Source: Zygnema cylindricum
Lineage: Eukaryota; Streptophyta; Zygnematophyceae; Zygnematales; Zygnemataceae
Assembly (NCBI GenBank): GCA_037447655.1
Contig: JBBHKE010002023.1
Coordinates: 186,001-250,000 of the forward strand
Direction of reading: 5' to 3'
DNA: 64,000 bases
The position numbers and the translations under genes are program-made. Below the pieces are notes generated by a model. That model did no database searches, was not told the origin of the DNA, and worked only from the letters and a program-made list of their open reading frames with translations. How positions within the stretch are numbered: position 1 is the stretch's first letter; each line of letters begins with the position of its first letter. Of this stretch, positions 1 through 64,000 are shown piece by piece.

Positions 1-257
1 TGTATCTTTTTCACCTTTTTCTCTTGCAATCTTGTTTTTCACCTTTTTATCTTGGAATCTTATTTTGCCACTGAAAATCGCTTTTGACATTAGGAACTTT
101 TGTGTATGAGGGCTTTCTTAGATTTGACAATTGTATTTCTGGTCCTGATGACGTGGACAATAAAGAATTGGTGTGATGAAAAACATAGCTAGTATTAAAA
201 AACGTTCTGTCAAGAAGCCATAAAAAACCGCGACATAACGCTAATAGCAATTCACAG

Positions 258-428
258 TGTAATGTAATTGTACAATATCACTGTAATTGTAATTATTTCT
301 GACACTATCGTTGCAATTTAATTGTATATGACACAATATCATTGTAATGTTAACTGTATTTGACATAACGCCATTGTAAATGTAATTATTTCTCACGCGA
401 CGTCATTGTACTTATAATTATTTCCTGA
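258..428 (+). promoter_or_regulatory. Tandem repeat array just upstream of the cysteine-rich gene
   Basis: About five imperfect units of 31-34 bp end 15 bases before the ATG at 444. Each unit contains a GACA/ACGYCATTGTAA-like core followed by a TAATTATTT-like tail. The last units carry ACGTCA, a bZIP/TGA-type core. The array lies where a core promoter or 5' UTR would be. The regulatory role is inferred from position and repetition only. Confidence 0.55.
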
Positions 429-443
429 TAAGCAGCCGGAGTT

Positions 444-1190
444 ATGGACGCCCCTACTATTCAGTCAACCGATATTGAACCTATGCAAGAGTTTGAAGAT
501 CGGAAGGAAAAGCACGGGTGTCTTTATGCTATGTGAGTTACTTTGCAGTTTTCCTTTTATGTCTTTTCCTTTTATGTCTTTTCCTTTTTTGTCTTTCTTG
601 CATTTATTCCTTATGTGTCTTTCTTGATGTTTTTCCTTTCATGTCTTTCTTGCAATTTTTATTTTTTTGCCTTTCTTGCATTTTTCCTTTTTTGCACAAT
701 TTTTTCGTCTGTCTTTCTCGCGTATAATAAATTGTCAGGATTTAGATTAGAGGAGAACATCAAACAGTAAGTTGAAAACCGTGAATTTTGTAACTTTTGT
801 TTCTTAAGTCATTCGATCTTTTCCTTCCCTTGTCCTTTTTGTGACGTCTCATCTGAACTAAAATGTGAAAGAATTTTTTTATGCTTGGTTTTCCGTGGTC
901 GTCGGTTGTTAGAAAATACCTGAACCAATGAGCATCTGATTATGATAATAAAGAAATCTCAGTGAACCATTGACCTTTGATTTCTATCATTCTTTTTTCC
1001 CTTGAATTTGTTTTTCGTTATGTTTACTTAATTATTATTATTATTATTATTTATTTTTTTAAACCCTTGTTTTTTTCCTCTTTTGGGTGTGGTTGTCTCT
1101 TTCAACAGGCTCTTCACATGTTGCTGCTGCTTCCTGTGCTATAAAACTTGCGAGGGCTGCCTCGAATGTTGCTGTTATTGCCTTACCTGA
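444..1190 (+). CDS. Small cysteine-rich (CYSTM-like) membrane protein, copy 1
   Basis: Two-exon model: exon 1 at 444-532 (ATG, 29 codons plus 2 nt, ending HGCLYA) and exon 2 at 1109-1190 ending at a TGA. The donor is GTGAGT and the acceptor AACAG after a pyrimidine-rich tract. The product is about 56 residues, with an acidic N-terminus (MDAPTIQSTD), then EDRKEKHGCLYA and a tail starting [17 protein letters not shown] with 10 cysteines. Length and layout resemble the plant CYSTM family, tail-anchored stress-linked proteins, but assignment is by pattern only. A 21-nt in-frame cassette at 746-766 could add seven residues (ILEENIK-like). The same cysteine tail is conserved in a diverged copy at 6617-6707, which argues that this frame is the coding one. 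The longer reading frames in the intron and 3' flank are not supported. Confidence 0.7.
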
Positions 1191-2218
1191 ATTTAAGGCT
1201 GCTCTGTGCCACAGTCCTGCTACAGAGTAAAGACATTTTGCAAAAGTAAACAAAATAAAGGAAAGGAAATAAAGCTGGCAGAGTACTGTTATCACAGTAT
1301 ACAGTTAAAGAACAGTTTACGGAAATTTTACGAACAGTTTACAAACACTGTTTACATTGTCAGATTATACACAGTCAGTTTAAGGAGGATTATGTGTAAT
1401 TTCTGTGAACAGTATAACAATCAGCTACAGGCGGAGTACATCCTGAGGCTACAGAAAGTTCCATGGTAAATAGTGTTGGTAAATAGTTTCTTTACTGAAA
1501 ATAGTGGGAGGAAAGCCAAACAACATGATTGCATGATTGCAGAGTCCAAAAAGTGTGGTAAGGCGTTCCTCCAATTTTGTCAAAACTCTTTTGTCAGGAG
1601 AAATTTTGAAATTACCATTGTACGAATGCTATTTTTGGAGTAAATTTTCGAGACAGAAAATCTTATGCTTGGTGGCAAAGTGAAATTGTCCCTTAATGTA
1701 CTCCCGATGCATGATAACTGGTTTATTATGACATATGTTATGTTATGAACTATCATGAAATTTTGAAAGAGATGTTGAAAAAGGAGCCCAGTGCCCATGA
1801 CTTATCCAAACATGTAGCAAGGTTTCTATGTCACACAATCAAATGTTCGAGAAGATGATTAATCATGGCCATTGAAAGCTACATTGTCCATTGGTGCAGG
1901 CTAAGTTTACATTAAATTTCATTCGATGTTTCCAAATGATTGGCCACCGATCCGTAAAAGGTACACATGTCAAATAGTCAACTACTCAATGAAACCAGAT
2001 CTGATTATAATAATCTGATTGAAAATTTGATACTCATGTCCCGACAAAAGTGAAGCATGCAACACATACTTATGGTCTCAGCTGCGCACAGACAGGTGCA
2101 CACAGTGTCGGTGTACACTTACACATCTCTCCTGGTCTCTCTTGGTCCTCTCTTTGGCCTGGTCTCTCTAGTCGTCACTGGTCTCTCTGGTCTTTGGTCT
2201 GGTCTCTATGGTCGTTTT

Positions 2219-2470
2219 CGCTGCTGCTGAGCCGTTAGTTGCTCCAACTGTTGAGCTGCTGCTGAGCTGATGCTGCTACTATTGCTGAGTTGCCGCTGAG
2301 TTGTTGCTGCTGTTGTTGAGGTGCAGCTGCTGAGCTGCTGCTGATCTGCTGCTGCTGTTGTTGAGGGGCTGCTGCTGAGTTGCGGCTGAGCTGTTGCTGT
2401 TGAGTTGATGTTGTTGCTGTTGAGCTGCTCCTGCTGCTGAGCTCTTGCTGTTGAGGCGAGCCAATCCAAG
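2219..2470. repeat. CTG/CAG-rich imperfect repeat, copy 1
   Basis: Interrupted CTGCTG-AG and GTTGCTG units. On the minus strand they encode Q/S/T-rich frames in several registers. The other copy (12900-13155) differs by an 18-bp gain and local changes, so the tract is length-unstable. An AATAAA-like signal and a conserved segment lie on the minus strand to the right (2470-2570). No exon structure supports a protein. Confidence 0.75.
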
Positions 2471-2578
2471 ACAGAGGCTTGGGAAAATGAATCATACAAG
2501 TTTATTACATTGGTATCTTGTCCGAGACACGTGTGAAGGTACGAATGGACGCTATTCACGTTCCCAGAACCAGGCACA

Positions 2579-3399
2579 TACACCCGCCCATCGTTGTTAA
2601 GTTAATAACGCGACAGTACACCGCGAATCGTAATTAGAGTAATGAAAACATTAGAGTAAAAAAAGCAAAAAAAAACAATTAGAGTAATGAACACTAATTT
2701 ATGTGATAGAACTTTTTCACAGAGGAAGTTTACTCTAATTTATTTAAGTACTCTATATTGGTAATAATTATCCGCGCTGAAATTATTAACACTAAATTAC
2801 GCAGATGTACAAAATCTGTCATTCCGTATAGATTTGACGTCATTATAACGTTAGTATAATTTGTCGCGCTGAATGTCAGTTAATGTTCACAGCGACGACG
2901 ATGCTGTCGACGGACGAGAGTTATGCGAACGGCTTTTTTTCGATGTGATTGACTTTTCGTTTAGTGCGATTTTACGTGCGAGCGCGATTCTATTAAATCA
3001 TTATTTGTACCTTTTGCTTAAAAAAGTACAATTTTGCACGGTCGAACGTAATCCGTACTCCAAACTATTTAAAAATAACCTATATTATATTTTTTTTACG
3101 CTAATTAAACTTACCTAAATTAGAATAATGAAAAATTAGAATCGATTACTCTATTTGATGTGATAGAGTCGAAATTTCGAGCGACCTAATTAGAGTAATT
3201 TACTCTAATTACGATTCGCAGTATACTGTAGTTCTGTCGCGACTATTTTTTGCCAAAAATCACAAAATAATGTTAGCAACCCTATTTAAGGATAAGGACT
3301 ACAATACGCCACGTCTACTTGCTTAAAGTAGTATCACTAATTTTCTTATTTCACATTAACACTAATAGATCCTTACCGCTAAAAACGATGGCCGGTGTA
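2579..3399. mobile_element. Outer TA-flanked MITE containing a second MITE
   Basis: The left end reads TACACCCGCCCATCG and the right end CGATGGCCGGTGTA, giving imperfect terminal inverted repeats of about 20 bp with TA at the edges. Removing the inner element (2617-3225) joins sequence that is continuous in the paralogous copy at 14381-14920. It has no coding capacity. TA target use fits Tc1/mariner-like non-autonomous elements, but no transposase is present to prove this. Confidence 0.75.
2617..3225. mobile_element. Inner MITE, about 605 bp, nested
   Basis: Terminal inverted repeats of about 26 bp begin TACACCGCGAATCGTAATTA on the left and TATACTGCGAATCGTAATTA (reverse complement of the right end). 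It is inserted at a TA inside the outer MITE. The interior shares CGTACAAAATCTG and GTCGACGGACGA segments with the MITE at 13279-13832, so the two belong to one family. Confidence 0.8.
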
Positions 3400-4510
3400 C
3401 CTAGGAGCTGAGTTTTGTCCAAGAAGCAATGATTGCGATGGTTGGGAAATAAAAGAAAAGAATATAATATGGCTAAAATAAATAATATATAATATATATA
3501 TATATATGGCTAAAAAATATGAAATATGGCTAGGATATTTAATACTATCCAACATTATTGTACTTTGTACTCTTGTTATCGTGGAAGGTATAAGGGAGAT
3601 GTACCACTAACTCTGTACTTATTGGTACGGGCGGGTACGGATAGTCGCAATAAATCGATTTTTGGTTAATTTTTTTTTCGTAAACGCGTTTTCGGTAACG
3701 GTTAACAATTTTGGAGCGTAACATAACCACATCGGGCGTCGGGTCCTCAAATTTAAAAAAAAAAAAAAAAAAAAAGGTAGGTTTTGGTTATCTAAAATTT
3801 TGACTTTTGCGGCCTTTGTTGAACGGTGAGGGGGTCCCGATATATCGCTCCGAGACCAACAAATTCTTCATTGGCAATAAGTGGAAAAATATAGTACACA
3901 ACATAACAATACTTTATGATCCACTTTATCTAGCGTGGCATGCCACGTATGACAACTTGCTCTATGCTTCGTATAACATGAGAACAAAATTTCAGTACAA
4001 CGTGATAAACCGTACATTTGTACGGTATTCACTGTACAATTATCGCCAATACTATAGTTATCGGATTGGTGTTATTGCATTTAAAATCCGATGGTTATCG
4101 GTTTTTTATCATAGATTTTATATTATCGTTTTTTTATCGCAATAACACCAATACCGATATATTGTACCAACATATAGATTTTCGATAAGGGGCATATCGG
4201 TTATTGGTAAATGGTTTTCTATACATAACTACCTGTAGTCTTTAACCAAAAGATGTCTTTCATCATGTCTCAATTTTCATAAATATGATTTTACTTTTGC
4301 ATTTTACAAATTTCCATCATGATTTAAACAAAAAAGAAGAGAATGAGAGCATTTTCCAACGAAGCCCACTTGGCAACAAATCAATATTGAAGGGTTGGAA
4401 GCCGTGGCTCAAATTAGTTGAAAAAGCCTTTTTTTTCTTTCCTTTTATTTCTTTTTCTTTTTGCGTGTTGGCATGTTTTAAACTGCTACTTTCTATAAGA
4501 TTACATTATT
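3400..4510. other. Paralogous non-coding block, copy 1
   Basis: Matches 14921-16229 at roughly 85-90% identity by eye, including a GGTGAGGGGGTCCCGATATAT segment (3830 and 15520) and an AT-rich stretch of TATCGGTTTTTTAT repeats. It includes a 20-base poly-A run near 3755. No gene is seen. The block sits between the MITEs and the family A copia LTR in both copies. Confidence 0.7.
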
Positions 4511-5055
4511 GGAGGTTAATTGGCAAAAACCATTAAATTATACAGAAGAGAAATATCAATGCATTGGGAAGTAAAATTGATTTGTATTTGGGATGATTTC
4601 ATTAAGTGAGAAAAGTCACTTATATAAAATACACAGTGCTAATTACTGTGGAATCTAAGCGCTCTTTGGTGCGTTGTAACAAAGAGATCTTTGTCTAGAT
4701 TTTAATACATGCGTTCGAGATCTTAGGTGATTGACGTTAAGACTAGATTCTAATGTATGTAGTCTAAATTGTAATGTATGTAAGTTGGATTCTGAAGGAT
4801 TGGCTTTCGAAGGCAATGTAAAAAGTTAATAAGACCTAAGCAACGGCGTAGAGTCAAGCGACAAAAAATACGACAACAAAAAACAAAATACAAAAAAAAA
4901 TGAAGACGAGGAGACAAAAACATACGTAGGACAAAGAGAGACCGTCGCCCAAAGGACTTTGAAGTAGGGCGGCAAGAGACGACAACGAATGTAATGACAT
5001 GTACGACCGAGACCAAGAGAGACAAAAAAGAATCGACGTTAAATGACTATCAACA
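4511..5055 (-). mobile_element. Copia family A LTR (3' LTR, minus strand), copy A1
   Basis: Read on the minus strand, the LTR starts TGTTGATAGTC at 5055, directly after a purine tract (TTGAGGAGGGG) that serves as polypurine tract. It extends left through a TATATAAG box to an approximate end near 4511. A second copy is at 16230-16781 and a split one at 19357-20695. Boundaries are approximate because the left edge lies in sequence that was itself duplicated. Confidence 0.65.
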
Positions 5056-5948
5056 CCCCTCCTCAAGCGAAAACTAGGAAGTAGATTGAGATGAAAATAA
5101 ATAAAATTTAGCCAAAAGAAGAAGAAAGACGAAGGCCAGAGAAGAGGGAATGCTGCTCAAAGTGAGGGCGATGAAGAGCCTTAGTGAGATAATCGACCAC
5201 TTGGTCGACAGATTTGATATAAAGAAACTGGAGAGTGCTATCTTCGACACCCGTTTTCGAGAGTAATGAAACCGAATGTCAATTTGTTTCATCTTTTTGT
5301 GGTGGATAAGACTGCTAAAGAAAGCAAGGGCTTCTTAGGAATTGAAGAAAATAAGCGTAGGAGCTAAAGGGGGAAATCTAAGATTAGAGAGAAGAGTGCG
5401 AAGCCAGACAACTTCCTTCGTGGCATGACAAGCGACCATATATTCCGCCTCAGTGTTGGAGCATGAGGTGGTAGGTTGGCTTTTGTATGACCAAGAGATG
5501 AGGCCATATCCCAAGAAGAAGCACGAACCAATTGTGGAAAATCAAGAAAGATCATCTTGTGCCCTATCTGAATCAATAAAGCTCGTGAGAGCACTGGAGC
5601 TAAAGGAAAAGTATGTGAGAAAAAAAGATTGAGTGTCTTGTAGAAAACGAAAGAGACGTTTGGCTGCAGCAAGATGATCATTGGAAGAACGTTGGAGGAA
5701 TTAAATAAGCTTAGTGACAACTTTATGTTCAGTAGCTAAAACAAGTAAAGTGCCGATATGTGTCAATCGTGCAATTTGAGCAAGCTCGGTGAAATCTATA
5801 CCTTTGATTTGGAAAAATCCCTTCGCCACTAAGCGAGCTTTGCATTTGTTCACCAATCTATCCGCCTTTTGCTTTACACGGAAGGCCTTTTTGGAACCGA
5901 TTGCCTTTCTTCCACACGGAAGGGGAGCAAGATTCCATGTTTTGTTGG
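5056..5948 (-). pseudogene. Copia family A RNase H and pol C-terminus, degraded
   Basis: Minus-strand translation across frames gives the copia RNase H signature FIDSD, then LISWSYKSQPT and NTEAEYMVACHATKEVVWL, and further on VDQVVDYLTKALHRPHFEQ, the usual pol end. Frameshifts and stops interrupt it. Relative to copy A2 (16782-18290) about 630 bp of the reverse transcriptase part is deleted near 5715. No intact protein is possible. Confidence 0.8.
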
Positions 5949-6616
5949 TGTAACAAGGTTACAGAATTGCGTACTTAGTGGTTGGGGGTTAGGCTGCTAT
6001 TGTTGCGATTTCAGAGCAGCGCAGCTGCGATCCCAGACCAGCGCAGCATAGCAGCATAGCAACTTAGTAGCGCAGCAGCGCAGCAGCGCAGCATAGCAAC
6101 TTAGTAGCGCAGCAGCCCAGCAGCACAGCATAGCAACGCCGCAGAATGTAGATGGAACTGTATAGTTCTAGAAGGAAGTTTTGGATAGATCTCGGTTGGC
6201 CGCGAAGGCCCACGTGTACAGCTGTATAGTACTAGGTTGACTAGCAGTTAGCAATGTTTAAAGGGAGAAATTTTATTCCCAATGTGGTTCCCTGCACATG
6301 ACCTTTACAATTTTATATTTTGGTGGTGTGTTTTAAGTCATTTGATAATCAATGCCGCGTGATTTTATGATGATAAAATAGTCGAGAAATTTTATTCAAG
6401 ATTACCAATATGTTCAGCTCGTATTCTGTGATACTTATTTTCCATTGTCAGGAATACAAGATAAAAATATGCCATAAGCTTTTTGTCTGTTTTGAGCCCT
6501 CTCCTTCTCTCCATAGTTCAAAAGTGCAAAAATGTGTGTAAACACTAAACCTGGCTACTCCCTATGTGTATGTTTTTTTTTAATGTGTTTATTTTTATTG
6601 GGTTTCTTTTTTGCAG
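5949..6616. repeat. GCAGCA-type minisatellite and flank
   Basis: From 6003 to 6145 there are repeated GCAGCGCAGCA / GCATAGCAACTTAGTA units in irregular order. The rest, to 6616, shows no gene. It should contain the upstream exon of the cysteine-rich fragment at 6617, but I cannot find a convincing match to exon 1. Confidence 0.7.
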
Positions 6617-6707
6617 ACTCTTCACCTGCTGTTGCTGCTTCTTGTGCTTCAAATCGTGCGAATGTTGTCTTGAATGCCTCTGTCCTTGCCTTATGAGTGA
6701 TAATTAA
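6617..6707 (+). pseudogene. Third copy of the cysteine-rich (CYSTM-like) terminal exon
   Basis: After a TTTTTTGCAG acceptor, the frame matching exon 2 of the gene at 444 reads [17 protein letters not shown], then [12 protein letters not shown] and a TAA. The cysteine pattern is kept while third positions and several residues differ, which is what purifying selection leaves. No matching first exon was found upstream, so it is called a fragment. It could still be functional if a diverged exon 1 lies within the window. Confidence 0.6.
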
Positions 6708-7550
6708 AGCCCTAATGTCCTCCACTCATGTGAGTTAGTGTGTGACAGTTCACGAATAATCAAAAGAAACGCAAGTCAGGAAACCTCTGTAACCATGGTT
6801 ACATCAGTAAATCAACTAAGAATGGAACACATGGTAGCCATAACATTACTAAAGCACTTGGTTATAATTTTCTGATCCTTTAAGGTAATCTGGAGGATTA
6901 AGAAGTAAATAGTGTTGTTATGTGCCAGGTTTGGCCTCGTGAAGTCCAAGGTTTTTTTTTAAAGGTCCAGTGAAACAAGAGCAAGTGTTAAGTGTACTGT
7001 TTTTGAGAGTTAGTGATATCTACAGAGAGGGTGAAAATATTGCTGAGGTGGAAATGTCTACAGTAGAGTATACACTTGCTGATGTTTTACAACATTTTTT
7101 GTATCGCTAGCACCTGGTCAGACCTTTTTTATAGCTGGTTGAAAGACTTTATGTGAATCTTTGTGAAAAAAGGTATATATAACAATATTGAAACGTTCTT
7201 ATGGTTGATTCCTGAATATCGCGCTCGTCATTTCTTTGTAGTATTCTCCATAGTTCCTTAATCATAGATCTTACAGTGGCATGTACCATAGCTGTGAATA
7301 TGGTCGATGCAAAAATCAAACTTCAAAAAAAATTGAATACTACATGAGATATTGATTCTTAATAACTCAGTCACCTTCGTCTCTGTTTCTACCTTCATAT
7401 TGCTGCTCTGTTTCTTATGTCCAAGAGGAATACCTTAACATGGCCGTGAATGGCTATTCTGTACTTTGCTTCATTCTTTGAATCAATGTCTCATTCTATA
7501 AACCAAAGCTAACATGTACGGAAACAGAATGTGTGTGAAAATACTACAGG

Positions 7551-7750
7551 TACACTGCACATCGTTATTAGTGTCTAGGATTTATGTGTAAATGCGGATT
7601 AGGATATATAATGCTAACTTAGTGCAAGGAGACGTGCCAGGTTGTAGTCCACTCGTTTGAACATTGTTGCTAACACTATTTTATGATTTTCGGCCAAAAA
7701 AAGTCGTGATCGAATTAGTGTTATTAACTCTAATTACAATGGGCGGTGTA
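7551..7750. mobile_element. 200-bp MITE of the TACACCG family
   Basis: The left end TACACTGCACATCGTTATTA matches the reverse complement of the right end TACACCGCCCATTGTAATTA. It contains the GGAGACGTGCCAG ... GTCCACT core also seen near 25500, 40320 and 44720. Confidence 0.75.
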
Positions 7751-8342
7751 GGGTCCCCAAAAAAACTATGTAACTGCTATTGTTCTGAAAAATCATACTG
7801 TATTATTAGTTGCTTTTGCACATTTTAGTTGTGATTTGAACTCTGTGATCAAATGGCTCCTGTCTTTTTCTGTAGTGTCTTTTTCTGCAGTTTACAGAAG
7901 TTAGTGAAAATTTAGTTCGATGTAGCGAAACCAGTTTACACTAGTATTGCTTCAGACGGTTGGTTTTAGACAATCATTTTTCTGTAGTTTTAAGTGTCAC
8001 AAAGAGATTCTGAAAGCGTATGTTACATGGTACATCTGGTCAAAGATAGTCACAATTTGAAAAGGCAAATTTCTCAGACAGACATCAAATGATTTTGGAA
8101 CCTGGGCAATTTGTGTTAAGAAACAAAATTGCAGAGTAAAATTTCATCTAATTGGTTCAATGACTTTGGAAATTATGCAGCATAAAATACATCATAATAA
8201 TTGGGATACACAACAAATACCAAAGAATAAAATATAACTGTCGAAAAATATATTTCCCTAATACTGCTTTGCCTGGACTTATATTTGGCAATAGAACCTT
8301 TTCAGAACTTCCTGGACAGCCTCTTTGAGACATTGGAATGGT

Positions 8343-8470
8343 TTGGGGGTAAGATGAGATAAGGGAGAGGGAGAGGAGGGCGAGAGGTGAGGGAAGGGAG
8401 GAGGGGAAGGAAATGGATAAAAGGGTGGGGTGGAGAGTGGGAGGAAAGAGCAGGAGGAAGTAAGGATGGT
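8343..8470 (+). repeat. Homopurine (GA-rich) tract
   Basis: About 125 bases almost entirely A and G, with several GGG and GGGG runs. It could form triplex or G-quadruplex structures. No unit length is evident. Confidence 0.75.
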
Positions 8471-9957
8471 GAATGATGACGAAAAGCAGTACTGCTTTCT
8501 GGTCAATTTACAGACTGGAATTCCGCAACAAATTTGTACTTCATAGAAAAAGTTTGTCCTTTGTGATAATTCAAGTTGATTGCATAGTTGAATGTGATTA
8601 GTGATTTACTTCGATTAGTTGTTCATGGTTAAAAAATAGTACCGTGAGTAATTTCGAGTTCGTTCACGAATATACATAAATAAATCTGTCGATAATTTGA
8701 TGATTGACTAAATGAGTAATTTTCCTACAATGGTGTAAGGTTTATTCAGAGCCCTAAACCTGGTATCGTTTAAGCGATCGTTTAAACGTTTCAGTCCATC
8801 GTTTTATCATTTAAACCCTTTTTAACACTCAAAATTTTGTTCAAAACTTTCTTGTGCATAACTTAATGTATACCTTCATAACCTTAGAAATGTTTCTATA
8901 GGGCTCTTGTAGAGTGTGTATCATGGAAAGTCATTTAATCTTGATAAGGATGTCCGTACAACTTTCTTTGACAGAAAAGTCGAATGGTAGTTTTCAATCC
9001 GATGGATGTTTCTTTGGTTTTCATGGTTCGCGGTGAGAATTCAACGACATTTTAATTTCAGTACGTCAATGGATATTCAATTTCAATTTCAATGGTGACC
9101 TTGAACATTTAGTTTTCAATATTGGTCAAATTAATATAATGGAATTTAGCATCCATTTTGTTAGAAGACAATACAGCATACAAGTTTAAAGTTGACTGGA
9201 CACTGGTGATGAGAATGAAACAATTGGGCATGCAGTCGTATGACATTTTTACCTCCATTTTATCAAATTTATGCACCTGTACTTCTGTACTTAATAGTTT
9301 AAATTGTAAATTAAGTTAAAACGGTCGTTCCAACAGTGTTTTAACGTTTGAATGTTTGATTACTTTAACCGCGTGATGGCAATGCTGGATAGAACGAGGC
9401 TACGAATCGAGTACTCTACTTTAGTTAAATACACTCGCTGCGAAATTTTAAATTTTCACTCACTGCCCGTGCTTCAAGTTTTCCCATGCAATGCTTCTCA
9501 TTGGCATGATCATCAAATATTCCAGTACACAAACAGTCAATCTCAAACTTTTAGACGTAACATTTTGAAAGAGCACTATGAAGTACACTTTCAACGATGT
9601 TGGAATATACTGTCGTCATGGTGTATATTGGTATCTGCTCTGGACAAATATATTGAAAATTTTAAAGACTTGAAACGCATGAAGGAATTTTTAAGGTTAA
9701 GATTTATGAAAATCTGTACATAGCGTGAGCTCAAAGGAAATGATGGCACGTAAGCAGAAAATACAAAAACTACTGGCAGAACAATAAATCTTAGCAATAT
9801 CACTGCTGCAAGTTTTGCTTAAAGAAAACTTTTTTTGATTTACAATTGGTTAACGAAGTCTGTCTGGAAATTGTTACAATTTTTTTTTTGTCTGACCGTC
9901 TTCTGTATTCCATAATAAGTATCAGGGTTTCAGGCAGCAGTTTCCTTGTCATTGAAG

Positions 9958-10350
9958 TTTCCATCTTGTTAGTCAAAGTTGCGGAAGCTTCACAACAGAA
10001 GCATATTCAAAGGTATTCTTTCCTTCCAGTTTAGTAACAGTTTTTGTTGTATTAAAACTTTTATAAAGTTAGACAAGTTACAAAGCTTCACTGAAGAAGC
10101 GTATTTAAAGGTTAATAATCTTCTTACTTCCGGAATATACTATCGAGAGTTTCACGAACCAAATTTGCTTGAAGTTACAAAACTTCGTCAAGTTATCCCA
10201 GTTACTGAGGCATTTTTGAAGGTTAATCTTCTTTCTTCCTTCTTCCGGAATAGTATCCAGAGATTCAGGTGCAATTCGATTGTATTAAAGTTCTTATCAA
10301 TTGATCAAGTTATAGATGCATATTCAAAGGTTAACCTTGCAACATATTTT
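9958..10350 (+). repeat. Degenerate tandem repeat, about 3-4 units
   Basis: Units of roughly 110-130 bp recur: AAGTT(G/A)C, then GAAGC(G/A)TATT(C/T)AAAGG, then TCTTNCTTCCGGAATA-like ends. The reading frame at 9979-10374 follows these repeats but shows no domain. Confidence 0.55.
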
Positions 10351-10953
10351 TTGTACGTTTGTATTTCTGTGTGATTGAAGAAACGTTAAAACGGTATCTC
10401 TTAATATCTGCAATGTTGGATGACAGTTTTTGAATCATCAAATGGACAGAACTAACTGTTACTTGAGTTTTGTAAATGTAACGAACAAGTTTTTGTGAAT
10501 ACATGACTCCAGTAATTACTTTTCTGCAACTTAGGTATCTGATTTGTTCAATTAAATATATTTGCTACCAAATAAACTCTTTTCCTGGAAGTCCACTTTA
10601 ATTCATGAGTGACATGGAACAGGAGGTCATGTCGTGTCACCTCACATTTCATGATTCACTGCTGCTGTAATCAAACTTGAGCTCGTGGAATACTTTTGTA
10701 TCTTTTTCACCTTTTTCTCTTGCAATCTTGTTTTTCACCTTTTTATCTTGGAATCTTATTTTGCCACTGAAAATCGCTTTTGACATTAGGAACTTTTGTG
10801 TATGAGGGCTTTCTTAGATTTGACAATTGTATTTCTGGTCCTGATGACGTGGACAATAAAGAATTGGTGTGATGAAAAACATAGCTAGTATTAAAAAACG
10901 TTCTGTCAAGAAGCCATAAAAAACCGCGACATAACGCTAATAGCAATTCACAG

Positions 10954-11124
10954 TGTAATGTAATTGTACAATATCACTGTAATTGTAATTATTTCTGACA
11001 CTATCGTTGCAATTTAATTGTATATGACACAATATCATTGTAATGTTAACTGTATTTGACATAACGCCATTGTAAATGTAATTATTTCTCACGCGACGTC
11101 ATTGTACTTATAATTATTTCCTGA
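10954..11124 (+). promoter_or_regulatory. Tandem repeat array upstream of gene copy 2
   Basis: Identical to the five-unit array at 258-428, ending 15 bases before the ATG at 11140 and including ACGTCA. Confidence 0.55.
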
Positions 11125-11139
11125 TAAGCAGCCGGAGTT

Positions 11140-11879
11140 ATGGACGCCCCTACTATTCAGTCAACCGATATTGAACCTATGCAAGAGTTTGAAGATCGGA
11201 AGGAAAAGCACGGGTGTCTTTATGCTATGTGAGTTACTTTGCAGTTTTCCTTTTATGTCTTTTCCTTTTATGTCTTTTCCTTTTTTGTCTTTCTTGCATT
11301 TATTCCTTATGTGTCTTTCTTGATGTTTTTCCTTTCATGTCTTTCTTGCAATTTTTATTTTTTTGCCTTTCTTGCATTTTTCCTTTTTTGCACAATTTTT
11401 TCGTCTGTCTTTCTCGCGTATAATAAATTGTCAGGATTTAGATTAGAGGAGAACATCAAACAGTAAGTTGAAAACCGTGAATTTTGTAACTTTTGTTTCT
11501 TAAGTCATTCGATCTTTTCCTTCCCTTGTCCTTTTTGTGACGTCTCATCTGAACTAAAATGTGAAAGAATTTTTTTATGCTTGGTTTTCCGTGGTCGTCG
11601 GTTGTTAGAAAATACCTGAACCAATGAGCATCTGATTATGATAATAAAGAAATCTCAGTGAACCATTGACCTTTGATTTCTATCATTATTTTTTCCCTTG
11701 AATTTGTTTTTCGTTATGTTTACTTAATTATTATTTTTTTTTTTTTTTTAAACCCTTGTTTTTTTCCTTTTTTGGGTGTGGTTGTCTCTTTCAACAGGCT
11801 CTTCACATGTTGCTGCTGCTTCCTGTGCTATAAAACTTGCGAGGGCTGCCTCGAATGTTGCTGTTATTGCCTTACCTGA
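11140..11879 (+). CDS. Small cysteine-rich (CYSTM-like) membrane protein, copy 2
   Basis: Exon 1 is at 11140-11228 and exon 2 at 11798-11879, with the same splice sites and the same predicted protein as copy 1 at 444-1190. The in-frame 21-nt candidate cassette is at 11442-11462. The intron differs only in a TTA/T-run length and a few bases. Two genes with identical product, promoter and UTR imply recent duplication or gene conversion. The 144-residue frame at 11895-12329 is in the 3' flank. It is broken by a small duplication in copy 1 and is not taken as a gene. Confidence 0.7.
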
Positions 11880-12899
11880 ATTTAAGGCTGCTCTATGCCA
11901 CAGTCCTGCTACAGAGTAAAGACATTTTGCAAAAGTAAACAAAATAAAGGAAACGAAATAAAGCTGGCAGAGTACTGTTATCACAGTATACAGTTAAAGA
12001 ACAGTTTACGGAAATTTTACGAACAGTTTACAAACACTGTTTACATTGTCAAATTATATACAGTCAGTTTAAGGAGGATTATGTGTAATTTCTGTGAACA
12101 GTATAACAATCAGCTACAGGCGGAGTACATCCTGAGGCTACAGAAAGTTCCATGGTTAGTGTTGGTAAATAGTTTCTTTACTGAAAATAGTGGGAGGAAA
12201 GCCAAACAACATGATTGCATGATTGCAGAGTCCAAAAAGTGTGGTAAGGCGTTCCTCCAATTTTGTCAAAACTCTTTTGTCAGGAGAAATTTTGAAATTA
12301 CCATTGTACGAATGCTATTTTTGGAGTAAATTTTCGAGACAGAAAATCTTATGCTTGGTGGCAAAGTGAAATTGTCCCTTAATGTACTCCCGATGCATGA
12401 TAACTGGTTTATTATGACATATGTTATGTTATGAACTATCATGAAATTTTGAAAGAGATGTTGAAAAAGGAGCCCAGTGCCCGTGACTTATCCAAACATG
12501 TAGCAAGGTTTCTATGTCACGCTATCAAATGTTCGAGAAGATGATGGCGCCATTGAAAGCTACATCGTCCATTGCTGCAGGCTAAGTTTACATTAAATTT
12601 CATTCGATGTTTCCAAATGATTGGCCACCGATCCGTAAAAGGTACACATGTCAAATAGTCAACTACTCAATGAAACCAGATCTGATTATAATAATCTGAT
12701 TGAAAATTTGATACTCATGTCCCGACAAAAGTGAAGCATGCAACACATACTTATGGTCTCAGCTGCGCACAGACAGGTGCACACAGTGTCGGTGTACACT
12801 TACACATCTCTCCTGGTCTCTCTTGGTCCTCCCTTTGGCCTGGTCTCTCTAGTCGTCACTGGTCTCTCTGGTCTTTGGTCTGGTCTCTATGGTCGTTTT

Positions 12900-13155
12900 C
12901 GCTGCTGCTGAGCCGTTAGTTGCTCCAACTGTTGAGCTGCTGCTGAGCTGATGCTGCTACTATTGCTGAGTTGCCGCTGAGTTGTTGCTGCTGTTGTTGA
13001 GGTGCAGCTGCTGAGCTGCTGCTGATCTGCTGCTGCTGTTGTTGAGCTGTTGTCGCTACTGTTGGGCTGCTGCTGAGTTGCGGCTGAGCTGTTGCTGTTG
13101 AGTTGATGTTGTTGCTGTTGAGCTGCTCCTGCTGCTGAGCTCTTGCTGTTGAGGC
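12900..13155. repeat. CTG/CAG-rich imperfect repeat, copy 2
   Basis: Counterpart of 2219-2470, with an 18-bp longer middle part (GTTGTCGCTACTGTTG inserted region) and otherwise the same flanks. Confidence 0.75.
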
Positions 13156-13278
13156 GAGCCAATCCAAGACAGAGGCTTGGGAAAATGAATCATACAAGTT
13201 TATTACATTGGTATCTTGTCCGAGACACGTGTGAAGGTACGAATGGACGCTATTCACGTTCCCAGAACCAGGCACAAC

Positions 13279-13832
13279 TACACCGTCAATCGCTATTAGA
13301 GTAAAGGAATAAATAGCTTAAAAAAACAATTAGTGTTATTAACACTAATCGGGAATTATTTTTTTTTTTTTTTAAATATATATACTAATTAATCCCTAAC
13401 TGTAATTTGGGTTGTCCTGAATAATAAATGCCCGCCCTTTCGATGTCTACATTAATCTGTGTAGCCGTACAAAATCTGACAATTCGTACGCCGTCGCGCT
13501 GTTCACACGGTCGACGGACGAACATATGAGAACGTGATTTTTGTCGACGAGTTTGCATCTCTTTCTTCCAGTGCACATTCACATGTGTGCGCAATAATGT
13601 TAAGTGTCCTTTTATGCTTTCCTAATTCAAAAAGTACCATTTCGTACAAATATTCTCTGTCCGTACGCCACACTATTTCCATCGCAGTGTACTTTCCTTA
13701 ATAACGCTAATTGAAAAAAAACCTAATTAGAATAATGGAAAAAATAAAATTATGGATTGTATTTCGGGTTTATTTTTTTGAAAAAAGGGCACCGAATTGG
13801 CGTTATACACTCTAATAGCGATTGACGGTGTA
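13279..13832. mobile_element. MITE, 554 bp, perfect 24-bp inverted ends
   Basis: Both ends read TACACCGTCAATCGCTATTA and continue GAGT (right end as reverse complement), flanked by TA. It is absent from the collinear position after 2578. It shares interior sequence with the inner MITE at 2617-3225. Confidence 0.85.
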
Positions 13833-13838
13833 CAGTAC

Positions 13839-14382
13839 TACACCGCGCATCGTTATTAGTGTCAACGACACTAATTTGGGTTCTTAAAATTTTGATTTTT
13901 TTCCTCAAATAGGATACATGATTTTAATTTTTCCTTGACGTTAATTAAGGTACCGTACAAAATAGCGTAAAGGACGAATTTCAATAACATCTAAATAGTG
14001 TGGTGTACGGTCGATGTCAGACCTTACATAAATGTACCTTTTCAAGTGAAAATTTTACAAAAAATGAGTTAAATCATACGCGCACGCATAGGATCGTGCG
14101 CTAAAAAAACGGGATTTTTCTGACACGTAAATTAGTCTTACATGTACGGATATTTAAATTTCACGACGGCGTACGATTCTTAATATTTTGTACGGATACA
14201 TATATTAATGTGTATAATCGTACAACAAATATTCCATTTTTGCTGTTCCCAAATTAGCATAAACGCCGAAATTAGAATACACCTTTTTAAAAAAAAAAAA
14301 AAAAAAACTTAATTAGCGTTAATGACGGTATATTTACTTCCACACTATTTAAACTTTGACACTAATAACGATGCGCGGTGTA
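13839..14382. mobile_element. MITE, 544 bp, perfect 27-bp inverted ends
   Basis: Both ends begin TACACCGCGCATCGTTATTA and match for 27 bases. It lies six bases after the previous MITE and directly abuts the next one. The interior is the same family read in the opposite orientation (CGTACAAAATAGCG, GTACGGTCGATG). Confidence 0.85.
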
Positions 14383-14920
14383 CCCGCCCATCGTTGTTAA
14401 GTTAATAACGCTACAGTACAGGTAAGGTTTGTTAGTTTTCTCGCCCGTGGAGTGAAAGGTGTGAAACCCCCTTCCACACCGCGAAATGCCCCGTGCCTTT
14501 CACACTTCGCAAAATACCGCCCGGGTACCGCGGATTTTTAGGGTCATATGGTTGTTGGTTGTGTTTTTTTTTAATATAAAAAAACACGAATGAGGAAAAA
14601 ACCCTGAAGATATTTATACTAGCATAAACGCCGAAATTAGAATACACCTTTTTAAAAAAAAAAAAAAAAATCTTAATTAGCGTCAATGACGGTATATTTA
14701 CTTCCACACTATTTAAACTTTGACACTAATAACGATGCGCGGTGTACTGTAGTTCTATCGCGACTATTTTTTGCCTAAAATCATAAAATAATGTTAGCAA
14801 CACTATTTAAGGAAATGGACTAAAATGCGCCACGTCTACTTGCTTAAATTAGTATCATTAATTTTGTTATTTCACATTAACACTAATAAATCCTTACCGC
14901 TAATAACAATGGCCGGTGTA
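14381..14920. mobile_element. Outer MITE copy 2, with nested insertion
   Basis: The left part (CCCGCCCATCGTTGTT) and right part (CAATGGCCGGTGTA) match the MITE at 2579-3399. Between about 14420 and 14746 is an insertion whose right end is another TACACCGCGCATCG terminus. Its left side (14422-14620) matches 40690-40860 instead, with GGAGTGAAAGG and GTTGTTGG plus T-run motifs. At least two insertions are stacked here. Confidence 0.7.
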
Positions 14921-16229
14921 TCTAGGAACTGACTCAGTTTTGTCCAAGAAGCAATGGTTGCAAACTTGCAATGATTGGGAAACAAAAGAAGATAATTTAT
15001 ATGGCTAAAATATATAAAAAAAAAAAAAAGTAAATAAATATGGCTAAAAATATGAAATATGGCTAGGACATTCAACGCGACCAATAACGTGATGGTCAAA
15101 TAATCTGTACTTACAGGTACAGTAACGAAACCGTGGAGGCTTTTGTAGTTTTGTTTCTTGGGGTCTCCGTATAATTTGCGCCCCGTAGAATTGTACTTTT
15201 AATGTTAAATTTCTAAAAGAAAGCGAGTGGAAAAGTTTTTTTTACGGCAGTCACGTTCTTAAGTGTCTCGCTATAAACATTTTTGTGTTGTCGAATAAAA
15301 GATTTACGGAGCCAATAGAAAGTGGCGATCACCACCTGTCATAATTGCTCGAGTCACGAACTCAGAGCGTGTCCGTGTGTACGGAAAATATCCATTTTGT
15401 CTTTTTGACTTGTATTTAATGAAAGGAACGTCGAATCTTTGTCCATACGATTTTAATTTAGTGTTGTGTATCGGTAAAAAACTTATCGCCATACAACCGA
15501 TAGTAATCGGTTATCGAACGGTGAGGGGGTCCCGATATATCGCTCCGAGACCAGCAAATTTTTTATCGGCGATAAAGTGGAAAAAATATAGTACACAACA
15601 ACATAGTACTTTATAATCAACTTTAAATAGCGTGGCATGCCACGTATGAAAACCTGTTTCATACTCTATGTAACGTGAGAACGTAATTTCAGTACAACGT
15701 GATAAACCGCACATCAGTACGGTATTAACCATACAATTATCGACATTATTATAGTTATCGTACTGGTGTTATCACGATTAAAAACCAATAATTATCGGTT
15801 TTTTATAATCTGATTTTATTGTCGGTTTTTTATCGCAATAACCCCAATATCAATATAATGTACCAACATACAGATTATCAAAATGCCGAGTAAAGGGGCA
15901 TATCGGTTATTGGTAAATGGCTATCTATACATAACACTATTGTAGTTTTAAAACCAAAATACGTCTTTAATCGCGTCTCAATTTTCATAAGAATCAATTT
16001 ACTTTTGCATTTTACAACTTTCGATCATAATTTAAACAAAAAGGAAGAGAACGAGAGCACTTTCCAGCGAAGCCCACTTAGGCGACAAATAAACATTAAA
16101 AGGTTCAAAGCCTTGGCTCAAATTAGTCGAAAAAGCCTTTTTTTTCCCTTTTTTTTCCTTTTATTTTCCTTTTCTTTTTGCGTGTTGGCATGTTTTGAAC
16201 TGCTTCTTTGTATAAGATTACATTATTTA
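14921..16229. other. Paralogous non-coding block, copy 2
   Basis: Collinear with 3400-4510 at clearly lower identity than the 2.58-kb block to its left. It shares the GTCCCGATATATCGC segment, TATCGG-rich AT sequence and a T-rich run. No gene is seen. Confidence 0.7.
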
Positions 16230-16781
16230 AGGTTGATTGGTGGATGCCATGAAATTATACACAAGAGAAATAACAAAACATTGGAAAGTGAAATTGATTT
16301 GTATTTGGGATGATTTCATTATGTGAGAAAAATCACTTATATACAAAATACACAATGCTATTTACTTTGGAGTCTAAGCACTCTTTGGTGCGCTGTAACA
16401 AAAATATCTTAGTATGGATTCCAATACATGTGTTCGAGATTTTACGTCATTGATGTTAAGACTAGATTCTAATGGATGTAGTCTAGATTCTAATGTTTGT
16501 AGGCTAGATTTTAGAATATTGACTTTAGGGGAGCAATGTAAAAAAGTAATTAACACCTAAAGCAATGACGTAGAGTGAAGCGACAAAAAGTACGACGACA
16601 TAAACAAAATATAAAAGAGAATCAAGATAAGGAGACAGAAATTTACTTCGGACAAAGAGAGACCATCGCCCAAAGAAATTGTATGTAGGGTGGTAAGAGA
16701 GGATCGACACATGTAATGACAGGTACGGATGGGACTAAGAGAGACAAAAAGAGAACCGATGCTAAATGACTCTTAACCACA
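16230..16781 (-). mobile_element. Copia family A LTR (3' LTR, minus strand), copy A2
   Basis: On the minus strand it starts TGTGGTTAAGAG at 16781 after the purine tract CTTGAGGGG. It includes a TATATAAG-type box near 16335 and ends near a TTTCA at 16250 or slightly left. Identity to the A1 LTR is moderate, consistent with the older paralogous block. Confidence 0.65.
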
Positions 16782-18290
16782 CCCCTCAAGCGAAAACTAG
16801 GAAGTAGATTGAGATGAAAATAAACGAAATTTAGCAAAGAGGAGAAGGAAGACGAACGCCAAAAAAGAGGCGATGTTGCTAAAAGTCAGGGCGATGAAGA
16901 GCATTGGTGAGGTAATCGGCCACTTGGTCCGCAGATTTGACATAAAAAAACTGGCGAGTGCCATCTTCGACCCACTCTCGAGGGTAATGATGTTGAATGT
17001 CAATGTGTATCGTCTTTTTGTGGTGAACAAGATTGCGGATCAAAGCAAGGGGCTCTTTGAGAATCAGAGAAATATAAGAGTAGGAGTTGAAAAGGGGAAT
17101 TTTAGATTAGAAAGAATGTTGTGAAGCCAAACAGCTTCCTTGGTAGCATGACAAGCGGCCATATATTTCGCCTCTTTGCTGGGGCATGAGGTGGTAGATT
17201 AGCTTTTGCATGACCAAGAGATAAGGTCATTGCCAAAGAAGAAGCACAAACCCGTTGTGGAACAGAAAGAAAGCTCATCTTGTGCCCAATCTGAATCAGC
17301 AAAACTCGTGAGAGCACGAGAGCTAGAGGAAGAGTATGTGAGACAAAGAGATTGAGTGCTCGTAGATAACCAAAGACATGTTTGGCTACAACAAAATGAT
17401 CCATGGAAGGATGCTAAAGGAACTAACTAAGGTTACTGACCATGTTGGCAATGTTATGGCGGGTGGCTTGCATGGCAAGGCCCCGACCATCGAGCGGTAA
17501 GTAGAATGGAGGGAGGGGGAGAGAAGAGAGTGAGTGGTAGGAAGGAGATGGGCATTAGCATCTAAAGGAGTGGAAAAGGAGTAACAATTTTCCACGCCAA
17601 AGAGTCCCAAAAGGTTAAAGATAAAGGTCTTTTGAGAGCGAGAGATGGTTCAAGGTAAGCGGTTACGAGAAACTTGAATGCCCAAATAATACGTGAGTTC
17701 ACCTAGATCGGCCGTGTCAAAATGGTTTTGAATGAGAGTTTTGACATTAGATATTTTAAAGAGGGAGAGACCAACAAGAAAGAGATCATCGACAAAGATG
17801 ACAAATAAGTGCCAAAGCCACGAGAGTAAATGCTAAAATTGACATCAATGCGGGAGAATCATTCTTTTCTCATAATGACATCTATGGTATGGTTCCACAC
17901 ACGTGGAAATTGCTTCAATCTTTATATTTTTTTAATGAGATGCCAAACGAGATGTTCGGATCTAGGGGAAATATAGCCCTCAAGCTGATGCATGTAAATG
18001 TCCGCGAATCGATGCCCATTTAAAAAAACATTATTAATGATCATTCGGTAAACCTGAAAATCATATTCAAGTGCTAAAATAAGTAAAGTGCGGATATGTG
18101 CCAATCGTGCAATTACAGCAATGGTCTTAGTGAAATCTATATCTTCGATTTGGGAAAAGCCCTTTGCCACTAAGCGAGTTTTATCTTTGTTCACCGATCC
18201 ATCCACCTTTTGCTTTACACGGAAGACCTATTTGGAGCCTATTGCCATTTTTCCACACGGAAGTGGAAAAACATTCCATGTTTTGTTGGA
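16782..18290 (-). pseudogene. Copia family A reverse transcriptase and RNase H, degraded
   Basis: The minus strand reads, in order: KTRLVAKGFSQIEDIDF (about 18180), VFLNGHRFADIYMHQLEGY (about 18000), STPLDANAHL with YRSMVGAL (about 17550), RNase H with LISWSCKS-like and EAKYMA-like pieces (about 17180), and a VDQVADYLTNAL-like end (about 16900). Several frameshifts separate the parts. The YVDD region (about 17790) is recognisable only as a degenerate segment. It is the longer sister of the remnant at 5056-5948. Confidence 0.8.
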
Positions 18291-18383
18291 AATTAAGGCA
18301 TAGAAACAAAAAGATGAGGATGCGCACGCTCGCCTAATGATCTTACTCTCTCATTTCCTCTACTGATACTCAAGCAGAAAAAG

Positions 18384-19160
18384 CTAAAAAAAAAGTTAGA
18401 AATAGCTACATGGAAATAGAAAAATGAGGATGCGCACGCTCGCATAGTGATGTCACTTACTACTTAGCGCACCTGTCTTATTCGCAATGTCTCTTCTTTC
18501 GCAGAGGGGTGGAATAGTCTGCAAGCGGCTTATAAACAAATTTGTTAGTCAGCCCGATGAATTCAAAAGCGAGCGTTTTTTAATTCATTGAAAAAGCCAA
18601 CGAATTTTATTTAAGATTAGATAAGCACGGTCGAATTGTCGGTCGAAAAGTAAACCATGATATACGTGCACCTTTGCGACAAGGACCTTTCCTCTACCTT
18701 TTTGGGAGGACTCCACAAAACCTTTTCCCCTTTTATTTCCTCGTTTGACAATTTAGACCAATGTATAAAAAGTAATAGATTGGTCTAAACTGTCAAAAAA
18801 GGAAATGAAAGGGGAAAAGGTTTCAAGGAGTCCTCCCAAAAAGGCAGAGGAGATGTCCTCGTCGCAAAGGTGCAAACCTATCCTGGTGCACTTCCCGACC
18901 GACAATTCGACAGTGCTTATCCAGTCTTGCATGGAGTCTGTCAGCTTTTTCATGGAATTAAAAAACTCTCGTTATTGAATTCGACAGGCGGCCCATCCGG
19001 TTTGAATATAAGCCGTTTGAAGATGATTCCAAGCTTCAACGGAAGAGGAGGCGACGCGAATATGACGAGTGCGCTCGATAGTAAGTGACACCACGAAGCG
19101 AGCATGCGCATCCCCATCCTTTTGTTTCTATGTAGCTATTTTGAACTCTTTTTAAGCTTT
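18384..19160. repeat. Large imperfect inverted repeat of copia gag
   Basis: Arms 18384-18762 and 18778-19160 are reverse complements over about 380 bp, with a loop of roughly 15 bp (TATAAAAAGTAATAG). Matching landmarks include CTTTGCGACRAGGAC, GGGAGGACTCC, GCGCACGCTCGC and TAGCTACAT. Transcription across it would give a long hairpin RNA. Confidence 0.85.
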
Positions 19161-19356
19161 TTTTTGCGTAGCAGTAGATGAAAGGATAGGAGGTTTTGAA
19201 ATTCCTATAAAGTGGTCCCAAATCTTTTCGTGATTGAAAAAATACATGGCTGAAAAAGACCAGTCATAGAAGTTTTGGCCATCAAACTTCCGCATGCTAT
19301 AAGAAGCGGCATGGCCGGGCCTATAACCTATTGGAGGTGGATTGGCGGATGCCATG
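18753..19356 (-). pseudogene. Copia family A gag, N-terminal half
   Basis: The minus-strand start MASANPPPIGYRPGH at 19352 is followed by MRKFDGQNFYDWSFSAMYFF and IWDHFIG, the usual N-terminal copia Gag pattern (aromatic W and LW-like positions). It continues as LTDSMQDWISTV and GLHLCDEDISSAFLGGL. Frameshifts occur near 19150 and 18955. It ends where the sequence folds back at 18770. The gag start follows the LTR with no clear tRNA primer site between. Confidence 0.75.
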
Positions 19357-20695
19357 AAATTGTACACAAAAGAAAGATCAAAGCATTGGAAAGTGAAATT
19401 GATTTGTATTTGGGATGATTTCATTTAGTGAGAAAAGTCTCTTATATACAAAATAGACAGTGCTAACTACCGTGGAGTCTAAGCGGTCTTTGGTGAGCTG
19501 TAACAAAAAGATCCTAGTCTAGATTTTAAGACATGTGTTCGAGATTTTACGTGATTGACGTTGTCTTAGGGCAAGGTTCCATTAGGGGGAAAATGACGTT
19601 GTTTACTGAAAGCCGTACTGTTTCGTACAGTGCCGTACCAAAGAAAAAAAATGTCAGAAAAACAAGGCTACTGAATGAGGGATTTGATTCTCCACGTTTA
19701 TGGGCGTAAACGTGGACCGTCGGATGCATTATCGGATACGCCGTCGTCTGACACTTCCAGTTCGCAACAAGTGACCCGGAGTAGGTCAATTCTCAGCGCC
19801 TGAACGAATACCGTCGTGCCTCGTGGAAAAGTGAACAAATATCCACGACGACCGCGCGACCAGATGGGTACACGCCGCATATGACATGTGCCTTCCGCCA
19901 GGGAGGATGCGAGGCCACCGGAAGCCGCAAGAAAATCTTTGACGGAAGATATTGTTTCACGCTTCTGTTGGTATCCACTAACCATTCTGACATTTTCGTA
20001 CGCTTTTACATATCTTACGTTTCGTCCGCCCGTACATATTTAATTTAATACGTCGTACAAGTCACTTTTCACCTTTCGCTGGTACAAATATGTGGTCACA
20101 ATTTGCTCTCAGAGATTCTTTGAAGATTAACAGAATCGTATTCATCTATTACTTGAACCAATCAAAATGTGCCACGCAAAAAAAATGTCGGTTACTGACC
20201 CGACACAATGGAACGATCGCCTCAGTAAACGAATTTTTGACGTTTACAGAGAGCGCCTAATGGAACAACGCTCTAAGCGGTCTTTGGTGAGCTGTAACAA
20301 AAAGATCCTAGTCTAAATTCTAAGACATGTGTTCGAGATTTTACGTGATTGACGTTAAGACTAGATTCTAATGTATGTAGTCTAAACTGAAAATGTATGT
20401 AAGCTAGATTTTGAAGGATTGACTTTATGGCTGCAACGTACAAAGGCGCCATTGTACAAAAGTATTTAAGACTTAAATTAATGATTAGAGTCAAGCGACA
20501 AAAAGTACGACGACACAACCAAAATACAAAAGAGAATCAAGACAACGAGAAATATACATACGTAGGACAAAGAGAGACCGTCGCCCAAAAGGACTTTGTA
20601 CGTTGGGTGGCATGAGATGACCGACGCATGTAGTGACCTGTACGGACGGGACCAAGATAGACAAAAAGAGAACCGACGCTAAATGACCCTTAGCA
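19357..20695 (-). mobile_element. Copia family A 5' LTR, copy A3, split by an insertion
   Basis: LTR sequence at 20272-20695 and 19357-19562 matches the LTRs at 4511-5055 and 16230-16781. The TATATAAG box is near 19443. An 85-bp piece is present on both sides of the insertion (19478-19562 and 20272-20356) with two differences. The LTR start near 20695 is eroded. Confidence 0.7.
19563..20271. mobile_element. 709-bp insertion with inverted ends inside the LTR
   Basis: The left end contains GGTTCCATTAGG and GTTTACTGA. The reverse complement of the right end contains GTTGTTCCATTAGG and GTTTACTGA, so the ends are inverted and partly internally repeated. It looks like a non-autonomous DNA element. 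The 85-bp flanking duplication is too long for a normal target site, so it may have entered by a recombination or repair event. The frame at 19698-19985 shows no known domain. Confidence 0.5.
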
Positions 20696-22240
20696 AAAAT
20701 TTGGAGCATGCAATTATAAATAAACGATTTATATTTTGCCGTACACATTGTGCCGTTGAAAACACGACTCCCGTAAAAAAAATCTCGTTATTTTTAACGA
20801 CGTTTTCTTAGGAAATTCGCATGCGTAACTTTTTCTTGCACTTTGTACTCTTTTTAAAGATTGAAAGCCGTACATTGTTTTGGGAGTTACCAATTCGAAA
20901 AATTTCTCCTTGAATTATTATACCGCCGACCACAAATATAGTTGATTTTACCACAGTTAGTTCCTTTTACTTAACGGTTTCTTTTTATTTAAAGGTTTAG
21001 CATTCAATATTACTCTTTCTTAATCCACTTTAATATGGTACAATCCTCACAGGTTGGATTTACTCCATACTAAATCATGATCATTACCAAGCAGATTTAC
21101 ATGATTTATCAACAAATGGAAAAAAAAAAGTAGAGAATAAAAACAGTAATTGTGCAATGCCACAATTCACAATACGGTGCACCACACTTTTTGAGGTGTA
21201 CTTTATGCTTAAAAATTGTCACTATACCAAAGCCTTTTCCATACTGAAATCCAATCCCCTTGATCTAGAAAAACCCTTATTGTACCAAAAGGTTAGGTTG
21301 AAGGGTTCAAAGCCCTAAAATTTCTGTTGAGCTTTCAGTAAAGGTTTTAGGACTTCAGAAAACTCGGTGTTAGGTGCTGAAATAGAACTTGCCGAAAAAA
21401 TTGACAGAGGCTTTCCTTTGACAAAGACTGGTCGATAGAAAAAACAAATTATGCAGATCACTGGTTTGAAAGCTGAAGGATATTCAAACCTGAATTAGAT
21501 TAATCGGTGATTAGATTAATTATTAATTAAATTTTATCAACGTAAGTCGAGTCAAATTTTTCATCATTGTGGCGTGGTATACATCTGTGAGCATTTTCAA
21601 ATTGTACAAGAGTAAGGGAATATCTCATGGTTTACCTTTGGCACGCTTTAATTTGGAATACTGCCGCAGCCATTTGAAAAGCTACCAAACTATTAACTAT
21701 TGAAAGTTCCCAAAGCTATTTCTCATTTGTGCAAGTTTATTTTTATTTTAACGTCCGTTTGTGAATTTTTAGTTTCTTTCATATTCAATGCTTGTTTTTC
21801 AACTAGCTAAGTTTACATCAAAACTTAGTTGACATTCCAATCGTTTGCCCATTGATCCATAAAATGAATGCATTTCATATTAAATGTCATACAAATTCTA
21901 TAATCATGTCATAACAAAAGCGTAGTATAAAACCTAAGATACTTAAATGTTGGTCATAACTTTTAAAGCACATCTTGTTGCAACAAATCAAGATGAAGAT
22001 TTCAAAACCGATCCACTACAAATGAGTTCAAGCTTTTAAAATTGTGCTTTCAAGTCATTAACTGCAATATTTATAAGTAGAAATATGAGTTTTGAACATC
22101 AATAAGGACCTTGATGAATGTATGATTTCATGATCAAAACTTCAAAACAAGAAATGAACAACGAAATTTCGGACACATTCGAGGCACCTTCTATTGCAGT
22201 GAAATTATTTTTACTGACGGCTAGAAACCTCATTTACTTG
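20696..22240. other. Non-coding, with a relic of a DUF674 exon
   Basis: Mostly unique AT-rich sequence. At 21377-21480 a segment (GACAAAGACTGGTCGATAGAAAAAAC, then CAGATCACTGG and AAAGCTGAAGGA) matches the intron end and exon 2 start of the plus-strand DUF674 relics at 25755 and 47895. The stretch 22080-22240 is 3' flank shared with other DUF674 copies (for example 45300-45420). Confidence 0.6.
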
Positions 22241-22360
22241 ACTATATTCAATCAATGTCGTCAGCACATCTATTGCCTTAGAGCATCATATCAAGGATTG
22301 TCCAAATCTTACTATGCAAGATTCTAAAGCTCTAAAACACTGCAAGATGTATATCCACTT

Positions 22361-23530
22361 CTAATATCCAATTTTCGACATCCTTGCTTTAAAAGTTCTC
22401 CCGAAGACGTCATTAAGAACTGTCTTGGTTGCGTATGCTGATCGGACAATCTCAAGAGCCTGGCAACCAACCAAGCACAAATACAACATCCAACAAAATA
22501 ATACGTCACTTTAAATGAGTTTAGAAACTTCACGGCCAGATCATTTTGAATGACATTGAGTAAGAATTTTTTATATTTGTTCCTCAAAAGATGTAAGTAT
22601 TCTATGAACAATAAAAGAGTAAACGGCTTACCTTTTTTGCGTCAACTTCAACATCAAAGCTCTCCAAGTCTTCGAGCTTGCAAACTCTTATACGATTCAA
22701 CAAACTGAGTGTCTTTATTGTGGAAGCCGGAAACATCTCTAAGTCATCGGTCACGATAAACGTGACTGTCTCCTTCACAAAGCCTTTGACGTGACTTCTT
22801 GCAGGATTCAAGTTCATTGTTGGATCTGAATCGTCCTCCAATGTCACTTCCACTGTCATGTTTCCGCTGTTGCACTTCTTGCAAGGAGTGTTGTATTTTG
22901 TAGATACTATGTTGAAACATTCAAGGCCCGTGTTAAAGCGCGAGTTGTATCTATTGCGACTGCTTCCAGCAGCGACTGTAGCACTGTATGAGCACCGGAA
23001 TAATCTTTCAGGAGGCTTTCCGTCTGTATCGCTATCCGTCAACCGAAACATCGATTGACTTGCAGCACTTGTAGGAAGCTTTGGAAAAGTAAGCTCCACT
23101 TTTTGTTCCAACAGGTACTGATCCGGCAGTTTCAATAGGCTGCCGTACAAGTTGACAATTCCTGCAAAGGCATCGTGTCCTTCTTTGACCATCGCATTCT
23201 CGAAGAGAAGTCCGAAGGTCGTGGAAGCTGGTAGCAAGAGGAGAGATAAAAGGAGGTCCGTGAAATCTTTTCCTGCTTCCATGTAAAGAATCTGTCCACT
23301 TTTCTGCACAAATAATAAAGCGGTGTGGAAAATATAACTCATGCTAACAGTGTTTTTCATTTATTTTTCCAAAACGCAAGAATTGTGCATAAATTTAAAC
23401 AACGTAATTTTTCTGCATACTCCTGAATTGGAAATGCATATCTGGATATACGTGAACTGCTGTTCGACAAATATTTCACCTTATCTCCTAAAAGAGTGAT
23501 CATTATTGGAGAAGAATCTGAAGCAGCCAT
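22361..23530 (-). CDS. DUF674 family protein, 273 aa, apparently intact
   Basis: Three exons on the minus strand: 23480-23530 (MAASDSSPIMITLLGDK), 22632-23303 and 22361-22459, all phase 0, with GTGAAA and GTAAGC donors and GTGCAG and GCCAG acceptors. Residues 18-31 give KSGQILYMEAGKDF, the family N-terminal signature. FRC ends at Cys121 and CKKC is at 158-161, a possible metal site with Cys121. GFVKETVTFIVTDDLE is at about 191-206, followed by FPASTIKT. The C-terminus has SAYATKTVLNDVFG. Family function is unknown. At 273 aa it carries one repeat where many relatives carry two. A near-identical sister at 26521-33682 is broken by a transposon. Confidence 0.8.
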
Positions 23531-24331
23531 TGGATCCTTTTTTCAATCAATTCTTCTTTGGATCAGTGCTCCTGCAAACTACGTTTTCTGGCTTTCTATC
23601 TAATACTCCAAATATATTCCGAAACCTGTTACCGAATTTCTGCAGCTTGTAAAGAGCGATTTTGTCAGCAAAATATTTGCCCTGACTGGCACTGCCGGAA
23701 TCATCTGAAGTCAGAAAGACATTAGCAAACTACTAAATAGAGTTACTGGAAAAGGACAAAACGGAAAAAGAGAAAGCAGACAGCAGTACCTTGCCGTGTG
23801 TCCCAAAATAATTCAAAAGGAAAGCCACGCGGTCTATTTTTTGTTGCAGGTTTTCGCATGTTTGCCAAGATAGTGTTTACTGTTGGAAAAGGAACAGAAA
23901 ATGGGAAGGTACTAGAGAATTAGAGCAGAAACTCGCCAAGTGTCACGAAATAGTTCACAAGGATAGCCATGCATGCTTGTCTTTTTTGCATAACAACTTT
24001 CGTCCCTATTTTGAGATGGTATTAAAAATCGGAGCCATCAATGGTTGTCTTCCAAAGATACATGTGCAGGTATACATTTTGCACTATATTATTGTACCAT
24101 TTTTGCGTTCTATCGTATTTTTTTGTATAAAACCATATGGTATTGTATTTTTATTGTATACATGTATAAATATCGTATAAATATATGTCTACCGTCAGCT
24201 ACCAAGAGGTGAGGTTGACGTGTTCGAACCCCAAAAACTTCAGTTAAGCTTTCAGTAAAGGTTCTAGGACTTGGAAAAATTAGTAACTTACAAAACTCGG
24301 AACATGAATGAGGAAACAGTATTTTACAAAT
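23531..24331 (-). promoter_or_regulatory. Upstream region of the DUF674 gene, shared among copies
   Basis: The segment 23531-23720 recurs at 33683-33870 (near identical) and 24380-24560. The part 23730-24000 has an internal repeat about 190 bp apart: CCAAGTGTC, then AAATA, then AAGGA and GCCA. This module is seen again at 24580-24840 and 46870-47140. A short tRNA-like piece (GTTCGAACCCC) lies at 24191-24240. No open gene is seen. Shared upstream modules suggest common expression control, an inference. Confidence 0.5.
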
Positions 24332-24376
24332 ATGGCCGTCGATGGCTCTTCCATTCCACCAATCAGGGTCACTATC
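24332..24376 (+). pseudogene. DUF674 exon 1 relic, plus strand
   Basis: ATG followed by AVDGSSIPPIRVTI, then a TGA at 24377. It matches exon 1 of the relic at 47835 (MAIDGSSIPPIKV). At about 24370 it runs straight into sequence that matches the minus-strand gene starts (CTGAAGCACACATTGGATCC), so two opposite gene starts have been fused here. Confidence 0.65.
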
Positions 24377-24379
24377 TGA

Positions 24380-25451
24380 AGCACACATTGGATCCTCTTT
24401 TTGATCAATTCTTCTTTGGATCAGTGCTGCTGCAGAATACGTTTCCTAGCTTTCTACCGAATACTCCAAATATATTCGGAAACTTGTTACCAAATTTCTA
24501 CAGCTCGTAAAGAGCGATTTTGTCAACAAAATAATTTGCCCTGACTGGCACTGCCAGAATCTGAAGTCAGAAAGACATTAGCTAACTGCTAATATAGAGT
24601 TACTGCTGGAAAAGGACAAATTGAAAACAAGAGCACTAAGAGTAGTACCTTGCCAAGTGTCGCAAAATAATGCAAAAGGAAGGCCATGCGTTCCTGGTTT
24701 TTTTTGATGATTTTTTCATTTTTGCCAATATAGAGTTTGCCGCTGAAAAAGGGTGAAAGAAAAGGAAAGGCGGCCTACAGCACTAGAGCAAAAATTCGTC
24801 AAGTGTCAAAGTTCACAAGGAAAGCCGTGCATTCTTGTCTTTTTGCAGAAGTTTCTCTTTCTGGTACTTACGCAAGCTTAGATTCACGCCGAATAAATTC
24901 AATTTCAAATATCTCGTTGGACGATGAATAATCCTTGTAGTACACAAAAATTCCGTACAAAAATGTCAAACATCCGTAGAATTCCTAATTCCTTTCTGCC
25001 CGAAAAACGATTCAATACAGTACAATTCAATCAGGTAAAAAATATGTCACAAATGTATATGCGCATGCATAGTTGGAAGACAACCATTGGTCAGTTCTTT
25101 TTTACTTCCGTAGGTATAAGCTGGCCGTCAGATCTTGACTGTTTCTGTATCGTTGAGATGAAGATCGCCGTTTCTAGAATCCTTCCGGATCCAGATAAAA
25201 ATGGAAAAGCTTGAACGGTGTTTGCCGAAAATTCGAAATTCGTAGTAAGCCTGTCTTTGCATGCTGAAATAAAACCTTCACTCAGCAAAGTAAGAAGGAA
25301 TGAAAGAACAGGTGTATAGAAAAGAACCAATAGAATGGAAACTTCGGAATGTCGGCATCCTTTTTCCTCCTTTTTCCTTTACAGAAAAGAAGACTAAATT
25401 ACAGTGGAAACCGTAGAGAGTTTGAATGTACGAAATGGACCATCATTTGTC
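24380..25451. other. Duplicated DUF674 upstream sequence, no gene
   Basis: 24380-24910 is a diverged copy of the upstream region at 23531-24000. 24910-25330 contains CGTACAAAAATGTCAAACATCCGTA, shared with 47250. The frames at 24924-25214 and 25091-25330 have no motif support. Confidence 0.5.
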
Positions 25452-25654
25452 TACACCGTGAATCGTTATTAGCGTATAGAAATTATTAGTGTAAAGAATA
25501 AATTAGCGTCATTCATTCTAATTTAGTGCCAGGAGACGTGGCAGATTATGGTCCACGTACTTAAATAGTGTAATTTATTCTGTTTAAGGTATCAATGTCA
25601 AATTTTGGGGTGCCGATATAGATTACATAAAGGCTAATAACGATTCACGGTATA
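25452..25654. mobile_element. MITE, about 203 bp
   Basis: The left end TACACCGTGAATCGTTATTA pairs with the right end read as TATACCGTGAATCGTTATTA. The interior has the AGGAGACGTGGCAG core. Confidence 0.75.
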
Positions 25655-25754
25655 CTGTATACTACAATATGCTAGATACGAATTATTAACATATACATGT
25701 GTTGTGTTTGGCCCTTTGCGCCAAAGTTGCAACGAAGCCCTAAAATTTCTGTTG

Positions 25755-25960
25755 CTGAAATAAATTTGCCAAAAAAAAAAAAAATGACAAAGAGAGCCCT
25801 TTGATAAAGAATGTCCTTTGACAAACACCAGTAAATAGAAAAAACAAATCAATGCAGATCACTGGTGAATTTTTCTACTTGAGAGATGAAGGATTTTACT
25901 GATCTTCTCGTGTCTCTCGTCTTCCTATTTCCTTAGGGCTCAAATAAGTCCAAAATCAAA
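25755..25960 (+). pseudogene. DUF674 exon 2 start relic, plus strand
   Basis: CAG acceptor, then ITGEFFYL in one frame. TGATCTTCTCGTGTCTCTCGTCTTCC (DLLVSLVFL-like) follows after a shift, then stops. It corresponds to GKILYMEAGKDFTDLLFSLL in intact copies. It may belong with the exon 1 relic at 24332, with a MITE and other sequence in the intron. Confidence 0.55.
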
Positions 25961-27079
25961 TATTTCCTCAATTTATATCCCTCAAAGCCACATTAACCGT
26001 TGCATCTTAATTCAACTAAATCAAAACCACCAGACACAGCTTCGCCAATAAGAGCCACTCCATATTGGACATCACTTTCAACTTAAGGCTTGCTTTTAAA
26101 TCCTGTTTTCAAAATTTAGGGATGCAACCTATACTCTCCACTCTCTACTCTTAAACTCGTTGTTCACAGTATTTCTGGCAATCTGCTTATTACCGACAGC
26201 ATGTACATTTTTGTAGTCTTGTAAAAGAAAAGAAAAGTTAGAGAACTAGTGTTTTCATGAGATATAAGATTGCAAGAAAACAAAAATATTTTAATGCCAC
26301 AACATGACATCAATGTTACGATTTACAATTATTGAATCTAGGTTTACGTGATGCTTGTTCGTTTTTAGTGTGGTTTAGATTTGGTCTCGCGTCACTTCGC
26401 GTATATTCAATCAATGTCGTCAGCACATCTATTGCCTTAGAGCATCATATCAAGGATTGTCCAAAATCTTACTATGCAAGATTCTAAAGCTCTAAAACAC
26501 TGCAAGATGTATATCCACTTCTAGTATCCAATTTTCGACATCCTTGCTTTAAAAGTTCTTCCGAAGACGTCATTAAGAACTGTTTTGGTTGCGTATGCTG
26601 ATCGGACAATCTCAAGAGCGTGGCAACCAACCAAGCACAAATACAACATCCAACAAAATAATACGTCACTTTAAATGAGTTTAGAAACTTCACGGCCAGA
26701 TCATTTTGAATGACATTGAGTAAGAATTTTTTATATTTGTTCCTCAAAAGATGTAAGTATTCTATGAACAATAAAAGAGTAAACGGCTTACCTTTTTTGC
26801 GTCAACTTCAACATCAAAGCTCTCCAAGTCTTCGAGCTTGCAAACTCTTATACGATTCAACAAACTGAGTGTCTTTATTGTGGAAGCCGGAAACATCTCT
26901 AAGTCATCGGTCACGATAAACGTGACTGTCTCCTTCACAAAGCCTTTGACGTGACTTCTTGTAGAATTCAAGTTCATTGTTGGATCTGAATCGTCCTCCA
27001 ATGTCACTTCCACTGTCATGTTTCCGCTGTTGCACTTCTTGCAAGGAGTGTTGTATTTTGTAGATACTATGTTGAAACA

Positions 27080-27701
27080 TGTTGGATTATTGTCGTTTCG
27101 CGGTATTTCCGCGAAGCGTCATACCAACATTTAATTGTTGACGTGAAGTACCACGTCATCATACGAAATGTACGATGTAAGTTTCGTGGTACTAATTTTG
27201 AAGCGTCCGCGAACGAAACATACTATTTCGTTTCGCGTGACTTTTGTCTTCATGTACAGATGTTTGATTTTGCGTGCAGGTGTACTTGTGAAGCGACACG
27301 TGTTAAGTCAACGTTTTGGAGTTTGTTGTTTCGAAGGAAGAAAGCGCGTGCGCCTTCCTTCGTGGAATTTTCATTGAAGAGTGCACAGTCAGCTAGGGAC
27401 AGACTTCGTCGCTACGCTAAGTTCTACTTGTCTTATCTTGTTGTCTCTTAGTGTAAAGTAGCGAGTATATATAGGCAGCAGTGTACATGTGCAGAGTATT
27501 AATTAATCAACCAATTAATCATAGAGGATTAATAGTGAAGAGAGAGAAGAGAGAAGAGACATGATGTAAAGAGGCTTCGACCAAGAACACTTATAAATCT
27601 TTTTGGCTGAATATTCCTCTTGTCTTTTATGAGCTTCCGCTGTGTAATGATTTTTGTATTGTGAATTATTATTGTAAAACTCTTTTGCTTAAGTTCCTAC
27701 A
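27080..27701 (+). repeat. Copia-1 5' LTR
   Basis: 622 bp, TG...CA ends. U3 has a 7-bp perfect inverted repeat, TTCGCGG-tattt-CCGCGAA (27097-27115), and a second, GTACCACG...CGTGGTAC (about 27148-27196). The 102-residue frame inside it (27143-27451) is present in both LTRs simply because they are copies. Confidence 0.97.
27466..27473 (+). promoter_or_regulatory. Copia-1 TATA box
   Basis: TATATATA inside GCGAGTATATATAGGCAGCAG, about 385 bp into the LTR. The same box is at 32831-32838 in the 3' LTR. It sets the likely U3/R border about 30 bases downstream. Confidence 0.7.
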
Positions 27702-27720
27702 ATTGGGATCGGAGCTAGTG
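27702..27720 (+). other. Copia-1 primer binding site
   Basis: TTGGGATCGGAGC begins two bases after the LTR. It matches the initiator-Met tRNA PBS consensus TGGTATCAGAGC at 10 of 12 positions, with one of the two differences able to wobble-pair. Confidence 0.65.
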
Positions 27721-27743
27721 CTTCGGAGATAGAGAGAGAGCGC

Positions 27744-28682
27744 ATGGGGAGGAAGAAGAATAGAAATACTCCTTCCCCCATGTCGACTTCGGAGAGAGCA
27801 AGAGAGTTCAGTTTTTCGGGTTCTCAATTTGAGGAGACTCGGAATACGGAGAGAAAATTTGAGGAGATGTTTGATACATTAATGAGATATGTAGATTCAC
27901 GATTTCAAACTCAATCTAGTGAGAAAAGAGAATTTGCTTCATTTCAGGCTGCCGATCCATTCAGTGGAGGAGCTAATGAGAGTGAGATAAAAGAGAGAAT
28001 TAGGAAAGGTAAAGCAAAGATAGAGGAAGATTCAGATTTTGAAGAAGCGTTGGATAATGAAGATGATTATAATATGTCGGGGAAATCCGTGGCCTTTAAT
28101 GGCACCAATTATGCGGTTTGGAAGAAATTTATTTCAAATCAACTTATTCTCAAGAGGCTTTGGAGGATTGTCAATGGAGAAGAGAAGATGCCAACGGAGA
28201 GTAAGGCACGTGCTCAATGGAGGTTGAAAGATATTGCGGCAACGACCGGTTTGATGAAGAATTGCACTTCTTCCGTGCTTGATCATTTCCTCGCTCACGG
28301 AACGGCCCATGAGTGTTGGCAAGCACTTGAAGAGCAATATGAGAAAGGTGTTGAGAACAAAGGTCAATATGTTTATACGGATTTTATGAATTTTAAAATC
28401 AAGTCAAATGAATTGATGGATGATGCCGTGAAGCGCTTCAATATCATACTCGAGCAATTACTCAACAATGGTCGAGTTATTTTGGATGCGGATAAATTAA
28501 GCGTGTTTCTTAACGCTTTGCCGGAGAAGCTTTCGCATCTTAAAGCTATTTTACGAGCGAAGGCGGATAACACTTTCGGATTCACCGTCAATTTTACCAA
28601 AATGTCGGAGGGAACAAGGAGGAGGAGGAGTTCTCAACTCTACTACTCCCGAAACCCCGGATCTCAACTATGCCGGTGGTAG
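27744..28682 (+). CDS. gag: Copia-1 Gag (capsid part)
   Basis: Starts at the first ATG after the PBS (MGRKKNRNTPSPM). A polar, acidic N-terminal ~110 residues is followed by the copia Gag core with FNGTNYAVWKKF, LWRIVNGEEK, ECWQALEEQYEKG, then LEQLLNNGRVILD and LSVFLNALPEK. True Gag frame ends near 28610: the run GGG at 28610-28612 appears to carry one extra G. After it, the correct continuation (GVLNSTTPETPDLNYAGG) is in the +1 frame. The last 23 codons to 28682 are therefore out-of-frame readthrough. A programmed +1 shift is an alternative, but an indel is simpler. Confidence 0.85.
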   Translation: MGRKKNRNTPSPMSTSERAREFSFSGSQFEETRNTERKFEEMFDTLMRYVDSRFQTQSSEKREFASFQAADPFSGGANESEIKERIRKGKAKIEEDSDFEEALDNEDDYNMSGKSVAFNGTNYAVWKKFISNQLILKRLWRIVNGEEKMPTESKARAQWRLKDIAATTGLMKNCTSSVLDHFLAHGTAHECWQALEEQYEKGVENKGQYVYTDFMNFKIKSNELMDDAVKRFNIILEQLLNNGRVILDADKLSVFLNALPEKLSHLKAILRAKADNTFGFTVNFTKMSEGTRRRRSSQLYYSRNPGSQLCRW

Positions 28683-30426
28683 AGGAGGTGGTAGAGGAGG
28701 TGGCCCGAGAAGTGGTGGTGGCGGCCGAGGCAACAAGAGGGAGCAAGGTCGTCCACCGAAAGTCCCTTCGGATCTTTCCAATGTGACATGCTACCGGTGT
28801 AACCGGCTTGGACATTTGTCTTCATCTTGTCCGGATAAGGATAAACAATGTCATTTTTGCGGTAAGTGGGGGCATACGATCCCTCAATGTTATTCGAAGA
28901 GTGGAGATTCCGGAAGTGGAAGAGGAGGTAGAGGAAGTGATAGAGGCGCCCGAGGTGGCGGCCGAGGAGGACGCCGCGGTGGTGGTAGTGGTTACGGTAA
29001 TGCAAATTACTTTGACTATGGTAATGAAACCGGTGATGTTTTTCCGGTTCTTAACCTTACCCTTGATTCGGTAAGTAGTGGAGGAAATTTGGAAAAAGAG
29101 TGGATCATTGATACGGGGGCATCTCACCATGTTTGCACGGATGCTACCTTGTTTGATGACATGAGGGAACTTACGGTTCCAAAGTTTATTACGGTAGCAA
29201 GCGGCCATGTCATTTCGGTTGGTACGGTTGGCACGGTTCGGCTTGATCTTCTTTCATGGGATAATGATGGGAAGGAGAGATCGACGGAGTATCGTCTTCA
29301 AAATACTCTTTACATTCCGGACGGTTCGGTCAATTTGTTAAGCGTTCCACAAATCCAAAAGAGTGGTGGAAGTTTACTTGCGAGAGGTGATCAATCTATC
29401 GAGATTTGGAATGAGAAGGGGAATGTAATTGGAGAAGGAGTTGTAACGGATGCGAATCATAGTCGGCTCTTATGGAGGAGGCCGAAATCTAAAGTTCCCA
29501 CCGAGGGAATTTCACATCAAATTTCGGAGTTGAAAGGTGATCTTACCTTATGGCATCATCGAATGTGTCATACATCCGAGGTAAGTTTGAAGAAGATGAT
29601 TCGTCATTCTTCGGTGAGGGGTTTGGACCTTGCATCCGGTGAGAAGGTGAACGGATGCGGAGGATGTAGCAAAGGACGTCAAATTCGGAAATCCCATCCG
29701 AATAAAGACATCAAGCATCGAGCTCAAAGTCCTTTGGAGGTTGTTCACATCGATCTTTGTGGACATATTAAACCCGAGACAATTGGAGGTAACAAGTATA
29801 CTTTGGTGATTGTTGATGACTTCTCTCGGAAGTCATGGGTGTACTTATTGAAAAAGAAATCGGATGCATTTGAAAAATTTAAAGAATGGCATGTAATGGC
29901 CGAAAGGCAAATTGATAAGAAGCTTAAGTCTATTCGATCGGATAATGGAGGGGAGTTTGTTGTTTTTGAGGGGTATTGTAAGGAGTGGGGGATAAGGCAT
30001 CAATTCACGGCGCCTTATTCTCCGGAATCAAATGGAGTGGCCGAGAGAAAGAATCGTACCTTACAAGAAATAGTCCGTGCGATGGTTCATAGCTCCGGAC
30101 GAGAGATGTTTTTGTGGGGAGATGCGATTCTTACGGCGAATTACATTTGTAACCGAAGACTCACTTCGGTTTCCGGAAGTAAAACACCGGAGGAGTTATG
30201 GAGTGGTAGAAAGCCCACGGTTCATCATTTGAGAATTTGGGGATGTCATGCTACGGTTTATGTAGAATCAATTAAGAGGAAGGGGAAATTTGCACCAAGG
30301 TGTTGGCCGGGAATTTTTGTGGTTATAGTGCGAAGGGGAATTTGTACCGAGTGTATGATCCGGCTCGTCACACCGTGGAGGAATCTCGGAATATGGATTT
30401 TCATGAGGATCTCAAATCCGCCATGA
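28612..30426 (+). CDS. pol: Copia-1 nucleocapsid, protease and integrase
   Basis: An RGG-rich linker is followed by two CCHC knuckles (CYRCNRLGHLSSSC and CHFCGKWGHTIPQC, 28789-28890), a second RGG-rich stretch, then protease with IIDTGASHH (DTG at 29110). Pre-integrase HHCC is LWHHRMCHTSE ... CGGC (29550-29670). The integrase core has VVHIDLCG (Asp near 29752), SIRSDNGGEF (Asp near 29940) and SNGVAERKNRT (Glu near 30042), a complete D-D-E triad. A missing G in the GG at 30321-30322 shifts the frame, so residues after GIFV to 30426 are not genuine. Comparison with 54826-54850 (GIFVGYSS) supports a one-base deletion. Confidence 0.9.
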   Translation, partial: EQGGGGVLNSTTPETPDLNYAGGRGGGRGGGPRSGGGGRGNKREQGRPPKVPSDLSNVTCYRCNRLGHLSSSCPDKDKQCHFCGKWGHTIPQCYSKSGDSGSGRGGRGSDRGARGGGRGGRRGGGSGYGNANYFDYGNETGDVFPVLNLTLDSVSSGGNLEKEWIIDTGASHHVCTDATLFDDMRELTVPKFITVASGHVISVGTVGTVRLDLLSWDNDGKERSTEYRLQNTLYIPDGSVNLLSVPQIQKSGGSLLARGDQSIEIWNEKGNVIGEGVVTDANHSRLLWRRPKSKVPTEGISHQISELKGDLTLWHHRMCHTSEVSLKKMIRHSSVRGLDLASGEKVNGCGGCSKGRQIRKSHPNKDIKHRAQSPLEVVHIDLCGHIKPETIGGNKYTLVIVDDFSRKSWVYLLKKKSDAFEKFKEWHVMAERQIDKKLKSIRSDNGGEFVVFEGYCKEWGIRHQFTAPYSPESNGVAERKNRTLQEIVRAMVHSSGREMFLWGDAILTANYICNRRLTSVSGSKTPEELWSGRKPTVHHLRIWGCHATVYVESIKRKGKFAPRCWPGIFVVIVRRGICTECMIRLVTPWRNLGIWIFMRISNPP

Positions 30427-30851
30427 ATTCCGTTGGGAAATTTAAAGAAAATTTGGATTTCTATGAGGAGAGTGAAATTGAGAATTTTCCTTACATTGGG
30501 GATTCGGAATCCGATGTGGAACCGAATGAGGAAACTAAGAAAAAGAATTTGAAGAAATCGGTTGAAATTGAATTTGGAAGTAAGAGTGATGGATCTTTGG
30601 ATTCCCGAGTGCCTTCGAACATTCGGAAATCTCAAAGTTCTAAATTGAGCTCTAAATCGAGTGAGAAGGATATTGAAATTGAATCCGAGGAAGAGAAAGA
30701 AGAAAAAGAGGAGGAGCAAGTTATTAGGAGGAGCTCTCGGATTACAAAGGGGAAGAAACCGGAGAAACTCACTTACGATCGAAAAGGGGAAAATGCATCG
30801 AATTCACATTATTTTCTTTCCGATGCTAAGGAGACGGAGTTTCTTTTGTAG
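30321..30851 (+). CDS. Copia-1 integrase C-terminal tail, ending at a conserved stop
   Basis: The frame continues from integrase after the one-base loss: GYSAKGNLYRVYDPARHTVE, then a long charged linker (ESEEEKEEKEEEQ). Next come RRSSRITKGKKPEKL and NSHYFLSDAKETEFLL, then TAG at 30849. The same order of features precedes a stop in three other elements of this window. The acidic linker and basic patch could be a chromatin-targeting module, an inference. Confidence 0.8.
   Translation, partial: GYSAKGNLYRVYDPARHTVEESRNMDFHEDLKSAMNSVGKFKENLDFYEESEIENFPYIGDSESDVEPNEETKKKNLKKSVEIEFGSKSDGSLDSRVPSNIRKSQSSKLSSKSSEKDIEIESEEEKEEKEEEQVIRRSSRITKGKKPEKLTYDRKGENASNSHYFLSDAKETEFLL
30849..30851 (+). promoter_or_regulatory. 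In-frame TAG between integrase and RT, readthrough context
   Basis: TAG CAA TCA CTT. The two codons after the stop fit CAR-YYA, the type I readthrough signal of tobamoviruses. The frame continues without shift into RT (QSLTEN, then PQSYVEARR). The stop sits at the same alignment position in elements at 55388, 56526 and 61542. Confidence 0.6.
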
Positions 30852-32411
30852 CAATCACTTACGGAGAATATGACCGGCGACCCTCAATCTTATGTCGAGG
30901 CGAGGAGGTCGACCGATTGGGAGAGTAAGTGGAAACCGGCGTGGGAAAAAGAATTTAAGTCGGTGGTTGATAATCGAACTTTTGAGGAAGTGAAATTACC
31001 GGAGGGGAAAAAGGCGATTGATGCAAAGTGGGTCTTTAAAACCAAAATTGGAGCGTCGGGTGAAATAATTAAGTACAAGGCGAGGCTTCTGTGTAAGGGG
31101 TTCCAACAACGTGAGGGAATCGATTTTAAGGAGACTTATGCTCCCGTGGTGAAGTTCGACTCACTACGGATTATTATTGCAATTGCAGCGATGGGGAAGA
31201 AGCACATCCATCAAATGGACGTTGAGACCGCGTTTTTAAATGGTGAGTTGGAGGAAGAGGTATATATGAAAGTACCGGAAGGTGTCTCTCCTTTGAAGGA
31301 AGGAAATGTATGGCGTTTGAGAAAATCATTATATGGTTTGAAACAAGCACCACGCACTTGGTATTTGAGACTTCATCAAGTGTTATTGAAGTTTGGATTT
31401 GTACGGACTACGTCCGATTGTGGAGTTTACGTGAAAGGTGAAGGAGTTGATCAAATCATCTTTTATGTTTATGTGGATGATTTCTTGATGGCATGCGACA
31501 AGTTGGAGCGCATTAATGAGTTGAAATGTTATCTTGGATTACATTTCAAAGTAACGGATCTTGGAGAGGTACGATATATTTTGGGGATTGAAGTGATACG
31601 TGACAAGGAGGGGAACATTAAATTGAGTCAAGCTCAATATTGTAAGGAGATTTTGGAGAGATTCGGTATGACTGACGTGAAACCGCTTTCTACACCGTTG
31701 GATGCAAACCTACACATTCGTAAGTTTGAAGAGGAGGATTCTATCGACGTACCTTATCGAAAGGCGGTTGGTTCACTTATGTACCTTAGCGTTGGTACTC
31801 GTCCAGATATTTCGGCCGCGGTTTCTATCGTAAGCCGTTATTGTCACGAGCCAAAGAAGGCGCATTGGGAGGCCGTACGACGTATCTTTCGATACTTGGT
31901 TGGTACGATTGATCTTGGACTTTTGTTTACTTCTGACAAAAATTATTTGGAGTGTGTTGGGTATTGTGACGCGGATTGGGGCGGCGATTTTGATTCAAGT
32001 AAGTCTACGTCAGGATATGCATTTATTTTTGGGGGAGCTGCGATCTCGTGGAGTTCAAGGCTACAACCTACGGTTGCGTTGAGTTCCACAGAATCTGAGT
32101 ATATGGCTGCGTGTCATGCAGCTAAGGCTTCGATTTGGATTAAGGAGATGTTACGTGAGTTAAGCATTCCTATTGGTTGTATGACGATTTATTCTGACAG
32201 CATGAGTTCTATGGCGTTGGCGAAAAATCCTGTGTTTCACAAGAGGACGAAACACATCAGGATCCAATGGCATTTTGTAAGAGATTTGGTTACGACAAAT
32301 GAGATTGAATTTTCGTACGTACCAACTAAAGAGGAGGCGGCTGATTTGTTGACAAAGGCTGCTACACATGATGTGTTTGAGAGGGGACGACCAAAACTTG
32401 GATTATTTTGA
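30852..32411 (+). CDS. pol: Copia-1 reverse transcriptase and RNase H
   Basis: Open from the codon after the TAG to a TGA at 32409. The first ATG is at 30870 (numbering below). RT shows KWVFKTKIGASGEIIKYKAR (54-70), HQMDVETAFLNGE with catalytic Asp117, SLYGLKQAPRTWY and the YVDD box at 201-204. RNase H shows YCDADWGG (Asp367), SSTESEYMAA (Glu near 408) and YSDSMSS (Asp443), so all catalytic residues are present. The end has HKRTKHIRIQWHFVRD and ADLLTKA. If expressed only by readthrough, RT would be made at a fraction of Gag-PR-IN. Re-initiation at 30870 is an alternative. Confidence 0.92.
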   Translation, partial: QSLTENMTGDPQSYVEARRSTDWESKWKPAWEKEFKSVVDNRTFEEVKLPEGKKAIDAKWVFKTKIGASGEIIKYKARLLCKGFQQREGIDFKETYAPVVKFDSLRIIIAIAAMGKKHIHQMDVETAFLNGELEEEVYMKVPEGVSPLKEGNVWRLRKSLYGLKQAPRTWYLRLHQVLLKFGFVRTTSDCGVYVKGEGVDQIIFYVYVDDFLMACDKLERINELKCYLGLHFKVTDLGEVRYILGIEVIRDKEGNIKLSQAQYCKEILERFGMTDVKPLSTPLDANLHIRKFEEEDSIDVPYRKAVGSLMYLSVGTRPDISAAVSIVSRYCHEPKKAHWEAVRRIFRYLVGTIDLGLLFTSDKNYLECVGYCDADWGGDFDSSKSTSGYAFIFGGAAISWSSRLQPTVALSSTESEYMAACHAAKASIWIKEMLRELSIPIGCMTIYSDSMSSMALAKNPVFHKRTKHIRIQWHFVRDLVTTNEIEFSYVPTKEEAADLLTKAATHDVFERGRPKLGLF

Positions 32412-32432
32412 AGAGTTTGGCGATTCCGACAA

Positions 32433-32444
32433 TAAGAGGGGGAT
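32433..32444 (+). other. Copia-1 polypurine tract
   Basis: TAAGAGGGGGAT directly before the 3' LTR TG, the plus-strand primer position. Confidence 0.8.
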
Positions 32445-33066
32445 TGTTGGATTATTGTCGTTTCGCGGTATTTCCGCGAAGCGTCATACCAACATTTAAT
32501 TGTAGACGTGAAGTACCACGTCATCATACGAAATGTACGATGTAAGTTTCGTGGTACTAATTTTGAAGCGTCCGCGAACGAAACATACTATTTCGTTTCG
32601 CGTGACTTTTGTCTTCATGTACAGATGTTTGATTTTGCGTGCAGGTGTACTTGTGAAGCGACACGTGTTAAGTCAACGTTTTGGAGTTTGTTGTTTCGAA
32701 GGAAGAAAGCGCGTGCGCCTTCCTTCGTGGAATTTTCATTGAAGAGTGCACAGTCAGCTAGGGACAGACTTCGTCGCTACGCTAAGTTCTGCTTGTCTTA
32801 TCTTGTTGTCTCTTAGTGTAGAGTAGCGAGTATATATAGGCAGCAGTGTACATGTGCAGAGTATTAATTAATCAACCAATTAATCATAGAGGATTAATAG
32901 TGAAGAGAGAGAAGAGAGAAGAGACATGATGTAAAGAGGCTTCGGCCAAGAACACTTAAAAATCTTTTTGGCTGAATATTCCTCTTGTCTTTTATGAGCT
33001 TCCGCTGTGTAATGTTTTTTGTATTGTGAATTATTATTGTAAAACTCTTTTGCTTAAGATCCTACA
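32445..33066 (+). repeat. Copia-1 3' LTR
   Basis: 622 bp, the same length as the 5' LTR. Differences seen by eye include TTGTTGACG/TTGTAGACG, TTCTACTTG/TTCTGCTTG, GTAAAGTAG/GTAGAGTAG and AAGTTCC/AAGATCC. Confidence 0.97.
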
Positions 33067-33872
33067 AAACATTCAAGGCCCGTGTTAAAGCGCGAGTTGT
33101 ATCTATTGCGACTGCTTCCAGCAGCGATTGTAGCACTGTATGAGCACCGGAATAATCTTTCAGGAGGCTTTCCGTCTGTATCGCTATCCGTCAACCGAAA
33201 CATCGATTGACTTGCAGCACTTGTAGGAAGTTTTGGAAAAGTAAGCTCCACTTTTTGTTCCAACAGGTACTGATCCGGCGGTTTCAATAGGCTGCCGTAC
33301 AAGTTGACAATTCCTGCAAAGGCATCGTGTCCTTCTTTGACCATCGCATTCTCGAAGAGAAGTCCGAAGGTCGTGGAAGCTGGTAGCAAGAGGAGAGATA
33401 AAAGGAGGTCCGTGAAATCTTTTCCTGCTTCCATGTAAAGAATCTGTCCACTTTTCTGCACAAATAATAAAGCGGTGTGGAAAATATAACTTATGCTAAC
33501 AGTGTTTTTCATTTATTTTTCCAAAACGCAAGAATTGTGCATAAATTTAAACAACGTAATTTTTCTGCATACTCCTGAATTGGAAATGCATATCTGGATA
33601 TACGTGAACTGCTGTTCGACAAATATTTCACCTTATCTCCTAAAAGAGTGATCATTATTGGAGAAGAATCTGAAGCAGCCATTGGATCCTTTTTTCAATC
33701 AATTCTTCTTTGGATCAGTGCTCCTGCAAACTACGTTTTCTGGCTTTCTATCTAATACTCCAAATATATTCCGAAACCTGTTACCGAATTTCTGCAGCTT
33801 GTAAAGAGCGATTTTGTCAGCAAAATATTTGCCCTGACTGGCACTGCCGGAATCATCTGAAGTCAGAAAGAC

Positions 33873-35175
33873 ACGCTGTGTCTACTTTCCTTCTCCAAGG
33901 TTTTGAAACATATGGAACTTCTACTGAAAGCTCAACAGAAGATTGGAGACCACGGACGTTCATATCGCATCTTTGGGGGACGGCGGTAAATAAAGTTTCT
34001 TTACATCGGTAAATACATAACACTCAAATATATAACACTCACATTTAAATAGTAATTTTCATATAGTACTATAGGATATTAATGTAGTAGATAATATACG
34101 GTTATAATATGGTATAACAGCATAGTATAGTATAGTATAGTATAGTATAGTATAGTATAGTATAGTATAGTATAGTATAGTATAGTATAGTATAGTATAG
34201 TATAGTATAGTATAGTATAGTATAGTATAGTATAGTATAGTATAGTATAGTATAGTATAGTATAAGTATAGTACAATATAGTACTATAACGGTATTAGAC
34301 ATACGTACGCACACACGTTTAGTCTACACATATTATTTATATCGTACATTTTGAAAAATAACCATTGGTCTCACCGGTTTCATATTGTTCGTCGGGTCTT
34401 TATTATTTCTGCATTCCTGAAATAGTGATCGCCGTTTTAGCATGCTATCACAAATTTAAAATGTTAAAGCGTCTTTATTTCATGTTTGAAATTCTTTGGG
34501 ATTCACCGACTATCTTTGCATGATTGAAAGAAACCCCCAGAGGTCAGCAGGAAATGCACATCACATGCATGGAAAAAGTAACAAAACAAACATGCGTAAA
34601 AAAAACGAAAGTCAATCGAAAGTTGATAAAGGTCGGCATGTGATTTTGACTTTACGAAAAAGGAATGCTAGTTTCAGAGAAACCAGTTTTGATGTAGATA
34701 AAATATACCATCATTTGTACAAAATTTTGAAAATTGGTAGCTTGGATTAGAAAAGGGATAATAAACCGTACGAACACTGAAAATTTTTGTACGAAAACTT
34801 TAATGTGATACAATAATTGGTTAAAATTTCTCGGCGTGAGTCTCAGTACCAAAAAGAGAAAATTTTCTGCTGAAAAACAAGAATGCATGGCTTTTCTATT
34901 CGATGGTTTTGTGGAACGTTGGCTTTCTCCTTACGTTCTTCTTTCCTTGTTTTCTTCCATTTTCCAGCAGCATTTTCATGTTCCAATGTGTTTTCGGAAT
35001 TTTCCAACGACTTTTTGACTTCACATTCTGCCAGTTAGGGCAACTGCATATTTTTGACAAGCTGTAAAAATTCGGTTAATTTTTTAGAGGATCTTTGGAG
35101 GATTAAATAGAAAGCCAAAATTCACATTTGCAGCAGCACTAATAAAAAAGAGTGGAATCACGGAACGAAGAAACT
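33873..35175 (+). promoter_or_regulatory. Upstream region of the 415-aa DUF674 gene
   Basis: Collinear with 49230-50543 upstream of the sister gene at 50544. It includes the TATAG array at 34126, a stretch TTTTTGTACGAAAACTTTAATGTGATACAAT, and the reverse complement of the CCATGC-TTCTTG module found upstream of the minus-strand genes. No gene is seen. The frames at 34496 and 34652 are not supported. Confidence 0.5.
34126..34260. repeat. (TATAG)n pentanucleotide microsatellite
   Basis: 27 perfect TATAG units plus partial units at both ends. The orthologous place near 49446 has about three or four units. The minus-strand YYTIL frames are an artefact of the repeat. Confidence 0.98.
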
Positions 35176-37785
35176 ATGGCTGCTTCAGGTTCTTCTTCCG
35201 TTCCTCCAATAAGAATCAATCTTCTCGGAGATAAGGTGAAGTATTTTCCAATGTCAGTATGGTAATGCAAAGAATAGTTGTTCAAGTCCATGTTTATTCA
35301 ATTCCGGTTTATGCAAAAAAATTGAAGCTATGCTGAAAATAATCCTTATGAAATTTCGGTTTATGTAAAATGTTTGAAGTTTTCCTTCAAGTTTAAGTGC
35401 AAAAACTTCTGCTTTTGGCAAAATGGATTACAACTGAAGAACGATGTTTCATACTCCCTTTTTCTGTGCAGAAAAGCGGAAAAATTCTTTACATGGAAGC
35501 AGGAAAAGACTTCACGGATCTCCTTTTCTCTCTCCTCCTCCTACCAGCTTCCACCACCTTCGGCCTCCTCTTCGAGAATGGGATGTTCAAAGAAAGGGAG
35601 GACGTCTTTGCAGGAATCGTCAACTTGTACGGCAGCCTGCTGCAACTGCAGGATCATTATTTGCTTGAAAAAAAATCTGAGCTTATTTCCCCGAAGCTTC
35701 CTATTGGTGCTACAAGTCAACCAATGTTCCGATTGACAAATAGCAGCACAGATGGAAACCCTAAAAAACTTTACCGATGCTCATACAATGTTACGTACCC
35801 CACCTCGGGTCTTGCATGTAACAACAAAGTATCGACAAATTACAACTCTCGTTGCAAGGATTGCAACAGCGGAAACATGACAGTGGAAGTGACATTGGTA
35901 GACGATTCTGGTCCAGTAGCAAATGTGAACGCTGCAGGTCGGAGCATGAAAGGTTTTGTAAAGGAGACTGTCACATTTGTCGTCACAGATGACTTGGAAA
36001 TCTTTCCTGCTTCGACTATAAAAACATTCACTATATTGAATCGTTTAAAAGTTTGTAAGCTCGAGGATTTGGAGAGCCTCGAGGTTGACGTCGATGCAAA
36101 AACGGTAATATATTTCCACTTACTATCGTTGTTCAAAAAATGCTTATATTTCTCGAGGAACGTACGTAGGAAAGGATCATGTGAAATTGGAAATTTGATT
36201 GAGTGAAGATTTTTTATTTTTACTTATTTATTAGACGTTCTTACAATATATTCCTGGGTGTTGTGTTTGAGATGGAATAGTGAATTTTTACAACAGTTTA
36301 GTACAAATTAGCGATTCATACCATCTTGTTGACAAAACAGGATCCTTTACATGTGACCAGTCGCCCTGTTTTGCAAGTAATATAAGGAGATAAAAGCTGC
36401 AATTCTTATTATAGATGTCCAATAGTCGAGATTTTTCTAGCAATCTAGGTTGTTCAACTATCATTTTTGCAAATTACAACAGCCCCTGTCCTAGGTGTTT
36501 TGGCAGTTTTATGACGAAAATGTTGATAATGAAGAAAAAAAGTGATACTACAGCAAAAAAGTTACCTGCAAATCAAACAGATCCTATAAATTCGTTTTCC
36601 GGATTTGTGAAAGAACATGTTAGGTTTTTTGTGACTGATAATCTGGATTTTTTTCCTGCTTCAACCATAAAAACATTCAGTTTATTGAACCGTTTGAAAG
36701 TTGGAAAAACGGAGGATTTGAAAAGCCTGGAGGTTGTTATAGACTCAATAAAGGTGACTATAATCCGAAAGATAATGAAAACATTGAAGAATAGTAATTA
36801 AATGATTAATATACTTATCATTTCAATGTCATTCTTTGATTATTTATTTGTTAATTGGCAGATTAGAGTTTGTCTCCGGAAAGTATCTCATGAGTTACAC
36901 GTGGAAACATGTCTAGTACTTTTTGCTTTATTGGTTTATACTTTAACTTGAACAACTATCCTTGCAGTCTACAACAATCTCTTGCTTGTTTTTTGAGCTT
37001 GCTTGTTTTTTGAGCCGTTTTTTTCATAGTTTTGATTTGTTCACTTTAGGGGTGTAGTTTAAACCAGGATTAAAACAAAAAACAAGCTAGTAAACAGGTA
37101 ACAATAATCAAGTTTAACCTCCATTTTTTTCTGTTTTGAGTTATTATTGCAGGCAAGTGAGATTATATATGCTTCTTACGCAAGTAAAACAGTTTTGAAT
37201 GATGTCTTTGGTGGCGATTTCAAGTATTATATTTCGCTGCGTAAGTATTAAACTTGGAAAATAGAAATTAATAAGACATATAATTGCCAAGAAGTGTAGA
37301 TTAAATCAAATGTTCATATTTCAATTAAACATTTTGTATGGCAGTATAAGGTGTCAAAAGATGCCAAACTTTTTAATACGGTGCTTCAACTTTGCTATAG
37401 GTGTAACGGTCTTTAGAGAGTAGCGTTACAAAATTTTAGGGTTGAATAGTGGATATCAGATACAACAGGCCAATAAAGTCGGTCAATGAATAGTAGAAGC
37501 AGGGAACTGATTGAGTTTGAATTAAATCTAAACTTAAAACCTTGAAACGTCAAAAGTATTGGTACAAATTGCTTTCCTAGAAGCTTTTGCATGGCATTAG
37601 CTGAAAATTGTTTAACTGCAAAGGAATTTAACTTTTGAAACTTACATGTCCTTGCAGGCGGTCGCTGTTACAATTCAGCCGTAGAGCTGAAAAGAAGCGT
37701 CATTCGGCTTCAGTTGGAGCAAATTTCTCTTTTTGATTTCGTAAAATCCATCTGGATTATATGGAAGAATTTGTTTTACGGTTAA
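35176..37785 (+). CDS. DUF674 family protein, 415 aa, with second partial repeat
   Basis: Five-exon model: 35176-35235 (MAASGSSSVPPIRINLLGDK), 35472-36104, 36415-36753, 37153-37240 and 37658-37785, ending at TAA. Phases are 0, 0, 0 and 1 and the frame stays open throughout. Exon 2 holds the full first repeat: KSGKILYMEAGKDF, YRC, CKDCNSGNMTVEV, GFVKETVTFVVTDDLE. Exon 3 holds a second, shorter repeat with CPRCFGSFMTKM and GFVKEHVRFFVTDNLDFFPAS. Exon 4 gives ASKTVLNDVFGGDFK. Exon 5 adds a novel tail (GRCYNSAVELKRS). Gene function is unknown for the family. The exon 5 call is the weakest part. Without it the protein would end soon after 37241. Confidence 0.7.
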
Positions 37786-38538
37786 ATTGTTTGTCTATGC
37801 TTGTTGAAGTCTACAAAAAGGAGAAATCGAGTTAAAAGCGAGTCAGCAATGTTATGAAGTCATATATGCACAAATAAGCATAAGCAGTAAAATGATACTA
37901 AACATAAAAGCAGTGCTCCGATTTGGCCATAGCGATTGAAAAGGTTCGTTTTTTCAGATTTTGTCGGTTTCTTTTTGATTGTATGACAGAATTTGATTTA
38001 CGGTTAAATTAATATGTCCACGCTTTAGTCTGTGAAAAGTGGAAATCGAGTTAAGAGCAAGTCGCAATGTTGTGAGCCCAGAAGACAAAGATAACAGGGA
38101 AGTACTTTTACATAAGAAATCAGTGCGAACTTTTGAGAACCTTGATATAACACTGACAAGACTTTCAAAAAATATGAAATGAGTACCTAATGCTTTTGGA
38201 ATTTACCTCAATGTAAAGCATTTTTCACATTTTTTGTTTCTTTCTTTATGTATCTCCCATTATTTCTAACACTTTTTCGAGCTTTTAAATTGTTGAATTT
38301 TTTGTCTCCTACTTACCAGACATTGCCAGACTGAATGCAACACAATCTAGAATAACATAGGACAACGACTGTTTGTAAAGATTGATACATTATAGCTCTT
38401 AAAATGAAACGAATAAAAAAACAAAATTGAAACGAAGAAAAATCAATGGGAATCATGAATGTGGTGGAACATTCAAAGGGAAATAATGGAAATATGTAAC
38501 CATACGAAACAAAGACACAGCGCTCCAAAACGAGAAAG
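37786..38538. repeat. 3' flank with duplicated terminal-exon sequence
   Basis: The segment 37730-37870 (TTTTTGATT, TTTACGGTTAAATT, GAAATCGAGTTAA, GAGTC and GCAATGTT) recurs in diverged form at 37965-38080. This is a tandem duplication of the last exon and 3' flank of the DUF674 gene. Confidence 0.6.
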
Positions 38539-38755
38539 TACTTCGCCCATTGATATTAGAGTTAATCACTCTACTTCCGGGGTTGTGTTTTTTGACCCGA
38601 AACCATAAATCAGCGTTGATTACACTTGTTATAGTAAGTGATTCACAACAAGAGTGGTTCACAACAAGAGACACTGGAAAATGTAATCTAGTGCAGTTAG
38701 TTTTTATAAGTGTTAACGCTAATAATTCGCCAACTCTAATACTGATGGACGTGTA
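38539..38755. mobile_element. MITE, about 217 bp
   Basis: The left end TACTTCGCCCATTGATATTA pairs with the right end read as TACACGTCCATCAGTATTA, flanked by TA. An internal repeat, TTCACAACAAGAG, occurs twice. Confidence 0.7.
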
Positions 38756-39849
38756 GTAGATAATAATGTCAAGAGGAATGATACTCCGAGAACTTCTATG
38801 TCATTCTCAGGCTAGAAACTAAAGATGGTTATTGCACACATAAAAATTCATTTATTTATAATTGTGAAAGAGGCCATTTTCACCGCGGTCATACTTAAAT
38901 CAGATTACATGTCACAGTTCATACTTTTCCAGTATTGAAAGATTCCCGTCACTAAGACACACCAATCACTGGCCAATTTTGAAATTTCCCTGTCACGAAT
39001 ACATACCAATCACTAGATTTCGTATAGACAGACTACACGATGGATGGAAGAGAACATGGTCCATGACAAGGCATCATGCCACTCCCATTAAGCAAAGAGC
39101 AACTTATAGTCGTATTATATACAAACACTAGATTTGGTTGGAGTTGGAACTGTGCAAATTTTATTGTTTTATGCTAACTTTACAAATTTTAATTTATTAC
39201 ATACTAAAGAAGGCCAGATGTCAAGAAATGGTATATGGACAATGTCGTGGATGATAAATGTCAAATACACAAAACATACATTCCATGTGTGTGTAGAATA
39301 AAAGATCATATTAGGTCATTGTCCAATTTGAAGACTATGAGACTGCCAAAAACCCGATATAAGGTAATTAAACAGACTAGCCTTTCGTACTCCTTGTTAA
39401 GTCTAACAAACAACTTCTATGCTAAAATGAGTCTAAGAAACGAAAGCATGATTGTCTAAAAACATTATCGACATCCTTTCACCTTATCACTCCACACACA
39501 ACGGCACATTGTCAAACCTAGAACTAAAACTAGGTGATTGTTGAACATAAAAAAACATTAAGATCTTAGACGGATATTGACTTTATGCTTTTTCTGTTAG
39601 ACCAAAAACTGATTAGCTTTGGTCTAAGCACCTTAAATTGCGCAGAAAGTGTTTTTTGTTTTTTTGAAACTGAGCATCCCCATGTTTTGACCACATTAAA
39701 TTAGACGGTTAGCACCTATACTACCCTCAACATGAGATCATAGTTGTTCCAATTGTAACTATAAAAGATTGTCAGGCTTGAAAACACTAAAATAAGCCCT
39801 ATCTTTTAAAACTTTCCAACTACTGACAACTTTGCTTTAAAAACTCTTT
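38756..39849. other. No feature recognised
   Basis: AT-rich sequence without splice-supported frames or clear repeats. The 74-residue frame at 39235 has no motif. Confidence 0.5.
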
Positions 39850-40690
39850 AAAAACTTTCCCGAAGACGTCATTTTTCTAGAATTTTCTTGCTCGTATAGG
39901 CCGATCGGACAATCTAGCAAGGCAACCAACAAGGCACAAATACACCACCCAAGAAAATAGTAAAAACGTCACTTAAGAATAAAACGTAAATATGTCACTT
40001 TGAAATTGACTTAAAAAACTTCAAATATTCCTCACATATTTTTTTATTGTCCCTCAAGAAATGTAAGTATTCTACAAACAAAACTAGCGTGCAAACATCT
40101 CAACTTTTTTGTGCGTCAACTTCATCATCAAGGCTATAAAAATCTTCGAGCTTAACAAAATTTTACAAGATTCAACAAACCGAATGTCTTTATTGTCGAA
40201 AGCAACAAACATCTCTAAGCTATCGGTTATCCTTTACATATAACAACCTGTAGCATTCACACTAGGATTTGTTAATGTTTATGCCATATTAGCATATAAA
40301 GTACTAATTTAGTGTAAGGAGACGTGGTCAATTTTAGTCCACTTCCTTAATTAGGGTTTCTAATGTTGCTAACACTACTTTGAGATTTTCCCCCAGAAAA
40401 AGTTCGTGACCGAATTAGTGTTACTATCTCTAATAACGATGGACACTGTTCTGGACCGGAATCGTCTACCATTGTCACTTATGCTGTCGAGTTCCTGCTG
40501 TTGCAGTTGCAACGAGCGTTGAAATCTATAGGTACTATGTTTTTACATGGATATGCTTGCTGTTTGCAACATTTGTACAGTATGCTCAACGGTAACATTT
40601 CTGAAGATTTATGTCTGCACTGCTATTCTCAACGGGAACATGGATTGACTAGCACCACCAATAGGAAATGTCGGAGAAGTAAAGGGTTGT
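39850..40690 (-). pseudogene. DUF674 pseudogene with MITE insertion
   Basis: Minus-strand pieces in order: 40451-40680 (VTMVDDSGP region and upstream remnants), 40107-40235 (LEMFVAFDNKDIRFVES-like, with KLEDFYSLDDEVDAQK) and 39850-39925 (exon 3, GATTGTCCGATCGGCC and GACGTCTTCGGGAA). Between the first two is a MITE fragment (about 40250-40450) with the GGAGACGTGG core and a CGATGGACA end. Stops and frameshifts are many. Confidence 0.7.
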
Positions 40691-40870
40691 TGGTTTTGTT
40701 TTTTTATATAAAAAAATTACGAATGAGAAAAAAACCCTATATATATTTATACTTGCGACGCGCCGCGCGACGCGAGGCGTCCTAAAGCGAAATTGGAGTG
40801 AAAGGAGTGAAAGGTGACGTGGACCCTTTCACACGCGACCTTCAGTCCTAAAAACGCTCGATTCAGGTAA
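40690..40870. repeat. Dispersed element shared with 14422-14620
   Basis: GTTGTTGG, a T-rich run, then ACGAATGAG, AAAACCCT and ATATTTATACT, followed by GC-rich CGACGCGCCGCGCGACGC and GGAGTGAAAGGAGTGAAAGG. Part of it is found in opposite arrangement at 14440-14620. Class unknown. Confidence 0.55.
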
Positions 40871-40984
40871 ATAATATCCACTTTTTTTCCAACAGGTACA
40901 CATCCTTCACTATTTTTTTGCCATCTTTACTTCGTGCACACATGTCAAATTTTCGATTGAAAACCGCCAATCAGAAGGTGAAAT

Positions 40985-41085
40985 TCCCCTCTGTCTCCCT
41001 TTACGCTGGCCCCCCTCTATTCCTCTCTTACTCCCTCCTCCCTACATCCCCCTCTCTCCCCCTCCTCTCCTGCCCCTCAAGAAGA
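40985..41085 (+). repeat. Homopyrimidine tract
   Basis: CCCCCTCT-type runs with few purines. It is the diverged sister of the tract at 43880-43970. Confidence 0.7.
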
Positions 41086-41149
41086 TAAAATCGGCCTTTG
41101 AATCGTAGCCGTTGGTTTAACTATCTAACAAGTGTGCACGGAGAAAAAT

Positions 41150-41573
41150 GTTTTGTAAGTGGCGAGAAAACCATTAAGCAGGTTGCCGAACACTTTAGGA
41201 TTCCTGGCAAGATATCCAATCCTTCCTAGTCATGCTATTCTTGTAGAAGTGGTGGATACAAGAGAAAGGAGGAGAGATAAAAAGAGATCCGTGTGTCCGC
41301 TGGTCTATGCAAAAGAAAAAGATGTGAAATTACACTATAGTTCATGTTTACAAGTTCTTCATGCCTTATTATATTATATTTTGCGAAAAACCAGAACTTC
41401 GCATAACTTTAAACTGGTTTTTCCGCATAAACTTCTTTTTTTAGGAATATATTTCTACATGAACCTGAAATTGGTATTCTCTGCCTTATCATACTGAGGT
41501 GAAAAAAGTTCACCTTATCTCATAGAAGACTGATTTATATTGGAGAAATGGGAGAAGAAGCTGATTCAGCCAC
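41150..41573 (-). pseudogene. DUF674 pseudogene, truncated (exons 1 and 2 start)
   Basis: Exon 1 is at 41514-41573 on the minus strand with the start changed to GTG and an in-frame TAA (ATATAA). Exon 2 remnants at 41170-41320 correspond to the DLLLSLL to NLYGS part. The second half of the gene is missing, and homopyrimidine sequence abuts it. It was duplicated as a block with 44060-44470. Confidence 0.65.
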
Positions 41574-41860
41574 AGTTAGTTTCTTCTTCTCCTGGTCCCA
41601 TTTTTTTCTTTTGAGTGCTCTTGCGGAATATGAATCCTTGCATCTTCTAAATACACTAAAATTTGTTACCGAAATTTTACAGCTCGTAGAGCGTCATTTT
41701 GTCAAAAACAAATTGTTGCACACTGGCAGAATATGAAGTCAGAAAGCCTTTCCAATACTCTCTAATTCCATAAAAAGTGTAGCAAGCTCATTGCAAAAAT
41801 CCAACATCTTCCCCCCTTTTATCCATACTCCTAAATTTTTTGATCAGCTAACTGTTGTTG

Positions 41861-42343
41861 CTAAATCGTACCACTTCGGTACATCTCTATGAGAGCCACC
41901 CAAAGATTGGATGCCCTCTCTACCTGCATATGAGGAGATGCAAGCCCTTGAGTAAGATGGCGGAAAATGAAGTTTTTTGCCGCCATATTGTTGAAGTCCC
42001 AAGTATCAGTATCATTCTCCTCGTTCCTCAAAATAGGTGACATGAATGCCTAACCAGTTATTATTCGTGTGGTCGTCTCCTTCTCCTTTCATTTATCCAC
42101 CACCTCCCCTTTTTTTGTCTCCTCCGTTGGAGATGGATCTGCTTTCCAGATGAATTTGCCTCCTCTAAACCCTGGGGGGATGCCAAGACTTGATGGACGC
42201 CCCACTCGTCCACTCACTATCCCCCAAAACCTTTTGTCGCATAGAGCTCCTATCATCATAATTTCCCAGTATATGAAGCCTGTTCCATTAAAGATGGGTA
42301 CCCTAGAGGGTGGGCCCATAACTTGCAACTCTGAGACGTCCAT
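41861..42343 (-). pseudogene. Copia gag remnant of another family
   Basis: The minus strand reads MDVSELQVMGPPSRVP, then FNGTGFIYWEIMM and DKRFWGIVSG. After a shift it continues NEENDTDTWDFNNMAAKNFI and ASNLWVALIEMY. These are copia Gag N-terminal landmarks (NGxNYxxW, LW-IV, LW..L...Y). It is unlike family A and Copia-1 in detail. Confidence 0.7.
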
Positions 42344-43389
42344 GACTCCTCAGAAAGGGCAGCTTGCAAGAAGCCTTTAGGATAACCCTGACCCGTTTGT
42401 GTTTCAGCAAGAATAACTGCCACCCTCGCAAACAAAAACTCTGACCACCTTCACCCCTATGAAGGCAAGACTTACTTAAGTTGATAGCAAAAAGAATCTC
42501 TGAATTTTCTCCCCTGAGCAGTAAGTTATGGAGGGTCAAAGTTGACCTTTTGTACAGAAGCTCTCTTGGAGAGAGGGTCCTATCTACCAAATTTTCTAAG
42601 TCCTATCTCTCTCTAAAACTCTATCTACTGACGTACGACACCAATTATATTACTGTTTCGTACAGAAAGGTACAGGTGCCGGTATACTTTTTGTACGGAC
42701 ATTTTACGACATGGCCAAAAAATCGACACATGTCATATTTGGATTTGTTTCCGTAATCCTTGGAGATGCCAAAATCCAATGTCATGGTGCTAGTGTCATC
42801 CGATGTGGCAATGACCACAAACCGCCGACATCCTCTTCCGTGATCTCGGCATTCATTCCGGCCTTCTGGTTAAATGCAAATTTCAATCTTAGCCGTCATA
42901 AATAAATGCACGGTATTCGTTTCGCTATCGAAACATATGCGTGGTATTTGTTTCTTATCCGTACTTTTAATCCGTATTTTATATAACGGAATCTATGTAT
43001 CGAGTAAATAGTTACCGTTAAATGATTAGTCAACGTGGAAACATTTATAGATTTATGAAACCCTATATGTCCTAACACTAAACTTAGACTAAACGGCTAA
43101 AGCTACCGGTTATCGGCAGTTTTACGGAAGGTAGGTACCAGGATAAAATTCTAGTTCCGATAGGTACTATTTTAATAAATCAACTAATCTACTACCCGTA
43201 TATTAACTAATCTACTACCCGTTAATCTCCGGATAGCATAGGCAGCCATGGCTCTAGTTTCCTCTCCAACTTTCAGTGACTGCAACAAGTGTGGGAGTTG
43301 AAGACAGGAGTTAGAGGCAGATTGCCTCGGCTTCTTTTCTACATTATATTTTAGACCTAGAAAATACTAAAAGAACCATCAATTTCTAC
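42344..43389. other. No gene recognised
   Basis: Contains several TACGG/CCGTAC-rich segments (42620-42700, 42960-43150) that may be old DNA transposon debris. Two AATCTACTACCCGT repeats lie at about 43190-43220. Frames here lack motifs. Confidence 0.5.
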
Positions 43390-43836
43390 ACCGAACTTGT
43401 GGGATTTCGCATAAACGGGGTCGCCTCACACGAACATTTCAGAACTTATGTAGAATCGAGGTACGAGCCGCACGCAAAGATATTACCTTGGGAGTTCTTC
43501 GACAATACTTTAGGACGGCGTATAGACGAGGGTCCCACGGATGGTAAAGCCGCAATAGGTGGGGAACATTCACGCGATAACCGCAGTCATCGTGAACAAT
43601 CCATGAATGTCGTGGATCCGCCGGATCGAATTGCCGTATGTCGGCAGTGTCGAGCCCCAGTCGTCACCGTCGATGAAGAGCCACGTCGGATGAGCGGGAA
43701 CATCCGAGGGGATGTCTAGAATTTCTAGACGCATATTTTCCCTCGGGTTTAGGGAGCGAGGTTCACCGTACCTCCAGTGTTCAGGCCATTCGGCCATCGG
43801 AATGTAGTGCTCGGCCCGAGGCACAAAACTGTCCAT
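43390..43836 (-). other. Unrecognised GC-rich coding-like segment
   Basis: The minus-strand frame 43570-43836 starts MDSFVPRAEHYIPMAEW and includes LEILDIPSDVPAHPTWLF then IDGDDWGS, with few rare residues. A possible continuation after a frameshift (CGYRVNVPHLLRLYHP) reaches about 43430. Base composition is distinctly higher in GC than the flanks. I do not recognise the family. It may be a captured gene fragment or an old element's protein. Confidence 0.4.
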
Positions 43837-43879
43837 GTCCTCCTCTCCCGTGGGAGGAGGAAAAAACCAATCCGGATCC

Positions 43880-43970
43880 CTCTCCGCTCGCCCCCCTCTA
43901 TTCCTCTCTTACTCCCCCCTCCCCCCTCCCGCCACCCCCCTCCCCCCCTCTTCCCCCGCCCCTCAGGAAG
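43880..43970 (+). repeat. C-run tract with quadruplex potential on the minus strand
   Basis: More than six runs of at least four C (CCCCCC TCCCCCC TCCCG CC and so on) within 90 bases. The complementary G-strand fits the G-quadruplex pattern, the C-strand an i-motif. Confidence 0.8.
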
Positions 43971-44059
43971 ATGAAATCGGCCTTTCAATCGCAGCCGTCG
44001 GTTTATCTATCGAACAAGTGTGCACGGAGAAAAAATGTTTTTTAAGTCGCGAGAAAACA

Positions 44060-44470
44060 TTAAGCAGGCTGCCGTACAGTTTACGATTCCTTGCAAGATA
44101 TCCTGTCCTTCCGATGCCATGCTATTATCGAGGAAGCCGAAGGTGGTGAATGCAGGAGAAAGGAGGAGAGATAAAAGTAGATCCGTGTCTCCGCTGGTCT
44201 ATGCAAAAGAAAAAGATGTGAAATTACAGTATAGTTCATGTTACTAGTTCTTCTTCATGCCTTATTTTATTATATTTTGCGTAAAACCAGAACTTCGCAT
44301 AACTTTAAGCTGGTTTTTCTGCATAAACTTCTTTTTTTTAGGAATATTTTTCTGCATGAACCTGAAATTGGTATTCTCTGCCTTATCATACTGAAGTGAA
44401 AAAAGTTCGCCTTATCTCCTAGAAGACTGATTAATGTTGGAGAAATGGGAGAAGAAGCTGATTCAGCCAC
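44060..44470 (-). pseudogene. DUF674 pseudogene, truncated, start and donor mutated
   Basis: Exon 1 is at 44411-44470 (GTG in place of ATG, then AESASSPISPTLISLLGDK) followed by a GC donor instead of GT. The exon 2 remnant at 44065-44200 is frameshifted. It is the sister of 41150-41573, and the whole block 43860-44640 corresponds to 40985-41740. Confidence 0.65.
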
Positions 44471-44679
44471 AGTTACTTCTTCTCCTGGTTCCACTTTTTT
44501 CTTGTGAGTGCTCTTGCGAAATATTATGAATCCTTGCATCTTCTTAATACGCCAAAATTTGCTACCGAAATTTTACAGCTCGTAGAGCGTCATTTTGTCA
44601 AAAACAAATTGTTGCACATTGGCAGAATGTGAAGTCAGAAAGTCATTCCATGTATACTGCCTATCGGTATTGGCTTAAA

Positions 44680-44835
44680 GGACTTATTACAGGTATTGCG
44701 AAATTAAAATTATATGATACCAATTTAGTGCAAGGAGACGTAGCAGTTGCAGTCCACTCCCTCAAGTAGAGTCGTTAACACTATTTTATGATTTTCGGTC
44801 AAAGAAAGTTGCTACTGAATAACGATGGGCAATAT
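44680..44835. mobile_element. MITE relic
   Basis: Interior core GCAAGGAGACGTAGCAG ... GTCCACTCC ... TTTTATGATTTTCGG and a right end AACGATGGGCAATATA. The left end is eroded. Confidence 0.55.
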
Positions 44836-45552
44836 AGTATACTGTTGTCGCTAGGGCAAACTCCCCTGATGTCACTTTCGTCACTGTTGTTTTCGCTTTC
44901 GCTTTGTGCCATCTTATCCAGTTCCGCTCTATAATTCAGAAGTGCGAAAGCTATTGGAAAACTCTATATGCGTTTAATCCGTACCGTAAGCGTTTCATAT
45001 TCAAGTATAATACGCAGGAGATACGCAGAAGCCACATTTAATATTGACAATCGTTTTTGCATATTTGAAGTTCAGATTTTGAACCAAAAGCGAACATAGT
45101 ATGAAGCCCAAGTTGCTTCAATGTCGTAACTTTTAAAGCACGTCTTTTTGTAACATATTAGGATGAAGATTACGACAAAATCCATTGCAAATCACTTTTA
45201 AGCTTTCAACGTCGGTGCCTTTATTCAGTAAGCTGAACGAAATCATTAACTGCAAAATGTGAAACTTACAAGTAGGAATACGGTGTTGAACATCAAAATG
45301 GAGCTTGATGAATTTATGATTTCATGATTAAAACTTCAAAACAAGAGATGAACAACATAATTTAGGCACCTTCGAGGCACCTTCTATTGCAATGAAATTG
45401 TTTCTTATGAAGGCTAGAAACCTCACTACTTGACCACATTCAATCAATGTGGTCAGCACGTATATTGCCTTAGAGCATCATATTAAGGATTGTCCAAATC
45501 TTACTATGCAAGATTCCCAAGCTTTAAAACACTGCATTTTATATATCCACTT

Positions 45553-46717
45553 CTAATATCCAATTTTTGACATCTTTGCTTCAAAAGTTATTCCGAAGAC
45601 GTCGTTGAGAACCGTTGTGCTTGTGTATGCCCGATCGGACAATCTCAAGAGCCTGGAGGCCGATTAAGAACAAAAACAAAGAAAGAAAGAGTCACTTATA
45701 GGAAGAGTTTAGAAACTTCACTTCCAGATGATATTTAAATACGTCGAACGAGCCTTTCCCATCTTTCTCCTCAAGAGATGTAAAAATTCTGTAAACAACA
45801 ATGAAGTGTAAACATCTTACCTTTTTTGCGTCAACTTCAATGTCAAGGCCCTGCAAATCTTCGAGCTTACAAACTTTTAGACGATTCAACATGCTGAATG
45901 TCTTTATTGTGGAAGCGGGAAACATTTCAAAGTCATCGGTCACGTTACGTGACTGTCTCCTTTACAAAACCTCTGAAGTGATGTCTTGCATCATTCAAGT
46001 TTGAATTGTCCACCAAATTCAATTTCCTTGTCATGTATCCGCTGTGGCCTTCCTTGCAAGGAGTGTTGTATTCTGTAGATACTCTGTTGCAAAATTGATA
46101 GCCAGCGTTATCAACAAAGGTCAATCTGCCGACGCTAGACGCAACTGTAGCACTGTATGAGCACCGGAAATTTTTTTCAGGCTTATCTATACTGCTGTCC
46201 GTCAACTGGAACATCGATTGACTTGCATCACTTATAGGAAGCTTTGGGGAAGTAAGCTCCACTTTTTGTTCCAACAAGTAGTGATCCGGCAGTTTCAGAA
46301 GGCTGCCGTACAAGTTTACGATTCCTGCAAAGGCATCATTTCCTTCTTTGACCATCGCATTCTCGAAGAGGAGACCGAAGGTGGTGGAAGCTGGTAACAA
46401 GAGGAGAGATAAAAGGAGGTCCGCGAAATCTTTCCCTGCTTCCATGTAAAGAATTTGTCCACTTTTCTGCACAAAAAAAAATCGTTGTGGTACTCATCTT
46501 AACAGTGTTTTTTCATTTATTTTGCCAAAAAGTGAGAATTGTGCATGAATTTAAGCAACATAATTTTTCTGCATACTTCTGAATTGGAAACGCATATCAG
46601 CATGTACTTGAATTGCTGTTCTCTACATTTTCACCCTGTCATTCGAAAACATTTCACCTTATCGCCTAGAAGAGTGAGCATTATTGGAGGAACTGGAGGA
46701 GAATCTGAAGTAGCCAT
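45553..46717 (-). pseudogene. DUF674 gene with two frameshifts
   Basis: Exon 1 is at 46658-46717 (MATSDSPPVPPIMLTLLGDK), exon 2 at 45821-46466 and exon 3 at 45553-45652, with intact GT and AG sites. Exon 2 keeps KSGQILYMEAGKDFADLL, FRC, CKEGHSGYM and GFVKETVT. A 2-bp loss near 45945 (CACGTTACGTGAC versus CACGATAAACGTGAC) shifts the frame, and exon 3 has an extra G (CGATCGGGCA). CKEG replaces the CxxC pair of intact copies. It decayed recently. Confidence 0.8.
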
Positions 46718-47834
46718 GGTATGCCTTTTTTGATCAATTTTTCTTTGAATCCTGCAGAATATGTTTTCAAGCATTCAATCTAAAACTCCCAAGTATTTTC
46801 GCGTTACCGAATTTTTACAGCTCGTAGAGAACAATTTTGTCAACTAATAATATTTTCCCTGACTGTAGCAAACTGCTAATATAGAGTTACTGCTGGAAAA
46901 GGTCAAAAAACGGAAAGAAGAGCACCAGAGCAGTACCTTGCCAAGTGTCGTAAAATAATTTAAAAGGAAGGCCATACGTTTTTTTTTTCTACTTGCAGAT
47001 TTTTTCATTTTGCCAATATAGAGTTAACTGTTGGAAAAGGGACAAAAAAGGGACAGGACTAGAACACTAGAGCAAAACCTCGCCAAGTGTCACGAAATAG
47101 TTCACAAGGAAAGCCATGCATTCTTGTCATTTTTGCAAATCTTTTTTCCCTCTGGTACTTCGACAGGCCTAGATTCACGCCGAAGAAACTTAAGTTAAAA
47201 TACCTCGTTGGACGATGAACAATCCTTATAGTACATCAAAATCCCGTACAAAAATTTCAGCCATCCGTACGATTCCTAATTCCTTCTTACCAAGTTACAA
47301 AGTTTGAAACTTTTGTACATTTGATTGTCCATTTTGTACATTTAAACCATCTACTGTTTTCCCTGCAGTTTAGTTTCCTTTTCTGTAAAGGAAAAGGCAG
47401 AAAAGGATGCCGATCTTATGGCTTCCCATTTTATTTTTTATACCCATTCCTTCGTTCCTTGATTCCATGCATGTAAAGCTAACTGGGCGGTTTTTTTAAA
47501 CATGAAAAGACATGCTTATTAATAATCTCAAATACAAAGCAAACGCCGATCGATTGTACCATCGTTATTGTATTGTATTGCATTCTATCGTATTATGTAT
47601 AATATTATATGGTGTTGTATTTTTATTGTGTGCCTACTACACTCTGTATGAAATCATTCATATATGCATGTATAACATCGTATAAATGTATATCAACCGT
47701 CAGCTACCAAGAGGTGAGTTGACGTGTTCGAACCCCTAAAACTTCTGTTGAGCTTGTAGTAAAGGTTCTAGGATTTGGAAAAAACTCGTAACTTATAAAA
47801 CTCGGAACATAAAAGGAAACAGTATTCCACAAAT
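46718..47834. other. DUF674 upstream modules, no gene
   Basis: Repeats the paired CCAAGTGTC/AAGGAAGGCCA module (46935 and 47090), then CGTACAAAAATTTCAG at 47245. Next are AT-rich sequence with TATTGTATTG runs (47560-47640) and the tRNA-like piece CAAGAGGTGAGTT...GTTCGAACCCC at 47696-47745. Confidence 0.5.
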
Positions 47835-48065
47835 ATGGCTATCGATGGCTCTTCCATTCCACCAATCAAGGTCAATCTTCTTGAGAAAAGTTGCTGAAAT
47901 AGAACTTGCTATAATTATCTGTCCTTTGACAAAAGCTGGTATATAGAAAAAACAAATTATAGAGATCACTGGTGAATTTTTCTACTTGAAAGCTGAAGGA
48001 TTTCACCGATCTTTTTCTGTCTCTCGTCTTCCTTCTCCTTAAGGCTCAAATAAGTCCACCATTGT
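47835..48065 (+). pseudogene. DUF674 relic, exon 1 and start of exon 2
   Basis: Exon 1 starts MAIDGSSIPPIKVNLLEK at 47835 and loses the donor. After CAG at about 47965 comes ITGEFFYLKAEG, then a shifted frame and TAA. Nothing follows it on the plus strand, where the minus-strand relic at 48460 begins. Confidence 0.6.
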
Positions 48066-48459
48066 TTGCGCCTTTTCATAACTTGCAGACCTACACAGAA
48101 ATTGTTAGCGAACATTGCTGGAACGAGTACTAGTAACAAAATTGAATCAACCATTAGTTATGGAAATAAATTGAGCAACTACTCAGTCACTCATAATCAA
48201 AACTGAGATACAAGAAGTGTTTTACCATTTAGAACAGAATTTGTTTCATGTAGTAAAAAAGGAGATATACGCTGAATCGCAATTAGGCTTAAGAACGATG
48301 CCAATACATTCAGTATCTATCGTTTTTTCATGCATATTATTCACCATATGAAACGGCGAGCAGTAATTTTTAGTCACGACTGTAAATGACAAGATCAACG
48401 ATGTCATTCACACAAGACAGCAAGGAAAAAATTGGGGAGCAAGCAATTACTTTTCAGGT

Positions 48460-49216
48460 ATAAAATAACACTGGCTTCCCGTGAATAGAGTGGACCTTAG
48501 ATGAATCTACGATCATATCAAAGCTCTGCAGATCTTCAGTTGTATCAACTTTCATTAAACTGTGTTTAGTGTTGGAATAGGATACATCTACAACGGAAGT
48601 TGTCGTCCCTTTAACGAATCCTCTCAAGGAAGTTCTATTTCCTGTGCCCGTTTCTACTTCATTATTTATTTTTATTTTTTCTGTCATGAATTCGAACAAG
48701 GAGAATTGTAATCTGGAGAAATAAACAGCGAACAACCTTTTCCAGGCAAAAAGTTTCTGCTATTTGGACATCTGTAGAGTCTCTCGAAATTGGTGATTTG
48801 AACAAGCATTTGTGAATTGCAAAACGTTTTGATAAACAGCAATAGTAGGCTGTTCTGGAGTATTCAAACTGTTATAGAAATGAAACTATTCTTGCAAAGG
48901 CTTCTTCTCCGGCTTTTACCATCTCAATTTCAGTTAGAAGGCCAAGGGTAGTGAAAGTCGGTAGGACAAGGAGAGACAGGAGAAGATCAATAATTCTTTT
49001 CAGCTTCCAAGTAAAATATTTTACCAGTAACCTGCATCGAAAAAAGAACAATGGAAGAAAAAATGTATATCTGTCTAATTTAATTTTGTAAACCAGTTTT
49101 TGTCATATGTCAGCAGATATTCTTTGCAATTGTCTTGATTTGAAAGAAAGAGTCTTCAACTTATCTTCGAGAAGAGTAGCCCTAACAGGTGGAATGGAGG
49201 AACCTTTGAGAGCCAT
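48460..49216 (-). pseudogene. DUF674 pseudogene, minus strand
   Basis: Exon 1 is at 49160-49216 (MALKGSSIPPVRATLLEDK) with the donor GT changed to TT. Exon 2 begins near 49030 as VTGKIFYLEAEK and is then frameshifted. The later part at 48478-48735 keeps LRGFVKGTTTSVVDVS and TTEDLQSFDMIVDSSK before a GT. The TDDLE stretch is deleted. No exon 3 was found. Confidence 0.65.
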
Positions 49217-50543
49217 GGCTTTCGAATGCTGCGTCTTTTTTTCCTTCTCCGAATTTTTGAAACTTCTGGAACCTACTGAAAGCTCAACATATGGTGGGAG
49301 ACCTATCGCATGTTTTCATCAGCATCTTCAGGCCGGCGGTAAATATGTGACGCGCATATTTAAACATTAATGTTCATATTGATAATTATAGTATAAACTT
49401 AGTCATGTTTTAGATGACGTACGGTTAGAATACGGTATTACAGCATAGTATAGTATAGTATAGTTTTTTTTTTCAAAGATCCAAATAACCATAATCAAAC
49501 AATTAGAATGTATGATTTTTTCCAAAATTTTCAAATTCTTAAATAGCGTACACCACTGTAATTATTATTATACGCTAATCAAACTTCTACGCTAATAGCG
49601 ATTGGCGGTGTATAGTACCGCAAAATATACCGTAGTATTATCATAGTTGTTATAAACTTATAAACATAGCACACACGTATGGTCTCTATACATACTATTT
49701 ACATGTACATTTGAAAAACAACCATTGATCTCACTGATTTCATATTTGTTCGTCGGATCTTTATAATTTCTGTATTCTTGAACCGTTTTAGCATGCTATC
49801 ACAACTTTAGAATGTTTAAGTGTCAACGCTGTTTACTTCATGTTTGGAATTCTTGGGATTCTTCGACTATCTTTGCATGATTAAAAAAGTCCGCTAGTAA
49901 GCAGGAAATGCACTTTGCATGCATGGAAAAAAAAACAAAACAACGTGAAAAAATAATGAAGTCAATCGAAATTCCATAAAGGTCGGCATGTAATTTTTAA
50001 AAAAGGTACAAAAAGTAATGCACCAGTTTTGATGTGAATATAATATGCCATCATTTTTTACAAAATTTTGAAACTTGCTAGCTTGCATTAGATAAGGAAT
50101 TTTAAACCGTACGAACACTGAAAATTTTAGTACGAAAACTTTCATGTGATACAATGATTATCCATAAAAGGTCAAATTTATCGGCGTGTCTAAGCCTGCT
50201 CAGTACCAAATATTTTTTTTTTTCTGCTGAAAACAAGACTGCATGGCTTTTCTTTTCTTTTGAATGGTTTTTTGAAACTTTGGCTCTCTCCTTATGTTCT
50301 TCTTTCCTTTTTTTTTTTTCCATTTTTCAACAGTATTTGCATGGAATTTTTCCTATTTCGTTCGGAATTTTCCAATGTCGTTTTCTTCAAATTCTGCCAG
50401 TTAGGGCAACTGTATATATTTGACAAGCTGTAATTCGGTAACAAGTTTTTAAAATATTTTTGAAGTAAATGGATAGAAAGCCAAAATTCAAATCCTGCAC
50501 CAGCACTAATAAAAAGAAAGTGAAATCACGAAATAAAGAAACT
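49217..50543 (+). promoter_or_regulatory. Upstream region of the DUF674 copy at 50544
   Basis: Collinear with 33873-35175. It has three to four TATAG units at 49446, then a MITE-derived segment to 49612 ending GCGATTGGCGGTGTA. It shares the CGAACACTGAAAATTT and GTGATACAAT segments with the other copy. No gene is seen. Confidence 0.5.
49466..49612. mobile_element. MITE fragment (right end)
   Basis: The right end reads TACACCGCCAATCGCTATTA as reverse complement. The left end is lost in a T-run next to the TATAG units. It is absent from the collinear site near 34265. Confidence 0.6.
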
Positions 50544-51749
50544 ATGGCTGCTTCAGGATCTTCCTCCGTTCCTCCAATAAGAATCAATCTTCTCGGAGAT
50601 AAGGTGAAATGTTTTCTAATGTCACTATGGTAATGAAAAGAATACCAGTTCAAGTTCATGTTTATTCAATTCCGGTTTAAACAAAAAAAATTGAAGTTAT
50701 GCTGATATTAATCTTATAAAATTTCTGTTTATGTAAAAAGTTTGAAGTTTTCCTTCAAGTTTAATTGCAAAAACTCCTGCTTTCGGCAAAACAGATAACA
50801 ATATAAATAACTATGTTTCATACCCCTTTTTCATGTGCAGAAAAGCGGAAAAGTTCTTTACATGGAGGCAGGAAAAGACTTCACGGATCTCCTTTTTTCT
50901 CTCCTCCTTTTACCTGCTTCCACCACCTTTGGCCTTCTATTTGAGAATGGGATGTTCAAAGAAAGGGAGGATGTCTTTGCAGGAATTGTTAACTTGTACG
51001 GCAGCCTGTTGAAACTTCAAGATCACTATTTGCTCGATAAAAAATCGGAGCTCACTTCCCCAAAGCTTCCTATTGGTGCTACAAGTCAATCAATGTTCCG
51101 ATTGACAAATAGCAGCACAGCTGGAGATAAGTTTTACCGATGCTCATACGGTGCTGTGTACATCAACTCGGGCTTGAAATGTACCAACAAAGCATCGACA
51201 AATTTCAACGCTCGTTGCAAGGATTGCAACAACGGAAACATGACAGTGGAGGTGACATTGGTGGACGATTCTGGTCCAGTAGCGGATGCGAATGCTGCAG
51301 GTCAGAGCATGAAAGGTTTTGTAAAGGAGACTGTCACATTTGTCGTCACCGATGACTTAGAAATCTTTCCTGCTTCGACTATAAAAACATTCACTTTGTT
51401 AAATCGTTTGAAAGTTTGTAAACTCGAGGATTTGGAGAACCTCGATGTTAGACGTCGACGCAAAAATGGTAATATATTTCCACTTAATATTGTTGTTCAA
51501 TAAATGCTTATATTTCGCTAGGAATACATGTAGGAAAGGATCATGAGAAATTTGATTTAGAAGTGGAAGTTTTTTGAATTTTATTTATTTCTTAGACGTT
51601 CTTACGATATATTGGTGTTGTTTTTGAAATTGGCTGGTCGCCAGGCTCTTTGGATTGTCCGATCGGCGTATGAAAGCACAACTGTTCTTAATGACGTCTT
51701 CGGGAGAATTTTTAAAGCAAGTTGTCAAAATATGGAATATAGGAGGTAA
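50544..51749 (+). pseudogene. DUF674 gene, one base from intact
   Basis: Exon 1 is at 50544-50603, exon 2 at 50841-51468 and exon 3 at 51645-51749. Exon 2 keeps KSGKVLYMEAGKDF, FYRC, CKDCNNGNMTVEV and GFVKETVTFVVTDDLE. Exon 3 gives ALWIVRSAYESTTVLNDVFG and ends at TAA. An extra A at about 51450 (GATGTTAGACGTC, versus GTTGACGTC at 36085) puts exon 2 out of phase with exon 3. The predicted product would then end early, after losing the C-terminal 35 residues. It could be a sequencing error, in which case this is a 260-residue-class gene like that at 22361. Confidence 0.7.
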
Positions 51750-51936
51750 ACATTTTCAATATTTTTGGAGCTTTTGAATGTATCTTGCATAGCAAGAAAC
51801 TTGCAAAGAAACTAACTATCTGGCATAGTAAGAATTGGACAACATGTGACGTGATGCGTAGGGCATTATTCCTGCTAACTTTTGAATGTGGTCAAATAAT
51901 GAGGTTCTTAACTCTTAGAAGAATACTATTTTCAGT

Positions 51937-52113
51937 GTAATCGAAGGTGCCTCGACAAATATTGTTTTTTGTCTCTTGTTTTGACGTTTTATTCATGAAG
52001 CCATGCATTCATCAAGCTCCAATTCCTCTGCAATTGAAGGTGCCAAGACAAATATTACTCTTCATTTCATGTTTTGACATCTTGTTCATGAAGTCATGCA
52101 CTCATCAATCTTC
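51937..52113 (+). repeat. Tandem duplication of DUF674 3' flank
   Basis: Two units of about 90 bp share AAGGTGCC, GACAAATATT, TGTTTTGAC, TTCATGAAG and CATGCA(T/C)TCATCAA. One unit is present, reverse-complemented, at 22105-22195 after the minus-strand gene. Confidence 0.7.
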
Positions 52114-52478
52114 CTCTAATTGGATGATGTCCAACACTCTCCTACCTCTCTTTGTATGTTTCACATTTTCTCCTTTGATGTTCAAGACTCTCCTCTTTAT
52201 CTTTTTGTAAGTTTCACATTTTCAACTTTTTTCATCTCTCTGATGAGAGCACCAAACGGATTTGTGATGAATTTTGTTGTATTATTCTTACTCATGTGCT
52301 ACAAAGATAATACTTTAAAAGCTTAAGGTCAACATTCAAACATCTTTTGTTTCTTTCTTCCCTTTCGTTACGGCATGATCCTCGGATTTGTATGATAATT
52401 AGAATATTGAATGCATGGTTGTAATGGATCAATGGGCAAACAATTGGAATATCAAATAGAATTTGATATAAACTGATC

Positions 52479-52696
52479 TACACCGTGAATCGTTATTAGC
52501 GTATTGAACGCTAATTTGGGTACCTTTTTTATTTCAGATTCTCAAATAGAATTATCCATGCTATTGCAAAAAAACTCTAATTCTTAATTCGAGCAGACGA
52601 TTTCTTTGAAAATTTCCAAATTCCCAATTAGCGTTAATAACGGTAATTATTCCTATACGTTAAAAATCTTCTGCTCTAATAACGATTCAAGGTGTA
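52479..52696. mobile_element. MITE, 218 bp
   Basis: The left end TACACCGTGAATCGTTATTA pairs with the right end read as TACACCTTGAATCGTTATTA, with TA flanks. Confidence 0.8.
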
Positions 52697-54140
52697 GCTG
52701 AAAGCAAAGTGTTGGAAATGGAGGGTTAATATTGAACAAAAATAAAAGTAAAACTTCCACAAACGGAATGTCAAACAACAACCACCTGCACAAATGAACA
52801 ATGAGGCTTTGAGAACTTTAAATGGTTGAAGTTTAGCTTTGTAGATGATATCATGGACATTTTAAACTAAAGTTTTCGGAAGTTTGTAGATATACCTTTT
52901 TAGTTACGGTTTGTGAAAGCTCAGGGAAGAAGGAATTCTAAAGAGTGTTAGAAAACATGACTTAGTCAGACATACTCTTTATAACTCTGTACTTTTATTA
53001 AGCTGCTGTACTTTTATTAAGCTGCACTGCAGATTTTAGTTGTATATTAGTTGTTACCCCACCCTGGCAAACCAACCCTAAATTTTTTTGTGTGGCTGGT
53101 TGCTACATCTGTTTTCAATTAGATTTTTTGTCGATGGTTGGTCCATCTGCCCTCCAACACACACAAGACAGATTCTCATGAGAAGTGGGCAAGTTTTTTG
53201 GCTGGATTGACATGTGAACAATGCTTAGGGTTATGTTGGGTAGTGCACATATGGTTATGTTGGGCAGTGCACATATGGGGCGGTCTCTCTTGTTAGAATA
53301 TTAAGGCTTTTTTAAGAAAGCAAAACGGTAAACCATCTCAACACATAAGAACAAAAAATGGAAGGCGAAAATGAAACTGAAAAAATGACGGTCTTTTCTT
53401 TTTTTTCCCTTAAAACAAACTTGAAAGCAATGTGAGTACAAGCAAAATAAAAGGAAAAATATTGTGGAAGAAACTAACGCAGACAAGGGCAAGCCAACAA
53501 AAGATGTTGAAAGGAACAACCAGCATAAAAACAGCGGCAGAATAGGGTACCTAAATAGAAACTACCAAACCAGACCACAACATTGTTAAAGACAACTAAA
53601 AGCAACCCTTCAACCCCTCGATCGAGGAAGTTTCGGATTTCATCAACGATCTATACCAACAAAAACACATCGACAATCCACAACAACAGTAGTTGACCGG
53701 AGGAGTTGACCAAAGGAGGTAGCAGGTAGGAATAGCACATCGACGATCCATAACAGAAATAGGGGATAAAAAGAGGATACGACGGAGCAAATTGATGGAG
53801 TTTCGGAAAACATCCACTATCAATAACAGCGATAGCGCAACGACAATCCATATCAGCAATAGCAGATTGAAGAAGGATAGTAGGAAAAGCACATTGGCAA
53901 TCCATAATAGATCGAAAGGTGATAGAAGCTTGCACTCATTATACAACCACAAATAAACATTGACGAGAAAAAAAAGCTTTGGCAATAAAATTAAATAAAG
54001 TTAAAATATATGTTGATGATAAAAAGAAAAAAAGTTAAAATATATGTTGATGATAAAAAGAAAAATAATTTTAAAGTAGTTTACGATAAAAAGAAGTAAG
54101 AACACAAGCCGAAAAAGTAAGGAAACGCGGAAGACAATTG
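52697..54140. other. Non-coding with short tandem repeats
   Basis: Contains a double GTTATGTTGGG(T/C)AGTGCACATATG at about 53230-53280. An irregular array at 53640-53910 has CGACAATCCATA-type units with GCACAT and CAATAGC. A 31-bp direct repeat lies at about 53998-54065 (GTTAAAATATATGTTGATGAT). Minus-strand frames at 53596-53985 reflect the array. No gene is assigned. Confidence 0.55.
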
Positions 54141-56330
54141 ACGATGAAAAAAGAGTTAATGGATGCGAAAGATGTTGTCAAGGGAAACAAATCCAGAAAC
54201 CTCATCCACCGAAAAGATAATAAGTTTCAGTCCTCGCATCCTCTCGAATTAATCCAAATCGATTTGTGTGGACATGTAAAGCCGGAAAGTATTTGAAGGA
54301 ATCGTTACATCATGGCCATTGTTGATGATTACTCTCGATTTTCATGGGTGATTCTTTTGAAACAAAATTTTGACGCATTAGAGAGGTTTAAGGAGTGGCA
54401 TATCATGGCGGAACGACAATGTGGGAGAAAAAATCGAAATCCATTCGATCGGATAATGGCGGGGAATTTATCGCATTTGATGGATATTGTTGAGAATGGG
54501 GAATAAAACATTAAAATACGGCACCTTACTCTCCGGAATCGATGGAGTGGCTGAACGCAAAAATAGGACACTCAAAGAAATGGTTCGAGCAATGGTGCAT
54601 GCATCCGGTCGATCTAGGTCACTATGGGGAGATGCACACTTAACCGCTAACTATATATGTAATCGGCAACTCACATCTATTACGAGTGATAAAACACCTC
54701 ATGAGTTGTGGTATGGTTGAAAACCTACTCTACATCACTTGCAGATTTGGGGATATCGTGTTACCGTATATGTAGAATCACAAAATCGGCCAATGAAATT
54801 TTCATCCAAAAGTTGTTGGTCGGGAATTTTTGTAGGATATAGCTCGAGAAGAAATCTTTACCGAATTTATAATCCGTCACGGCACACAATTATTGATTCA
54901 CGAAATTAAAACTTCCCTGGGGACTTGAAAACCGCAATTGAAGGATCAGCAAAATTATGGAGAAATTTGGATTTTCATGACGAAGCCAAAATTTCTAATT
55001 TCCCGGACATTGGGGAGTCCGACGAAGCCGGAATTTCTAATTTCCCGGACATTGGGGAGTCCGATGACGACATTGAGCCTGATCCGGCTGTCAATGTCAA
55101 GAGGGGGGATCGAAAATTGGACATTGTATAATAAATTGAAACATTAACGTTAAATCGACATTCGAATTCACGAATGTCATCCGAATCTCAAAATTCTACA
55201 AGTTTAAAATCATGCTCTTCAAATCAAACCGAATAGCATAAATACAGAGTTGGATGTTAATTTAAGGAGGATTACACGGGAATCTAAGGGTAGAAAACCG
55301 GCTAGATTATCTTTCGACCGAAAAAGATGGAATGTTGAAAATTCACATTACTTCATTTCGGCAACTAAGGAGGATGATTTCCTCCTCTAGCAATCACTTT
55401 GTGAGAACTCCGCCAGTGATCCCCGATCTTATTGTGAAGCAAGAAATTCGGGTGATTGGGAGTCAAAATGGCAGCCGACTTGGGAGAAAGAATATAAGTC
55501 CATCGTAGAGAATCGTACAACGAAATTGATTTACCGAAAGGGAAGAAGGCGATCGATGCCAAGTGGGTCTTCAAGACAAAAACTGGTGCTTCTGGAAAAA
55601 TAAGTATAAAGCTAGACTAGTATGTAAAGGTTTTCAACAACGGGAAGGAGTTTATTTATTTTACAAAGGCATATGTGCCAGTTGTAAAATTCGACTCCTT
55701 ACGGATGATTGTGCCTATTGCGACAGTTGAAAAAAAACACATCCACCAAATGGATGTTGAAACCGCCTTCTTGAACGAGAAACTTGAAAAAGAAGTGTAC
55801 ATGAAGATTCCAGAGGGAGTTGCCTCAAAGGAAGGGAAGGTAAGGTAAAGCGCCAGAAGTCTTTGAACAAATTGAAGAAGGCGCCCCATACTTGGTACCT
55901 ACAATTGCATTCAGTGATAACAAATTTCAGATTTCAACGGACTACTTCAAATCCGGGCGTTTAGGTTTAAAGGGAAGAAGAAGACAAAAAAAATTTCTCC
56001 GTTTACGTGGACGGTTTTCTGATGATTTCCGATAGTCTACAGAAAATCAACGAATTGAAGGCTTTTCTACGCCTTTATTTTAAGGTAACACACCTCGGAG
56101 ACGACCGTTACATTTTGGGGATCGAAGTTATAAGATATCCTAACGAAGATATCAAACTGAGTCAAACTCAATACTGTAGAGAAGTGTTAGAGCTGTTTGG
56201 CATGTCGAATGCCAAACCACTTTCTACGCCCATGGATCCCAGGTGTCATTTAAGGAAGTTTGAGGAGGAATACAAACAACTTGTCAATTTGTACGTCAGT
56301 CCAACCTCAATCGTACCGGCCAAATATTAA
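54141..56330 (+). pseudogene. Copia fragment B1 (integrase to RT), plus strand
   Basis: Begins inside the pre-integrase zinc motif (GKQIQKPHPP), then LIQIDLCGH, IVDDYSRFSW, SDNGGEF and GVAERKNRT in shifting frames. It continues with GIFVGYSS and a 42-bp tandem duplication at about 54985-55070 (NFPDIGES repeated). The linker ends FISATKEDDFLL, a TAG at 55388, then QSLCEN and RT. RT keeps KAIDAKWVFKTKTGAS, MDVETAFLNEK and LSQTQYCREVLE, but the catalytic box reads YVDG instead of YVDD (about 56005). It is broken off at about 56330. No LTRs are seen. Confidence 0.85.
55388..55390 (+). promoter_or_regulatory. Conserved TAG at the integrase-RT boundary in B1
   Basis: TAG CAA TCA CTT, in frame with FLL before and QSLCEN after, the same position and context as 30849. 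Confidence 0.6.
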
Positions 56331-56489
56331 AGGATATGCTTCACGGCCTCCTAATGGGATTTTTTCGCTTCATGACAGAAAGTTGAAATTGCCACAGCAA
56401 TATCCGGACGAATACCGACACTCAAGTACAGAAGACTTGCGATGGCTTCTCGATATGGAACGTCGACCGACGTTTCCTCAAACTTCTAA

Positions 56490-58590
56490 CCGGAGGTCAC
56501 CGGCGGAGTTCTCACAAAGTGATTGTTAGAGGAGGAATCATCCTCCTTAGTCGCCGAAATGAAGTAATGTGAATTTTCAACATTTCCTCTTTTTCGGTCG
56601 AAAGACAATCTAGCGTTTTTTCTCCCCTTAGACTCTCGTGCACTCCTCCTCGGGTTTACATCTGACACTTTGTCTTTATCCAATTCGATTTGATTTGAGG
56701 AGCTTGATTTTGAGCTCGTAGAATTTCGAGATTTAGATGACATTCGAGAATTCGTATGTCGCGATTCAACATCAATGTTTTCATTTTCTTAGTCAATGTC
56801 CAATTTACGTTTCCCCTCTTAACATCGAAATCCGGATCACGCTCAATGTCGTCATCGGACTCAATGTCTGGGAAGTTGGAAATTTCGGCTTCGTCATGAA
56901 AATCTAAATTTCTCTGCAAATTTGCCGATCCTTCAATTGGGGATTTCAAGGCTTCATGGAAATCCACATTTCGTGATTCAATAATTGTGTGTCGTAAGGG
57001 ATCATAAACTCGGCTAAGATTCCCTCGCGAGCTTTATCCTACAAAAATTCCCAACCAACTCGATGAAAATTTCCCTCGCCGATTTTGTGATTCTACATAC
57101 TTGGTATTGTGACATCCCCAAATCAGCAATTGGTGTAGAGTTGGTTTCCGATCGTACCACAACTCATGAGGCGTTTTATCGCCCGAAATGGACGTGAGTC
57201 GTCGATTACCTGTATAGTTAGCGTTTAAGAGTGCATCTTCCCAAAGTGACATAGATCGACCCGATACATGCACCATAGCTCGAACCATTTCTTGGAGTGT
57301 CCCATTTTTGCGTTCAACAACTCCATTTGATTTCGGGGAGTAATGTGTGGTATGTTAATGTTTTATTCCCCATTCTCTACAATATTCATCAAAAGCAGTA
57401 ATTTCACCGCCATTAGCCGATCGATTAGACTTCAATTTTCCCTCACATTGTCGTTCCGCCATGACATGGCACTCAAACCTCTCTAAAGCTTCAGAATTTT
57501 GTTATAAAAGGATCACTCATGAAAATTGAGAGTAATTATCATCAATGACCATGATGTAACGATTCCCTCCAATAATCTCTGGTTTACATTTCCACACAAA
57601 TCGATTTGGATTAATTCAAGAGGATGTGATGACCGAAACTTAGTATCTTTTCTGTGGATGAGGTTTCGGATTTGTTTCCCTTGACTACACCCCTCGCATC
57701 GATTAACTTTTTCTCCCGAGGTCAAATCCAAGCCCCTCACACAACCGGTTTTTATCATTCGCCTTAGACCCCCGTCGGTTGTATGGCACATCCGCTGATG
57801 CCAAAGACTTAAGTCTCCTTTAAATTCTGAGATTTGATTTATAATTATATCGGGATGTGAATCTATTTTAGGCTGCCGCCAAAATAGCTGACTATGCGTA
57901 TTTTCCACGACTTCCCGTTCACCTATGACAACTTCTTTTTAATTAACAATGTGAATGGTTGAATCCCAAGGGCATGTACACTACCATTTGTTTGTTGGAT
58001 TTACAAGACATTGTGTAAATTAACTGAACCATCAAGAATGTAAAGTACATTGACCAAACGGGTATGAGTGACGCAATATCTCCCTTCTTAATTAAATGTG
58101 ACAAGGTCTAAACGGACGGTTCCCACATTGGTGACAAAGATAATTTGTCCTCTTGCAATCGTGATTTTCTCTAGAATCGTCAACTGCAGCAAGTCATCAA
58201 AGAGTGTCACATCGGTGCAAATATGATGTGATGCTCCCGCATCAATCACACACTCTTTTTTTAAATATCCATTTTTTGCTGATAAATCAACCGAGAGGTT
58301 GAGACAAGAAAATGTCTGAGCACCTACTCCCTACCACTCTTCATATCCACCATCTCCAAAAAAACGTCGTTGACCACTAAAACGGCCACCACCTTGGCCA
58401 CCACTCATCCTCGGTTGCATATGCGACCTCCTCTACGGCCGCCATTATAGCCACCACGGCTGCCATTGAATCCACCTCTACCGCCTCCACCTTCGCCGTC
58501 CCCTTTTGCATAACATTGAGAGCTTAAGCGCCCCCTCTTGCCGCAAAAATAGCATTGTCGATCCTTGTTGGGACTTGACACCGCCAAATT
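56490..58590 (-). pseudogene. Copia fragment B2 (zinc knuckle to integrase), minus strand
   Basis: In minus orientation: a knuckle CYFCGKRGRLSSQC (His changed to Arg, 58550), an RGG-rich stretch and protease IDAGASHHICTD (DTG changed to DAG, about 58240). Next come pre-integrase LWHQRMCHTTD and CEGCSQGKQI, then LIQIDLCG, EMVRAMVHVSGR and GIFVG. Then the linker NFPDIESDDD and SHYFISATKEDD, a one-base loss, and TAA at 56526-56528 at the conserved position. It is close kin to B1 and lies inverted to it. Confidence 0.85.
56526..56528 (-). promoter_or_regulatory. Conserved TAA at the integrase-RT boundary in B2
   Basis: Reading CTC-TAA-CAA-TCA-CTT on the minus strand, the stop sits where B1 and Copia-1 have TAG, once the adjacent one-base deletion is allowed for. 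Confidence 0.5.
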
Positions 58591-59208
58591 GTTGAAAAGT
58601 ATGATTTCGTGCTATACCAATTTATGTGAGACGAACGATTCGAGGCGTTTTGAGACAGCAGTACAAACAACGATATATCAGTTTTGGTGATATTTTCAGC
58701 GAAACGATATTTTACCAAGTGTATATCAAAATCGGGACTACAATACCGATTTGTGATAAGACTTCACACGTGACGATTTCCAACGGGAAATCATGTGACA
58801 GAGGACAAAACCGAGCGTCCTCATTGGAGACACTTATGGAGGACACCAAGACACATGCCATTCATCCATTGGACCGCAATCCACCACTCCATTAGGCATA
58901 TCACCATCGGTGCATTCAGAAAGGGATAAATGGGCATGTAAGACAAGCATTTCATTAAGGTTTAAGGAATCAAAGCATAGGGCTTATGATGCATATGAGA
59001 AGCTTTCAGAAGAGAACACTCTGTTACACATTATTTAGTGAGATTACAAGAGTGTACACTTCATAGACATTTGACATCATTACATTTATGTACAGATTAG
59101 ATTAAAGAGTAGTTAAGAACTCAGCTTTAGTCTCAGTTGAGATAAGGGATTACAAGTGTCAAATTTGCGGCAGCGAAGGAGGTCATCAATAGTCGCGAGA
59201 AATCGACA
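58591..59208. other. Junction sequence, no gene
   Basis: Unrecognised sequence between two oppositely oriented copia fragments. It may include the eroded gag of the element starting at 59209, but no Gag core motif is visible. Confidence 0.5.
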
Positions 59209-62200
59209 ATGGCATACGCTATCAATAACCTGAAGAGTACAAAGAAGGAGAAGGCAACACCGAAAGAGGAAAACAAGGGGTCATCTTATCTAAGTAAACA
59301 AGAGGATGACGGAGGAGCTTACAACTTTACGGGATCTAGGGGGAGAGGAGGTGGACCTCGTGGACGAGGAGGCAAGTCACAGTGCCCAGGGAGAGGCTCA
59401 TATCAACGTGATACCTCTCAGATGACTTGTTACAATTGTAACGAGATTGGGCATGGCTCCTTTGAATGCCCAGACAAAGGTAAACAGTGTAACATTTGTC
59501 AAAAATGGGGACACACTGGTCGCGGCTGTTATCAAAACAAGGGAAACAATCGCGAAGGGGGACAATTTAGAGGCGGAGGAAATGGAGGAAGACAAGGGAA
59601 ACAATCGCGAAGGGGGACAATTTAGAGGCGGAGGAAATGGAGGAAGTAGTTCATCAGGTAGAGGCGATTTTGTTGGGGATAGGCAAGTGGACAAAATCAA
59701 AACTTTTCCAGTTCACTCATGGAGGAAACACTCGAAAAGGAGGATATTCTATTTCACACACGAGGCAATGAGAGTAAAAAAAAAATTATCAATTGGATCA
59801 TAGACTCAGGTGGTACACATCACACGTGTTCAGATCTAGGACAATTCACTGACGTTAGGAAACTCACTATACCAAAATCCATCAAAGTGGCTAATGGTTC
59901 AATGATGGTTGTTGATACAGTGGGAACAGTACAGTTAGATCTACGGACACAAGAGAGGGAAAGGAAAACTAGAGTCAATAGAGTACGTTTTAATAATGTG
60001 TTTTATAATCCGGGGGGTTGCATCAATCATTTAAGTGTCCCACAACTCCAGAGGAAAGGAGGAAGAGCCACATGCTTGGAAGGGGGTAGAATCATATTGA
60101 GTAGTAAAACAGGACCATTTGCAGAGGGGGTTGTAACTGAAAACATCCAAAGTAGGCTAATTTGGAGAAAACCAGAAAAGCCGATGAAGAAGGGCACCTC
60201 CATTCGGCAGAGCTCAACAAAGAGGACCTCATGTTGTGGCATCATCGTATGTGTCACACTTCAGAGAGTAACATCAAAGAGATGATTCGTCATTGTGCAG
60301 TTCGAGGACTAGATGTGACGGCAAGAGAAAAGGTCATCGACTGTGTGGGATGCACAAAAAGGAATCATAAAAAGAAGCCTCATCCGGTGAAAGATCTTCA
60401 GTTGTAAGCAAACAACCCTTTAAATGTAGTCTATGTAGAACTTTGTGGTGACATACACCTATAAACCATTGGAAAAAATAAAAACATTATGGTGATAGTT
60501 GATGGTTTCAGTAGGAAGACATGGGTGTACCTTTTAAAAGCAAAGTCAAAAGCATTAAAGATTTTTAAAGATTTTGTGGTTATGGCTGAGAGAGAAAGTG
60601 GGAGGCAGGTAAAAGCAGTATGATCGGACCGTGGAGGTGAATTTTTTTCCTTTGCTAAATATTGCAAGGAGACTGGAATTAAGCAGCAGTTCATGGCTCC
60701 TTATTCCTCACAATCGAATTGAATAGCAGAGAGGAAGAACCGAACATTTAAAGAGATGGTGCGGGCAATACACCATACGACTAAACTCACACATCATCTT
60801 TGGGGAGAGGCAATTAGGGCGGCTAATCAAGTCACCAATCGGAGAATCAACTCGGCTTTAGGCAACAAACACGGGAGGAACTTTCGAGTGGACAAGCGCC
60901 CAAGGTAAAACATTTAAGGATTTGCGGATGTGAGGCTATGGGGTATGTAGAGGAAAGAAACCGGGAAGGAAAGTTTGCGGCACGATGATGGGAAGGATAC
61001 TTTGTGGGGTACAGTGAAAACTCAACGCAGCATAGCATTTATAACCTCGTTACTAGAAAGGTCCGTGAGTCTAAAAATGTTGAGTTCCATGAAAACTTGG
61101 AATGGATGGTGAAAGGAGCTCGGGCCGAAGATTACGAGGAGGAGAGTCATTATGAGTACTTCACAGGAGAGGCGGGGGAAAAAGAAGATGTCTTGATGGA
61201 GGTAGAGACATAGAAAAAGGTGCGATTTGTGGAGCACTTTAGAGAAAGTTCCGAAACCTAAGACCACGAGCAACGAAGCACGGGGACAAGGTCATTAGAG
61301 AATCTTCCACTCACACAAACAACGTGACATCAGAAGAAATACCCTTGAGAAAGAAGGCGATGACAAGATTGGGAGCAATGACTCGGATAAGGAATATGCA
61401 GAAAATATACGGAGAAGCAAGTGATCAACAAAAGGGAAGGCAAAGGAACGATTCTCACCAGGACTGTCTTATAAAAAACAAACCAGCTACGAGAGGGCAA
61501 TTTGCAAACTTAGAGAAAGAAGGGGGAAATATTTTCTCTTATGAAAGGCAATTACAGAAAATCGTCCAGCCTATCCTCAATCATACCAAGAAGTTAGAGA
61601 CTCGGACGGATGGGAGGAGAAGTGGAAACCAACGTTTATAAAGGAGTTCAATTATGTAAAACAAATGGGTGTTTTGAAGAAGTAGACGTATCATTTGGTA
61701 AGAAGGGGATAGACTCAAAGTGGGTTTTTAAGACAAAGACGGAAGCCTCAGGACAAATTCTTAAGTATAAGGCGCGTTTAGTATGTAAAGGCTTTCAACA
61801 GAAGAATGGTATTGACTTTTCAGAGACTTTTGCTCCCGTGGTTAGTTTGATTCTTTGCGAGCAATTATTGCAATGGCGGCGACATAAGGAATGCATATAC
61901 AACACATGGATGTAGAGACGACTTTCTTGAATGAAAGAATTAGAGGAGGAGGTGTAAATGAAAATTCCAGAAGGAGTTCCTAGAAAGAATGGTAAAGCAT
62001 AGAGGTTATGGAAGGCTTTGTATGGTTTGAAGCAGGCACCAAGAACATGGAACCATAAAATTCACAAGGTTTTACTAATTTTGGAATTTAGTAGGCTTAC
62101 TGCAGATTGTGGAGTGTATATTCGGGGAGAAGGTTGGGACATGGTAATTTTTCAGTGTATACGTAGATGATTTCATTTCCATCTCTCACAACTTGGATTT

Positions 62201-63100
62201 ACTTGGAGAATTAAAGATTGAATTTCGGAAGCATTTTAGAATTACAGACCTAGGAGATGCACAATACATTGTGGGAAATCAGATTCAGAGGAGGAGGAAC
62301 ATAGACATTAAGACATTAGCCAAGAACAATTTGCAAAAGAGGTACTAGAAAGATTTGGGTTCTTAGATTGTAAGCCACTAAGAACTCCCCTTGATCCTCG
62401 TGACAAGCTTTCTAACTCTGTTAAAAGTCCCAAGGTTGATGTTTCGTATAGGGAGGCGGTCGGTAGCTTGATGTATTTAAGTGTCGGTACTAGGCCTGAC
62501 ATTAGTGCCGCAGTGAGTATGGTAAGTCGGTATTGTGGTAATCCGAAGAAAATACATTGGGAGGCGGTGAAAAGAATAATTAGGTATTTGGCAGGAGCGC
62601 TTAGTCTTGGAATTCTTTATAAGAAAGATGAGAGCTTGAGTTGTTATGGATATTGTGATGCCGATTATGGAGGGGATCATGAAACAGGAAGGTCTACGTC
62701 AGGATATGCGTTTTTACTTGCAAGAGGAGCCATCTCGTGGAATTCCCGTTTACAACCTACCGTGGCACTTTCATTTACGGAGGTGGAGTACATGGTCGCA
62801 TTTCATGCTGCGAAGAATGCTGTGTGGATTAAGGATTCTTTATCGAAGGTTGGAGTGAAAAAAGAATGCATGCAAATATTAAGTGATAATATGTCCTCCA
62901 TTGCACTTTGTAAAAATCCTATTTTGCATAAGCGCACTAAACATATTAAAATTCAGTGGCATTTTGTTCGAGATTTGGTTTTGGAAAATGAAGTTGAATT
63001 TGCGTTTGTACCTACAAAAGAACAAGCCGATGATATGGTAACCAACGCAGCATTGAAGGAAGTGTATGAAATGGGAAAGAAGTTAGTAGGCATGGAGTAA
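59209..63100 (+). pseudogene. Copia element C, gag C-terminus to RNase H, decayed
   Basis: An RG-rich linker is followed by two knuckles, CYNCNEIGHGSFEC and CNICQKWGHTGRGC (59428-59530), and a tandem duplicated GNNREGGQFRGGGNGG. Protease reads IIDSGGTHHTCSD, pre-integrase LWHHRMCHTSES with CVGC. Integrase has VELCG in place of the first catalytic Asp (60443), SDRGGEF, a stop at N-stop-IAERKNRT, and further shifts. The linker ends YFLL, TGA at 61542, then KAITENRPAYPQSYQE. RT pieces include KWVFKTKTEAS, YVDDF (62160) and LDPRDKLSNS. The RNase H frame 62468-63100 is open, with YCDADYGG and FTEVEYMVA. It lacks a 5' LTR. Confidence 0.85.
61542..61544 (+). promoter_or_regulatory. Conserved TGA at the integrase-RT boundary in element C
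   Basis: TTT CTC TTA TGA AAG GCA ATT ACA GAA AAT aligns with TTT CTT TTG TAG CAA TCA CTT ACG GAG AAT of Copia-1. The stop position is conserved but the type and downstream hexamer differ. Confidence 0.5.
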
Positions 63101-63152
63101 GAGGGGGCTTTGAGTGTCTCGGTAAAAGGGAGAATGTTAGTAAAAGGGGGAA

Positions 63153-63661
63153 TGTTAGGATTTGGTACTAAACACTCACTTAGCGACGAGATATTCTTGT
63201 AGCTAAGGTAGCCACGACGAGCGACGAAGTAGTTTTCGTTGCTTGATATTTGAAGTGACGTAGAAGTTGTCTGTTCGTTTCCCTTCGCGCGAGTTCTAGT
63301 TGTAATATAGAAATGACGTGGAAATTGTTTCCTCACGTTGGTTCACTTAAGTTCTAGTTGTACCACGTATTTGAAATCGGTTGGTAGTTGACTTTCTTTG
63401 TTGGTTAACTAACTTAGGACGACTACCTTTAGTCGGTCGTATACTTCGCCACGCGTTTTGTTTGGTCCTATACATTTATATTTGTTGAGATTTCGTGGTA
63501 GATTTATCTTTTGGAGGCGTAGCTTATTAAAGAGGCGTAGAAAGGTCAGAAGTAAAAAGGTAGAAACTAAAGGAGTTATGTTTGCCTTGTGCTTAATGTA
63601 TTGTATGTTTTGGAGGAACATTATTGTTAATTATTCATTTTTTTTTGTTTGTTAACTTACA
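63153..63661 (+). repeat. Element C 3' LTR with duplicated polypurine tract
   Basis: 509 bp from TGTTAGGATTTGG to CTTACA. It is preceded by GTAAAAGGGAGAATGTTA and again GTAAAAGGGGGAATGTTAG (63121-63157), so the PPT and LTR start are duplicated over 18 bp. The LTR end CTTACA resembles CCTACA of Copia-1. A TATATTT-like box lies near 63478. No 5' partner is in the window. Confidence 0.75.
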
Positions 63662-63663
63662 AT

Positions 63664-64000
63664 AAATTCGGGAAAAATTCCCTCGCGAGCTTTCTCCTAA
63701 AAAATTCACGACCAACTCGATGAAATTTCCCTCGCCGATTTTGTGATTTTATATACACCGTAGCGTGACATCCCCAAATCAACAAGTGGTGTAGAGCTGG
63801 TTTCCGATCGTACCACAAATCATGAAGCATTTTATTGCCCGAAATGGATGTGAGTCTTTATTTACATCTATAGTTAGCGTTTAAGAGTGCATCTTCCCAA
63901 AGTGACATAGATCGACCGGATGCATGCACCATAGCTCGAAGCATTTCTTGGATGTCCGATTTTTTCGTTCAGCCACTCCATTTGATTTTGGGGAGTAAGG
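63664..64000 (-). pseudogene. Copia fragment B3 (integrase), runs off the window
   Basis: The minus strand matches 57010-57345 closely: GVAERKN-like start at the edge, EMLRAMVHASGRSMSLWEDALLNANY, then HELWYDRKPALHHL and GIFV. It ends at the integrase C-terminal GIF site, abutting the LTR of element C. Confidence 0.8.

Follow-up and report, generated by a model that had tools for sequence, protein, structure and literature searches.

Rationing of the pol products against Gag is usually exercised at the gag/pol border. Retroelements are said to hold their pol enzymes at about one for every 20 Gag, and Moloney murine leukaemia virus reads through a UAG stop at a level of 5% (PMC2194720). Among copia elements, Tca2/pCal of Candida albicans carries an in-frame UGA between gag and pol together with a potential pseudoknot, and SIRE1, a Sirevirus of soybean, is a plant copia element with suppression of an in-frame stop (PMC2194720). 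Plant copia lineages are described as having the order Gag-PR-IN-RT-RH, with a Met-type primer site in most groups, and most groups encode the whole polyprotein in one ORF; the same survey reports, beside these single-ORF groups, others in which ORF1 encodes GAG or GAG-PROT and ORF2 all else, and gives the Bianca lineage a half tRNA-Ile primer site and two ORFs about 172 bases apart (PMC6317226). A layout of GAG-PROT-INT followed by RT-RH occurs in none of the plant groups described in the parts of that survey used here (PMC6317226).

Here we analyze a stretch of 64,000 nucleotides from the alga Zygnema cylindricum (contig JBBHKE010002023.1, positions 186,001 to 250,000; hereafter the window). 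It holds an LTR retrotransposon, Copia-1, and relics of related elements, B1, B2 and C, in which a stop codon lies between integrase (IN) and RT.

Results

Structure and state of Copia-1

Copia-1 belongs to the Ty1/copia LTR retrotransposons, in that Gag and IN precede RT (RVT_2), the LTRs have TG..CA ends and the element is flanked by a target duplication (Table 1). The two LTRs differ at 7 of the 623 bases compared (98.9% identity). Pfam domains zf-CCHC, Pol_BBD, gag_pre-integrs, rve and SH3 were found in 28609..30321, and RNase H was recognised through alignment to relatives only. The putative primer binding site TGGGATCGGAGC resembles the initiator tRNA-Met type. From the end of the RT frame to the start of the 3' LTR there are only 33 bases and no env-like frame, and suppression of the SIRE1 kind, leading into such a frame, was rejected on that ground.

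The earlier note described Copia-1 as otherwise almost intact, which is wrong. Its frame changes twice, at the gag/PR junction (about 28609) and within IN (about 30280-30320), so that gag lies in frame 3, PR-IN in frame 1 and the end of IN again in frame 3. Because four database relatives (P0121, P0122, P0123 and P0195) run from gag to IN in a single frame, we take both changes to be probable ordinary lesions or assembly errors; programmed events at these two positions were rejected for the same reason.

By eye, Copia-1 appears to be inserted within a DUF674-type exon. Exons of this type, typical of flowering plants, occur in the window at 22602-23360, 35397-36206 and 50811-51503 (Pfam PF05056 in 3/3 frames tested), and 33072-33512 and 45945-46493 resemble them by eye. 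A tandem array of the 5-base unit AGTAT, with more than 20 copies, occupies 34119-34259.

Table 1. Copia-1 and the IN/RT stop sites of the window
Feature	Position	Strand	Remarks
Copia-1, whole element	27080-33066	+	Between LTR ends
Copia-1 5' LTR, TG...CA	27080..27701	+	Ends set by eye
Copia-1 3' LTR	32445..33066	+	
Target duplication AAACA flanking Copia-1	27075-27079 and 33067-33071		5 bases
Copia-1 putative primer binding site TGGGATCGGAGC	27704..27715	+	By eye, after 5' LTR
Copia-1 gag, frame 3	27744..28610	+	tblastn with P0195 residues 1-305; Pfam Retrotran_gag_2
Copia-1 zinc knuckle, protease region and integrase, frame 1	28609..30321	+	P0195 residues 310-894
Copia-1 integrase end and acidic linker to ...EFLL	30279..30848	+	In the frame of RT
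Copia-1 conserved stop TAG	30849-30851	+	
Copia-1 CAATCA	30852..30857	+	Fits the CAR-YYA type I readthrough motif
Copia-1 RT-RNase H frame, open	30852..32411	+	519 aa; Pfam RVT_2
B1 TAG then CAATCA	55388..55396	+	
B2 TAA (56528-56526) then CAATCA	56520..56528	-	
C TGA then AAGGCA, outside the motif	61542..61550	+	Decayed copy

One stop column in the elements of the window

The claim of the earlier note that Copia-1 (TAG), B1 (TAG), B2 (TAA) and C (TGA) carry a stop at one alignment column was confirmed, as were the landmarks given for it: codon listings show F-L-L ahead of the stop in all four elements, P(Q/R)SY begins at the eleventh codon past it in Copia-1, B1 and C, and CAATCA follows it directly in three of the four. 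Every window element that holds the site thus has a stop in the linker column (4/4, with C doubtful). The frame is unchanged across the stop in Copia-1 and B1, and a single tblastn segment of P0195 spans the site in Copia-1, in B1 and in C; a programmed frameshift at the stop was rejected on the ground of this unchanged frame.

The note had also argued that four elements would be unlikely to share a lesion by chance. Descent of the stop within a diverged family stands, whereas four independent cases do not. B1 and B2 have 24 identical bases past the stop, which makes them sisters, and B1, B2 and C are all decayed, with many other stops in each; B2 is out of frame just upstream of the stop, and soon after it the RT match leaps from the RT start to residue 294. 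In C the TGA may be a decayed TGY (Cys) codon, since C has many other stops and P0195, its nearest relative in the IN tree, has Cys at that place. By themselves, the window elements are weaker support than the earlier note claimed. Nevertheless, in the tblastn segments of these elements any further column with a stop has it in two of them at most, and from the stops tallied (9 in about 705 aligned B1 codons and 22 in about 1262 C codons) the chance of B and C both matching the stop column of Copia-1 is about 2e-4.

B1 (+) and B2 (-) are copia relics that face each other in 54126-58596, and their RT matches overlap on opposite strands at about 56186-56270. Other copia relics, on the minus strand at 17076-18305 and 5218-5946, have about 30-45% identity to Copia-1 family RT, and no recognisable IN/RT linker was found in their translated stretches. 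A further fragment of the family, integrase only, lies on the minus strand at the window edge (63723-64000); the IN/RT site was not recognised in the 626 translated bases beside it.

Most database relatives divide at or near the same position

An RT search gave P0001, an RT-RH ORF of 517 aa with 63% identity, whose first residue falls at column +2. That residue is Leu, probably a TTG or CTG picked by the gene caller. In the IN search, P0121, P0122 and P0123 (47, 48 and 44% identical to Copia-1) carry Gag, PR and IN without RT. P0122 (...QLERDLA) and P0123 (...GYEDDLI) align end to end with the Copia-1 frame that closes in ...KETEFLL and the B1 frame that closes in ...KEDDFLL, and P0121 stops 4 columns short; presumably all three of these ORFs end in stop codons. 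P0195, by contrast with the split proteins, is a fused Gag-Pol of 1574 aa, open throughout, with Cys in the very column of the stop (FLF-C-HMNGVTMNGDP, where Copia-1 has FLL-stop-QSLTENMTGDP).

The RT and IN searches had length windows of 285-908 and 353-1121 aa, both of which exclude fused Gag-Pol. A search with P0121 residues 465-925 admitted 562-1788 aa, hence fused ORFs, and found P0121, P0195, P0122 and P0123 at 568 bits or more, the next match having 344. Of the four Gag-IN family proteins listed there, the query included, three are split and one (P0195) is fused. Each of these searches scored about 8000 candidates, those with most words in common, and counts hold among the best matches (at most 120), so that members may be missing. 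Since P0001 and P0121 may represent both ORFs of a single element, we do not treat them as independent; P0010 (360 aa) begins inside RT and is uninformative on the stop site. Scans of viral contigs found no relative, a scan of genome contigs gave L001, 28% identical and outside the family, and tblastn of plasmids and phages found no family member, with a best match of about 40% among the plasmids and none among the phages. Two small records listed under plasmids of Kitasatospora and Streptomyces (NZ_CP115454.1 and NZ_CP115302.1) contain copia-like IN-RT sequence with about 40% identity to P0195, possibly misassigned plant DNA.

Random nonsense mutations and ORF breaks might simply have coincided in a break-prone linker. 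B1, B2 and C do hold many stops, and breaks between IN and RT are common among copia matches generally: as a control, the first residue of 41 of the 120 RT matches listed falls no more than about 40 residues to either side of Copia-1 RT residue 1, and a number of Gag-IN ORFs from outside the family also end somewhere in the linker. P0001 alone is weak evidence for this reason. The ends of the family ORFs, unlike these general copia breaks, fall at one homologous position: Copia-1, B, P0122 and P0123 at the least share a single column, their sequences being homologous to the last residue, and for three ends to lie no more than 5 residues from one given column the probability would be of the order of 6e-5, an estimate that assumes a linker of about 130 residues. 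We consider coincidence very improbable. As an observation on copia elements at large, the RT ORFs among the length-limited matches have their starts concentrated around the IN/RT linker, perhaps owing to indels in low-complexity linkers.

Phylogeny and history of the stop

Trees of RT and IN (34 rows each, hand-picked from the matches and omitting B1, with quick SH-aLRT support only) placed the family as monophyletic against other copia elements. Copia-1, C, P0001, P0010 and P0195 formed one RT clade (SH-aLRT 100), and the IN tree had a 7-row Copia-1 family clade (99), within which Copia-1 paired with B2 (89) and P0195 with C (90), P0121-P0123 forming a third group (98). Copia-1, B1, B2, C, P0001, P0121, P0122, P0123 and P0195 are one copia family. 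Split members occur on both sides of its first fork, and the shortest history is therefore a single gain of the stop followed by a single loss (P0195), provided that the TGA of C is ancestral. Conservation of the IN/RT stop by descent, in elements whose divergence is too great for them to share a random lesion, stands and is widened by the relatives, and P0195 shows that an open member can do without the stop.

Protein constraint continues across the stop

Between Copia-1 and B1, pN/pS was 0.31 for the 25 codons that precede the stop and 0.29 for the 42 that follow it, and between Copia-1 and C it was 0.37 over the 38 codons after it, with synonymous sites near saturation (74-82% difference) in these comparisons. 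The sequence is thus constrained as protein in one frame on both sides of the stop. The constraint on living copies is presumably stronger than measured, because B1 and C include time spent as decayed copies.

This constraint bears on the possibility of a non-autonomous lineage, mobilised in trans, that has inherited the stop as a defect and would obtain RT from other elements without any readthrough. The two frame changes of Copia-1 despite 98.9% LTR identity would suit such a lineage, and mutated copia families are reported to be able to amplify (PMC3701649). Against this, the stop column is common to 44-48% identical elements whose Gag-PR-IN ORFs are otherwise open, and the downstream RT is both open (519 aa in Copia-1, 517 aa in P0001) and constrained; an unused RT would decay. 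We regard a non-autonomous lineage as unlikely.

Bypass of the stop by splicing, with an intron ending at the TAG and RT-RH joined to an upstream exon, has precedents in Ogre elements, which splice between ORFs (PMC6317226), and in Drosophila copia, which splices its gag-pol RNA (PMC2194720). In Copia-1 (TTTCTTTTGTAG) and B1 (TTCCTCCTCTAG) the sequence at the stop resembles a 3' splice site, pyrimidine-rich FLL codons with only synonymous changes being followed by TAG. A search with four donor words, however, found no site in the B1 linker against three in that of Copia-1; the linkers have a U content of 26-27% and are not U-rich, the DLA and DLI ends of P0122 and P0123 are not encodable by a pyrimidine tract, and the 25 codons ahead of the stop are constrained as protein. 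Splicing therefore seems to us a rather unlikely explanation.

RT-RH could also be made separately past the stop, by reinitiation, a non-AUG start or internal entry. Copia-1 has an in-frame ATG at codon +7, and the Leu with which P0001 begins, probably a TTG or CTG start of the gene caller, could be read in the same way. An early ATG after the stop is missing in B1, C and P0001, the first in-frame ATG being at +56 in B1 and +41 in C and the first Met of P0001 lying after the KWVFK motif, with none ahead of it. Moreover, columns ahead of any ATG are constrained in frame. The late ATGs of B1 and C and the lack of Met before KWVFK in P0001 make a separately initiated RT unlikely, and we give separate production as a whole little chance.

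Sequence context of the stop

The type I readthrough motif is defined as CAR-YYA (PMC2194720), and Copia-1, B1 and B2 (with TAA) fit it, whereas C does not. CARYYA follows only 12 of the 6650 stop trinucleotides of the window (both strands, any frame), with Copia-1, B1 and B2 among the 12, and none of a further 30 in-frame stops taken from C and from B1, one alternative-frame segment of B1 aside. P0121-P0123, P0195 and P0001 were compared as protein, and the hexamer is known from the DNA of the window alone. Copia-1 and B1 agree in codons +1 to +3 (CAA TCA CTT), although synonymous conservation there is not clearly in excess: codon identity is 50% at 38 other conserved residues, so that three identical codons are expected with a chance of 0.125 and the match is unremarkable. 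The motif in the two lineages known at the DNA level, Copia-1 and B, may reflect simple common descent.

Folding of the 120 bases downstream revealed no unusual stability (z of -0.4 in Copia-1, -0.2 in B1, +1.1 in C and +0.3 in B2), and with fold stability ordinary, a 3' RNA structure of the MuLV kind was rejected. Type I readthrough sites are said to need no downstream structure. CAR-YYA alone directs readthrough in TMV (PMC2194720), which amounts to about 10% in vivo, inserts Tyr at UAG and UAA and Trp at UGA, and is lost once the first base past the stop is G (PMC2754532).

Discussion

The reading that we consider fairly probable is readthrough of the tobamovirus kind, which would leave Gag-PR-IN in excess and make RT-RH a minor product. 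The family ancestor most likely gained an in-frame stop in the IN/RT linker, at which most ribosomes would terminate to give Gag-PR-IN; a minority would read through the UAG or UAA in its CAR-YYA (type I) context without a change of frame and so make Gag-PR-IN-RT-RH, and the protease would cut RT-RH free of it. The net effect would be that RT is rationed against Gag, PR and IN. We infer the leakiness of the stop and the rate of leakage, as well as an advantage in making little RT. The earlier note had predicted this same division of products. The ORF ends of the relatives, the constraint in one frame and the missing early ATGs fit it, while the Cys of P0195, the lack of the motif in C and the absence of a clear synonymous excess at codons +1 to +3 do not favor it. 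On the wider picture our judgment is evenly balanced, namely that this may be a distinct copia lineage with a tobamovirus-type leaky stop just before RT, with Gag, protease and integrase in excess and only RT-RNase H rationed, with the codon switching between UAG, UAA and UGA and turning into Cys in one branch, as if the valve could be dropped.

Our literature search by title or start of abstract, mainly of openly accessible papers, found no report of an IN/RT stop in any copia element. A stop at this border, most likely one that is read through, is apparently new among copia elements, although stop suppression itself is already known from SIRE1 and Tca2/pCal. The single-ORF plant groups have no obvious valve. 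If the reading is correct, a leaky IN/RT stop would be a different division from the usual one, in which integrase is abundant and only RT-RNase H is scarce. Pipelines that drop elements with a stop in pol would lose this family.

The Met-like primer site of Copia-1 (by eye) and the lack of a gap between its frames at the stop set it apart from Bianca. It shares with the plant copia lineages the order Gag-PR-IN-RT-RH and a Met-type primer site (PMC6317226). SIRE1 is the nearest plant case, at a different border: its stop precedes an env-like frame, whereas that of Copia-1 lies between IN and RT, and Copia-1 has no env-like frame after pol to be reached by stop suppression, as a Sirevirus would. 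Tca2/pCal is likewise a copia element with an in-frame stop inside gag-pol, but its UGA is at the gag/pol border with a possible pseudoknot, whereas the Copia-1 family has UAG or UAA after IN, followed by CAR-YYA, and no evident structure. Moloney murine leukaemia virus and the Copia-1 family are both retroelements with a UAG for readthrough, predicted in the case of Copia-1; the viral stop comes after gag and needs a pseudoknot, and in the virus IN is scarce as well as RT, and that of Copia-1 comes after IN. The tobamovirus 126K/183K pair belongs to an RNA virus replicase of unrelated proteins, with readthrough that has been measured, whereas the Copia-1 family is known from sequence alone. 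It is nonetheless alike in having UAG and CAR-YYA ahead of a polymerase domain and the polymerase as the minor product, and a leaky IN/RT stop, if real, would parallel the tobamovirus rationing of polymerase.
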